From positions 9,620,804-9,684,803 of the forward strand of contig OX235277.1 in assembly GCA_944472155.2 (NCBI GenBank): a stretch of 64,000 nucleotides of DNA, in the 5' to 3' direction. Shown one piece after another: positions 1 through 64,000 of this stretch. Source of the DNA: Trichobilharzia szidati. Taxonomy: Eukaryota; Platyhelminthes; Trematoda; Strigeidida; Schistosomatidae. The notes beneath the pieces were generated by a model. That model saw nothing but the letters and a program-made list of their open reading frames with translations, was not told the origin of the DNA and made no database searches. Each line of letters starts with the position of its first letter. The stretch's first letter is position 1. A program made the translations under genes and the position numbers.

Positions 1-760
1 TTGTGTTGAATAGAATCCGAATCTTGTTGTTTATGCTGAGTCGGAGTGCAGAAGATTTTGCAAACTGATGCAGGTGTCTCTTGCCTTTCCGATTCTGACT
101 GGCTTTGACATTTTCATCCGTTCCTTCCTAGATAAGTGAAGGAGGTAACCTCTGTCAAATGTCTCCCGTTGATGGTGATCGGTGTTGGCTGTTGTTGCTG
201 TTAGTTGATTATCTTCATCTTCTCTATATCCAGCGGAAGTCCTGTCTTCGCCGCCACTTCAGCCAGTTTCTTTTTTGGTTTTTGCCTGCAAGTTTTCGAG
301 TTTGTGTGACACTAAACATAAACCATCACCGGCAAAGTCTAGATCTTCTTACCGGCGGTCCAGCGTATTCCTGTCGCCTCGCTCCCTACAGTCTGACTCA
401 TAATCCAGTCCAGCACAATTAAGAATATCATCATGGGTGATAATAGGCAGTCAGTCATATCTTACTCCTGTATGCACTTCGAACGCCTCGCTGAGTTTTT
501 CTGTTGTGCATCACCTGAAACGTGGCATTGCCCCATATGACCAGCTTTTGAATGAGGTTGATAAAGCTTTTGGCACTACATGCGGTAGTGTTTAAATAGT
601 TTCCAAATTACTTCTCGGTCAATGCTGTCTGTCGAAGGCCTTTTCGAAGTTGATGAAGTTAAGGTAGAGAGACGTTTTACCTTGTGTCCAGCAGGCTGCG
701 TCTCCGTAAGCAGTATTGCACATTACTTAATTATTACACATCGACATATTCTGATTACTG
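1..760 (-). mobile_element. RTE-like (SR2-type) retrotransposon fragment, reverse transcriptase region
   Basis: Read on the minus strand, broken frames give recognisable RTE-clade reverse transcriptase pieces: a GVRQG-like motif followed by LLSP near 480-440, a VDWIM-like stretch near 400, and the catalytic DFADDL near 340. Stops and frameshifts interrupt the frame, so it is a dead fragment. It runs off the left edge. The same family occurs at 17300-17830, 21100-22500, 22740-23590, 25190-25400 and 34950-35480. SR2 is the schistosome RTE element I know best with this pattern; the exact family name is inference. Confidence 0.7.
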
Positions 761-859
761 TGATTATTGACCGTATAAAATTATCAGTTTAATCTAAAGA
801 TACCGATTCAAAATTTGTATTGACAATAAGATAGTCAGTCTCATTTCTATTTTGCTGTA

Positions 860-1400
860 TTCTGTCTGTTTTCGACATAGAACTTTGCACATATGTGCGG
901 CAGTTCGAGTCGCCCGCCACACTCCGTATAGCACACAAAGCAAGAGATAAAAGTAGGAGAAATGCATAATAGAGACAGTAAACAGAGGTGTGAGACAAAG
1001 GAATAGTAATAACGAAGAAAAAAACAGTTTAATTGGAGATTATAAGTCACAAGGAGTGGATGCATCTGCGCCTTCCACTCAGAACCATTTTGAGCCATAT
1101 CCCCAATTGTTTCCAACCATTGGTATTTACCGTCCCGAGGACCCCAACCAGTCAGGAAGTCTACACCTCCCAACGTGGCTGTCTGGTTTAATCTAACTGT
1201 TATGGATTTCATTGACTGATGCCACCATGTTTTCGTTTGACCACCACTGGCTCTTTTCCAACCTGATTAATCCTATATCAGTTAACACTGGCCGTCGAGG
1301 AAGGCGATGACTGGGCATACGTAACACATGTCCTAACCATCTCAGTCGATGTAATTTCACAGCCTCGTCGATTGACTTCCCCTCCTGTAGGTTTATAGAG
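860..1400 (-). mobile_element. RTE-like retrotransposon 3' end (family 2)
   Basis: On the minus strand this reads as the tail of a retrotransposon ORF: pieces resembling MKSIT, then GWGPRD, WLETIGDMAQN and a short 3' UTR. The same tail ends copies at 15520-16240, 18040-18620, 24570-25070, 61800-62570 and 63140-64000, so it is a dispersed repeat. Substitutions and length changes between copies show decay. No intact reverse transcriptase is attached here. The clade is inferred from the C-terminal motifs seen in the longer copies (WLGHVLRM). Confidence 0.65.
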
Positions 1401-1794
1401 TGTGTGCTAACCTACTTCACAGCAGACTTTATGCTTTTACAGAACAATTAGGCGTTCCTCATGTAATTCGAAGAAATACCTCCTCTGAGACAGTCAATAT
1501 GACTATAATTTTAATAAAACGAGAACGACAAATGTACCAGGATAATCTGAGCTCATGTTTTCACTTTTATTATTTCGTGGATTCTTCTGAACTGCTTACA
1601 ACCTGAACAATACCAAAATTGTATGAAATTAATAAATAGTTAAGAGGTGAGAAAATAGACTACTTAGGTCAAGTTGAAAGGACGTATTGAAGGTCGAAAT
1701 AACAATGAAGATCACTAAAATAAAGCTCCTAACAATTACTCAGTTAAATAAAACAAACAAAAGTACATACTAATAACCAATCATATTTAAAAGG

Positions 1795-2190
1795 TCATGT
1801 AGTCCACATTAGGCGAAGATTGAAGTCTATTGTTTTTTGTACACACAGTTTAGGCGGTATGTGATTAATCCAAGGTGCTTTCATCACCTTCATTAACATT
1901 GAACTAGAGCTATGTGAAATAATTGTGAAACAGTCATTAATATTGATTTTGTGACCTGACATTAATAAGAGCTTTGCAATGGATGATGATGGATTTCTAT
2001 TCAGATTACTGGCATTGGGATTTTCTATATGATTTAGTAACCATTTTGGAACATGTTCTTTCCGACGACATTGGAACATTCTGTTGGTTCTACCTATACA
2101 GGTGTCACCGCAGCTGCAGGTGAACTTGTGTATACAGTTTGAAATAGAGTCCACAGAATTTCGCCCTTTAATCGTAGGTACAGGGATCAA
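1795..2190 (-). mobile_element. Penelope-like element, GIY-YIG endonuclease fragment
   Basis: A 131-residue open stretch contains a cysteine-rich start (KFTCSCGDTCIGRT) that matches the GIY-YIG nuclease core of Penelope-like elements, then arginine and histidine residues (RRKEHVPKWL) and a C-terminal block with a leucine/histidine-rich SSSIAKLLLMSGH. In these elements the nuclease follows the reverse transcriptase in one ORF and nicks the target. Only the nuclease end survives. It is related to, but diverged from, the PLE pieces in the 3.3-14.4 kb block. Confidence 0.65.
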
Positions 2191-2239
2191 AAATGTTCGG
2201 CAAGTGAGAAAAAGAGATGCAGCGTAGAATGTGAGAAAT

Positions 2240-3300
2240 TTGTCTTCTAAATGACTTATTCAAATTTATCAAAGGGACTAATTGTTTTAATGAAGATCAC
2301 TAAGCCAAATAAGAGAGGTAATAGTACATCCTATTCTGGTTGGTATCAAAACAAAGTTTACCAAAGATGGTTTAGTATGATTGGAGAATTGTTTTTGATG
2401 AACGCATAAAGGTGGTTTCAGCTCCCAGATTGCCGGCTAAGGCTTCTACAAACTTTAGGATACGCTCCAAACACGTTCTATAGATACATTTTAAAGGTGT
2501 GTAAACATCAATTGTATGTCCTGTCTCCTCTATAATATGTTTCGCAATAGAAGTGCTAGATCACCTGTTCTCATCATTAATGGGTTCCGGAGATTTCATT
2601 TGCTTGTGAAGCCCTTACTTGCAGAGGTAGATGAATCTTCCCTATGTATATTTGGCCAGACGTATATTCACTAAGTCAAATAAGGTAGGTAATGTAAAGA
2701 AGAAGAGACCGAGGAGGCTGAAAGGAATGTTTAATTGGTGAAACGTATTGTACATAGGTAAATTTGGTGTGCCATATTTTCAAACTGCCATTTGCACATC
2801 ATTTACCACATCCTTGACGAGTTGGTCGAATATCGTCACATTCGATAGCTTCTTGAATTCTGCATCATATGGCAACATTCTTCTCATGGTTCTCTTCTTT
2901 GATTGCTCTTTCCTGTGTGGCGAACATATTGTTACTTTTCTGAATTCCTTTCTGATATACTACTTATATCGGATTATAAGTAGCACACACCACTGTAATA
3001 GTATATCTGCCTCTTAACTCTATATTAATACCAAAATTATAAATTGAATTAAAGATCTGAACATACTTTTTTATACGATGATAAGGAGTAATTGATTGGA
3101 ACTGAGAGAAAGCAACATTGTTCAGGAATGATGTATTAAGTTGTTAAATAATTAGGAGAGTGAAAAGGATCGACTATTTATAGAAGAATTGTATGACTAA
3201 GCTTACAGACAAAACGAAAGAGTTCAACAAATAAATGTTTGAATAAATTAGTCTTATGAACAACAGCATTATAGTTTAAATAACATCAATTCAATAAAAT
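2240..3300. other. No recognised gene; AT-rich repeat-like DNA
   Basis: I see no convincing coding exon or RNA gene. A minus-strand stretch at about 2760-2990 is open and basic and could be a decayed part of the upstream PLE, but it lacks a diagnostic motif. Confidence 0.4.
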
Positions 3301-3377
3301 TGATAGATTACAGCTGAACAGCATCAACATAAAATAAGCTGAATGTCAGAAATATTAGGAATGATAATAGTACACAT

Positions 3378-3668
3378 TCATGAGTTTATAATCTCTACTG
3401 AGGGCCAGGGCAGTAGTAGGGACTGGACTTGTTTCTTTTGGACACAGAGCAATGGTTGTTTGAGGCGAATTGCAATAGCCTCTGCTATTTGGAGCATGCT
3501 GTGTTTCGACGATTTTGGCAATTTATTAGGTACCCAGTAGATTATACAGAAGGATGCTTCTACGCTGGCTTTGTGGCCGGTTTTCACCAGATGCTCCAAT
3601 ATCGAACTGTTAATAGTTTTCACTACACCTTTACTTAGCCATAGTGGGAGATGTTCTCGAGTGAGCAC
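3378..3668 (-). mobile_element. PLE endonuclease C-terminal part (copy 1)
   Basis: The 96-residue frame has the PLE nuclease C-terminal pattern: EHLPLWL, then SSILEHLVKTGH, then an AEAIAIR block and a final CVQK. It lies downstream of the reverse transcriptase on the same strand, the order expected in a Penelope-like ORF. The GIY-YIG core itself is not readable here. Counterparts sit at about 6560-6860, 10640-10930 and 13780-14070. Confidence 0.7.
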
Positions 3669-3712
3669 GAAAAATCAAGTTCCTAGAGCAACGGCCAATA
3701 TAACTCGCTCCA

Positions 3713-4460
3713 TTAGAAGCACAGTTGAGTTGATAGATAAAATTTGAAGTGGCTAGCTAGTCTAGGTACTTCATCTTTCAGTCGAGGTAGCACCATCGGT
3801 CGTGTAGAGAATAATACGTGTAGTTCGCCAGCATTAAAAGTTCTTTGAACTGATTTTCTTAATCTCTTTGTAATTATCTCGCTTGGTATATCGCCCATGA
3901 ATTGTTGTCGTATATATAAAGGCTTTTTGTTTACAGACAGTGAGTAGTCCTTTTCCACTTGCTTTGTCATGTGTTTCTTGATAAATTTTTCAGGATAGCT
4001 ATTTTCGATCAAAGTATCATATACAATGCTTAATTCGTCTTCAATTACTTCTTCTGAGCATATAGCTCTAACTCTCTGGCTGAGGGTCTTCACTAAATTT
4101 CTTTTGTAATTGATAGGAACGAAGCTGTAAAAGTGTTTATATTGTCCTGTCCAAGTGCTTTTTGTATGCCAATTTCTTTTTATGCTACCATCTGCTTTTC
4201 TTGTAAGTAGGACGAGGATCCAGGAAGGCAATTCTGTCTTGGGATTCCCCTTTGCATGTGAATTTCATAGCCGAATGTACTTCATTGAATTCAGTAATTA
4301 TTGTATTCCTATCAGAACCATTATCACAAGAAATAAAGGTATCATCCATATATCGGCAATAAAATGAGAGCTTACTGATAAAGTTGTTCAGAGGTTCATT
4401 TTCTAGCTTACTTAGAAAGAAATCAGCCAGAATGGGACCCAATGGGGAGCCCATCACCAA
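3713..4460 (-). pseudogene. PLE reverse transcriptase fragment with frameshift (copy 1)
   Basis: The upstream frame (4460-4185) carries the palm motifs: MGSPLGPILADFFL (primer-grip side) and the catalytic YMDD in YCRYMDDTFISC. At about 4215 the frame shifts, and a second frame (to 3713) continues with the RT thumb and linker (HTKSTWTGQYKHF, VPINYKRNLVKTL). The N-terminal fingers are missing: the open region stops at 4460 next to an unrelated endonuclease end. The product would be inactive. The same frameshift is present in copies 2 and 3. Confidence 0.8.
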
Positions 4461-4505
4461 ACAAAGTTTAACTAGAAAGAGTATAAAAAGTAATAAGTTA
4501 CGTAA

Positions 4506-5005
4506 TCACAAATAAACACGTTTTATACAATAGACAAGAAAAATCCGGGTAGGATGAGTCATGTTGAGACGAAAAAAAATCAAGTTTTCTAAACAGGACA
4601 GAAGATGGCATAGTGTGAAATCTGTATTCTTTGTTATTATTACCAAGCTAGTGCTACATTCCCCACTGTCTCTTTCTGCGTACATAGATTTGGTTGGCTT
4701 CAGCTGTTTGATGGCGATGGCCTCAGCTAAACAAAACAGACTAGGTTTCTTTTGTCTGTTGATTTTATTTTGAACGCCTTCAGGTTGTCCACAACATGCC
4801 CAGTATCCAGTGGATGGCGTGTAATCGCACTGTTTAATGCTTGTGGACCCTTTAGTCTCAGGTTCTTCAGTATGTGTTCGGAGATGCGGACAGTAACTCT
4901 TCCAAAGTATTTGCTTAGGCACGTACATGTAAATTGGTAAATGCAGTTGGAGGTAACATGAGGTGGGAGTTTGACCCATTTTGACTGTCTTAAACAACTA
5001 GTCAT
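4506..5005 (-). mobile_element. Second PLE endonuclease and 3' end (copy 1)
   Basis: A 92-residue frame reads CIYQFTCTCLSKYFGRVTVR followed by an HILKNLRLKG block and a GHVVDNLKAF block, the Penelope GIY-YIG nuclease pattern. A frameshift then leads into an AEAIAIKQLKPTKSMYAE tail. Same strand as the reverse transcriptase at 4460-3713 but lying 5' of it, so it comes from a different element copy. Counterparts: 8584-9068 and 11845-12206. Confidence 0.7.
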
Positions 5006-5149
5006 TTGATAAACATAAACTGGTTAAGCGTTCTACATCGATTTCCAACAAGGCCTCCAGAGGAAAGGGTGGTATACTGTATTTCCCGGTTAACCCATTG
5101 TTCCCCCCAGAGTCAGTATCCCTGCTGAGCAGACAACACCTCAGTGACT

Positions 5150-6300
5150 TTGCAGCATGAAAATGAGCACCCCATTAACGCTCCCGCAGCGGTAGGTATT
5201 TTCCCACCCCCCCACTGTCCAGGTCTCAACACAAACCGTGGCTGCTTCTCAGATGGTACATATTGCCCCACCTCAGCGGGTCATGACAACTCACACTGTC
5301 TGGTCACATAATCGCACTTCCACCTTGCAGAAAGCATACAACCACCGTCTTGCATTGTCCTTCTGCTAGTTATATTGGCCGCCCGCACAAAGCGCACACT
5401 TCCCAAACGCATCTCTGAACATTATCCGGCATGGTTAGCAAACGGACAATGCAAGACAATTACTAGCTCAATTCTAGAGCATTTGGTAAACTTAGGTCAC
5501 GTAGCTCCACCAGAATCGTCTTTCAAGATCATCTACAAGGTCAGGCTAAATGTTACAAATGGCATCAAGTTTCGGCTTTTGTGTATGGCGGAGGCGCTGA
5601 CAATTCGTCAATACAACCCTGAACTCTGTATACAGAAAAGTTTGTGCAGTCTCTTATTCTACCTTGGCCTTAAGCTCTTCACTAGTCGTTCCCTGTAAAA
5701 GAGAATTTGATTTTTTAAATTTTACTTTTAGTTTGCTTTTGCTTCAATAATTAATTCACTTTTATCACTCTCATATGCTCCTTTTGCAAATTTTCACACC
5801 CTCTTCACACTTGTTAAATTGACACTCAACTACCACCTTAATTCTCACTCAATAGCAATTTTAACCTTATCGAATTTCTCTCTGTGTGCCGTTGAGTACC
5901 ACGTAATTTACAACTTTTAATTTTCACTTCTAAAACCACTTCTGAGTAATTATATCAATTATGTCACCCATTCCCCTATTACTCAATAATAGACTACTAT
6001 ATATTTTCCTCTGGTAAGTATAAATACGACTGTACAGCCAGCCTCTGAAGATGATTTCGTCGATAAAGAAAATTTTCTTCGCTGAATTTGTCTTTTCTTA
6101 TTTTCTTCATAACGGAAGCTTTATTTTTCGAATCAACTGGAAACACGTGTAATAGGAATGATTCAACACCTGCTCAGACGCACATCTGGAAACTTAAACT
6201 ACTCCTACGACAAATCGGAAAGAATAAATAGAACTACAAAACGAAAGTTTTGAAGTCGTGTGATTATAATCAATATGGTTATGAACAATAAATAAATTGT
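5150..6300 (+). mobile_element. PLE endonuclease C-terminus and 3' region, opposite strand (copy 1)
   Basis: The plus-strand frame at 5375-5698 (107 aa) has the PLE nuclease C-terminal signature: ISEHYPAWL, SSILEHLVNLGHVAPPESSF, MAEALTIRQYNPELCIQK. It is followed by about 600 bp of AT-rich 3' sequence including a TATAAATACGACTGTACAGC block near 6020 that also occurs in diverged form at 19490-19555. Together with the minus-strand copy at 5005-4506 this gives two nuclease ends placed head to head. Counterparts: 9437-10380 and 12637-13540. Confidence 0.7.
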
Positions 6301-7003
6301 GTTCGAAATCTTGTTATCCAGTAAATAACATTGTTTAACTGACTGTGTGATATATCTAATAAACGAAATAATACGGAATTTTCATCATTGGGCTCTACAA
6401 TTATATATACACACATTATAGTGAATGAATGAATTAGTCTTATGAACGACATTAATGCTGTTTGAATAATATCGAATCAATAAAATTGATAGATTACAGC
6501 TGAACAGCATCAACATAAAATAAGCTGAATGTCAGAAATATTAGGAAAGATAATATTACACACTCATGAGTTTATAATCTCTACTGAGGGCCAGGGCAGT
6601 AGTAGGGACTGGACTTGTTTCTTTTGCACACAGAGCACTGGTTGTTTGAGGCGAATTGCAATAGCCTCTGCTGTTTGGAGCATGCTGTGCTTCGACGATT
6701 TCCATAATTTGTTAGGCACCCGCTAGATGATAGAGAAGGATTCTTCTACGCTGGCTTTGTGGCCGGTTTGCACCAGATGGTCCAGTATCGAACTGTTAAT
6801 AGTTTTAACTACACCTTTACTTAGCCATAGTGGGAGATGTTCTCGAGTGAGCACGAAAAATCAAGTTCCTAGAGCAACGGCCAACATAACTCGCTCCACA
6901 AGCGCAGTTGAATTGATAAATACAATTTGAAGTGGCTAGCTAGTCTAGGTACTTCATCTTTCAGTCGAGGTAGCACCATCGGTCATGTAGAGAATAATAC
7001 GTG

Positions 7004-7323
7004 TGTAACAACAGAAGACAAGGGCCAGGCAACGGATCAGTTTTATTACGAAAACCAACAGGTATTTATATGTATTTTACGTACATTAATAGGCTTCTGC
7101 CCGCAGAAAGAAGGCGGTCTTCTGATTGGTTGTTTGCAAACAAACGCAGTCTTCTGCTTTCTCGTTTTCGATATTTCTCGGAAATGCGAGCCACTTGTCT
7201 GCGAATCATATTTGTCCACGTCTAGGTCAGCTGTGATCGGTTGTTGAATCAGCCTAGATTAATTTCTACCAATCAGCGTAGATCAATGTCTACCAATCGG
7301 CTAGCAGCTTGCTCTCACCACAC
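7004..7323. mobile_element. Insertion in copy 2 with TSD ACGTGT; possible solo LTR
   Basis: Copies 1 and 3 read straight through ATACGTGTAGTTCGCC. In copy 2 about 320 bp separate two occurrences of ACGTGT, so this is an insertion with a 5-6 bp target duplication. The insert begins near TGTAACAACAG and ends near CTCACCAC, which would suit a solo LTR (5-bp duplication, TG start), and it has several ATTGG/CCAAT boxes. It holds no ORF of note. A non-autonomous DNA element is an alternative. Confidence 0.5.
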
Positions 7324-7966
7324 GTGTTGTTCGCCAGCATTAAAAGTTCTTTGAACTGATTTTCTTAATTTCTTTGTAATTATCTCGCTTGGTATATCGC
7401 CCATGAATTGTAGTCGTATATAAAGAGGCTTCTTGTTTACAGACAGTGAGTAGTCCTTTTCCACTTGCTTTGTCATGTGTTTCTTGATAAATTTTTCAGG
7501 ATAGCTATTTTCGATCAAAGTATCATATACAATGCTTAATTCGTCTTCAATTACTTCTTCTGAGCATATAGCTCTAACTCTCTGGCTGAGGGTCTTCACT
7601 AAATTTCTTTTGTAATTGATAGGAACGAAGCTGTGAAAGTGTTTATATTGTCCTGTCCAAGTGCTTTTTGTATGCCAATTTCTTTTTATGCTACCATCTG
7701 CTTTTCTTGTAAGTAGGACGAGGATCCAGGAAGGCAATTCTGTCTTGGGATTCCCCTTTGCATGTGAATTTCATAGCCGAATGTACTTCATTGAATTCAG
7801 TAATTATTGTATTCCTATCAGAACCATTATCACAAGAAATAAAGGTATCATCCATATATCGGCAATAAAATGAGAGCTTACTGATAAAGTTGTTCAGAGG
7901 TTCATTTTCTAGCTTACTTAGAAAGAAATCAGCCAGAATGGGACCCAATGGGGAGCCCATCACCAA
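7315..7966 (-). pseudogene. PLE reverse transcriptase fragment with frameshift (copy 2)
   Basis: Same layout as copy 1: palm motifs with YMDD in the frame 7966-7691, then the shared frameshift near 7720 and the thumb frame to 7315. The thumb frame is interrupted downstream by the insertion at about 7004-7323. Confidence 0.8.
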
Positions 7967-8038
7967 ACAAAGTTTAACTAGAAAGAGTATAAAAAGTAAT
8001 AAGTTACTTAATCACAGATAAACACGCTCTATACAATA

Positions 8039-8586
8039 CTTACTTACTTTACTTCGGCTATCTCCTACGGGAGGATGAGCCGGCTTCATGAACATCTCGA
8101 ATCATCGATGCCACAGGCGCGGCGATCTGATGAAGAGAGTTCATGAAGTTTCATGGGAATTTGGTACGAGTGATGTCCCCAGAATCGCTCGGCCTTTTGT
8201 TTGAGAGTGCAGATCTAGCCTTCACACAACCACGTGTGACCTACAAGGCAGTAGGAGTGGAGTAGGGAGTCCACTATCCATTGGCAGCCGGTGCCCGGAG
8301 TTCGGTTCATACGCCTTTTTGAATGGGGCCAGACATCCAGGACATCCAACAAGCCCTTTGTCCATACGTTTGCCGGTGAGCTCCAGTGAGCTTCATACGC
8401 CAGTCGTTGGAGGTTTGGAATCAGGGTTTAGCCATCTCCCCTAGACTGTCATCCAATGGACAGTGAAACCGGTGAAGAGCGCCGGGCATCCGCTTTCGCC
8501 CTCTCACGTTGGTGAAAAAACACCTCCGCCACGTGAAGGCAGTGAGTAGGACTTCCTCAGGAGAGGCTATGTAAGACGCCCGGTCA
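8039..8586. mobile_element. 548-bp insertion in copy 2 with 9-bp TSD TATACAATA
   Basis: TATACAATA occurs once in copies 1 and 3 but flanks this segment on both sides (8030-8038 and 8587-8595), which directly shows an insertion. The insert is much more GC-rich than its surroundings, starts with CTTACTTACTTTACTT and has no long ORF. Read on the minus strand it ends in an AAGTAAGTAAG tail, which would fit a non-autonomous non-LTR retroelement with a simple-repeat tail. I do not recognise the family. Confidence 0.65.
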
Positions 8587-9068
8587 TATACAATAGACAA
8601 GAAAAATCCGGGTAGGATGAGTCATGTTGAGACGAAAAAAAATCAAGTTTTCTAAACAGGACAGAAGATGGCATAGTGTGAAATCTGTATTCTTTGTTAT
8701 TATTACCAAGCTAGTGCTACATTCCCCACTGTCTCTTTCTGCGTACATAGATTTGGTTGGCTTCAGCTGTTTGATGGCGATGGCCTCAGCTAAACAAAAC
8801 AGACTAGGTTTCTTTTGTCTGTTGATTTTATTTTGAACGCCTTCAGGTTGTCCACAACATGCCCAGTATCCAGTGGATGGCGTGTAATCGCACTGTTTAA
8901 TGCTTGTGGACCCTTTAGTCTCAGGTTCTTCAGTATGTGTTCGGAGATGCGGACAGTAACTCTTCCAAAGTATTTGCTTAGGCACGTACATGTAAATTGG
9001 TAAATGCAGTTGGAGGTAACATGAGGTGGGAGTTTGTCCCATTTTGACTGTCTTAAACAACTAGTCAT
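8584..9068 (-). mobile_element. Second PLE endonuclease end (copy 2)
   Basis: Nearly identical to 4506-5005: GIY-YIG core with KYFGRVTVRISEH, frameshift, then AEAIAIKQLKPTKS. Its 3' side is separated from the reverse transcriptase fragment by the 548-bp insertion. Confidence 0.7.
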
Positions 9069-9206
9069 TTGATAAACATAAACTGGTTAAGCGTTCTACA
9101 TCGATTTCCAACAAGGCCTCCAGAGGAAAGGGTGGTATACTGTATTTCCCGGTTAACCCATTGTTCCCCCCAGAGTCAGTATCCCTGCTGAGCAGACAAC
9201 ACCTCA

Positions 9207-10380
9207 GTGACTTTGCAGCATGAAAATGAGCACCCCATTAACGCTCCCGCAGCGGTAGGTATTTTCCCACCCCCCACTGTCCAGGTCTCAACACAAACCG
9301 TGGCTGCTTCTCAGATGGTACATATTGTCCCACCTCAGCGGGTCATGACAACTCACACTGTCTGGTCACATAATCGCACTTCCACCTTGCAGAAAGCATA
9401 CAACCACTGTCTTGCATTGTCCTTCTGCTAGTTATATTGGCCGCCCGCACAAAGCGCACACTTCCCAAACGCATCTCTGAACATTATCCGGCATGGTTAG
9501 CAAACGGACAATGCAAGACAATTACTAGCTCAATTCTAGAGCATTTGGTAAACTTAGGTCACGTAGCTCCACCAGAATCGTCTTTCAAGATCATCTACAA
9601 GGTCAGGCTAAATGTTACAAATGGCATCAAGTTTCGGCTTTTGTGTATGGCGGAGGCGCTGACAATTCGTCAATACAACCCTGAACTCTGTATACAGAAA
9701 AGTTTGTGCAGTCTCTTATTCTACCTTGGCCTTAAGCTCTTCACTAGTCGTTCCCTGTAAAAGAGAATTTGATTTTTTAAATTTTACTTTTAGTTTGCTT
9801 TTGCTTCAATAATTAATTCACTTTTATCACTCTCATATGCTCCTTTTGCAAATTTTCACACCCTCTTCACACTTGTTGAATTGACACTCAACTACCACCT
9901 TAATTCTCACTCAATAGCAATTTTAACCTTATCGAATTTCTCTCTGTGTGCCGTTGAGTACCACGTAATTTACAACTTTTAATTTTCACTTCTAAAACCA
10001 CTTCTGAGTAATTATATCAATTATGTCACCCATTCCCCTATTACTCAATAATAGACTACTATATATTTTCCTCTGGTAAGTATAAATACGACTGTACAGC
10101 CAGCCTCTGAAGATGATTTCGTCGATAAAGAAAATTTTCTTCGCTGAATTTGTCTTTTCTTATTTTCTTCATAACGGAAGCTTTATTTTTCGAATCAACT
10201 GGAAACACGTGTAATAGGAATGATTCAACACCTGCTCAGACGCACATCTGGAAACTTAAACTACTCCTACGACAAATAGGAAAGAATAAATAGAACTACA
10301 AAACGAAAGTTTTGAAGTCGTGTGATTATAATCAATATGGTTATGAACAATAAATAAATTGTGTTCGAAATCTTGTTATC
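9207..10380 (+). mobile_element. PLE endonuclease C-terminus and 3' region (copy 2)
   Basis: The frame 9437-9760 is the same 107-residue nuclease end seen at 5375-5698. Upstream, an open but low-complexity 74-residue stretch (9207-9431) is shared with copy 3 and has no recognised domain. Confidence 0.65.
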
Positions 10381-11089
10381 CAGTAAATAATATTGTTTAA
10401 CTGACTGTGTGATATATCTAATAAACAATAATAATACGGAATTTTCATCATTAGGCTCTACATTTATATATACACATTATAGTGAATGAATGAATTAGTC
10501 TTATGAACGACATTAATGCTGTTTGAATAACATCAAATCAATAAAATTGATAGATTACAGCTGAACAGCATCAACATAAAATAAGCTGAATGTCAGAAAT
10601 ATTAGGAAAGATAATATTACACATTCATGAGTTTATAGCCTCTACTGAAGGCCAGCGAGGGCGGTAGGAGTGGCTGGTTGGACTTGCTTCTTTTGCACAC
10701 AGAGCAATGGTTGTTTGAGGCCGATTGCAATAGCCTCTGCTGTTTGGAGCATGCTGTGCTTCGACGATTTCGGTAATTTGTTAGGCACCCGCTAGATGAT
10801 AGAGAAGGATTCTTCTACGCTGGCTTTGTGGCCGGTTTGCACCAGATGGTCCAGTTTCGAACTGTTAATGTCTTTAACTACACATTTACTTAGCCATAGT
10901 GGGAGATGTTCTCGAGTGAGCACGAAAAAACCAAGTTCCTAGAGCAACGGCCAAGATAACTCGCTCCACCACAAGTGCAGTTGAATTAGTAGATACAATC
11001 TGAAGTGACTAGCTAGTCTAGGTACTTCATCTTTCAGTCGAGGTAGCACCATCGGTCATGTAGAGAATAATACGTGTAGTTCGCCAGCA

Positions 11090-11716
11090 TTAAAAGTTCT
11101 TTGAACTGATTTTCTTAATTTCTTCGTAATTATCTCGCTTGGTATATCGCCCATGAATTGCAGACGTATATAAATTGGCTTCTTGTTTACAGACAGTGAG
11201 CAGACCTTTTACGCCTTCTTTGTCAAATGTTTCTTGATAAATTTGTCGGGATAACCATTTTCGATCAAAGTATCATATACAATGCTTAATTCATCTCCAG
11301 TTACTTCTTCTGAGCATATAGCTCTAACTCTCTGGCTGAGGGTCTTCACTAAATTTCTTTTGTAATTGATAGGAACGAAGCTGTGAAAGTGTGTATATTG
11401 TCCTGTCCAAGTGCTTTTTGTATGCCAATTTCTTTTTATGCTACCATCTGCTTTTCTTGTAAGTAGGACGAGGATCCAGGAAGGCAATTCTGTCTTGGGA
11501 TTCCCCTTTGCATGTGAATTTCATAGCCGAATGTACTTCATTGAATTCAGTAATTATTGTATTCCTATCAGAACCATTATCACAAGAAATAAAGGTATCA
11601 ACCATATATCGGCAATAAAATGAGAGCTTACTGATAAAGTTGTTCAGAGGTTCATTTTCTAGCTTACTTAGAAAGAAATCAGCCAGAATGGGACCCAATG
11701 GGGAGCCCATCACCAA
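11090..11716 (-). pseudogene. PLE reverse transcriptase fragment, YMDD changed to YMVD (copy 3)
   Basis: Palm frame 11716-11441, then the shared frameshift, then thumb frame to 11209, where it stops early. One base change near 11602 turns the first catalytic aspartate of YMDD into valine (YCRYMVDTF), which would abolish catalysis even without the other damage. Confidence 0.8.
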
Positions 11717-11844
11717 ACAAAGTTTAACTAGAAAGAGTATAAAAAGTAATAAGTTACTTAATCACAGATAAACACGTTTTATACAATAGACAAGGAAAAT
11801 CCGGGTAGGATGAGTCATGTTGAGACGAAAAAAAATCAAGTTTT

Positions 11845-12206
11845 CTAAACAGGACAGAAGATGGCGTAGTGAAAGGCAGTGCTACATTCCTCACTGTCTC
11901 TTTCTGTGTACATAGATTTGGTTGGCTTCAGCTGTTTGATGGCGATGGCCTCAGCAAAACAAAGCAGACTAGGTTTCTTTTGAACGCCTTCAGATTGTCC
12001 ACAACATGGCCAGTGTCTAGTGGATGGCATGCAATAGCACTGTTTAATGCTTGTGGACCCTTTAGTCTCAGATCCTTCAGTATGTGTTCGAAGATAGGGA
12101 CAGTAACTCTTCCAATGTATGTGCTTGGCACGTACATGCAAATTGTTAAACGCAGTTGGAGGTAACATGAGGTGGGAGTTTGTCCCCTTTTGACTGTCTT
12201 AAACAA
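11845..12206 (-). mobile_element. Second PLE endonuclease end (copy 3)
   Basis: Diverged counterpart of 4506-5005. It keeps the STYIGRVTVPIFEHILKDLRL region, so here the core reads YIGR, closer to the GIY-YIG consensus than the YFGR of copies 1 and 2. Internal deletions shorten the tail. Confidence 0.6.
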
Positions 12207-12636
12207 CTAGTCATTTGATAAACATAAACTGGTTAAGCGTTTTACGTCGATTTCCAACAAGGCCTCCCGAGGAAAGGGTGGTACTGTATTTCCCGGTTAA
12301 CCCATTGTCCCCTCCAGAGTCAGTATCCCTGCTGAGCAGACAACACCTCGGTGACTTTGCAGCATGAAAATGAGCACCCCATTAACGCTCCCGCAGCGGT
12401 AGGTATTTTCCCACCCCCCACTGTCCAGGTCTCAACACAAACCGTGGCTGCTTCTCAGATGGTACATATTGCCCCACCTCAGCGGGTCATGACAACTCAC
12501 ACGGTCTGGTCACATAATTGCACTTCCACCTTGCAGAAAGCATACAACCACTGTCTTGCATTGTCCTTTTGCTAGTTATATTGGCCGCCCGCACAAAGCG
12601 CACACTTCCCAAACGCATCTCTGAACATTATCCGGC

Positions 12637-13540
12637 ATGATTAGCAAAGGGACAATTCAAGACAATTACCAGCTCAATTCTAGAGCATTTGGTAAACTTA
12701 GGTCACGTAGCTCCACCAGAATCGTCTTTCAAGATCATCTACAAGGTCAGGCTAAATGTTACAAATGGCATCAAGTTTCGGCTTTTGTGTATGGCGGAGG
12801 CGCTGACAATTCGTCAATACAACCCTGAACTCTGTATACAGAAAAGTTTGTGCAGTCTCTTATTCTACCTTGGCCTTAAGCTCTTCACTAGTCGTTCCCT
12901 GTAAAAGAGAATTTGATTTTTTAAATTTTACTTTTAGTTTGCTTTTGCTTCAATAATTAATTCACTTTTATCACTCTCATATGCTCCTTTTGCAAATTTT
13001 CACACCCTCTTCACACTTGTTAAATTGACACTCAACTACCACCTTAATTCTCACTCAATAGCAATTTTAACCTTATCGAATTTCTCTCTGTGTGCCGTTG
13101 AGTACCACGTAATTTACAACTTTTAATTTTCACTTCTAAAACCACTTCTGAGTAATTATATCAATTATGTCACCCATTCCCCTATTACTCAATAATAGAC
13201 TACTATATATTTTCCTCTGGTAAGTATAAATACGACTGTACAGCCAGCCTCTGAAGATGATTTCGTCGATAAAGAAAATTTTCTTCGCTGAATTTGTCTT
13301 TTCTTATTTTCTTCATAACGGAAGCTTTATTTTTCGAATCAACTGGAAACACGTGTAATAGGAATGATTCAGCACCTGCTCAGACGCACGTCTGGAAACT
13401 TAAACTACTCCTACGACAAATAGGAAAGAATAAATAGAACTACAAAACGAAAGTTTTGAAGTCGTGTGATTATAATCAATATGGTTATGAACAATAAATA
13501 AATTGTGTTCGAAATCTTGTTATCCAGTAAATAATATTGT
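12637..13540 (+). mobile_element. PLE endonuclease C-terminus and 3' region (copy 3)
   Basis: Frame 12689-12904 keeps the nuclease C-terminus (HVAPPESSF, MAEALTIRQYN, CIQK). Its upstream part is damaged relative to 5375-5460. The AT-rich 3' region matches copies 1 and 2. Confidence 0.65.
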
Positions 13541-13687
13541 TTAACTGACTGTGTGATATATCTAATAAACAATAATAATACGGAATTTTCATCATTAGGC
13601 TCTACATTTATATATACACATTATAGTGAATGAATGAATTAGTCTTATGAACGACATTAATGCTGTTTGAATAACATCAAATCAATA

Positions 13688-14355
13688 AAATTGATAGATT
13701 ACAGCTGAACAGTATCAACATAAAATAAGCTGTATGTCAGAAATATTAGGAAAGATAATATTACACATTCATGAGTTTATAGCCTCTACTGAGGGCCAGC
13801 GAGGGCAGTAGGAGTGGCTGGCTGGACTTGCTTCTTTTGCACACAGAGCACTGGTTGTTTGAGGCGAATTGCAATAGCCTTTGCTGTTTGGAGCATGCTG
13901 TGCTTTGACAATTTCGGTAATTTGTTAGGCACCCGGTATATTATAAAGAAGGATTCTTCTACGCTAGCTTTGTGACCGGTTTGCCCTAGATGGTCTTATG
14001 TCGAGCTGTTAATAGTTTTCACTACACCTTTACTTAGCCATTGTGGGAGATGTTCTCGAGTGAGCACGAAAAATCAAGTTCCTAGAGCAACGACCAAGAT
14101 AACTCGCTCCATTACAAGCGCAGCTGAATTGGTAGATACAATTTGAAGTGGCTAGCTAGTCTAGGTACTTCATCTTTGAGTTGAGGAATCACCATCGGTC
14201 GTGTAGAGAATAATACGTGTAGTTCGCCAGCATTAAAAGTTCTTTGAAATGATTTTCTTAATTTCTTCGTATTTATCTCCCTTGGTATATCGCCCATGAA
14301 TTGTAGTCGCATATTTAGAGGTTTCTTTTTTACAGATCGTGAGTAGACCTTTTCC
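13688..14355. repeat. Composite PLE block, truncated copy 4
   Basis: Starts with the same junction sequence as the other copies, keeps the minus-strand nuclease C-terminal region and part of the RT thumb (14366-14112), and stops matching at about 14355. It ends the tandem series. Confidence 0.8.
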
Positions 14356-15340
14356 AGAATTTGCAATAAGGTCAGAATTTATTCCAGCTTTTTTGTATTC
14401 AACAATGGAATCTCACCTCCATCTGCAAAACCGGTCAGAGATAATTCCTCCAGATCGAAGGATCATTCAGTTATGTCATACTTTGTCAGTTATGAAATCC
14501 AGCCGTTGCTTCTGTCTGGACTCTTGACTGAGTAATTTATAATCTTATATGTTGTTTATGCTACCTGACAAAATGGTGAATGGCCGTAATGGAACTGAGA
14601 GAGGTCTAAAGAAACATAACGTTCACTGGTGAGACATTCTTCCATGTCCTAAGCGACTCTACTCACCAACTTCAATACAGTTTTTAGGCAATACCACTAT
14701 CTATCTATCTATCCCTTTAGGCCGATTGTCATTGATAATTAGGTAAGCTTCATGTACTCAGGAAAGTGGGAAGGCAATTATTGCTTCCCGGTTGATAACG
14801 CGGTAGTTGATTTCTTCTTAAAATACCTAAAGTAGAAAGACCGTTAGTATTTGTGTGAACCCAGAGCGCAGGAGACAATTTCTGATTGGTTTATTTCCAG
14901 ATTGGACATTGATTGACTATATCAAAATCTTACCACCGGCTACAGACAACCCCAACGTAAGTCAGAAATGTGCAGACTTTGAGACTGGCATTTTTTTAAC
15001 CACCTCGCCTTACTTCCCCAGAGCGAAGAATGAGCATACCTAGCTAGTCGGTAATCTGACAGAAACTCCTTATAGCTGTTACATCCCTATTCGCCGGCAA
15101 TACAACTTCGCCTTCAGAGTAACTTACACTAACAGCTCATCAAGCGACCTTTCGGGAAGGATAGGGCCAACAGAAACATTCGTTCTACCATCTATGGATC
15201 TTTGGATCACTGGGATATACAAACCTGATCACCACACCATGTAAGCAGTCATTGGTCGCGTGCGGCATCGTTATTTATTTCATTAACTTCAGTCAAGTAA
15301 GAACGATAATTACGATGGCTCAAATACACGATTAACTTGA
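14356..15340. other. Unrecognised sequence
   Basis: A short CTAT repeat sits near 14695-14715. Open plus-strand stretches at 14855-15043 and 15045-15240 read as ordinary-looking protein (NPERRRQFLIGLFPDW; later YIPIRRQYNFAFRV), but I recognise no family and the frames are broken by stops. They may be remains of a retroelement ORF. Confidence 0.3.
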
Positions 15341-15344
15341 TTAT

Positions 15345-15500
15345 ATAGGTTTCGTCCAGAGTTGACATCAGTTAGAGAACCATTGGAAAAGCACCAGGGA
15401 GTAATGGACAGTCAGCTATTTCGTCCTAGTTTGGGACTCCGCCTCAACAGTACTCACCTAGTGTAGTTCAAACACAGGACCTCTCTCTCAAGCTGCTTTC
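15345..15500 (-). mobile_element. Sm-alpha-like SINE fragment with decayed hammerhead
   Basis: The minus strand contains GAGTCCCAAACTAGGACGAA (15422-15441), matching stem II, its loop and the start of the GAAA arm of the schistosome Sm-alpha hammerhead. The CTGATGA arm is altered (TTGAGGCG). Flanking sequence matches the other copies in this window. Confidence 0.6.
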
Positions 15501-15519
15501 GCTAACTTACACCATCTCC

Positions 15520-16240
15520 GGCGTAGGCATGACATCCGACTATCAACCAAGGGACGTGTGTACTGCTCAGCAGTTCGCTTCGTCCTTCTCTATAGCTCTG
15601 AAACATGGCCAATACGAGTTGAAGACATGAAAACGTTAATTGTTTTTAATCATAGATGTCTACGATCTCTTTCTCGCGTTAGGTGGTATAATAAGGTAAG
15701 TAATGTTGACGTTAGGCGTAGTGTTGGGCAAAGAGGGAAAATCAATCGACGAGGCTATAAAGTTACATAGATTGAGATGGCTAGGTCACGTGCTGCGCAT
15801 GTCTAACCATCGCCTCCCCCTCCCGACGGGCATTACTAGCTGATATAGGTGCAGGTTGGAAAAGAGTAAGTGGTGCCATGCCAAACAAAAACATGGCCTC
15901 ATCAATCCATGAAATCCCTGACAGTTGAACTGAGTCAGGTAGGGAGGGAGATGTAGACTTCTGGGTTGGGGCCCGCCCTCGGGACCCTAAGAATCAATGG
16001 CTGGAGACAATAGGTGACATGGCCCAAAATCGTTGTCAGTGGCTTACGCAGATGTATTCAGTCTCTGTAATCTTTCATATTCCTTTCTACCATTACTCAT
16101 TCATTCTGTTTCACTCTTATACTTGTCAAAACTCTATTGATTCTCTTCACTCATCTTGTTGTCTACCTTTGTGTGCTATTTGGAACGTGGTAACTCGAAC
16201 TGCTGCAATTCGGTGCCAAGTCCTATGTTGAATCCAGATA
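15520..16240 (+). mobile_element. RTE-like retrotransposon 3' end (family 2)
   Basis: The plus strand reads the C-terminal part of a retrotransposon ORF in broken frames: YCSAVRFVLLYSSETWPIR, FNHRCLRSLSRVRW, WLGHVLRM, SMKSLT, and the terminal WLETIGDMAQNRCQW. The near-identical segment at 61800-62570 is less damaged. Confidence 0.7.
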
Positions 16241-16261
16241 GACAGAGTTACAAGGTAAGCT

Positions 16262-16480
16262 TGTAGACCATTAAGCCACTGGGATTCGATCTGATGGCCC
16301 ATGAAATCCAATTTCTGTCCGTGGCTGAATAGTCTACGAGGACCTTGTTTTAAACCCCAGTAGGTAAGTACTGCTGAAGCAGAGTCCCAAACTAGGACGA
16401 AACAGTTGTGTACAGTAGTCCTTCCTAGTTTTCTAATGGTACTCTAACTGATGTCAACTCGCGGCCAAACAGATGTAACC
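16262..16480 (+). mobile_element. Sm-alpha-like SINE with hammerhead-like core
   Basis: A tRNA-like head with an A-box-like GTGGCTGAATAGT (16321-16333) and a B-box-like GTTTTAAACCCC is followed by CTGAAGCAGAGTCC, a CAAACTA loop, GGAC and GAAAC (16371-16403). Stem II (GTCC/GGAC) and the GAAA arm are intact; the CTGATGA arm carries an insertion, so cleavage is doubtful. It lies just downstream of the hydrolase stop codon on the opposite strand. Confidence 0.6.
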
Positions 16481-16645
16481 AATCAAACCCCAGCTAACTA
16501 CTGACACTTCGTAGACAAGATCACACACATATATGAATATAAATATATTAATCTTTTCATAGAAAAACCACACAGCAAAAATATTTTCTTGTTATAAATA
16601 ATAAAGGTATGCAATATCAAACACAGGGTGGAAGAAAAGTTTTTG

Positions 16646-16792
16646 TTAAAATTTATCCAAAGCTGGATGATCTGGTAAGTGTATTTTGGTCATATCTCTA
16701 ACTAAATCAAATTGTGGCGATTCTTTTGTTTTAATAATTTCAAATAATAATGATTCTGTTGTTGTGATTATCGCCCCAGTTGAACTTAAACG
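16646..16792 (-). CDS. Isochorismatase-like hydrolase, coding exon 5 with stop
   Basis: 48 codons plus TAA: RLSSTGAIITTTESLLFEII, then FDLVRDM and a short polar end. The acceptor TGCTTTCAG is strong. I saw no AATAAA in the 150 bp beyond the stop, so the 3' end is undefined. Confidence 0.88.
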   Translation of the reverse strand, partial: RLSSTGAIITTTESLLFEIIKTKESPQFDLVRDMTKIHLPDHPALDKF

Positions 16793-19700
16793 CTGAAAGC
16801 AAAAACATTAAAGGGGAATAATGACAAGAATGATAAATGACCCGCCAAATTATGTAGTGACGCATTTAAACAAATAGTTTATAATTCCCGCTATATTTAA
16901 AATTTGTTTTTTAATAGAGAAAGTAAATGGATAACAATAAATATATAACCATATCTAGCATATTCGTACATACACAAACGTATGTATAAGATGTATAATT
17001 GTTTTGGGGGTTTGACATTATTGAGTCGACTGTTCAGGTAACTAACTAGGTCACAGCTTCATATTGATTTAATGATATACTACGTAAATAAAATACATTG
17101 ATGTTTATTTGATATTTATATTCGGGGATTATGTTGAGATATGGATTAGTTTCAATGCTGATTTCATCACGAATTAGTACCAGTGGTGTGCACTAATGAA
17201 GAGTCTCAAAATAGGCCGAAACAACTGTCAAATGCCTACTGGTTTTCAACGACATATACACCAAGTGATCCATAAAGGCAGACTCAGTGAAGAAGCCTAT
17301 CTATGAAGTGAAGACAAGGCTGCTTACAACCCCCCCCCAACGATATTACCAATTGTGGTCGACTGGATGGATTATGCAGAATATTGTAAGTGGGGGGAGC
17401 AGGAAGACAGAAATACGTTGGACTAACCGATAAGAAGACTCTAGAAGATCGCAACTCCACGGTTGATTTGTATTTGATGTCACCTGAATTCGAAGACAGG
17501 ACTTCAGTTGAACATAGAGAACATGGAGGTGACAAAGATAACCAACCAACCAACCAACAACAACGAGCCACAATCACTATCAACCGGAGAAATTTGATAG
17601 AGATCACTTTCATTTATATAGGCGTCATCGTTCCAACTACAGGTGGCTGGTACAGATGAGGGTGTCAAAACTATAATCGGAAAGGCAACGCAGGCCTTCA
17701 TCACTCTGAAATCAGTTTGAAAATCTTCCACACTCACTCAGCATAAAGAAATAAATTCGGATTTTCAACACCAATGTTAAACCAGCCAGTCAGTTCTTCT
17801 CTATATGGGTCAGAAACTTAACGTGAGCGTCACAAAAAGCATTTCCAACGGACTACTGCAGATTTTCATCAACAGCTGCCCAATTCCCTGGCTCCATACT
17901 GAAGATCATATAACCCGCCAGAAAAAATCACTAACAAGAAACTGTGGGGACGAACCAATCGAGAACCTATTCCTTAACAAATGTTTAGAAGTATATATTA
18001 TATGAGGACGGATATTCAGAAAAAAGTTGTTTAAGTCCCCATGACTGACTGACTGACTGACTAACTGGTTTTAACATAGAACTTTGCACCGATGTGCAGC
18101 AGTTTAAGTCGCCACACTCAATGTAGCACACAAGGCAAGAGAAGAAAGTAAAAAGAAACGCAAAATAGAGACAGTAAACAGAGATATGAGACAAAAAGAG
18201 TAGTAATAACGGAGAAGAATATAGTTTTACTGGAGACATCTGCACCATCACTTCGATCGATTTTAAGCCATATAACCGATTGTCTCCAACCGTTGGTTTT
18301 CACTGTCCCGAGGACCCCAACCATGAAGTCTACACCTCCCAACGTGGCTGGCTTAAACTAACTGTTATGGATTTCATTGACTAATGGCGCCATGTTTTCG
18401 TTTGACCACCACTAGCTCTTTTCCAACCTGATTAATCCTATATCAGTTAACACGCCGTCGAGGAAGGCGATGACTGGGCATACGTAACACATGTCCTAAC
18501 CATCTCTCTCAATCCATGTAACTTCACAACCACCTCGTCTATTGATTTCCCCTCTAATTCACCTAGCACTCTACCGATGGCATAACCTCAATATTGCTCA
18601 CCTTATTAAACCACTTCACACGGGACATAGAAGGCAGGCACCTATGATCAAAGACAGTTAACCTTTTCATGTCTCCATGATGAGGACAGATGGTAAGAAA
18701 TCCCTGTGCAAACAATACAGGAGAAAAGTGTAAATACTCTACTATTCAAAGGAGACAAAACTATCGAATTGCAGGCATCGAAAATCCCGAAAATAATAGC
18801 TAGAACATTTTTTGCCACACAAAAAGCTTTCATCTCTCTGTTGCATATGTTTTCTCTCTTTCGGCCTGTTTTAATTGATTAAGATATGACCTCTGATGGT
18901 ATTATCTACTCTTACGTGTATCTAAAATGTTTACAAGCTCGTGATTCGCAAAATCCTACTAAACTTGAGGAGAGGCCTGATGATTGTGGATGACAATGTG
19001 TTCCAATACATCGGATAACTGTTCTTCAGTTATGTTCTTGGGTCTCAAAATGTTTGATTACAGCTTGATGCCATACCGTATTTTCAGTACAAGTATGGAA
19101 TTTTCATCATGGATATCGGTAGCCCAAATTTTGCAGGCCGACCATAGATATCCGGTGTGCGTCGGCAGGGGATCGAACCCCGGACCATATGCATGGTCTG
19201 CGAGAGTCCTTACCACTGTGCCATCGACGCACACCTTACAATTGGCTTTCAACTAGATATCATAGACTACTTCTTGAAGAAGACAAAGCAGATATATCAT
19301 AATGGAATGGTTTGTGGTTCATCAGCTCAGAGACCATTGTGTATCACAGAATATACTCTCAATTATTATTTTGTAAATTTATCCACTTCAACTCTACCCC
19401 TTATAACACTTTAATTATCGTTATTCTTATCAGTTGTATATGTATATTGACTGAGGAATTATTTAGTGCCACTTAATAACCTTTTTCTCTAATATAAATA
19501 CGAATGTACAGCTTGAAAATGAAGTCGTTGAAAAGAAGTTTCTTCGCTGAACAAAAAAAAATTTCAATATAGAAAAAATCCCCATTTAGACATTTGGAAA
19601 ACAGAAAGATTGAGCTAAGAAATATTTACTTTTCAATTAGATCCTCATCTCTGGCTCTATTAGAGTAGAGTATATTATATTAGAGTATATTAGAGTAGAG

Positions 19701-22700
19701 CCAGATATGAGGATCTAATTGAAAAGTAAATATTTCTTAGCTCAATCTTTCTGTTTTCCAAAAAAAAATTAATATTTTGACGAGTTGATCATGGATTGAT
19801 ATCAGTTAGAGAACGATTGAAGGCCATAGTAGAGTACTGGACAGCTGTTTCATCCAACTAGTTTGGGAATCATCGGCAGTACGCACCCACCAACAGCGTT
19901 TGAAACCAGGACCTTCCGGTTACAAGGCAAGCTCGTATACCACTCAGCCACTGGGACCCGACTCAATGGACCATGAATTCCAACTTCTACCAATTCGTGA
20001 TGTTAGCGCGACCACCAACCAATGTCATCGGTGGGACATCCATCCTCACACGTGACATCCTCGGCCGATGCACATCTGATATCAATGGTCGGCCTGCTAA
20101 ATTTGGGCTGCCGATATCACATGATGAAAATTCCATACTTGTATCAAAACTAATGTGTGGAGTCAAGCCATAATAAAATAAAATTAATTCACTTCAATTC
20201 AATGGTACTCGAACTGAATTCCCTCGGTAACCAAACTTAAGACCAAATTTCATGTAGTTTTTAAAAAAATACGAAAAGACTTCATCACGAACCAACATCA
20301 ATTAGAGATGTACTGAAGACAAAGTAATAGTTGTTTCTTCCTAGTTCCGACTCTTCAGCAGCGCATTCCAACCCTTAAGGATCCATATCTCCACAAAACT
20401 CATAGATTAAATATACAGATGTTTATTAAATGTCCTTAAACCTAGAATTTTTCTAAATATATACTCAATATCAGCAGAGGAAAATGAAACGAAAATATTG
20501 AAAACAAAAATAAAATTCACCTTTAAAGCGATCCGCATATCGACAGCACTTTGAGAACTACAGGCATCAGCTACAATGACAACTTTGTATTTATCTTCGA
20601 TTAATTGTAAAGCTGTTTGAAGAACACATATATGCGTCTGAATAAAAAATAATGCGGGAGAGAAGACAAAAGCACAGGAGTTTTAGTAGACTGATGAGTG
20701 ATGGTGACGAGCACAGATAAGAGAATGAATGGTACAATATCCTCCAAACCCATCTCTTACTTAATTATGCTTATTCGATTTGAATCAGACGAGACAGTTT
20801 TTGACTGACAGGCAGTACAACCTGAGATGTGCACTTCCTCCTATTTCGGACTCATCAGCGCGGGATGTATTCGAAATCTCCAATGAGTGACGGTTTTCCC
20901 CTCACACACTGAGACTGAAACCCAGTCAAAGCAGTATCCACTCAGTCAGTCACTTGGACTGTGTGTGAGTCGTCTCTTGTGCAACGAGTATTAGTTATAA
21001 TTATTTCCCGTTGATTGGTTGGCCTCTGTTGATGAGTCTCAAACAAGACGAAATGTGCATGCTAGATTCCAATGCTAGTCGCCATTCACAAAATATTATT
21101 ATTATCTCCTTGAGTTCCGACTAGAGAATAAGGGGTTCAGCAGAACATCTCCATTTTGTCGTGTTCCCTGATGTACTGTTTAGCTGGCTCCACTATTGCC
21201 TACAAGCTTTCATCTCCTCCTCGGACGATTTCCTTCATGTCAACCTCCAAAGTCGTCATTTTCCACTCGGTTCCAAAACTGGCTTTAGGTTGATGAACAT
21301 CTTCCTTATCTTTCCGATTTTCGCTTTGAAATCCTGCAGTTGAAACGATTCTACGCAGATGAATGAATGTGGATTCATATTCTTTCCGTGGGTAATGATT
21401 GTTGGTGCTGGTTGTTATTGTTGTTGATTGGTTATCCTCATCACCTCCGTCTTCCCTGTGTTCAGCTGGCGTCCTGTCTTTGCTGGCTCTGCAGCCACTC
21501 TGTTGGTTTTCACCTGCAATTCTTCGAGTTTGTGTGAGTGACATCAGATATAAATCATCTGCGAAATCGAGATCTTCTAGAGACTTCTTATGCATCCAAC
21601 GTAATCCTGTCTTCTGGCTCCCCATTCATGGTGTGCTGCATAATCCAATTCACCACAATCAGGAATACCATTGTCGGTGATAATAGACAGCCAGCTTGTC
21701 TTACTCCTGTATTCACTTCGAACGCCTCGCTGAGTTTTCCGTTGTGGATCACTTGACACATGCCACTGTCATATAGCCAGCTATTGAATGAGGTTGATAA
21801 AGATTCAGGCAATGCATGCGCTAGTGTTGAAGTAGTCTCCAAATTATTTCTCGGTCAACGCTGTCTGTCAAAGACCTTTTCGAAGTCGATGAAGTTGACG
21901 TACAGCTTTGACTGCCATTCTATGCTGTGTTCGATAATGATGATGCGTATAGTTGCAATTTGATCAGCACATGATTTGCCTTTTATGAATGGAGCCTATG
22001 CCGATCGCAGTTCTGCTTTCCGTGCACCTTTTATTCTCTCCAGGATGACGCGACTTGATATTTTATTTGGCATGGATAAGAACATGATTCCGCGCCAGTT
22101 CTTTCAGGGGTCTAAGTCACCCTTCTTCGGTAGCTTGACGAGGTAGACAATGTTTCTTCCACTAAGTAGGCACCTTTCACTCTTTCCATACATTTTTGCA
22201 ATAGTGGCATCAGCACATCCACTGCTATCTCTGGATCCATTTTCAGTGTTTCAGCATGAAGGAATTCCATCTAGTCCTGTTGCCTTTCCCGCTGACTTTC
22301 AGTAGCTTGATTACACTCAATACTTGGAGGATTGGTATCCACTGGCAGTTCTACAAGTTGCACATGGTAGTCGATTCACAAGCATCTTTTGAATGAAGTG
22401 ATCAGTCTATGACTATCTTTCATTGATTTCATCAGTGTTAATCTCCTCACCAAATGACATCATGTTAATCCTCAGAATATCGTAAAAGTGTCTGCCTTGC
22501 TGGGAGCCAATATGTCAATGAAAATCAATTAACTAAAAGTATGTCCTTCTCCCAGCTTAAATATTAAAATACACGCTATTTGGTCATAGTTTTACACTAG
22601 TAACTAGTGCAACGTGTCTAGTCCTTTCTTTGGTGCAGACTGAATTCTATCAGTCAGGTTTTACAATGTGGACACCATTCTAGGTAGCTCGCCGTCACAG

Positions 22701-23847
22701 TGCACATTGATTTGATGATATTAGATTATTATTATTATTGTTTCCTTTAATTCCTAGAGGAACATAGGGTTTTAGCCGTGCATCTCCATTGGGTTCGATT
22801 CTCTGCTAGAGTCTTCACCTGGCTCCAAGTCTGCCCACACGCTTTCATCTCCTCTTCACATGATCTCCTCCAAGTCACTCTTGCACTGACGACCAACTCG
22901 CCGCTTCCCTTTCGGGTTCCACTCGACCAATGGCTTGTCTAGTGATGTCACTTGATGGTTTGTTTTCTCAGAGTATGGCCAATCCATCTCCATTTCTTCC
23001 TGCCTATTTGTTTCACAATCGGTTCCTGCTGGGTTGGTTCGCTCATTGACAGACATCTCTGTTGCTGATCTTTACTGGCCGGCCATCTGATCTTGAGTAT
23101 TGAGCGAAGAAAACTGTTAATGAAGGTCTGTAGTTTGTTTGAGATGCTCTTTATGACGCGCAGTGCAAGTCTCTGATCCGTATAGTAGCAATGACTTCAC
23201 ATTGGAGTTGAAAATCCGGATCTTATTTTTGATGCTGAAGTAGTGCTGTTGACCTCCACACAGACTTGAGAGTAGTGAAAGATTGTCTTGCTTTTCCGAT
23301 TCTTGCTCTGATATCCTCGTCAGTTCCGCCTGTAGTTGAAACGATGGTTTCCAGGTGGGTAGGTAAAGAAGGATGTTTCTTTCAGGTTCCTCCCATTTAT
23401 GCTGATCGTTGTCTCTTGTTGTTTTTCTTGTCCAGGAATTTTCATTACCTCTGTTTTCTCTATGTTCACCTGAAGTCCTATCTTCTCTGGATGCTTCTTC
23501 TGCCAACTTGTTGCTTTTCGCTTGCATATCTTCCAGTTTGTGGGAAATCAGACATATATCATCGGCGAAGTCCAGATCCTCCAAGTTTTTTGTGTGAGTT
23601 CATTTTAAGCCTGTTTCCTCATTGCGCGTCGGTGGCACAGTGGCTGGGATGTTCGCCGACCATGCACATGGTCCAGGGTTCAATCCCCGACCGACGGACT
23701 CCTTTACCTCGCCAAACCAGTAATAAAAAGCCGGTAAAGAAGAACGGTCAGGCATGAGGCTAGCAACCTCATCCTGTAAAAAATAAACACTGCTACAGAA
23801 ACTTCAAGCCTCTAGCCTGAAGCCCTATTTCTACTGGAAACGTGAAG

Positions 23848-23886
<39 letters not shown>

Positions 23887-24406
23887 GAGAGAGAGAGAGA
23901 GACAATCAATAGTTTCGATTATCAAAAGTAAATGAAATATTATTACAATTTAAAACTTACTTCTAATCCAAATAAAACAACAACATAATCCCGAAACTCT
24001 TTCATTTTATCAGCAATTAATCCAGGACACATGGAGAATGTTTTCTTGTCAACCACGCATAGAGCATGTGAAATATCTAAATTGTTGACTGTATTGCCAA
24101 GACCTTTCGAATACTAATTAGCAGTAGGGATGAGGGGGAGGGAAAAAAATCAATAATAATATATGTTTAGATGTATATGTATGTAGACTACCTGTTCTGT
24201 CACAATCAATGGGATTCCAATTGCTTTACCTAAACTCAACTGGATTCAATATCATCATCAACCGTTCGGGTTGATATTAGGAAGAATAAAAAATAACTTA
24301 CAAGATTAGAGATACGTCGAGTAACATTTTCTGAGTCCAAGACAACATTTAACAGACTTTTTTGTACATCACACATAAAGAATATTGTACGTTTTGGATC
24401 CAACAT
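16646..24406 (-). CDS. Isochorismatase domain-containing hydrolase (ISOC1/ISOC2-like), complete five-exon gene
   Basis: Five coding exons on the minus strand join in frame: 24406-24302, 24239-24192, 24113-23961, 20637-20521 and 16792-16646, giving 189 codons. Every junction is GT..AG and phase 0. The protein has the cysteine-hydrolase fold of the isochorismatase superfamily, here the animal ISOC1/ISOC2 branch. Likely catalytic triad: Asp13 in FFMCDVQ, Lys74 in DKKTFSM, and Cys106 in LETHICVL. Other family blocks are GIPLIVTEQYSKGLG (41-55), VADACSSQS (125-133) and the C-terminal STGAIITTTESLLFE. Human ISOC2 is about 205 residues, so the length fits a full protein. The physiological substrate of this branch is not established. 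The introns (62, 78, 3323 and 3728 bp) get longer toward the 3' end and are packed with retroelements. I assembled the model by eye; exon 2's acceptor (CCAG at 24240) has a weak pyrimidine tract and is the least certain point. Confidence 0.9.
17140..17260 (+). mobile_element. Sm-alpha-like hammerhead remnant (hydrolase intron 4)
   Basis: CTAATGAAGAGTCTC, AAAATA, GGCCGAAAC near 17190-17222 keeps the shape of the hammerhead core, but the invariant G of CTGATGA is A and stem II is weakened. A decayed copy. Confidence 0.5.
17300..17830 (+). mobile_element. RTE-like (SR2-type) fragment (hydrolase intron 4)
   Basis: Plus-strand broken frames give GWIMQNI (after the VDWIM motif position), a region equivalent to the DFADD segment, then TEFEDRTSVEHREHGGDKDNQ-type linker, matching the minus-strand copies at 1-760 and 21100-22500. 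Stops and deletions abound. Confidence 0.65.
18040..18620 (-). mobile_element. RTE-like retrotransposon 3' end (family 2; hydrolase intron 4)
   Basis: Close match to 860-1400 and 63140-63700 in sequence and orientation, including the GACTGACTGACTGACT microrepeat near 18043-18061 at its end. Confidence 0.65.
19055..19238 (-). mobile_element. tRNA-derived SINE (hydrolase intron 4)
   Basis: The minus strand has a tRNA-like head: A box TGGCACAGTGGTAAGG (19223-19208) and B box GGTTCGATCC (19179-19170). The body continues with AAATTTGGGCTACCGATATC-type sequence found in the opposite orientation at 20040-20165. No cloverleaf tRNA gene is implied; this is a SINE promoter. Confidence 0.65.
19440..19560 (+). 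mobile_element. PLE 3' end remnant
   Basis: AATATAAATACGAATGTACAGC followed by a TTGAAAAGAAGTTTCTTCGCTG block matches the PLE 3' region at 6015-6090 in diverged form, ending in an A run. Confidence 0.5.
19594..19761. repeat. Near-perfect hairpin, arms about 67 bp
   Basis: Left arm from TTTGGAAAACAG (19593) to CTGGCTCTA (19659) is reverse-complemented by TAGAGCCAG (19696) to CTGTTTTCC (19759). The spacer of about 35 bp is made of TATATTAGAGTA-like repeats. It lies in an intron, so the transcript could form a long stem. Confidence 0.85.
19785..19985 (-). mobile_element. Sm-alpha-like SINE with decayed hammerhead
   Basis: Minus strand: CCCAGTGGCTGAGTGGTATAC (A-box region, near 19955-19935), GGTTTCAAAC (B box, near 19905), then a hammerhead-like CGATGATTCCC, AAACTAG, TTGGATGAAAC near 19880-19853. 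Architecture is tRNA head followed by ribozyme, as in Sm-alpha; core bases are mutated. Confidence 0.6.
20000..20180 (+). mobile_element. SINE body, same family as 19055-19238
   Basis: Contains the GGTCGGCCTGC...AAATTTGGGCTGCCGATATC body and a CATAATAAAATAAAATT end. The tRNA-like head is not present. Confidence 0.5.
20280..20410 (-). mobile_element. Sm-alpha-like hammerhead remnant
   Basis: Minus strand GCTGCTGAAGAGTCGG, AACTAGGAAGAAAC near 20368-20336 keeps spacing of the ribozyme core with several substitutions. Confidence 0.5.
20521..20637 (-). CDS. Isochorismatase-like hydrolase, coding exon 4
   Basis: 39 codons starting THICVLQTALQLI (catalytic Cys106) and including VADACSSQSAVDMR. Acceptor TTCAG, donor GTGAAT. 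Confidence 0.9.
20780..20965 (-). mobile_element. Sm-alpha-like SINE with near-intact hammerhead
   Basis: Minus strand A-box-like GACTGACTGAGTGG and B-box-like GGGTTTCAGTCTC are followed by GCGCTGATGAGTCC, GAAATA, GGAGGAAGTGC (20865-20830). CTGATGA and stem II are perfect, but the catalytic GAAA reads GGAA, so self-cleavage is unlikely. Confidence 0.65.
20985..21090 (+). mobile_element. Sm-alpha-like hammerhead remnant, plus strand
   Basis: TTGATGAGTCTC, AAACA, AGACGAAAT at 21029-21053 keeps stem II (GTCT/AGAC) and GAAA. C3 of CTGATGA is T, and the candidate position 17 is G, both expected to block cleavage. Confidence 0.55.
21100..22500 (-). mobile_element. RTE-like (SR2-type) reverse transcriptase region (hydrolase intron 3)
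   Basis: Three broken minus-strand frames span most of the RT: MPNKISSRVILERIKGARK-like fingers region near 22070, NFIDFEKVFDR (motif A) near 21895, VNTGVRQAGCLLSP (motif B) near 21700, VNWIMQHTMNG, and EDLDFADDLYLMS (motif C, YADD equivalent) near 21570. It ends toward 21100 with an ATTATTATTATCTCC tail region. Stops between frames make it a pseudogene. Confidence 0.8.
22589..22735 (-). mobile_element. Solitary truncated copy of the 348-bp array element
   Basis: About 145 bp here match the array unit from ACTAGTAACTAGTG through TGTCTAGTCC, GCAGACTGAATTCTATCAG and GGTGGCTCGCC-like sequence with roughly 15-20 percent divergence. In element sense (minus) this is the 3' part only: ribozyme and tRNA-like head are absent. 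It shows the array unit belongs to a dispersed, older retroelement family. Confidence 0.75.
22740..23590 (-). mobile_element. RTE-like (SR2-type) C-terminal half and 3' end
   Basis: Minus-strand frames: EDLDFADDICLISHKLEDMQ (motif C, frame 23584-23117), KNKIRIFNSNVKSLLLYGSET (end of RT), then NRQEEMEMDWPYSEKTNHQV and PKGKRRVGRQ (C-terminal tail). It ends at an ATTATTATTATTATTG tail near 22735, typical of RTE 3' ends. Confidence 0.8.
23618..23850 (+). mobile_element. tRNA-derived SINE (hydrolase intron 3)
   Basis: Plus strand: A box TGGCACAGTGGCTGGG (23633-23648) and B box GGTTCAATCCC (23677-23687) spaced as in a tRNA, inside a short repeat that ends with a GTAAAAAATAAACACTGC block, GAAACGTGAAGGAA and then a simple-sequence tail. 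The head resembles the minus-strand SINE at 19155-19238. Confidence 0.65.
23851..23902. repeat. Microsatellite (TA)n followed by (GA)n
   Basis: About 32 bp of TA dinucleotides and then GA dinucleotides, directly after the SINE at 23618-23850. Confidence 0.95.
23961..24113 (-). CDS. Isochorismatase-like hydrolase, coding exon 3
   Basis: 51 codons beginning YSKGLGNTV and ending VVVLFGLE, with the lysine block DKKTFSM. Acceptor ATTAG, donor GTAAGT. Joining to exon 4 rebuilds the GxETHxC catalytic cysteine motif across the intron. Confidence 0.9.
24192..24239 (-). CDS. Isochorismatase-like hydrolase, coding exon 2
   Basis: 16 codons, LSLGKAIGIPLIVTEQ, matching the family's beta strand before TEQYPKGLG. 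Donor GTAGTC, acceptor CCAG. A competing acceptor 10 bp downstream (TTTAG) would shift the frame and is rejected. Confidence 0.8.
24302..24406 (-). CDS. Isochorismatase-like hydrolase, coding exon 1
   Basis: 35 codons from ATG at 24406 to a GTAAGT donor. It holds the first catalytic block FFMCDVQ with Asp13. The start is the first ATG after a strong acceptor-like site at 24468, and the upstream frame adds nothing family-like. Confidence 0.88.
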
Positions 24407-24467
24407 TGTTTTCGGTTTTGTTTTGCTAAGAGAATCTGATAATTAGTCAATCGATTCTGTGAAGAAC
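24407..24467 (-). promoter_or_regulatory. 5' UTR with acceptor site; possible trans-splice site of the hydrolase gene
   Basis: On the minus strand CTTTTTCTTTCAG precedes the ATG by 61 nt, a good 3' splice site. Either a non-coding first exon lies further upstream (beyond 24470) or a spliced leader is added here, as schistosomes do for a subset of mRNAs. The sequence does not decide between them. Confidence 0.5.
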
Positions 24468-24569
24468 CTGAAAGAAAAAGAGGAAGAGTAATTGGTGAGT
24501 CACGAAAAGCACTTCTGATAGGCTTTTACTGCAAACTTTTATCAATAGCTGCCTTTGTTCTCCATACTG

Positions 24570-25070
24570 ACCGACTAGTTTCAACAGAGAACTTTGCATA
24601 AAAGTGCAGAAGTTACCACTCTCTAGGTAGCACACAAACCAAGCGAAGAGACTAAAGAGAGATTGGGGAGAAAAGAATAGTAGTAATATGGGAGAACAAT
24701 AGAGTATTATTGCATTCAACTGACAAATCACAAAGAGTGAAACAATCTGCGCCAGCCATTGAGAACGATTTTGAGCCAGTCATATCACCAATTGTCTCCA
24801 GCCTTCATTGGTTCTTACTATCCCAACGACCCCAACTATACTGGCAGTTTACACTTCCCTATGTGAATAGCCCAAAGCAACCTTTAGCGGATTACATGGA
24901 TTGATTTCACTTCTTCGTTTGGCCACCACTAACCCTTTTCCAACTTGACTAATCCTACGTTAAATAATATTGACTGTCGAGGAATCCGATGGATAGGCAG
25001 GGATGTGTAACACATGTCCTAAGCATCTCAATCGATGTAACTTCCCCCCGCCCCCGAATACCTCCATAAT
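24570..25070 (-). mobile_element. RTE-like retrotransposon 3' end (family 2)
   Basis: Matches 860-1400 and 63140-63700 in the same orientation (AACAGAGAACTTTGCATAAA edge, GGTCGTTGGGATAGTAAGAA region). It lies directly upstream of the hydrolase gene, so any promoter would be within or beyond it. Confidence 0.65.
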
Positions 25071-25189
25071 GAAGATCAGATAGGGGGACAGAAAGAATTA
25101 GCAACAGTGAACTCAGGCAACGAACCAATCAAGAACTCATCGACCAATTGAGATAGATTAAATATAAGCTGAGATGACTGTTGAATGAC

Positions 25190-25400
25190 AACAAGTACCA
25201 GACTGGCACTCGAGTGGAACCCGAACGGAAAACGACGAGTTGGCTGTGAGTCTGGGAGGAGCGACATGGAGGAGATTGTGTGATGTGCAAGAAATGAAAG
25301 CTTATGGGCAGCTATGGAGCCAGCTGAAAGAGACTGCACAGAACACAGGGAATCATGGATATGCTGCTGAAGTCGGAACCCAAGAGGATAATAATGACAA
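25190..25400 (+). mobile_element. RTE-like (SR2-type) 3' end, plus strand
   Basis: Reads TGGAACCCGAACGGAAAACGACGA, then the GGAGGAGATTGTG and GAAAGCTTATGGGCAGCTATGGAGCC blocks and an AAGAGGATAATAATGACAA end, the reverse orientation of the tail at 22740-23056. Confidence 0.65.
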
Positions 25401-27461
25401 AATAACGATTCTTTGAAGTCAAATGTCGACGTCTTGAAAGATCACTGCTTCAAAAATCAGAGTTGTAAAATCACTTAAGCCACACTAAAAAAAACTGAAA
25501 CTGTTAGCAATTATCTTAGCATATCATTAAGGAGAGTCAGGAAGCCCCTTTATAAATGTTTCCGCATCAAAGCAGAATTAATTAGGACAGGAAACAAGCT
25601 GTTTCTCCTCTAAATGAACATTTATATAAGGCGAAGACACTAATACTTGCTTATAAGTACCAAAAGAAAGCCCTTTGAAAATTATAAACCTTGAAATCTC
25701 TATTTTTCATAATTGTAGAGTCATTTAATACCACTTACAGGAACTCTTTTACGATTACTTAGTTAGCAGAGGGACAGAATAACAAAACAGCTCAGACTCA
25801 GTACAAGAAGGACTGTATGAGGACAGCACCTCCTAGATACTAGGTAGTATAATTGCATACCAGTAGAAACCGAGAACACTGGTTCACTGAAGTCAAAACA
25901 ACAGAAAATTCAAAAACCTGAACAATAATTGACTCCTATGCTTCATTATCCTATAAGATAATGCTTTGATATGTTAAGCAACTAGTTCTGAACTCCAGTG
26001 CCAGTGGGAACAAAATCAATCACTGGAATGCACATGCATCCAGTCGATAGTCCCGAATAGGGCAAGACAAGTGAAACACCTTGGATTTCACCGCTGTTAG
26101 TCATCACCGATTAAAGAAATACAATAGATTTCTGTTGATTTCAATGACTACTGACTCAACTGGATATTCAGCGCTAAATTTTACGATTACACGAACACTG
26201 GCACTATGTAATGTTTGTTTCCTATTACTGTATTTGCGATTCAGTAATTTCATTTTTTTTTTTTTGATAAGGCCTTTAGTGTCAAGAGATATTTCTCATG
26301 AACAAAGTACTTTAGTGAGTCATCTAGAGTATAATTTTTCAGGTACAGAGTTCAATGATGCTATAATCATTATCTAGTGATAAAATAACATGATACAAAA
26401 AAAGTAATAACAAAGTTAAGAATCGATTGAGATGTGGAAGGTAAGCCAATCGATAAGATTGTCAAGTTTTATCGATTAAGATGGCTAGAATGTAAACTAT
26501 ATTTGTCATTTACTCTCGCAGCATTGTTTGTATCTTGAATGCAAGTAACACTTACCTGACATTGTACGGAATATGAAACATAGAAAATACTAAAGTGTAG
26601 TAATCCGGTGACCATTAGAAAACAGGCTAAGAGCGAACACATAAATAATACAGGAATATTTCTGTTATAAACTGAACAAATGGAGATGGAGCTTGCTAAT
26701 ATTTTGGAGCAGTTTTGGATAGAACATTGTCACATTTTTATGATGGCACTACTTCACTCAGCGAAAGTCAGTAAATTAACATTCTTTAAGGTTTAATACT
26801 GCATTACACAAGAACCTTTTGTATTCAAACTACGGAAGTTATTTCCTTGCTCGTACGAATAATTAGAGTACTTAGTAAAACCGGAGATTAAGTGAACGCC
26901 TATATTACTCGCTTCAGCTTGCGTGTGTACTGAAGTACTAGAGCATAAAATTTTCATTACCCGCGAATTCTGACAAAGGTCAAAGCAATCCTAGATTGCA
27001 CTATATCTCAGTTGATGAGAAGCTGTTAGCTGAATTCTACAAATATTTCCATAAAATTCGACGAGATACAGGAGCAGTGAAAAGTTCCCAAAAGACACGT
27101 CATACTCTACAGACGACTGAAGAATATTTAAATATTCAAGTGAATGCGTTGAATTCATAAATGGAATATGTGCAGACTTCATAAAAGAATATTGGATTCA
27201 ACTAAATAAATGTATCCGTGTCATAGATTGGGTCACCAAGTGAATTTATAAAAAGTCACCTGTAGGAATTTATGCCGATGTCCTGCTTCAAAATATTTGC
27301 AAATTCTTTAATGAGGTACCAAGACTGCTTGGATTCTACAGAGATCCTAATATCCAATTTTGACGTACTTTGATGGGATCTCAGTTTAATTTGGCGACTC
27401 TAGGGAAGGTGAAAATATTTTGAAGCACTTTCCGAAAATTATTAGGTTAAGCTGCCCAACA

Positions 27462-27508
<47 letters not shown>

Positions 27509-28356
27509 AAATATAATTACTCATATATTTAAAGGTGAATAAGTATTACATAATTAAAATTATAGTTTGATCTTAATGTACCTATGAGACATTAAATATT
27601 CTGTAAATCAAACATACTGTGGGTCAAAAGGAATGAAACTTTGTTTCCGAGCAATTTGACTAGTTGTCGCGGTTATTTAATGAGTTGTTGTCAATATCGC
27701 CTAGCTAGATATGTTTTACCATAGCAACCACCAGCCATAAGCTGACTGGAAACCCTTCAAAAAGATACTGCAGCAACTAAGTACATCCATTTAAATGCAC
27801 CGATTTCCCCTCAAAACCCCCAATTTCATTCTGGATAGGATAATATGTAGAGATAACTTGGAAAATCTGCTAGATCTAGGAATTATAATTCCTAGATCTA
27901 GCAGATCGTGGACATGTCTCTCTTTCGAAGAAAACTGAAGCACAAGGCTATATTAAAAGGAATAGAGTACTTCTAAGACGTCTACGGGGATTCACATTAC
28001 TAACACCAGTTCACTTTCAGTATCCATTTAATTAGCTTAAAGGACATTACACTATAAACACACAACTTACCAGGTTAGGAGTCGAGTGAGAATATACGTT
28101 ATAGAGTGTTATATCTTACGCGCTTAAGGGCTTTCTCAGCTTTGATTGGCTAGTACAGTGGCGGAGAGTTTCACATTAAATTTGTCCTCGGTAGGTCATG
28201 CCGTGTGCAGGTTTGCGTGGTTGCGGCATGCGTTGTTTGCAAGCATGTTTGATGAATATAAATGTAAAATGTTGATATTCTAACGTTTTCTTTTACTTAT
28301 TTTGTGCATGCACCAGGCTTGGTATAATAGAGAAGATTTGTAGCTCAGGTGGATGA
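25401..28356. other. No recognised gene; contains a (TA)n microsatellite
   Basis: AT-rich sequence without convincing exons. A (AT)n tract of about 43 bp lies at 27464-27506, and a short perfect palindrome around CCTAGATCTAGCAGATC is at 27868-27908. A hydrophobic open stretch at 26081-26377 looks like chance. Confidence 0.4.
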
Positions 28357-29390
28357 TTTTGGTGTGGTTGTGTTCTCTGAGCTGGATGGTTTGGTTGCGA
28401 AGCTTTCATTGCTCTACTGAGCAACATCTTCAGCGCATACTTCGATGTGAAGTGAGCTTTTAGAATTCTCTATGAGTTTATTAGTCATCTCTTCTAGTAA
28501 CCTTGAACGTGATTGGTTGTTTTCGTGTGACATTTCACCCCCTAGTTTGCTTGTCTCGGTGCTGGTTGCTTCTTTGGTCTGAATGTCGTTAGTCATTCCT
28601 TCTGCTAACCTTGAACGTGATTGGTTGGTTTTGTGTGACTTCTCACTTTCTAGTTCACTTGTTTTGGTGTTGACTGTTTCCTTGACCTGAAGTTTGACTT
28701 TGTTTTTGTGTGAATTTCTTCGTATGGATTGGTATATTTTGTCAATCTCTATGTGTCTATTGATTGCTGATTCATTTGAATACCAGGCCTCTAGGAATTC
28801 TCTGGCATTTTTGCAGTTCCCTTTGTCTAAGATTTGAACATTGTCCCAGTCGAATTGGTGCCCGTGGTTGTCTGCATGTAGTGATATGAGGGAGTGTATG
28901 TCGTGTCTTTTGACAGCTAGTTTGTGTTCGTGAATGCGAAGACGAAGAGGGCGTCCACTTTGACCAATGTAATGTTTGTCGCAGTCGTTGCAACTTATCT
29001 TGTAGATGACGTTAGTTTTGTCTTCTTTTGCCGTTGAGTCCTTTGGTTTACATAGAACTGAGTGTAGTGACTTTGTTGGTTTATGAGCGACATCGATTCC
29101 AAAAGGTTTGAATAGTCTTGCAGTGATTTCGGAGATATCTTTTATATATGGTAGGACGACTTTCTTTGTGTTTTCGCTGGTGGCCTTTGATTTGGTTGGT
29201 TGAGCTGGGGGTAGATGTCTTTTGATGAACCAATCACGTTCAAGGTTACTAGAAGAGATGACTAATAAACTCATAGAGAATTCTAAAAGCTCACTTCACA
29301 TCGAAGTATGCGCTGAAGATGTTGCTCAGTAGAGCAATGAAAGCTTCGCAACCAAACCATCCAGCTCAGAGAACATAACCACACCAAAAC
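28357..29390 (-). mobile_element. Penelope-like element with GIY-YIG endonuclease between inverted arms
   Basis: The minus-strand ORF 29274-28414 (286 aa) holds a full GIY-YIG nuclease of Penelope type: NVIYKISCNDCDKHYIGQSG (GIY-YIG core, residues about 88-107), the conserved RPLRLRIHEHKLAV arginine/histidine helix, then HGHQFDWDNVQIL and EAWYSNESAINRH with the metal-binding glutamate. The N-terminal reverse transcriptase is missing. The C-terminal part has two diverged repeats with NQSRSRL. About 162-bp arms (28357-28519 and 29229-29390) are inverted copies of each other, and both ends of the ORF lie inside them, so its first about 15 residues are encoded by the reverse complement of its own 3' end. 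Confidence 0.85.
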
Positions 29391-29557
29391 CAGGCTTGGT
29401 TTATCATACACTCGGTTTGTTGGCCTATCGGTTGCTGGCGATGTCAAGGAATCCGTGAGTTCTAGGGCTTTTCTCGATTTTAGGTTATACATGTAGCATT
29501 TTATTGATGGATATTGCGACACAGATGGATGCTAATTGACAACGCCTTTTTAGTTTA

Positions 29558-29770
29558 TTGCAGGTAGGCAATGCGGGTGAAAGTACTGCTGACGTCAGTG
29601 GAATTTTCGATGAAATTATGCTGGGAAGGCGTTTCTTGAGTTGGGAGGAATTTGAGAATTCCTTAGGAGAATTTCAACAAGTGAGGAAGTCATTTAATGC
29701 TAACAACGTAGTTGTCCTGCACTCACTATGTGCATATTCAAAGCAAAACAACAGGGGACGACAGATATAA
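29558..29770 (+). pseudogene. MULE/ZSWIM-type protein, N-terminal exon
   Basis: A frame from the TTGCAG acceptor-like site at about 29562 reads GRRFLSWEEFENSLGEFQQV and NANNVVVLHS, the N-terminal FAR1/ZSWIM3-like zinc-binding domain that binds DNA in MULE transposases and their domesticated relatives. It ends at TAA directly before a GTAAGC donor-like site, so as read here the exon cannot splice on in frame. Confidence 0.5.
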
Positions 29771-29929
29771 GTAAGCTTACGTTTATTTTAAATGCACTTT
29801 TGGCGTGAACCGTGGAAAAGCTGGCCTGAAATTGCGAAACAAGTCGTAAGAGGAATTGTATTATGATAATATGTATGTTTAAGGTCTAAATGTTGCAACT
29901 GTCTGTCTGCATTTCGCGTAATTTTGCGT

Positions 29930-30175
29930 TATAGTGAATACGTGATAACATCCCACAAAATGGTCCACAACCATCCATGCACCAGGGTGTATATGCAGAA
30001 TGATCCATGGTCTAGACGGCTGTCAGCGGAAGAGAAAGAAAATGTAGAACCACTTCTTCACCAATCACACTCATCAGATGAAATAATTATGCATGTTAAG
30101 GAAACATTCCACAAGGACATAACTCTTAATGACGTTAGAAATCTGAAAACTTCAGTTAATAAAGGTAACGCTTAA
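29930..30175 (+). pseudogene. MULE/ZSWIM-type protein, second exon
   Basis: Reads YVITSHKMVHNHPCTR (the HNHP motif closing the FAR1-type zinc site) and EEKENVEPLLHQSHSSDEI, then a VRNLKTSVNK helix, as in ZSWIM1/3 proteins. The donor would be GGTAAC at 30171, phase 1, but no in-frame acceptor follows before the next exon. Confidence 0.55.
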
Positions 30176-30242
30176 TTCAGTGTAAAAGGAGATCTGAGTA
30201 ATGCCTTTAATATTTTCATTTTTCCAGATTTAACTTCTATTT

Positions 30243-30779
30243 CAGAGTTATAAGCAGATTGGATGTTGGTGTTAGTCAGTATTTACAACGTCGTTGGATG
30301 AGCCGACGACACTTGTGGGCAGCAGCTTTCAGGGAGCATGTACTGACTTTGGGTAATGATACCAACAATCGAGTAGAAAGTTCTCACAAGCAGATGAAGC
30401 GGTACTTGCTTAGATCAGGTAGTCTGCATAAAAGCATGCTGAAGGTTTACAAATGGTTTCAACTAAGTAATTCTAGAATAGAGCAGGAGTCCATGATTGC
30501 TCAGTCGCGTTCCCTCAAGTATTCATGTTCCGAACGCATAATACCAATTTTACGCCAGCTGACGCCATACACTGCGAAGAAAGTGATCGCTGATTATGCA
30601 AAGCGACGATGGACTTCTTTTCAGTTTGAAGCTTTTGATTATATCTTCTTGGATGACAATGGGAGACAAGTAGAGGTGGATCTGCGCGCATGCACATGTA
30701 CTTGTATGACGTTCCAGACTTGTCGGTATCCCTGTCGACACTTGCTGATGGTGCATTTAAAAACGGCGTGTTTCACAGG
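30243..30779 (+). CDS. MULE/ZSWIM-type protein, exon with SWIM zinc finger
   Basis: Reads WAAAFREHVLTLGNDTNNRVESSHKQMKRYLL, the C-terminal end of the MULE transposase fold, then FEAFDYIFLDD and the SWIM zinc finger: Cys-x-Cys (CTC) and Cys-x-His (CRH) in ACTCTCMTFQTCRYPCRHLL. The DDE catalytic core, about 200 residues in active MULEs, is absent: only about 70 bp separate this exon from the previous coding piece. The exon ends at ACAG|GTAAAA and joins in phase with 31042. The protein is either a domesticated DNA-binding factor or, more likely given the broken 5' exons, a deleted transposon copy. Confidence 0.65.
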
Positions 30780-31041
30780 TAAAATACCCTTTTTTGAAAC
30801 TTGTATATTCATTTACACGTAAGATATACTAGATTGCCACCTGAAGTATTCCCTATTTTATGTCTCCATAGTTAATGCATATTAACCTACTCCTAACTGA
30901 CTGAAATTCGTAGATACTAAAATGTATATATATTTCATAAGGGTTTGTCTTAACTGAAAACAGGACGTAAGCACTGTCATTATTTATCCTTTAATATTGT
31001 GTGCATAATTCTATTTCCGTTTACCGTTCCACCTTTTGTAG

Positions 31042-31268
31042 TTAATCATGTGCTGCAGAAGTGTAAACGATGGACATGGTCTCGCCACTCGTACGCAATT
31101 CCAAGCACGTCAGCAATTGTGCCGCGAAATCAATGTGACTTATACGTAACCAATAGGAGGCTTATTAATGCGGGCCTGACGCGAATTTGTGACAAATATG
31201 GACGGAGGTTTGCCGCAGAGTTCGCTGGAGAAGTAGTCGCTCAAATCAACAATGTTCTTGATGTGTAA
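31042..31268 (+). CDS. MULE/ZSWIM-type protein, last exon
   Basis: After a CTTTTGTAG acceptor the frame VNHVLQKCKRWTWSRH continues in phase from 30779 and ends at TAA (31266-31268). This is the segment after the SWIM finger. AATAAA follows at about 31295, a plausible polyadenylation signal. Confidence 0.6.
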
Positions 31269-31299
31269 ATTAAATACTTTCGTATTACAATAAGAATAA

Positions 31300-34200
31300 A
31301 CTTTTCGTATTAAGATTGTTGCCTTTCTGTTCGTGTGTTCGCGTTGGGAGTACGGCATGCTAGACCGGTGCTCCCTAGGATATGAATTCCTTACTATACG
31401 TAAGTGCTATTCTGTAGGAACACTTTCCACCGATATAAGTCGTGAATTATAAGTACTTCAGTCACGTCGAAAAATAATCTGAGATTACGTCTCCTAGTCA
31501 TAGATAAATCTGTAGGGACCAATGACAAAAATACCTAACTTCAGTGTTTGACAAATAAGAATAGAACTTAGGGCCCTGCATTTGACTTCGATTTCGTATG
31601 AAGTTAAGTGTAATCGAAAGTACTGTGTTACTACTATTTCACTTAAAGCAAGATGTCAATCCATATGACTACGGGTGTTAACATACAGTGTAAACTGAAG
31701 TCTACACGAGAGGAATAATGTAATAGGTTGGGATGTAGCAATGTTAGTACGATTTCGCCGACGTTGAATTGTGCCTACAATTAGTTTCTCAGGCCTACAT
31801 CCTGTCATAATGACAAATTTAGTTTCACTGAGATAGAATAAGAAAAGTATGGTAAGCAGGATGTTAAATATATTTCATGAAAAATATTAAGCGAATGTCT
31901 TCACACAATTGTTTTTTGTAATTACTGCGGGGATGCGTAATTGCTGTGACCTGGTTGACTGACTTGACCGAACATCTACAAGTAAGTGAATAAAGTATAA
32001 TTTTTAAATCGTTGAAGTTAGAAATAAGTAATGTAAAAGTGAAACGCTTTATATTCTCCTACCTTTGCTGAAAAAAGGTTCATTCTCCTTTCTCATTCTT
32101 TGGTCATGACAGCATTCTTCTGCGGTTTTCACTGTGACATACATTGTTCTTCTTCTAAAGTATAGCACCAAGCAAATAATAACTTAACATACTGTATAAA
32201 TGGGTGTTTACAAGGAATGCATGACATCTCTACAGGTACAATAACTTAGGCTATAAATTACAATCGTGAAGTATCGTAAATTAAAACTTTTTCAAAAGCT
32301 TAGATTGCTCATTTATTGTACAAGCAATTACAACAGATTACAATAAAAGTTAAACTCCGGACCCTTCACAATGAACACTGCATATATACCGGTAAGTGCT
32401 ATTCCCTCACACAATTAAAAGGTATTCCAGGAGGAGAACAGCATCCTGAGAAACTGCATTAGTGTTTTCTAGCTATTCGGAACTTATTCCTTTGATGCTG
32501 TTTCTTAGCAACAGTTTGCAGTATTCATAGTGACTTTAGAGAAAAGTTTATCATATCTTCACTTTCACCAACTGTCCCTTCAAGTACAATAGCATGCAGT
32601 AACTACATACACACAAGCATTGTAACTTAAACATCACAAAATCCCTACAGATAACTTGTTTCATAATAAATGCTTCAGAAACATGAGCCATAAGTACACC
32701 TTCCATGTCATTCATAGTCACAAGTAATTCATTAAGCATCTCAGAATATGTTAGTGATGTGAACATGAAAAATTAAGACTGATATAACTGAAGTAACACG
32801 TTTAGTAGTTGTAGGACATATCTGCGAGCTACTATTCTACAGAAAGGTGATTCCAATTTGAAGCAGTCTGGCATTTTAGAAGCACCATCTATACTATTCT
32901 TCTGGCACAAATGCACAATGATATCGAGATAATCTGATGCAATGTAATGCACTCAGCAATTACGGTCTCCCGAATTTCTATGTGACAATGTAAATTAAAC
33001 TAGTATCACATCTTCAACTGAGCCATTTTAACTAGGAACTTCACAGAAGTGGGTAAGATCACCAGGAAATTCAGCAAATTGCCTCATTCATCGCATACTC
33101 TCTTCGATGTGTTATGGAATGTTTCAGTCATCACGGATGATGATAAAAAAGTGTTTGGTATCCTCAAAACGTATATTTCACTTGTGTCTGTGGGCTAGTT
33201 CTCCTTCAAATGTCTCGTTATCATAGAATAACTGCTATGAAAACAACCATTGTATATACCTAATTTTCAACCTATATTTCCTCAAAAACCTAGCAAATAA
33301 TACACCATTAAGGCTCTAAAACGCGAAGAATAGTCTTTTTTTGCTAAATTTCTTATATACGATGAGGTATTGAAGTAATACATACTCTGGGATATCATGA
33401 CAGGTTCTTCCATTAATACGAACACAATACTGGAAAATGTTGCTTTTTCGGTTATAGAAGCCTGAAACCAGTTATATATTATCTACTTTACAAAAGTAAA
33501 CGCTTATAACGCCTCTATAGGCTTGAACACGATAACCCATACATTCCGCGATGATATGTCACTATAACGTTTATTGTCACCCGACTTAAATGAAATAGTC
33601 AAACTTTGTCTTAATGTGACTTCCCAATGATAAAATGCAAATTGCATAATATTCACGCAGAAATCTGCTTCACCTAATGCATTTCAGATGTAATTACATA
33701 CGTGGATATGTTTGCGCTACAAAAATGAAATCCCACCATTCTTCCCATTTTTCCCATATCTCCCACGTTTTCCCACTTCGCCCATGTCATTTTTGAAAAT
33801 AGCCCGCTTTTTCCCACTTTACCCATGTTAGAAACGAAAAAGTGCCCACGTTTTTACCCACATATCCCAGGTCCAAAAAAAATAACCGACTGGGTAGAAT
33901 TCCTACGGAGAAATAAAACTATCCATATATGTAGGAATACAATATCCTACTAATAAAACCAGAGGGAATTTTCAGCGTATTTGTGGAGACTTAGGAGTTT
34001 TGGGGGAATTTAGGGAAACTGACAGGGGGGAATCGCTGAGTAGTGTCTGGGACATCTTTATCCCAATCGAGATTTCGGGGAAGTGGGATGTGTATCCACA
34101 CAATTTTTCCGCGGAATTCCGTATTAATCTACCTCGAAATTATTCTAAAATCACCCTGACTACCTCCCTATTCGTCAAACTATTTCGGGTTAAATAGCGG

Positions 34201-34940
34201 ACTAATCACTTTTAATGCCACATGATTACGATTGATTTTTCAAATTAACCCAGAAAGTAATTTGTGTTGGCTACTGTGGTTCATTTTCTTCAGGAACACA
34301 AATCAGCTTAAAGTATTATCGCATACGACTCTGATAAGGCAACCAACGTGTGCAGCGACCTTGAACGCCGACCTTGAAACTGTAGATGTTTAAAAGGTTC
34401 CGTTTCAATATCCAAAATCCTTTTTGCGAGCTAGTGTAAGCTGATTTGCCCTCTTCGTGCTCGCTTTCAGGTTTTAAGGGATGAAGAAATCAGATTGGGG
34501 TGTCTCTGAACTACATCAGTTCGAAACGAAACTACCTAATGAACGGTTTGATGACCTTGACGAATTTATTTACAGAAATTGGTTTAAGCTGACTATGAAG
34601 ACTCCTGTGAGAAATTAAGATTATTTCGAAACTTGTACAAGAATAGTATCCTTTGTAACTAATTTCAATCGTTGTGTTACTTGTATATAGACGTTTATTT
34701 TAAATTACTCACTTCTGTTCCTTACGAATCTGTTTGATCGCTAGAGGCGGATTCGTTTTGGGTTGCTTTAATTTAGAATAACTTAGATTGGCTGACACAT
34801 TGAAGAGACAAGTCTAAAAGGAAATCCGTTCCTAAAGTATATGTGAGTTGCATCCTTTAGCGGATTCTTATCATTGATTTTACCCTGTTCGTATGTTGCT
34901 GAATGATTTTTCAGTCACATCTGAACGTTAACCATTATTG
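31300..34940. other. No recognised gene; includes a TTCCCA-rich tract
   Basis: AT-rich DNA without recognised domains. Between about 33730 and 33870 the plus strand repeats TTTCCCA/TTCCCAC-like words roughly ten times with irregular spacing. A minus-strand open stretch at 32766-32551 (with MLNELLVTMNDMEGVLMAHV) reads like protein but matches nothing I know. At 34481-34617 a 45-codon ORF (starting MKKSDWGVSELH) follows a CTTTCAG acceptor-like site and ends near a GTGAGA donor-like site; it could be a first coding exon, with low confidence. Confidence 0.35.
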
Positions 34941-34949
34941 CCTGGGTCT

Positions 34950-35480
34950 TTTTATTATCATTCCCTTAGTTTCCCAGTGGAAAAACGGGGTTCAGCAGCA
35001 CACTTTTATTTCACTCTGTATTCTGTAGTCTCTTTTAGCTAGCCCGCAGGCTCTCATCCTCTCCAAGTCAACCTTAAACCCACTCAAAGGGCAGCCCAGA
35101 TCGTGGCGTCACCTGGCAGTTTCCTCAGTGTATACCACATCCATCTGCATTTCCCTCTGCATGTTTATTAGGCAATAGTTTCTTGGTCGATTCTTCGTGT
35201 GATTGAGTTCCCTGCTGCCCACCGATTCCAGTTGGCCATGTGATCCTGAGTACCCAGTGAAGACAGCTGTTGATAAAAACCTACGGTAGCCAGTTGGAAA
35301 TGCTTCTGGGGAAGTGTCAAGTCTCTGAGACATGAATGAGCATTGACTTGACAACAGTGTCATAAAGTCATATCTTGTTCTTTATGCTTGGTAGATTGGG
35401 TCCCTAGACCGATTTCAGAGTGATGACAGTCTGCTGTACATTTCGGGCCCTGACTTTGACATCCTCGTCCGTGTGGCGTG
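34950..35480 (-). mobile_element. RTE-like (SR2-type) 3' end
   Basis: Minus strand shows the family's C-terminal tail (QREMQMDVVYTEET, equivalent to the WIGHTLRK-type region) and 3' UTR ending at TTATTATCATTCCC near 34955. Frames are broken. Confidence 0.7.
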
Positions 35481-36119
35481 CCTGCAGTTGAGTGTATTTT
35501 GTCAGGGAAGGGCTGAGGTTGTATAAAAATGTTTCAAGACTGCAGACCTTTCAAACAACTGTTTGTCCTCCTCCTGTCTTTTTTGATCAACATCATTGGC
35601 AATAATTAAATAGACCAAACATCCTAAATTCATTTGAATCCATGAATTTCTTTGACCTCCTACAGATTGATGAATACACCACATTTTTGGATGCCTCTGT
35701 TCGATTCCGATCATTCTATCTTGATGGAGTTAACTCCATAACCGACAACGCCTACTTTTGAAGGCACTCATCTTTCGAAGGCGTATCGGCCACTCTGCTG
35801 CCTCTCTTAGAGCTCTATACAAAAGGCAGGTGCCTCTTTTAAGCTCCGATGGATAGATGATCTTGCCCACTCTTATTTGAAGTCACTTACAGGTTGTGAT
35901 CACCTGTGATGTAAACCCATATATATATGCCCTGGCTGTGGCAACTGGGTATTTGGTACTTTTTTCTGTATTTTCGTCTTGAATGGGATCTAAGTTGCTC
36001 CAAAAAGCTGTGCTGTACAAGCTATAATCACTGAGGTTTAAGTCTCCCTTCAGGGTGTTTGAGTGCATTGTCAGATCACTTCCCACTCTTCGAGGCCGAT
36101 ATACATTCCACTGCTCCTA

Positions 36120-36470
36120 AAGTTCATGCAGATGCGCATAACACACTACTATTTCACGGTCACTATCTGGAAATTCATTTCCACATGTACTGTAGATGGT
36201 GTTGTGTTGTTCGTGAAAACAAGGTCTAGGATATCTGTAAATCTAGTGGGTAGTTTTACGTTCTGTGTCCTTCAGCCAGTGAAAATGGAATTCAGGAGAT
36301 TATCATACCTTTGAGGTCATCGGAGTGAAGGCCATTATACTCCTGGTATGTTGAAATCACATCCAATAATTTTATAACTGAAAGGAAGATTGGTTGCAAC
36401 AATAAAAATCTCACTGAGCAAGTTATCATACTCCCTGCTGGATGGAATGGTTGGTACACTATTTATACTT
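36120..36470 (-). mobile_element. CR1/Jockey-like retrotransposon, AP-endonuclease remnant
   Basis: In broken minus-strand frames: IIGCDFNIPGV (the GDFN motif with one substitution), then RFTDILDLVFTNNT (the LDLVFTN motif) and an SDRE in place of SDH. These are the last conserved blocks of the APE-type endonuclease. Confidence 0.65.
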
Positions 36471-36799
36471 CACAAACCAGTCTACTCTCCAAAATGAATG
36501 CGGTGACGTTTTATTCACAGCTACGAGGAGTTATATAAATTCACAATTCCCGTTGGTACAACTCATTATCGAGTATATATTCAGCGGTGGTAGGAGTCCA
36601 TGCACTGATACAACATATGCATACGTATACTTCCAATGATCACAGAGATACTTTGCGTTATATATCGAAACTGTAGGGTAGTCAAATCCAATACGAAGTG
36701 GAAGCAGCGCAGGGAACAAGCTGTAATGCACATCTGGATATTCATCCATATGCTGACTGTGCTGACAAACCCAGATCACTAACTATGTAGGGCCAATAA

Positions 36800-38200
36800 A
36801 TCAGGATATCTAAGAAATAATGATACTTCAGAATTCATTTTGCATGGACTATTTAGCAATTATTCTGCTTTCTGACAGCATATGAATTTAAAAAACTCAC
36901 CGGTTGCTGATTACCGTTGATTTAATAACACTTCTTCACATTTTCATTGAACACTGACTGCTCTGGTGAGCCGCTTGTAAATGGTATTGCTGAAGACCTG
37001 TTTGTCGGTAAACTAACCAGCGTTTTACAAGCGATTTTTATACTTTTGTGAGTAGCCTACCTTATCCACCACAGATAACGCAGCCTTCAGTTGTTATGTG
37101 CATTTTGCTGAATTCAAGCAACAACGATGACTTAGATGATATCATGTAAATTGCTCTTACGTATGTAAAGTGACCTAACTGACATTTTCCATTACCTTTT
37201 CTTATATATTTTCTATAATTGGATAAATACATACATATATTTACTCAGTGAACACATGATATATTACATTTGTGATGCCTGTAAACTGGCCTCCCTCGCG
37301 TACAAATTTGGTGCCTAGAATATGCAGTGTCTAAATAGACAAAATCGTCTGAAGTTGTGTACTTCGAAGCACGGTCATCAGTAGTAGCAGATTCCCTTTT
37401 ATTTATGTTTTCATATACATACTTAAGAGCCATTAGTCAAAAGTGCGTTTTTGAATTATTCGTAAAATTAATGGTCGAGCATTACATTTTTGAAAAGACT
37501 TAAAGTATGACTGAAGGCGCCATAGCTCGACGTATGCAAAACGAATAAAACAAAGAGAATTTTTCCCACCTATCAAGTTGCATACCGTAGGTATATCTAA
37601 GAAGCTGATGACTGTGTTGTACTACCTTTGCAGATGTAGCAGAAGAAATAGTAACTAAATAAATGATTCAGGCAATGTTCGCCTCAGCCGTAGGCAGATC
37701 AAAGTCACAGGTCAATGTGTCTAGCCAGTGACCTCCTACATTCGTCACTGCTGGTAATTTGCAGTGACGTAATTTGTGTTCCCAACGTAAAACTCGTAAT
37801 CTAGACATCAAACGTTTATGTTGGCTTCTGGTAAAGCATAAAGGGAGTTTGAACTTTATTAATCACTGAACAACACCAACAGGAGTACAGCAGTTTATTA
37901 TTTCTCTCGTCGATTACAAAATGTGGAAAACTCCCTACCTTAACGTGCTTACTTTTCGGTTATTTGAAGGCTTTAATATAACAAAGAATCCTATTCGCCC
38001 GCCGATAATGCAGCCCAACATCTGGAGAAAGTGATATCAACACCTTTCCGCGCGGCTCTATTTCTCGTTTTACTTCACACCACACTTTTCCTTGATCGGT
38101 TTGTGAGTTTACTTAGTTATGTGCTGGTTAACTACTTAGACCGACTAATTTAAGCCATTGATATGAGTTGAAAATTTTGGCACTGTGGTAGGGCATATCT
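36800..38200. other. No recognised gene
   Basis: I see no exon, RNA gene or clear repeat here, apart from general resemblance to schistosome intergenic DNA. Confidence 0.4.
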
Positions 38201-38201
38201 C

Positions 38202-38407
38202 TATTACAGATAAGATTTTATTTTGATAAATCACACAGTGTTATGCAGTAATATTAACTGATGATGTTTCGAGAACAGACTGTTTCTCATGATCATGTCA
38301 AGTCGACTTGATATAATTATGAGCAATAGTTTGTGCTCGAAACGTCATCAGTTAATATCACTGTACAACACTGAGTGATTTATCAAAATAAGATCTTGTC
38401 TATTATG
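38202..38407. repeat. 205-bp near-perfect palindrome centred on CAAGTCGACTTG
   Basis: The left half (ACAGATAAGATTTTATTTTG, GATAAATCAC.., ATTAACTGATGATGTTTCGAG) is the reverse complement of the right half (CTCGAAACGTCATCAGTTAAT .. AAAATAAGATCTTGTC), with a few mismatches, and the pairing continues to a perfect 12-bp centre at 38299-38310. The CGAAACGTCATC word also occurs in the foldback at 60682-60982 and, diverged, in the PLE ends near 6310, suggesting a PLE terminal foldback. Confidence 0.85.
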
Positions 38408-38829
38408 GAGTTACACTTCGCGCGCGCTTCGAATACGACGTGCATTTTCCTCCCTAACAGGAAATATCCATTTTTGTGAATAATTCGTTTGGGGAACCTG
38501 ATCTTCCTATCCGGCGAATTTTATTCAACCATTCATTCTTCACCGAGCCTGTGTTTGGCACTTCCCACTGTCTCGAACTACTGCCTAAGCTTCAGGTGCT
38601 AATTCTGGAGCAACATCCCCCTCACTCTTTCAAATATACAGGACTTGTTGGTCTGTTACGTGATTGTTGTGAAGCCGAATAACCCGAAAGTTACAGGTAA
38701 AGTCAAAAGCTTTTACTTATATACTTTATCTTTCTGTTCTATGCTTTCTATTGTCTTTTGCTGTCAGTCTATTGGACAAAACTCCACTGTCTTTTATTAT
38801 TTAATCATCGGTATTAATTTAGGAGTAAT

Positions 38830-39342
38830 ATGACTATAGGTTCTCACCCTAAGATAAGCAATGGGAGACCATACACCAGGGCTTCAGCCAAATTAGGCAA
38901 ACAGGTGAAGGTGATGGACTCTCGCATACCGGTCTTGAAGACCAGGGTAAATATTCCCTGCGTGGACAGATTGCCCATGTCGCCACAGTCCTACAGTGAA
39001 ACTGTGAAAAGTCAACTAAGCGGATGTGGCTCCATCCCTGTTAACACGACTAAGTTAATAGAGCCGAGTGGTAAATCTGCACAAAGTGAGAATAGAATAA
39101 CATCCATCTCCATAGTAGGCCTTGAAACAAACAGGAGGGCCGAAAAGAAACGTTCACGACGTTGCAAGACGACAAAAACGTTCCCCAAAATGGCAGACGA
39201 TTGCAAGGTCTGTGATTCTGTTGTCGAACAAGTAGACTCTACCTTCGAATGCAACTTTTGCAAGCAATGGGTTCGTTGTAAATGCGACACCGGGGTACCA
39301 AAAGTATATTACGATTTTATGCGTAAGAACCCATGCCCATAG
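38830..39342 (+). mobile_element. CR1-like retrotransposon ORF1 with PHD-like zinc finger (copy X)
   Basis: The 170-residue frame starts at an ATG and carries a C-terminal zinc-binding motif: DDCKVCDSVVEQ, then ECNFCKQWVRCKCD, continuing after an in-frame TAG (39340) with FWYICLSCRP. The C-x2-C / C-x2-C / C-x-C / C-x2-C spacing fits the PHD-like finger found in ORF1 of CR1-clade elements. Further pieces follow to about 39850, including an RRM-like VILFNVPDC..ALFDQKQW segment (39720-39840). Confidence 0.6.
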
Positions 39343-39849
39343 TTCTGGTACATATGCCTAAGTTGCCGCCCTAACGCAGTCTTGTGTAGTTCCTTGAAAG
39401 CTAAAGATGGCATAGAGGTATCAGGGAAAACGTGAAACGTTTTACTCCCATCAACTCGGAAAACAGCACAATTGCAGGTAAATTGGTGATACCGAAATCC
39501 ACACCGGTTAAACTTGCAATTCCTGCCATAACTGCCCCAGACACATAGGTCGAAGCACCAAGGGTATCTGTCGCTAGGAAAAGACCCTTACCGTCCACTA
39601 GTAAAAGTGGCCACGACACTGTGACACACAATAATACCCAGTTGCACCAGACGAAACAAAACGGTCTTAAGGGGGATGACAAATGTGCGAGGACCGAACC
39701 TAAATCCGCGGTTAGTAGATCAAACTGCGTTATCCTCTTTAATGTACCGGACTGTAGCAATAGTCTGCTGGAAAGCAGGGCCCTGTTTGATCAGAAACAG
39801 TGGTCCAACTTATGTAGCACACCGGGTCTGGACATCCGACTACTAAAAT

Positions 39850-41633
39850 TATTATTTCTTCATTCAAATATTTTAAAAAAATTTTTTCACATATCACTGA
39901 TAACATGGTATTATGAGTATTTCAGCATGCTAAGAGTTCAGTCTCAAGTTCCAGATGCAAATCAACTGAAGACGACTGGTATTAAAATGTCTCTGGAGAC
40001 TGCCTAATGCTACTTGTTAGCACTGTCTGCCTATACGCAAATTAAGGCCCGAATGTTGGTAGTCTAAATAATCAACTATACGGTGAGTCCTAAATAGTAA
40101 TGAATCCTATCTTACTGTTCTATAACTATAATCTTGTGTAGTCAAATCTTTCGGAACAAAATATTATAAATTACTACTACTTATATGTTTAATGCTGCAT
40201 GATTATGCACTGTTTTCCGAAATTACATTTGTTTATATCGAAAATGTAGACTTGGATAGTCTATTTTCCTTATACTTTTATTATTGTTCCTCTCCAAAAT
40301 ACTGTAACAGATGAAACATACATGACGGTCTTCTGAAAGTAGTCACTCATGCCATGACTTCGAATGAGTTGACAAATAAATATTTTTTTTAAAAAGAAAA
40401 GTTTGTGGCATATTATAACAGAAATTAAAAGGTATATAAAAAAAATGAAGCATTTTGCCAGGGCCTTGCACAAAAAAGGTGGGAGGGTGGTGATTGCTAG
40501 TCAGCGGATATGATGGTGGGGACATATGAGAACCACCCTTATCTGTGGGACAGCACTCTATTGCTAAGGCTCCTGAGTTCGAATGGCTTCTGCAGAATAA
40601 GAGAATAAATAAAATTTAAAAAAAAAGACAACAGAAGTTGAAAATTTGCCTAAAGCTGAAGTTTAAATAACAAACTCCTCGAATGCAAGTACATGGTATG
40701 AGTCCCCTACTTCAGAAGGACACCTAAATGTATACTTCAGAAAAACAGTAGTTATTATTAAGCCCTCGCTTTTCTTCTACATAGTTCACGCACTTTGACT
40801 TTTGTGTTTAACTCATATTCAACCTATATAAGTAGGTAAAATTATCATCTTTTTTTTCACTTAAACTTTTTTTTTCTTTTCGCAAGAAAGACCAGAATTC
40901 CATCACTAGAAAATCTCAGGGGGAAATAGTATTTTTTAAATGAAAAAAAAAACAAAAAAATGATGAGCCCCATGTTTTTTTTTACATATGTTTTGAATTA
41001 TTAACACCTATTATATACTTCTGCACCTCTCTGTCGGTTTCCTTGTGTCTTCTTCTCTTTTCAAAGGTACTGCCTTAAACGAAGGCACTGAAACATTGCC
41101 GCTATCCTCGGAATATTGCTAGCCCACCTGGTGAATAACGGAACCACCTCTATCATGAAATCTGCTGACAAGTTCAAAGTTGGTCTCATATACAACTGGA
41201 AATGTCACAATTATGGTGTACTTACCGGTGAATTTGAAGTTTTATGGACTTTCAAACACTCTATGAATCATTTAATTACAATTACTGTTCATTCCGCATC
41301 TCTTATATTTCGCGTCAGCACCTGTACGAAAATGCTACTTACCTTCCACAATTAGCGTAATCGTTTATAATTCCCGCGTGAAATTGACATACCGTATTTT
41401 TTTTTTCAATTACAGTTTTGATTTGATGCTATATCTCATGAATTATTCAGTTGAAAGCATATCTCGAAAATTACCTATTGCCTTATTTGTACATTTCTTT
41501 TTAAATATTTCTCTCAAATTTACCAGTATTCAATCTATTTCTAGATTAACAAATCATATATATTCTATGAGTTCTAATTAGTGTACATTTGTTCATGCCT
41601 GTAAAAATGGCTGGTTTCTGTTCCAGAAATAAA
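39850..41633. other. Unrecognised DNA, probably a further repeat insertion
   Basis: This stretch interrupts the CR1-like ORF1 of copy X at about 39845. A possible short SINE ends near 40620: a B-box-like GAGTTCGAATGG (40572-40583) is followed by AATAAATAAAATTT and an A run. The right end has AATAAA then (TTA)n at 41629-41661, like the 3' tail of a non-LTR element. Confidence 0.4.
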
Positions 41634-41661
41634 TTATTATTATTATTATTATTATTATTAA
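41634..41661. repeat. (TTA)n simple repeat
   Basis: About nine TTA/ATT units after CCAGAAATAAA; resembles the simple-repeat tail of a CR1-like element. Confidence 0.9.
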
Positions 41662-41689
41662 AACTATGCGTCCCCACTGAGGGTAACAC

Positions 41690-42349
41690 TGGGCTCTACC
41701 GAGGATGCCAAAAAAGTTTTACTGACTTCTCAAGTCCTTTTTATAGGGAGGACCTGCAATATACGTGTTAGGCCAGATAGGCCATGGAAGGAAAGACGGA
41801 TGGCTAGGTAGTCGTCAGAGCTTATTCCTTCTGCCTCCATGGTTGTTCACGGCATTCCCGAACTGGTAACTGGGAACGCTTGTGAGAAGCACTGTCACGA
41901 TGTACAGCAACGGAGATGTTTGGCATCCCAGATGGCTCTGGGAAGTTCAGGGGCTGTCTCTATTTATAGACTGCCTCGACCCACTCACCTGATGTCAATT
42001 AACACGCCATGTCTGTTAGCTGTCAAGTTCAGCTCCCGAGACCACTTGACTACTGCTCTCCAGAGATGGTACGAGACCAAGGACAAGGTCAGCAGACACA
42101 TTCGCTGCTGCGAGAGCCGTCCTCGTACCCAAAGGAGAGAACAAAACGTTGTCAAGGAACATCCCCAACCCCTAGTCACAATATAGCGGTGCAGCACGGA
42201 CGATGATAGCCAGTGTCATCCAAGTGCTCTGGTTGAACCAGAAGAAAAGAACGCCAACAGGCCGGTTCCAGGGGAATCGGCCAACTAGTTCGTAGGATAA
42301 CTCCTCAACCGACAGCCCACATCACTTCAACCACTCCCAATACGGAGAC
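41690..42349 (+). mobile_element. CR1-like retrotransposon ORF1, RRM-like part (copy Y)
   Basis: Frame 41839-42186 reads VVHGIPELVTGN .. VSIYRLPRP .. LLAVKFSSRDHLTTAL, the pattern of an RRM-like nucleic-acid-binding ORF1 protein. It is homologous to the VILFNVPD segment of copy X, so this is a second copy, 5'-truncated near the (TTA)n tract. A stop at about 41770 interrupts it. Confidence 0.6.
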
Positions 42350-42934
42350 GTGGTGAGACTGACTACCAGTTGCCTGTACAGTAATGTGAGAGGGCTAAGA
42401 GGCAAAATAGCTGAACTTAGATACCTACAATCACGGCTGAACTCCAAAATCATAATACTGACGGAAACCTGGCTAACCCCTACGGTGGCAGACAGCGAAG
42501 TCAGTATAAATGATATGGTCCTAGTCAGGCGAGATAGGGACCTGAAAGAAAGAGGTGGAGTCGCCATATACGTCGACAAACAGCTCAGATGTGTTCACGC
42601 AATGGACCCTCCCCTCATTGAGTTCCCTGAGTCCATATGGTGCTATTTCACCGTTGGGTATTGTAAATATCTAGTGGGCAGCATTTATAGATCACCTTCA
42701 TGTGGAGCAGACCACAGCCAGATACTGGTGAATACAATTTCAGCGACACAAGACATGGATTATGATCAAATTGTCATAACTGGCGACTTCAATGCCCCAT
42801 CTCTTAACTTGATGACGGGATATGCCCATGATAGATTTGATCGAAATATGCTGCACACCATCAGGGACGCCGGATTCACTGAAAATGTCAGAATGGATAC
42901 TAGCAAGGGTCCAGGTGGGAAGTCTTCTAGACTA
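42350..42934 (+). mobile_element. CR1-like retrotransposon ORF2, AP endonuclease, left part
   Basis: ORF2 opens with the APE-type endonuclease: SCLYSNVRGLRGKIAEL (Asn block), ILTETW (catalytic Glu, 42456-42473), GSIYRSPSC, and ITGDFNAP (catalytic Asp/Asn, 42782-42793). The frame runs to GGKSSRL at 42933 and is then cut by the 348-bp repeat array. It resumes at 55164 with DYVLTS, the next conserved block. The nuclease nicks target DNA to prime reverse transcription. Confidence 0.85.
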
Positions 42935-43108
42935 TTTTTTTTTTGATTGAACACTAGTCAGTAACTAGTGTAATGTGTCTAGTCCTATCTTCGGTGCAGA
43001 CTGAATTCTATCAGTCATGTTTGCAATGTGGCCACCATGCTAGGTGGCTCGCCATTACGGTGCACTGTGAATTGTTGGTATTAGATGGTTGGAGGCAATC
43101 GGCAGGAA

Positions 43109-43153
43109 GCCTTGGACCTAGGTTTCGTGCTAGTTGGCACTCATCAGCAAGGC
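43109..43153 (-). ncRNA. Type I hammerhead ribozyme (one per array unit)
   Basis: Minus strand, in order: stem I strand GCCTTG; CTGATGA; stem II GTGC, loop CAACTA, GCAC; GAA; stem III ACC, loop TA, GGT; cleavage-site C (43115); stem I strand CAAGGC. All invariant core bases are present (CUGAUGA, GAAA, U16.1-A15.1, H17 = C). Stem I pairs 6 of 6, stem II 4 of 4, stem III 3-4 bp. Such short stem III forms are known in schistosome and metazoan retrozyme hammerheads, which often cleave efficiently only as dimers; a tandem array supplies exactly that. Cleavage would release unit-length RNAs of about 348 nt with 2',3'-cyclic phosphate and 5'-OH ends. Confidence 0.9.
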
Positions 43154-43190
43154 GTATCTGTAACCTTGAAGGAACTGATGTCCCTTCTGA

Positions 43191-43243
43191 GATTCGAACC
43201 CGCGTCACCCAGTGCTGCAGTCAGAGACGTTACCACTGAGCTA
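43191..43243 (-). promoter_or_regulatory. Internal RNA polymerase III promoter (A and B boxes, one per unit)
   Basis: A box TAGCTCAGTGGTAACG fits TRGCNNAGYNGG closely. B box GGTTCGAATC fits GGTTCGANTCC with one mismatch. The spacing of 27 nt is slightly short but usable. Position near the unit's 5' end fits a tRNA-derived SINE. No cloverleaf is preserved outside the boxes, so it is not a functional tRNA. Confidence 0.8.
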
Positions 43244-46200
43244 TTCAGGCTCGCGACTGACCTCCTGTAGGACTGTATTGGATATTTTTTTGATTGAACA
43301 CTAGTCAGTAACTAGTGTAATGTGTCTAGTCCTATCTTCGGTGCAGACTGAATTCTATCAGTCATGTTTGCAATGTGGCCACCATGCTAGGTGGCTCGCC
43401 ATTACGGTGCACTGTGAATTGTTGGTATTAGATGGTTGGAGGCAATCGGCAGGAAGCCTTGGACCTAGGTTTCGTGCTAGTTGGCACTCATCAGCAAGGC
43501 GTATCTGTAACCTTGAAGGAACTGATGTCCCTTCTGAGATTCGAACCCGCGTCACCCAGTGCTGCAGTCAGAGACGTTACCACTGAGCTATTCAGGCTCG
43601 CGACTGACCTCCTGTAGGACTGTATTGGATATTTTTTTTTGATTGAACACTAGTCAGTAACTAGTGTAATGTGTCTAGTCCTATCTTCGGTGCAGACTGA
43701 ATTCTATCAGTCATGTTTGCAATGTGGCCACCATGCTAGGTGGCTCGCCATTACGGTGCACTGTGAATTGTTGGTATTAGATGGTTGGAGGCAATCGGCA
43801 GGAAGCCTTGGACCTAGGTTTCGTGCTAGTTGGCACTCATCAGCAAGGCGTATCTGTAACCTTGAAGGAACTGATGTCCCTTCTGAGATTCGAACCCGCG
43901 TCACCCAGTGCTGCAGTCAGAGACGTTACCACTGAGCTATTCAGGCTCGCGACTGACCTCCTGTAGGACTGTATTGGATATTTTTTTGATTGAACACTAG
44001 TCAGTAACTAGTGTAATGTGTCTAGTCCTATCTTCGGTGCAGACTGAATTCTATCAGTCATGTTTGCAATGTGGCCACCATGCTAGTTGGCTCGCCATTA
44101 CGGTGCACTGTGAATTGTTGGTATTAGATGGTTGGAGGCAATCGGCAGGAAGCCTTGGACCTAGGTTTCGTGCTAGTTGGCACTCATCAGCAAGGCGTAT
44201 CTGTAACCTTGAAGGAACTGATGTCCCTTCTGAGATTCGAACCCGCGTCACCCAGTGCTGCAGTCAGAGACGTTACCACTGAGCTATTCAGGCTCGCGAC
44301 TGACCTCCTGTAGGACTGTATTGGATATTTTTTTTTGATTGAACACTAGTCAGTAACTAGTGTAATGTGTCTAGTCCTATCTTCGGTGCAGACTGAATTC
44401 TATCAGTCATGTTTGCAATGTGGCCACCATGCTAGGTGGCTCGCCATTACGGTGCACTGTGAATTGTTGGTATTAGATGGTTGGAGGCAATCGGCAGGAA
44501 GCCTTGGACCTAGGTTTCGTGCTAGTTGGCACTCATCAGCAAGGCGTATCTGTAACCTTGAAGGAACTGATGTCCCTTCTGAGATTCGAACCCGCGTCAC
44601 CCAGTGCTGCAGTCAGAGACGTTACCACTGAGCTATTCAGGCTCGCGACTGACCTCCTGTAGGACTGTATTGGATATTTTTTTGATTGAACACTAGTCAG
44701 TAACTAGTGTAATGTGTCTAGTCCTATCTTCGGTGCAGACTGAATTCTATCAGTCATGTTTGCAATGTGGCCACCATGCTAGGTGGCTCGCCATTACGGT
44801 GCACTGTGAATTGTTGGTATTAGATGGTTGGAGGCAATCGGCAGGAAGCCTTGGACCTAGGTTTCGTGCTAGTTGGCACTCATCAGCAAGGCGTATCTGT
44901 AACCTTGAAGGAACTGATGTCCCTTCTGAGATTCGAACCCGCGTCACCCAGTGCTGCAGTCAGAGACGTTACCACTGAGCTATTCAGGCTCGCGACTGAC
45001 CTCCTGTAGGACTGTATTGGATATTTTTTTTTGATTGAACACTAGTCAGTAACTAGTGTAATGTGTCTAGTCCTATCTTCGGTGCAGACTGAATTCTATC
45101 AGTCATGTTTGCAATGTGGCCACCATGCTAGGTGGCTCGCCATTACGGTGCACTGTGAATTGTTGGTATTAGATGGTTGGAGGCAATCGGCAGGAAGCCT
45201 TGGACCTAGGTTTCGTGCTAGTTGGCACTCATCAGCAAGGCGTATCTGTAACCTTGAAGGAACTGATGTCCCTTCTGAGATTCGAACCCGCGTCACCCAG
45301 TGCTGCAGTCAGAGACGTTACCACTGAGCTATTCAGGCTCGCGACTGACCTCCTGTAGGACTGTATTGGATATTTTTTTGATTGAACACTAGTCAGTAAC
45401 TAGTGTAATGTGTCTAGTCCTATCTTCGGTGCAGACTGAATTCTATCAGTCATGTTTGCAATGTGGCCACCATGCTAGGTGGCTCGCCATTACGGTGCAC
45501 TGTGAATTGTTGGTATTAGATGGTTGGAGGCAATCGGCAGGAAGCCTTGGACCTAGGTTTCGTGCTAGTTGGCACTCATCAGCAAGGCGTATCTGTAACC
45601 TTGAAGGAACTGATGTCCCTTCTGAGATTCGAACCCGCGTCACCCAGTGCTGCAGTCAGAGACGTTACCACTGAGCTATTCAGGCTCGCGACTGACCTCC
45701 TGTAGGACTGTATTGGATATTTTTTTTGATTGAACACTAGTCAGTAACTAGTGTAATGTGTCTAGTCCTATCTTCGGTGCAGACTGAATTCTATCAGTCA
45801 TGTTTGCAATGTGGCCACCATGCTAGGTGGCTCGCCATTACGGTGCACTGTGAATTGTTGGTATTAGATGGTTGGAGGCAATCGGCAGGAAGCCTTGGAC
45901 CTAGGTTTCGTGCTAGTTGGCACTCATCAGCAAGGCGTATCTGTAACCTTGAAGGAACTGATGTCCCTTCTGAGATTCGAACCCGCGTCACCCAGTGCTG
46001 CAGTCAGAGACGTTACCACTGAGCTATTCAGGCTCGCGACTGACCTCCTGTAGGACTGTATTGGATATTTTTTTGATTGAACACTAGTCAGTAACTAGTG
46101 TAATGTGTCTAGTCCTATCTTCGGTGCAGACTGAATTCTATCAGTCATGTTTGCAATGTGGCCACCATGCTAGTTGGCTCGCCATTACGGTGCACTGTGA

Positions 46201-49200
46201 ATTGTTGGTATTAGATGGTTGGAGGCAATCGGCAGGAAGCCTTGGACCTAGGTTTCGTGCTAGTTGGCACTCATCAGCAAGGCGTATCTGCAACCTTGAA
46301 GGAACTGATGTCCCTTCTGAGATTCGAACCCGCGTCACCCAGTGCTGCAGTCAGAGACGTTACCACTGAGCTATTCAGGCTCGCGACTGACCTCCTGTAG
46401 GACTGTATTGGATATTTTTTTTTGATTGAACACTAGTCAGTAACTAGTGTAATGTGTCTAGTCCTATCTTCGGTGCAGACTGAATTCTATCAGTCATGTT
46501 TGCAATGTGGCCACCATGCTAGGTGGCTCGCCATTACGGTGCACTGTGAATTGTTGGTATTAGATGGTTGGAGGCAATCGGCAGGAAGCCTTGGACCTAG
46601 GTTTCGTGCTAGTTGGCACTCATCAGCAAGGCGTATCTGTAACCTTGAAGGAACTGATGTCCCTTCTGAGATTCGAACCCGCGTCACCCAGTGCTGCAGT
46701 CAGAGACGTTACCACTGAGCTATTCAGGCTCGCGACTGACCTCCTGTAGGACTGTATTGGATATTTTTTTGATTGAACACTAGTCAGTAACTAGTGTAAT
46801 GTGTCTAGTCCTATCTTCGGTGCAGACTGAATTCTATCAGTCATGTTTGCAATGTGGCCACCATGCTAGGTGGCTCGCCATTACGGTGCACTGTGAATTG
46901 TTGGTATTAGATGGTTGGAGGCAATCGGCAGGAAGCCTTGGACCTAGGTTTCGTGCTAGTTGGCACTCATCAGCAAGGCGTATCTGTAACCTTGAAGGAA
47001 CTGATGTCCCTTCTGAGATTCGAACCCGCGTCACCCAGTGCTGCAGTCAGAGACGTTACCACTGAGCTATTCAGGCTCGCGACTGACCTCCTGTAGGACT
47101 GTATTGGATATTTTTTTTTGATTGAACACTAGTCAGTAACTAGTGTAATGTGTCTAGTCCTATCTTCGGTGCAGACTGAATTCTATCAGTCATGTTTGCA
47201 ATGTGGCCACCATGCTAGGTGGCTCGCCATTACGGTGCACTGTGAATTGTTGGTATTAGATGGTTGGAGGCAATCGGCAGGAAGCCTTGGACCTAGGTTT
47301 CGTGCTAGTTGGCACTCATCAGCAAGGCGTATCTGTAACCTTGAAGGAACTGATGTCCCTTCTGAGATTCGAACCCGCGTCACCCAGTGCTGCAGTCAGA
47401 GACGTTACCACTGAGCTATTCAGGCTCGCGACTGACCTCCTGTAGGACTGTATTGGATATTTTTTTGATTGAACACTAGTCAGTAACTAGTGTAATGTGT
47501 CTAGTCCTATCTTCGGTGCAGACTGAATTCTATCAGTCATGTTTGCAATGTGGCCACCATGCTAGTTGGCTCGCCATTACGGTGCACTGTGAATTGTTGG
47601 TATTAGATGGTTGGAGGCAATCGGCAGGAAGCCTTGGACCTAGGTTTCGTGCTAGTTGGCACTCATCAGCAAGGCGTATCTGTAACCTTGAAGGAACTGA
47701 TGTCCCTTCTGAGATTCGAACCCGCGTCACCCAGTGCTGCAGTCAGAGACGTTACCACTGAGCTATTCAGGCTCGCGACTGACCTCCTGTAGGACTGTAT
47801 TGGATATTTTTTTTTGATTGAACACTAGTCAGTAACTAGTGTAATGTGTCTAGTCCTATCTTCGGTGCAGACTGAATTCTATCAGTCATGTTTGCAATGT
47901 GGCCACCATGCTAGGTGGCTCGCCATTACGGTGCACTGTGAATTGTTGGTATTAGATGGTTGGAGGCAATCGGCAGGAAGCCTTGGACCTAGGTTTCGTG
48001 CTAGTTGGCACTCATCAGCAAGGCGTATCTGTAACCTTGAAGGAACTGATGTCCCTTCTGAGATTCGAACCCGCGTCACCCAGTGCTGCAGTCAGAGACG
48101 TTACCACTGAGCTATTCAGGCTCGCGACTGACCTCCTGTAGGACTGTATTGGATATTTTTTTGATTGAACACTAGTCAGTAACTAGTGTAATGTGTCTAG
48201 TCCTATCTTCGGTGCAGACTGAATTCTATCAGTCATGTTTGCAATGTGGCCACCATGCTAGGTGGCTCGCCATTACGGTGCACTGTGAATTGTTGGTATT
48301 AGATGGTTGGAGGCAATCGGCAGGAAGCCTTGGACCTAGGTTTCGTGCTAGTTGGCACTCATCAGCAAGGCGTATCTGTAACCTTGAAGGAACTGATGTC
48401 CCTTCTGAGATTCGAACCCGCGTCACCCAGTGCTGCAGTCAGAGACGTTACCACTGAGCTATTCAGGCTCGCGACTGACCTCCTGTAGGACTGTATTGGA
48501 TATTTTTTTGATTGAACACTAGTCAGTAACTAGTGTAATGTGTCTAGTCCTATCTTCGGTGCAGACTGAATTCTATCAGTCATGTTTGCAATGTGGCCAC
48601 CATGCTAGGTGGCTCGCCATTACGGTGCACTGTGAATTGTTGGTATTAGATGGTTGGAGGCAATCGGCAGGAAGCCTTGGACCTAGGTTTCGTGCTAGTT
48701 GGCACTCATCAGCAAGGCGTATCTGTAACCTTGAAGGAACTGATGTCCCTTCTGAGATTCGAACCCGCGTCACCCAGTGCTGCAGTCAGAGACGTTACCA
48801 CTGAGCTATTCAGGCTCGCGACTGACCTCCTGTAGGACTGTATTGGATATTTTTTTTTGATTGAACACTAGTCAGTAACTAGTGTAATGTGTCTAGTCCT
48901 ATCTTCGGTGCAGACTGAATTCTATCAGTCATGTTTGCAATGTGGCCACCATGCTAGGTGGCTCGCCATTACGGTGCACTGTGAATTGTTGGTATTAGAT
49001 GGTTGGAGGCAATCGGCAGGAAGCCTTGGACCTAGGTTTCGTGCTAGTTGGCACTCATCAGCAAGGCGTATCTGTAACCTTGAAGGAACTGATGTCCCTT
49101 CTGAGATTCGAACCCGCGTCACCCAGTGCTGCAGTCAGAGACGTTACCACTGAGCTATTCAGGCTCGCGACTGACCTCCTGTAGGACTGTATTGGATATT

Positions 49201-52200
49201 TTTTTGATTGAACACTAGTCAGTAACTAGTGTAATGTGTCTAGTCCTATCTTCGGTGCAGACTGAATTCTATCAGTCATGTTTGCAATGTGGCCACCATG
49301 CTAGTTGGCTCGCCATTACGGTGCACTGTGAATTGTTGGTATTAGATGGTTGGAGGCAATCGGCAGGAAGCCTTGGACCTAGGTTTCGTGCTAGTTGGCA
49401 CTCATCAGCAAGGCGTATCTGTAACCTTGAAGGAACTGATGTCCCTTCTGAGATTCGAACCCGCGTCACCCAGTGCTGCAGTCAGAGACGTTACCACTGA
49501 GCTATTCAGGCTCGCGACTGACCTCCTGTAGGACTGTATTGGATATTTTTTTTTGATTGAACACTAGTCAGTAACTAGTGTAATGTGTCTAGTCCTATCT
49601 TCGGTGCAGACTGAATTCTATCAGTCATGTTTGCAATGTGGCCACCATGCTAGGTGGCTCGCCATTACGGTGCACTGTGAATTGTTGGTATTAGATGGTT
49701 GGAGGCAATCGGCAGGAAGCCTTGGACCTAGGTTTCGTGCTAGTTGGCACTCATCAGCAAGGCGTATCTGTAACCTTGAAGGAACTGATGTCCCTTCTGA
49801 GATTCGAACCCGCGTCACCCAGTGCTGCAGTCAGAGACGTTACCACTGAGCTATTCAGGCTCGCGACTGACCTCCTGTAGGACTGTATTGGATATTTTTT
49901 TGATTGAACACTAGTCAGTAACTAGTGTAATGTGTCTAGTCCTATCTTCGGTGCAGACTGAATTCTATCAGTCATGTTTGCAATGTGGCCACCATGCTAG
50001 GTGGCTCGCCATTACGGTGCACTGTGAATTGTTGGTATTAGATGGTTGGAGGCAATCGGCAGGAAGCCTTGGACCTAGGTTTCGTGCTAGTTGGCACTCA
50101 TCAGCAAGGCGTATCTGTAACCTTGAAGGAACTGATGTCCCTTCTGAGATTCGAACCCGCGTCACCCAGTGCTGCAGTCAGAGACGTTACCACTGAGCTA
50201 TTCAGGCTCGCGACTGACCTCCTGTAGGACTGTATTGGATATTTTTTTTTGATTGAACACTAGTCAGTAACTAGTGTAATGTGTCTAGTCCTATCTTCGG
50301 TGCAGACTGAATTCTATCAGTCATGTTTGCAATGTGGCCACCATGCTAGGTGGCTCGCCATTACGGTGCACTGTGAATTGTTGGTATTAGATGGTTGGAG
50401 GCAATCGGCAGGAAGCCTTGGACCTAGGTTTCGTGCTAGTTGGCACTCATCAGCAAGGCGTATCTGTAACCTTGAAGGAACTGATGTCCCTTCTGAGATT
50501 CGAACCCGCGTCACCCAGTGCTGCAGTCAGAGACGTTACCACTGAGCTATTCAGGCTCGCGACTGACCTCCTGTAGGACTGTATTGGATATTTTTTTTTG
50601 ATTGAACACTAGTCAGTAACTAGTGTAATGTGTCTAGTCCTATCTTCGGTGCAGACTGAATTCTATCAGTCATGTTTGCAATGTGGCCACCATGCTAGTT
50701 GGCTCGCCATTACGGTGCACTGTGAATTGTTGGTATTAGATGGTTGGAGGCAATCGGCAGGAAGCCTTGGACCTAGGTTTCGTGCTAGTTGGCACTCATC
50801 AGCAAGGCGTATCTGTAACCTTGAAGGAACTGATGTCCCTTCTGAGATTCGAACCCGCGTCACCCAGTGCTGCAGTCAGAGACGTTACCACTGAGCTATT
50901 CAGGCTCGCGACTGACCTCCTGTAGGACTGTATTGGATATTTTTTTTTGATTGAACACTAGTCAGTAACTAGTGTAATGTGTCTAGTCCTATCTTCGGTG
51001 CAGACTGAATTCTATCAGTCATGTTTGCAATGTGGCCACCATGCTAGGTGGCTCGCCATTACGGTGCACTGTGAATTGTTGGTATTAGATGGTTGGAGGC
51101 AATCGGCAGGAAGCCTTGGACCTAGGTTTCGTGCTAGTTGGCACTCATCAGCAAGGCGTATCTGTAACCTTGAAGGAACTGATGTCCCTTCTGAGATTCG
51201 AACCCGCGTCACCCAGTGCTGCAGTCAGAGACGTTACCACTGAGCTATTCAGGCTCGCGACTGACCTCCTGTAGGACTGTATTGGATATTTTTTTGATTG
51301 AACACTAGTCAGTAACTAGTGTAATGTGTCTAGTCCTATCTTCGGTGCAGACTGAATTCTATCAGTCAAGCTTGCAATGTGGCCACCATGCTAGGTGGCT
51401 CGCCATTACGGTGCATTGTGAATTGTTGGTATTAGATGGTTGGAGGCAATCGGCAGGAAGCCTTGGACCTAGGTTTCGTGCTAGTTGGCACTCATCAGCA
51501 AGGCGTATCTGTAACCTTGAAGGAACTGATGTCCCTTCTGAGATTCGAACCCGCGTCACCCAGTGCTGCAGTCAGAGACGTTACCACTGAGCTATTCAGG
51601 CTCGCGACTGACCTCCTGTAGGACTGTATTGGATATTTTTTTGATTGAACACTAGTCAGTAACTAGTGTAATGTGTCTAGTCCTATCTTCGGTGCAGACT
51701 GAATTCTATCAGTCATGTTTGCAATGTGGCCACCATGCTAGGTGGCTCGCCATTACGGTGCACTGTGAATTGTTGGTATTAGATGGTTGGAGGCAATCGG
51801 CAGGAAGCCTTGGACCTAGGTTTCGTGCTAGTTGGCACTCATCAGCAAGGCGTATCTGTAACCTTGAAGGAACTGATGTCCCTTCTGAGATTCGAACCCG
51901 CGTCACCCAGTGCTGCAGTCAGAGACGTTACCACTGAGCTATTCAGGCTCGCGACTGACCTCCTGTAGGACTGTATTGGATATTTTTTTTGATTGAACAC
52001 TAGTCAGTAACTAGTGTAATGTGTCTAGTCCTATCTTCGGTGCAGACTGAATTCTATCAGTCATGTTTGCAATGTGGCCACCATGCTAGTTGGCTCGCCA
52101 TTACGGTGCACTGTGAATTGTTGGTATTAGATGGTTGGAGGCAATCGGCAGGAAGCCTTGGACCTAGGTTTCGTGCTAGTTGGCACTCATCAGCAAGGCG

Positions 52201-55163
52201 TATCTGTAACCTTGAAGGAACTGATGTCCCTTCTGAGATTCGAACCCGCGTCACCCAGTGCTGCAGTCAGAGACGTTACCACTGAGCTATTCAGGCTCGC
52301 GACTGACCTCCTGTAGGACTGTATTGGATATTTTTTTTGATTGAACACTAGTCAGTAACTAGTGTAATGTGTCTAGTCCTATCTTCGGTGCAGACTGAAT
52401 TCTATCAGTCATGTTTGCAATGTGGCCACCATGCTAGTTGGCTCGCCATTACGGTGCACTGTGAATTGTTGGTATTAGATGGTTGGAGGCAATCGGCAGG
52501 AAGCCTTGGACCTAGGTTTCGTGCTAGTTGGCACTCATCAGCAAGGCGTATCTGTAACCTTGAAGGAACTGATGTCCCTTCTGAGATTCGAACCCGCGTC
52601 ACCCAGTGCTGCAGTCAGAGACGTTACCACTGAGCTATTCAGGCTCGCGACTGACCTCCTGTAGGACTGTATTGGATATTTTTTTGATTGAACACTAGTC
52701 AGTAACTAGTGTAATGTGTCTAGTCCTATCTTCGGTGCAGACTGAATTCTATCAGTCATGTTTGCAATGTGGCCACCATGCTAGGTGGCTCGCCATTACG
52801 GTGCACTGTGAATTGTTGGTATTAGATGGTTGGAGGCAATCGGCAGGAAGCCTTGGACCTAGGTTTCGTGCTAGTTGGCACTCATCAGCAAGGCGTATCT
52901 GTAACCTTGAAGGAACTGATGTCCCTTCTGAGATTCGAACCCGCGTCACCCAGTGCTGCAGTCAGAGACGTTACCACTGAGCTATTCAGGCTCGCGACTG
53001 ACCTCCTGTAGGACTGTATTGGATATTTTTTTGATTGAACACTAGTCAGTAACTAGTGTAATGTGTCTAGTCCTATCTTCGGTGCAGACTGAATTCTATC
53101 AGTCAAGCTTGCAATGTGGCCACCATGCTAGGTGGCTCGCCATTACGGTGCATTGTGAATTGTTGGTATTAGATGGTTGGAGGCAATCGGCAGGAAGCCT
53201 TGGACCTAGGTTTCGTGCTAGTTGGCACTCATCAGCAAGGCGTATCTGTAACCTTGAAGGAACTGATGTCCCTTCTGAGATTCGAACCCGCGTCACCCAG
53301 TGCTGCAGTCAGAGACGTTACCACTGAGCTATTCAGGCTCGCGACTGACCTCCTGTAGGACTGTATTGGATATTTTTTTTGATTGAACACTAGTCAGTAA
53401 CTAGTGTAATGTGTCTAGTCCTATCTTCGGTGCAGACTGAATTCTATCAGTCATGTTTGCAATGTGGCCACCATGCTAGGTGGCTCGCCATTACGGTGCA
53501 CTGTGAATTGTTGGTATTAGATGGTTGGAGGCAATCGGCAGGAAGCCTTGGACCTAGGTTTCGTGCTAGTTGGTACTCATCAGCAAGGCGTATCTGTAAC
53601 CTTGAAGGAACTGATGTCCCTTCTGAGATTCGAACCCGCGTCACCCAGTGCTGCAGTCAGAGACGTTACCACTGAGCTATTCAGGCTCGCGACTGACCTC
53701 CTGTAGGACTGTATTGGATATTTTTTTTTGATTGAACACTAGTCAGTAACTAGTGTAATGTGTCTAGTCCTATCTTCGGTGCAGACTGAATTCTATCAGT
53801 CATGTTTGCAATGTGGCCACCATGCTAGGTGGCTCGCCATTACGGTGCACTGTGAATTGTTGGTATTAGATGGTTGGAGGCAATCGGCAGGAAGCCTTGG
53901 ACCTAGGTTTCGTGCTAGTTGGCACTCATCAGCAAGGCGTATCTGTAACCTTGAAGGAACTGATGTCCCTTCTGAGATTCGAACCCGCGTCACCCAGTGC
54001 TGCAGTCAGAGACGTTACCACTGAGCTATTCAGGCTCGCGACTGACCTCCTGTAGGACTGTATTGGATATTTTTTTGATTGAACACTAGTCAGTAACTAG
54101 TGTAATGTGTCTAGTCCTATCTTCGGTGCAGACTGAATTCTATCAGTCATGTTTGCAATGTGGCCACCATGCTAGGTGGCTCGCCATTACGGTGCATTGT
54201 GAATTGTTGGTATTAGATGGTTGGAGGCAATCGGCAGGAAGCCTTGGACCTAGGTTTCGTGCTAGTTGGCACTCATCAGCAAGGCGTATCTGCAACCTTG
54301 AAGGAACTCATGTCCCTTCTGAGATTCGAACCCGCGTCACCCAGTGCTGCAGTCAGAGACGTTACCACTGAGCTATTCAGGCTCGCGACTGACCTCCTGT
54401 AGGACTGTATTGGATATTTTTTTTGATTGAACACTAGTCAGTAACTAGTGTAATGTGTCTAGTCCTATCTTCGGTGCAGACTGAATTCTATCAGTCAAGT
54501 TTGCAATGTGGCCACCATGCACTAGGTGGCTCGCCATCACGGTGCACTGTGAATTGTTGGTATTAGATGGTTGGAGGCAATCGGCAGGAAGCCTTGGACC
54601 TAGGTTTCGTGCTAGTTGGTACTCATCAGCAAGGCGTATCTGTAACCTTGAAGGAACTGATGTCCCTTCTGAGATTCGAACCCGCGTCACCCAGTGCTGC
54701 AGTCAGAGACGTTACCACTGAGCTATTCAGGCTCGCGACTGACCTCCTGTAGGACTGTATTGGATATTTTTTTTTGATTGAACACTAGTCAGTAACTAGT
54801 GTAATGTGTCTAGTCCTATCTTCGGTGCAGACTGAATTCTATCAGTCATGTTTGCAATGTGGCCACCATGCTAGGTGGCCCGCCATTACGGTGCACTGTG
54901 AATTGTTGGTATTAGATGGTTGGAGGCAATCGGCAGGAAGCCTTGGACCTAGGTTTCGTGCTAGTTGGCACTCATCAGCAAGGCGTATCTGTAACCTTGA
55001 AGGAACTGATGTCCCTTCTGAGATTCGAACCCGCGTCACCCAGTGCTGCAGTCAGAGACGTTACCACTGAGCTATTCAGGCTCGCGACTGACCTCCTGTA
55101 GGACTGTATTGGATATTTTTTTTGATTGAACACTAGTCAGTAACTAGTGTAATGTGTCTAGAC

Positions 55164-55300
55164 TGGATTATGTGCTCACTAGTGACCAGCTGCTGGTGGA
55201 AAACTTTCAGATCACGACTCCCATAGGTCATAATATTCGACACAGTCCTCCGCGAGCGTTTACAGTGGGACAATACACAGCCCTATCTGTGTTATAACAA
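55164..55300 (+). mobile_element. CR1-like ORF2 endonuclease, right part after the array
   Basis: Continues the frame cut at 42933: SRLDYVLTSDQLLVENF, the last endonuclease block. The expected following SDH motif is not readable (ITTPIGHNIRH instead), and a stop comes at about 55297, so the copy was already or has since become defective. Confidence 0.75.
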
Positions 55301-55316
55301 CGCCAATTTCACCGAA

Positions 55317-55679
55317 ATGCAAAGACTTTTGTCTGAAGCAAATTGGCCAAAAAATTGGACAGAGCTTACAGTAGAGGAACACTGGGGAGTGGTAAAGGAG
55401 ATCATTCACCAGGCGGTCTCAGACACTGTTCCTTTAGTCACAACAAAAGCTAGGAAGCAACGTTCATGGCTAAATAGGGGGAAACAACGCCTTCTGCAGG
55501 CAAAACGAAAAGCCTGGTTTGTGTGGCGACTATCGAAGAGTCAACCCGAACATGAAGTGTACCTTGAACTTAGGAATCGATGTAACATACGAGTCCGGAG
55601 TGATAGAAGGACATTTCAGAGAAACCTCGCCAAAAAGCGTCTCGTGAACCCCCAAAAGCCTATACAGGTTTATGTCTGA
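55317..55679 (+). pseudogene. CR1-like ORF2, linker between endonuclease and reverse transcriptase
   Basis: 120 residues (MQRLLSEANWPKNWTEL .. HQAVSDTVPLVTTK .. RSWLNRGKQRLLQAKRKAW) form the helical linker usual before the RT in CR1/Jockey elements. A frameshift near 55675 separates it from the RT frame. Confidence 0.7.
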
Positions 55680-56760
55680 AAGAAAACCGACCAACCAGGG
55701 AGCTTGCAATCTAGTGGGTTCTGATGGGAAATCTCTTGCTAGTCTTGAAATGGCAGAGACATTCAGTCCAGCCTTTCACAGGCAACTGAACAGTAACGAG
55801 GATTTCGCCCCCACAAAACATCAAGATTACAATGCAAAACCAACGTGCGAAAACCTGCTGGGTACATTTAAAATTACCTCAGCTATGGTACTCGTAAAAT
55901 TGGGAAAGTTGGCTTCGGGAAAGTCTGCAGGTTGCGATGACATAAGACCATCCGTCCTGAAGCAGTGTTCAGAAAGTCTCTGCCAACCCCTAAGTGATCT
56001 GTTTCAACACTCCTTTGATGTAGGGAAACTTCCATGTGAATGGAAACGAGCCATCCTATCCCCTATCTTCAAGGGTGGTGACCGGCAGAACGCGACCAGT
56101 TACAGACCAGTTGCGCTACTTCCAGTGATATCGAAGATATTGGAAAGTCTCATTGACGACCACATGGGAAAATACTTCGACGGGCCTAACCTACTCCATG
56201 AAGCACAGCAGGGTTTCAGGAGGGGAAGATCCTGTGTGACGAATCTTCTACTAGCTTGGAACGATTGGACACTATCCTGGGATGTAAAGGTACCAGTCCA
56301 TGTGATCTTTCTCGACTTTGCGAAAGCATTCGACATAGTTCACCATGGTCTGCTCCTCCACAAAATAAGCAAGGCGGGTGTTTCTGGAGCACTTCTCGCA
56401 TGGCTGAAAGATTACTTAGGCGAGAGAGAATTCTGCACCAAAGTCTACCGCATCCGATCACCCTGGCACACCTCGGCATCAGGGGTTCCTCAGGGTTCTA
56501 TCTTAGGGCCGTTGATATTTTTGATTTTTATCAACGACCTGCCCTGTCAACTGAATTGCTCTGCGCTTCTTTACGCTGACGACGTAAAGATTTGGAGAGC
56601 AATAAACTCATCGGAGGACATCGACAGATTGCAGGCTGACCTGCAAACTCTAGGAGACTGGGCTCTGGCTAACGGAATGCCTTTCAACCTAAAGAAGTGC
56701 AAAGTAGTGCAACTTCATTCCGGTAGGTCACAGAGTGTAAATTACACCCTTGGTGGCTAG
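55672..56760 (+). pseudogene. CR1/Jockey-like reverse transcriptase
   Basis: 362 residues with all RT blocks: GKSAGCDDIRPSVLK, CEWKRAILSPIFKGGDR, SYRPVALLPVISKILE, EAQQGFRRGRSCVTNLL, motif A FLDFAKAFDIVHH (catalytic Asp, 56313-56333), motif B SGVPQGSILGPLIFLIFIND, motif C LYADDVKIW (YADD at 56571-56582) and the thumb-like DLQTLGDWALANGMPFNLKKC. The enzyme copies RNA at the nicked target. The domain itself looks catalytically complete, but frames before and after are shifted and the endonuclease is split by the array. Confidence 0.85.
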
Positions 56761-57590
56761 AACTTGAGTTGTGTGCCATCAGAACGCGACCTAGGTCTCA
56801 TTTTAACAGAAAAGCTAGACACCAGTGTAAATTACACGAGGGACGTCGCCAAAGCTTACATAACTTTAAACTTTATGCATAGGCAGCTGGGAGCTCTTCC
56901 TCCCTAACTATTCTTAACTTTGTATACGACATACGTGAGGCCACTCCTTGAGGTGCATAATATCATTGCTCCTCCGCTACTCAAAAGGGATGCTAACATT
57001 CTGGAAAGTGTCCAGAGACGAGCGACAAAATGGATGATCGGCCTCCGCAACAAATCATATGAGGAAAGACTGAGGAAATTAAGTCTTTTCACACTTAGTT
57101 ATCGTAGTCACAGGGGAGACCTCATCACCGTCTATAAGATCTTAAATGACCAGACCCACCCTAATAAAAGCATCCTGCCATTAAGTGATTATAGGCTTCC
57201 ATGAGGTAGCCCGCTAAGGATAGCACAGCAGAGACCAAAGACTCGAATGTGTTCACATTTCTTCTCGCTTCGAGTTTGCCGTCTCTGGAACGCTTTACCG
57301 GCGGCCGTAACTACAGCGCCATCTGTGGAGACTTTCAAGCGGAAGCTGGACAATCATGCAGAAATGCATGGTTTGTGTCTCAATGGCTTATCCTCCTTAA
57401 ATTTGAAACCAAATTGTCAACGGATAAGCATACAAGCTAAATCCCCACGACCCGTCCTGTCTTCTCTCACTGCACCGACTACTCTATCTTTTCCTTAGGT
57501 CACCTTTATTATTTCACTTTTATTATTTCACTTATCTCAACCTATATAATCTACACTACAACCTGTTATTATTATTATTACTGTTCTGCT
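56761..57590 (+). mobile_element. CR1-like ORF2 C-terminus, 3' UTR and TTA tail
   Basis: After a stop at 56758-56760 the C-terminal region continues in shifted frames: RDLGLILTEKLD (56790 on), VRPLLE, ESVQRRATKWMIGL, LSLFTLSYRSHRGDLI (56920-57204) and SLRVCRLWNALPAAV (57260 on). These are typical of the CR1/Jockey C-terminal domain. The element ends near a TTATTATTATTATTACTG tail at 57566-57583. Confidence 0.8.
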
Positions 57591-60500
57591 TTTATGACTA
57601 CACCGAATGACCAACGGGTGTTAGGTCAAACTCCATTCACGGCAGCAACTGAGTCCTATCATACTGCACACTACAAACCACATCTTGACCAATCCTCGCA
57701 CCACTCCTCTTGGAGTCTACCAGAGCTAAAGCAGCCGAGTGGCGGGATTTACTACGCATAAGTTCACCGAAGATCTGGAACCTCTACCTTACAATCAAGA
57801 AGCGAGCTCAAAGAAATCACTGGTTTATACTAGCTCGTAATCAGGATATTGGATGTGCTAAAGGAATCACGATCAGCCGTGGAGAAACCATTAAATGACT
57901 TTCTAAAGACTGGGTTAAGACTTACCACAGGCGTGGGAATAAAGGTAAACAAGAATACACTGGTTGGCTTACAAATTGAATATTGGATATTGGCAATTAT
58001 TCAAATTCTGACGTCTGGTGGGTGGTTTGGATTTCTTCATATGGTATTTTGGTTTCATGGTATTTGACGTATTTCTAGGCTACCTAGTATTTGGCATTAT
58101 AAAAAAGCCGAAGTTGAAACACACTTAATCCAATATATTTGCTCAGGTGGACTAGACACCAAATACAATCAGCCTTTATTTAAGTGTTCTTATGTTGTTG
58201 ACTACCTTCTGAGCCACTAGTCTTTGCGAGTAGTCAGGGATAAATCTTTGCAAGCTTTTTTATTATTTCCAGAAGTTTTACGAATATAGCTGTGGCATAT
58301 GTTACTATTCGTCGTCCTACTGAGTGGTCACCCACCCTATCTCCACATGTGAAATTAGTTCTTATATTGAAATTTTAATTATCCCCATTAAAGACAAAGC
58401 TAAAATGGCCCACAAAACTCATACTTGTTCAAGTATCTGTAGGAATTTGTTTTCAACGTATGAACCAATGAATAGGTAGTTTGTTTGTTGTATCTTCTAA
58501 AACGTGTCGATATGAACGAGGCCGTCTTCGATCCAATCGTTTTTGTTTCCTTGATCCATAGTACTACGAAATTTGCATATCCGATAAACATAAAGAGTGA
58601 CATTCCCAACTGGTGTTAGTCAAAATGATGCATTAAAATCAGTTAAAATATCTGAATAGTAAATACACTAAAAAGATGCTTGTGCTTAACGAAATGATTG
58701 TGGAAAAATTGTTCAAATGTGTATAGTTTTGTCATACTAAACAAAATTATTTGTGAATCTATCCATTACGGTAGTTGTTGTAGTTATTGCTTTTGATTGG
58801 AAGTTTCGTCGATTTACAGTTTAAGTTAGTTTCTAATGTTTTCTAAAATCTGGTAGACTACCGTTTGAACTCAGGTCAACAGACACGTAACAGTCAAGTA
58901 TTTTGACTGGGAATTTTGTAGATTGCCCTTCTAAAAAGTGACATCCTAACAAGCCTCAACAATAAGTAAAACTGCAATCTGTTCTGATAATTTCATTTGA
59001 GTTCGTTGGTTTCTTGTTGTGCTAACTACTAGTAAAAAGCTTGTTACGTACTTGGTAGTTTTCTTTGAAATCATATTAGTGTTGGCTCTAAGTTTGTTGT
59101 GCATAGAATGTACATCGAATAACACATTACCCATATTAATAATAAGTGGACGATAGTTGGTATAACACTTAGAGATGCTCGAAATATTACCAATCAGATA
59201 GCTCGGCATTACCAATGCTTGCTAATCAAAATCCTCGTTGAAAATGTCTCCTAGATTTGGTTTTTGACTTCTCTGTGGAAAATGGGTTGATAGACAGGAA
59301 TAAAACATGCATATGTAAAGGCATAATGACTCTACAAAAGTACTGCCGAACTATTTATGGTTATACATTCAGATGCAACCACTATATTACATGAGGAAGT
59401 CTGTACAAGTTGGTAAGTCGTACATAAGTGGTAATTTTTTTTAGACACTTTCGTCTCGAAATCAAAGCTCTCCCTGAGTAATATATCGCGTATATGCAAC
59501 CAGTATTTACTACAGCTGGAGAAATAGAGAATACAATGGTTTGATATGTCTATAACCACTTCTATGAGAATCCGGGACCAGTTTTTGCAGCATATTAGAG
59601 ATATATACCCTATATGATTCATTTTTATTACATGTATCGTAGATACGCTTCTTTGTAAATTAAGTACCACTTTCACGTAAAAGAATCTGATTGGCTGTTT
59701 CAAGGTCGTCTGAAGTTGATGTCTATTCTTTACTGTTACCCCAAGAACAAAAATTTATCACTGTGTATAAACTACTGAAATATAGCTATAATTTAGTTTG
59801 AGGTGCAGACAGAATTTAATTGAAACGGTGCTACGTTTTATACACCTGAAAATTGTGTAAAATAATTGTCGTTGGTCACATTGACTTAGGTAGTTTATTT
59901 AATCGACAAAGGAAAGGGAGTGAGATGAGTTTAAACTTATTTATTTACCGCTGAAATGGTGTTCAAAAGTCAAGATCACAGCAAGAAGTCAACTACAATC
60001 TAGCAACAGTAATTTATTATTTTGATGCAATTTCAATCAGTATAAAGCCAGATGAATTTTAAGCCTAGGACTCTTTAGAACGTGCCTTCATAAACGATAA
60101 AATAACAGCTAGTTAGTTTTAGCTGGAGCTCGTTCAAATTAGACGCCCATTACTTAAATTTGTTAGTTTTTTGTATCCGAAGTTATACTGCTTCTTCAGC
60201 ACACAGGCCTTGATCGGCTGTCACAACTTACTGGTAAGAATGTGTAAACCACTTTTCGTTAATCTTTCAAATATGGATATGAATATATATGAATACTCTG
60301 CCTAATTAAGTAGAAGAGTGCATAAGTAATCTTCATTGTTAATCTTGAACGGGAATTAGTTTGTTTGTCAGACACCAACATTTCTGTCGAATGACACCAC
60401 ATTCCTGAAGTTTTTGATTGTGTGCTATCGATTCGAGTTAAAATACAGATAAATCAAGCCATCTTTTCAAATCCACTTTCTGTTGCAGGTCATTAAGTAT

Positions 60501-61140
60501 GTCTTGTTATATATAGTGCTAGTTTATTATTTTTGGTGAGCCGAATTTTTACAATATTGATAAGCTATGGTACACTTTTATATGAAGAAATGTGGTCTTG
60601 ATAGTGCTGAAAGAGAACCGTTGATCTTCAACTCACATTAGTTATTATATGTGTAAAACTTGGACACTGTGGTAGTAAGTAATTCCATATTAGTTTGTTT
60701 ATTAGATGTATCACACACTGAAACAGTATTATTTACTGGATGACACAGTTTCGAACAAAATTTATTGTTCATAATCATATCACCAATCATAATCATTGTA
60801 GAATTTTCCAAATATCTACCCCTACGACAAACAGAAGACAAAGAAAACTATAAAACTCAAGTTTCAAAGTCGTATGATAATAATTGATATGATTATGAAC
60901 AATAAATTTTGTTCGAAACGTCATCCAGTAAATAATACTGTTTCACTGTGTGATACATCTAATAAACAAACTAATATGGAATCACATTACTTATGTCTGT
61001 ATTAGATGCTTAAGAGATGTTTAGTTCGTGCGATTGTCCTTTCATCCCTGCTGTTACTGACTTATCTTACTGTTTAACTCATCGAACAAATAAGGAGCTT
61101 CTCTTCAGCGCTTTCTAAAGATGTTTCATTATTTTATATA
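57591..61140. other. Mostly unrecognised DNA upstream of the thioredoxin-like exon
   Basis: A basic, open plus-strand stretch at 57710-57898 (with EDLEP-like and LTIKKRAQRNHW pieces) may be a retroelement remnant. From 58000 to 60680 I see no exon or RNA gene. Confidence 0.4.
60682..60982. repeat. Foldback, about 97-bp inverted arms
   Basis: Left arm 60682-60781 (ATTCCATATTAGTTTG .. GTTCATAATCATATC) is the inverted copy of right arm 60887-60982 (GATATGATTATGAAC .. CTAATATGGAAT), with few mismatches and a spacer of about 105 bp. Its right arm matches the PLE ends at about 6255-6375, 10318-10440 and 13460-13580 (ATGGTTATGAACAATAAATA, GTTCGAAATC), so this is a PLE-related terminal foldback. Confidence 0.85.
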
Positions 61141-61222
61141 GGATTATCGTTAACTACTGTTAAAATATGTTTGCTTTTCACAAGTATCTCTGCATACTTA
61201 ACTTTGATTTTTTATTTCACAG

Positions 61223-61446
61223 ACCTACTTATCCCAATGGCTACTGTGATCAACGTTGCTGATAAAGAACAACTTGAACAAATTTTACAAGAGGCAGCAA
61301 ATGTTGCCAATGGTCCAGCTATTGTAGTTATAGATTTCTATGCTACATGGTGCCATCCTTGTTCTGAAATAGCACCCATATTTAAAGAATTAAGTACTAG
61401 GTACACGAAAATGAAATTCCTCAAAATTGATGTTGATAAACTTGAG
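61223..61446 (+). CDS. Thioredoxin-like protein, first coding exon (partial gene)
   Basis: After a strong acceptor (TTTTTTATTTCACAG, exon from 61223) the ATG at 61237 opens 70 codons ending LKIDVDKLE at a GAG|GTAAAT donor (61446). The fold is the N-terminal half of thioredoxin: [14 protein letters not shown] with active-site Cys39 and Cys42, then [26 protein letters not shown]. Thioredoxins reduce disulfides in the cytosol. The active site is CHPC rather than the usual CGPC. The rest (cis-Pro76-type motif and C-terminal helix) is not in the remaining 2.5 kb, so the intron continues past 64000. An upstream ATG at 61171 would add residues that cross the acceptor and is rejected. Confidence 0.85.
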
Positions 61447-61799
61447 GTAAATGTTAAGTGTTTATTAATTGACTTGTTTGAAACAATCACTATTAGGCGA
61501 TTTGAGTTTTTACCAATTGGTATTAGTTCAGAGGGTTAGGTCAGTGTTAATAGTTATTTAAAGTGGAAACCCTTGAGTGCAAGAGTTTCATTGACAGGTC
61601 ACAACACCAGCTGACGTTTTCTTTTGCTTTGTACAAATCCAAGTTTTTAATTCTCCTGGTTTTGTTGATGTTTCTACGAATACTGACTGTGAGATATGGT
61701 CGGTGAAAGTCAGAAACTTTTAGGAACTGACTTCGTTTGACCATAGGTGTTTGTGTTCGGTTTTCTCTTGTTAAGTAATATAATATGTTTGGCTCAGCA

Positions 61800-62570
61800 C
61801 GGATCCAAAAAGCTTGAGCTGCTTTCGCTAACTTACGCCATCTCTGGCATAGGCGTGACATCCGGTCATCAACCAAGGGACGTGTGTACTGCTCATCAGT
61901 TCGCTCCGTCCTTCTCTATGGCTGTAAAACATGGTCAATATGAGTTGAAGACATGAAAAGGTTGACTGTTTTTGATCATAGATGTCTACGATCTCTTTCT
62001 CACGTTAGGTGGCATAATAAGGTAAGTAATGTTGACGTTAGGCGTAGAGTGTTGGGCAAAGAGGGAAAATCAATCGAAGAGGCTATAAAGTTACATAGAT
62101 TGAGATGGCTAGGTCACGTGCTGCGCATGCCTAACCATCGCCTACCCCGACGGGCATTACTAGCTGATATAAGTACAGGTTGGAAAAGAGTAAGTGGTGG
62201 GTGCCAAACAAAAACATGGCCTCATCAATCCATGAAATCCTTGACAGTTAAACTGAGTCAGGTAGGGAGGGAGATGCAGACTACCGGGTTGGGGTCCGCC
62301 CTCGGGACTCTAAGAATCAATGGCTGGAGATAATAGGCAACATGGCTCAAAATCGTTGTCAATGGCTTATGCAGATGTATTCAGTCTCTGTAATCTTTCA
62401 TATTCCTTTCTACCATTACTCATTCTGTTTCACTCTTATACTTGTCAAAACTATTGATTCTCTTCACTCATTTTCTTGTCTACCTTTGTGTGCTATTTGG
62501 AAAGTGGCAACTCGAACTGTTGCATTTCGGTGCCAAGTTTTATGTTGAATCCAGACAGACAGAATATGTT
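61800..62570 (+). mobile_element. RTE-like retrotransposon 3' end (family 2), in the thioredoxin-like intron
   Basis: The best-preserved copy of family 2: frame 61953-62333 reads LTVFDHRCLRSLSHVRWHNK, RRRVLGKEGKSIEEAIKLHR, RWLGHVLRMPNHRLPRRALL and a zinc-less tail; then WLEIIGNMAQNRCQWLMQMY. It ends near GTTTTATGTTGAATCCAGAC. Same orientation as the host gene. Confidence 0.75.
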
Positions 62571-62639
62571 GAGTGTTATTAACGTCAGAAGTAGATTGTT
62601 AATCTAGAAAGGAAAGTCCAGTCGATGTGGTGGTTGTGA

Positions 62640-63000
62640 AGCTTCATTGATCATGGTGGCTACATGTGGTTTCACATGTAGATTAAGTGGTGCTCGAGGG
62701 AAACAAATGCGAGAAAACCAGGCAGGAAGAGGATGTATTTATCATATATGTATATATTGACCCTTCGACATATTAGTGAACGCAAGCATACTTACCAGCG
62801 TCTAACAATTGCCGTATTTTTTGACGTGAAAGCGGGATTTGACACTGTGTAAAGTTCTACAGTAAAAACTCAGTCAGTTAAATACTCTTCATTTTCATCT
62901 CTGTGAAATTGTTCACTGACACATTAAGATATCAAATAGTACTTCTGTCGTAGAGGCTATTTCACTTGGCTTTGAGGAAGCATTTTATAAGACTTAAGTC
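62640..63000 (+). mobile_element. Reverse transcriptase fragment (RTE-like)
   Basis: Broken plus-strand frames give ENQAGRGCIYH, then LTIAVFFDVKAGFDTV, the region leading into RT motif A (usual form FLDVKAAFD). Heavily mutated. Confidence 0.55.
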
Positions 63001-63139
63001 AGCAGAATAATGAAGATGAGTATTGAGAAACTGATTATATGTTACAAGGGTGATAATATCGTATTTTTTAAGAATAAAAACGTATAACAACCTACTTTCT
63101 TGTACTCCTGTTAGTTTTCTTAGAGTACTGACTGACTGA

Positions 63140-64000
63140 CTGACTGGTTTCAACATAGAATTTTGCACAAAATTGCACCATTTCGAGTCGCCACACTCCC
63201 ACCATGTAGCACACAGAGCAAGAGAAGAGAGTAAAGATAGATTCATCGAAATAGAGATAATATAAAGAAGTGTGAGGGAAAAAATAGTAATATGGATATG
63301 ACAAATGACAAAGAGTGAATGCATGTGCGCCGTCCATTGAGAACGATTTTGAGCCAGTTATATCACCAATTATCTCCAGTCTTCATTGATTCCCACCATC
63401 TTGATGAGCCCAAATAGGTAGACAGGCAGTCTGCACCTCCCTACATGACTGGCTTGAACTAACTATTATGGATTTTACTGACTGATTACATGTTTTGGTT
63501 TGACCGCCACTAGAGATGTTTTCTGATCTGGTCCTATGTCAGCTAACATTTCCCATCTAGAAAGGCGATGGTTAGTCATGCGTTACACATATTCTTACCT
63601 ACCGCTCGACACCAAACCTCGATACTACTCATCCTATTATGCCACCTAACATGGGAGATAGAACGCAGACACATTTGATCACAGATACCTAGCCTTTTCA
63701 TGTCTTCCGTTTTCAATGACCATTTCTCACAGCTCGTCATAAAGGAGAACGGAGCGAACCACTGAGCAGTATAGACGTCCTTTGATCGATAGCCAGCCGG
63801 ATATCACGTCTACTCCAGAGACGGCGTAAGTCTGCAAATACCAAACTAGCCTTCTCTACCCGTGTTGAGGTTTTGTCAGTAATCAATGCGCTGGGACTGA
63901 CGCAACTTCCCAAATAAGTGAAATGGTCAACACACTCTACCACTTCACTCTATCTCCAAGCTAGGTGTCGATATAGTCCAGTCTTGTAACATCATCTAGC
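63140..64000 (-). mobile_element. RTE-like retrotransposon 3' portion (family 2), runs off the window
   Basis: Minus strand: frame 63943-63737 reads FTYLGSCVSPSALITDKTSTRVEKASL and RRDIRLAIDQRT, the region just after RT motif C in this family, followed by the same 3' tail as 860-1400. It ends near the GACTGACTGACTGACTGG microrepeat at 63126-63143. Confidence 0.75.

Follow-up and report, generated by a model that had tools for sequence, protein, structure and literature searches.

How did a 35-unit head-to-tail array, in which the units are nearly identical and all contain a predicted hammerhead ribozyme, come to lie within a LINE of the bird-infecting species Trichobilharzia szidati? The array occupies part of the window (the whole 64,000-nucleotide stretch of DNA that was analysed here) and had been placed at 42935..55161 in a preliminary description. 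A thioredoxin reading frame in the window differs at one of about 70 residues from protein P0019 of T. szidati, a member of the family Schistosomatidae. Tandem Repeats Finder, run on the window, reported a repeat at 42937-55161 with a period of 347, 35.1 copies and 99% matches, confirming that the array is real, and the target duplication described below gave better borders, so that the insert is now set at 42934-55156. The array and the elements of its first unit are listed here.

42934..55156, minus strand: inserted array as a whole, 12,223 bp between both target copies (repeat finding and target duplication)
42945..55123, minus strand: 35 full units, each with a body of 340-342 bp and a tail of A7-A9 (unit alignment)
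43233..43243, minus strand: A box TAGCTCAGTGG of unit 1 (exact match; 35 copies in the insert)
43191..43200, minus strand: B box GGTTCGAATC of unit 1 (exact match; 35 copies in the insert)
43109..43153, minus strand: type I hammerhead of unit 1, with 34 others, one per unit (RF00163, 43.4 bits)

Units are described in sense coordinates 1-348, in which position 1 is the TATCC directly after the A-run, the A box lies at 42, the B box at 85 (an A-to-B spacing of 43 nt), the hammerhead at 132-176 with its predicted cut after 170, and the A-run comes last. Unit bodies are 340 bp long in 34 of the 35 units (range 340-342 bp) and are identical in 22. Exact counts on the minus strand, which is the sense strand of the insert, gave 35 copies each of the A and B boxes, 33 copies of the full 45-nt hammerhead, 36 A-runs of at least seven and no TTTT. 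The lack of TTTT within one unit is by itself unsurprising, about one being expected per 340 nt on a rough estimate. The Rfam model Hammerhead_1 matched the minus strand above its gathering score in all 35 units, 33 of them at 43.4 bits (E 8.7e-08 each) and two at 39.6 bits (E 1.6e-06 each), and units 31 and 34 have a helix II mismatch in common. Thus, the A box, B box and A-run that the preliminary description assigned to every unit are present in all 35, whereas its 'intact' hammerhead holds for 33; its cleavage site in unit 1, between 43115 and 43114, agrees with our prediction. ARAGORN detected no tRNA in the whole window and the units gave no Rfam tRNA match. Inside the array there was no stop-to-stop frame of at least 150 aa, in contrast to a Penelope-like element, which has its own reverse transcriptase and GIY-YIG gene.

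Examination of the sequences on either side of the array revealed a short duplication and the two parts of an interrupted LINE.

42296..42925, plus strand: left part of the LINE, endonuclease domain (PF03372, E 7.1e-05, below the curated cut-off; gap-free LINE protein match across the joint)
42926..42933, no strand: duplicated 8-bp target TCTAGACT, left of the array (flank comparison)
42934..42944, minus strand: terminal A-tail, A10 followed by T at the target joint, forming the 3' border of the array (joint reading)
55124..55156, minus strand: 5'-truncated unit from unit position 308, forming the 5' border of the array (unit alignment)
55157..55164, no strand: duplicated 8-bp target TCTAGACT, right of the array (flank comparison)
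55165..56757, plus strand: right part of the LINE, the end of the endonuclease and then the reverse transcriptase, with broken frames (PF00078, E 2.5e-31)

At the left joint TCTAGACT is followed by one base and the A10 tail (T10 on the plus strand), and at the right joint the unit that is cut at position 308 is followed by TCTAGACT and the remaining LINE. A duplication of at least 8 bp was found for 32 of 20,000 random pairs of places in the window; because five of the eight bases also match the unit, the certain minimum of the target duplication is 3 bp. When the flanks were joined at a single copy of TCTAGACT, the endonuclease frame was restored, and two LINE proteins aligned without a gap across this empty-site joint (P0001, from T. 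szidati, 69% over 183 aa; P0002, 63% over 161 aa). The restored frame, the gap-free LINE relatives and the duplication together indicate that the array is an insertion with an A-tail at its 3' border and a truncated 5' border, which is the pattern of target-primed reverse transcription known for LINEs. Since the array begins with a partial unit followed by a full one, the founding copy presumably already spanned a unit border. The most likely interpretation is that the 35-unit array is a retrotransposed multimer. A plain satellite without insertion joints is contradicted by the target duplication, the A-tail border and the LINE frame that continues across the joint. Given a type I hammerhead in 35 of 35 units, unit lengths of 347-351 bp, a GC content of 49.1% in the insert and a target duplication of 8 bp (3 bp at the least, where more than 4 bp is typical of the class), the array is a real insertion of a known kind of element, an Sm-alpha-like SINE with a predicted hammerhead and a likely metazoan non-LTR retrozyme.

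Related insertions were sought in the 1.11-Gb T. szidati genome with two units as the query, which yielded 135 matches (39 of 1,664 candidates scored); the window array itself was absent from this list, and ranking by score with such a query favors long inserts. The matches were grouped by us into at least 34 loci, and stretches of all 34 were fetched. These listed loci are spread over eight large and six small contigs, and they include dispersed as well as tandem copies, the two arrangements between which the preliminary description had meant a genome search to distinguish. Both ends could be analysed at 23 of the 34 loci; the other 11, at which the array continued beyond the retrieved sequence, were left out. 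Target duplications of at least 8 bp flank 18 of the 23 and duplications of at least 10 bp flank 15, as opposed to 4.7% and none, respectively, of 2,891 cross-locus controls in which the left end of one locus was compared with the right end of another. At the remaining five loci the duplications are only 5-7 bp long and within the reach of chance. Fifteen of the 23 loci are head-to-head inverted and eight have a single orientation, a division in which very short second arms may be missed (the A-tail arm of locus L031 is merely about 33 nt long). The inverted multimers comprise approximately 1.3 to 14.5 units, most of them with target duplications. For 17 inserts with a duplication of at least 8 bp, lengths ranged from 417 to 6,414 bp and all exceeded one unit, a distribution biased by the two-unit query; the corresponding length of the window array is 12,223 bp. 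The insertion that resembles the window array is L035, an array of 18 units with its 3' end at position 208 and a 10-bp duplication. Older copies shorter than a unit also exist, one at L058 (positions 36-212, 79%) and one within the window.

22599..22726, minus strand: old fragment belonging to this family, which covers unit positions 199-325 at 86% (sequence match to the unit)

Weak hammerhead-like matches elsewhere in the window (21024-21067, 20826-20858 and 16371-16418) were rejected as relatives, having only short core matches to the unit.

The 3' ends of these insertions are not scattered over the unit. Of 38 sense 3' ends at the 23 loci, 22 lie at the A-tail, 15 at approximately 205-216 (that of L053 being placed there after trimming of the duplication) and one elsewhere (L037, position 112). 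At the inverted loci one arm ends at the A-tail in 15 of 15 cases and the other at approximately 205-216 in 14 of 15, L037 being the exception. The single ends visible in the excluded loci L036, L038, L041, L043, L063 and L065 fall at 206-211 or 345-348. When one unit was folded as a circular monomer (z = -4.9 against 100 shuffles), two predicted unpaired runs stood out, one of 23 nt at 335-9 and one of 19 nt at 195-213, no other exceeding 9 nt, and in mean unpaired probability position 208 ranked highest of all 348 positions and position 346 ranked 14th.

43072..43090, minus strand: stretch of unit 1 (positions 195-213) predicted to be unpaired, second in length among such runs, near which other insertions end (circular fold prediction and locus ends)

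The two insertion end sites thus coincide with the two longest unpaired runs in the predicted fold of the circular RNA, which suggests that the end sites are where reverse transcription started.

Comparison of copies, carried out on trimmed spans of the elements, points to one template for each insertion. Two copies taken from one locus have a non-consensus base in common at 3.29% of positions and differ at 1.14%, and the corresponding values for copies from different loci are 0.18% and 4.50%. For 15 'young' loci, which we chose and which are approximately 96-99% identical to the unit, copies differ at 0.69% of positions when they belong to one locus and at 2.17% when they belong to two. Private hammerhead variants recur in both arms of an insertion (three of three copies at L051, two of two at L062 and four of five at L033), and tails are constant at L035 (A6 in 18 of 18) and L033 (A6 in five of five); those of L034 vary from 6 to 15. 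Counted per position over all copies of a locus (5,794), 169 positions are discordant versus 76 with a shared private base, and for positions comparable across arms the numbers are 129 versus 47. The discordance is dominated by old loci (27 discordant versus no shared positions at L062, 30 versus one at L049 and 18 versus three at L050), a weighting that fits later mutation, though it is not proof of it. It is likely, then, that a single sequence was copied repeatedly at each insertion. An RNA circle explains such copying simply, and a linear transcript of a homogeneous array also could. Long linear RNA transcribed from a homogeneous tandem array would yield shared within-locus variants too.

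In our judgment the window array probably entered the LINE when a reverse transcriptase made repeated passes over a single RNA, itself probably a circle. Pol III transcripts would begin at the A and B boxes and, because no unit has a T-run terminator, may cross units. The hammerheads would cut such transcripts, either as single motifs or, in two-unit RNA, as a double hammerhead, and a host ligase would circularize the unit-length pieces. Expression of the units, self-cleavage and RNA circles are steps that we infer from the sequence. The reverse transcriptase would then dock the 3' ends of the cut target at the A-tail loop (335-9), the AC-rich loop (195-213) or both, and travel round the template, so that one start would produce a head-to-tail multimer like the window array and two starts a head-to-head inverted multimer. 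The most likely enzyme is a Penelope-like one, and an L1-type LINE is possible. We favor the former since the position of the second end does not vary and extension seems to occur from both ends of the target; fixed internal ends combined with head-to-head inserts characterize the Penelope-like mode of insertion and are the pattern at 14 of the 15 inverted loci. For a Penelope enzyme, extension of both target strands has been shown, together with initiation at two internal RNA sites, the commonest of them in an AC-rich stem loop, and hammerhead activity was dispensable for insertion in vitro (PMC11167929). Head-to-head Penelope inserts, several with duplications of 8-10 bp, are described in part of PMC3846280. 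Both-strand extension and the identity of the enzyme are nevertheless presumptive here, and our analysis found no sequence link to any particular Penelope or LINE element. More tentative, at somewhat less than an even chance, is the fuller proposal that the RNA circle acts as a template with two handles, at whose two loops the 3' ends of the target are placed and round which probably Penelope-like enzymes pass in turn, writing both tandem and head-to-head multimers.

The predicted folding of the RNA bears on how such transcripts might be cut. For the hammerhead alone and within a monomer, helices I and II are predicted with probabilities of approximately 0.9-1.0. In a 95-nt context the predicted fold displaces helix I, and in growing transcripts its probability falls from 0.96 to 0.42-0.02 once at least 20 nt follow the ribozyme, which counts against easy cleavage by the single motif. 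In the unconstrained minimum-energy fold of a two-unit transcript, the units combine into a double hammerhead: strands of different units form helix I and the 8-bp palindromic helix III, ACCUAGGU, and leave the core open. This form is predicted to be more stable than the single one by 2.6 kcal/mol. When the flanks were shuffled, 5 of 60 folds gave the double hammerhead and another 5 two single hammerheads, whereas the other 50 gave neither. Axolotl hammerheads are described as cleaving much better as dimers (PMC7229834, in part).

The variation along the window array is informative about what happened after insertion. Tail lengths alternate between 7 and 9 over much of the array, mainly in its left half, and tail matches at lags of 2 and 4 units exceed those of shuffles (P 0.036 and 0.015, uncorrected for the 12 lags). 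The variant G100T occurs in 7 of 35 units, and units with variants in common are in several cases 3-5 apart. Units 25-35 contain 15 of the 21 counted variants (the four differences of unit 34 being counted as two), making the right third the most diverged. The alternating A7/A9 tails and the recurrent variants require a dimeric template, later exchange or both, and a single monomeric circle is insufficient; the idea of a dimeric template and the base beyond the A-tail (A10T here) are hints and no more. Under our preferred reading the 35-unit array would have been partly reshuffled by unequal exchange after its insertion. The retrozyme-like concatemer of the preliminary description hence gains a target duplication, an A-tail border, an empty site and similar multimers elsewhere, but it is not a plain copy of a single monomer.

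The same variation could also have arisen if one insertion slightly longer than a unit had grown in place to nearly all 35 units by unequal crossing-over or slippage, an explanation that we rate as a serious minority possibility, at roughly one chance in three. The tail matches at lags 2 and 4, the 3-5 unit spacing of variants and the divergence of the right third all accord with it, as does the size of W36.2 arrays, which reach 450 copies (PMC8490949, in part). On the other hand, insertion joints survive at both ends of the array, the founder presumably already crossed a unit border, the inverted multimers elsewhere exceed one unit and are mostly flanked by target duplications, and L035, with its 18 units, looks like the window array. 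Growth in place can also come after a multimeric insertion, and to that extent the odds of the two readings overlap.

Less probable, and in our view unlikely, is insertion by an L1-type LINE with twin priming, in which the first nick primes on the A-tail and the second target end primes inside the RNA, the template being linear RNA of several units transcribed from an older array. LINE insertion leaves A-tails, 5' truncation, target duplications and 5' inversions. The A-tails, the 5' truncation, the duplications of 8-15 bp and the head-to-head inversions seen here are compatible with twin priming, a LINE copy is present in the window, and homogeneous arrays that could serve as sources exist at L035 and C378. 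However, the second start of twin priming in L1 is scattered, whereas 14 of the 15 inverted loci use 205-216, and hammerheads would presumably cut the long transcripts that are required. Very improbable is a nested series, each SINE inserting into the A-tail of the preceding one: although duplications within A-runs would go unseen and tandem SINE multimers are known (PMC10702118, in part), it needs 35 full-length events in the same direction, and tails are uniform or alternating in several loci. Equally improbable is an assembly artefact, for although near-identical units are hard to assemble and the exact copy number may be wrong, the flanks are unique LINE sequence, their duplication matches and their frame is restored on joining, there is no N, and many multimers exist elsewhere.

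The reading that we prefer, repeated copying of one RNA, bears on three questions about retrozymes: their route back into a genome, the enzyme responsible for copying them and the reason for their tandem arrangement. LINEs or Penelope elements have been named as candidates, and the repeated copying of RNA circles into tandem cDNA by their enzymes was proposed in 2020 (PMC7229834 and PMC7761336, each in part). To this the joints add two end sites that do not vary, an RNA structure whose prediction can be tested and, in this worm, a genome in which close copies are numerous. The fixed end-site joint pattern appears to be new for retrozyme inserts, and the literature examined, part of it in excerpt, contained no report of two fixed end sites or of shared private variants in such inserts. 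If our reading is correct, a ribozyme-bearing tandem satellite could originate from a single RNA circle in one event, with no need for growth by crossing-over. Under the fuller and more tentative proposal of a template with two handles, the joints would be the first trace in a genome of retrozymes being reverse transcribed by a rolling-circle mechanism, and a double hammerhead formed only in multi-unit transcripts would link the tandem layout to the action of the ribozyme.

The closest known systems are the Sm-alpha/W36.2 repeats of S. mansoni and Sj-alpha of S. japonicum, which are described as SINE-like elements of schistosomatids with a type I hammerhead and a tRNA-type region. Their unit is 332-335 bp long and those of S. 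rodhaini are 347 and 337 bp (PMC8490949 and PMC2770079, in part); autosomal Sm-alpha amounts to 42,670 pieces, 858 of them full-length, and W36.2 forms tandem arrays of 173-450 copies on W scaffolds (PMC8490949, in part). Tandem repeats with type I hammerheads are also described in a coral, with up to 62 units (PMC7229834, in part). The tandem arrangement by which the preliminary description had set this array apart from dispersed Sm-alpha is thus no distinction, having been published already. What does differ from Sm-alpha is the genus and the target-duplicated multimers with two fixed end sites, which the Sm-alpha descriptions examined do not include. No paper in the literature examined pairs Trichobilharzia with a hammerhead ribozyme.

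More broadly, the metazoan non-LTR retrozymes of coral, mussel and axolotl resemble the array in having a type I hammerhead, tandem repeats with a unit of 150-450 bp, duplicated target sites and a GC content below 50% (PMC7229834, in part), and schistosome repeats have already been placed among metazoan retrozymes, with mention of tRNA, alongside Nematostella repeats with 15-bp duplications (PMC4918200, in part). In contrast to retrozymes as reviewed, seemingly without promoters or a motif revealing the helper (PMC7761336, in part), the units here carry pol III boxes and the joints suggest two loops at which copying starts. Tandem or partial-tandem and head-to-head inserts, the hammerhead and internal starts of reverse transcription are known from Penelope-like elements too (PMC11167929; PMC3846280, in part), but the unit described here has no frame of at least 150 aa, and its end sites lie approximately 138 nt apart as opposed to the 30-40 bp tail of those elements. 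Finally, reptile satellites derived from SINEs are likewise tandem repeats from tRNA-related SINEs, but they repeat parts of the SINE, with no ribozyme mentioned in the portion of that source examined (PMC10702118), whereas in T. szidati the whole unit repeats and is inserted as multimers.

The array unit recurs on another T. szidati contig, C378 of genome G000, where an array of at least 20 kb, longer than that of the window, starts at or before position 36000, ends at 56665 and stops on its right side at unit position 209 (sense coordinates of the 348-bp unit). Three further insertion loci (L045, L046 and L048) form a subfamily with approximately 90% identity to the array unit and have arrays of their own; most of their hammerheads score 45.3 bits. 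Across the target sites of 18 insertions (17 loci and the window array), AAC|A occurs at the left edge of the target duplication in five by raw count (L034, L044, L047, L053 and L062), a motif that could reflect a cut preference of the enzyme.

Hammerheads were also found apart from the analysed elements, in a scan covering 20 of the 35 stretches (coordinates within each stretch):

L054, 241-285, strong hammerhead
L062, 2947-2995, strong hammerhead
L045, 7771-7815, strong hammerhead

These score 51-54 bits, lie nearer the Rfam consensus and perhaps represent a second ribozyme family. Weaker motifs are present in the window:

16371-16418, plus strand, weak hammerhead-like motif (24.9 bits)
20826-20858, minus strand, sub-threshold hammerhead motif
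21024-21067, plus strand, sub-threshold hammerhead motif

The two sub-threshold motifs, on opposing strands and separated by approximately 170 bp, share only short core matches with the array unit.

Outside the array, paired A and B boxes at approximately 23633 (plus strand) and at 19150-19225 (minus strand) may belong to another tRNA-derived SINE. A frame at 30211-30822 (plus strand) matches a SWIM zinc finger (E 5.6e-06) and possibly derives from a DNA transposon. Three tandem repeat copies, 93-98% similar to one another with a period of approximately 3.5-3.8 kb, occupy 3240-14356. A Pfam search of their frames, which are broken and on the minus strand, gave no support for a Penelope-like identity; we take these frames to resemble Penelope in their reverse-transcriptase-like and GIY-YIG-like stretches. 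A separate minus-strand frame at 28417-29295, with a weak GIY-YIG match below the cut-off (E 0.028), perhaps encodes a Penelope-like endonuclease.
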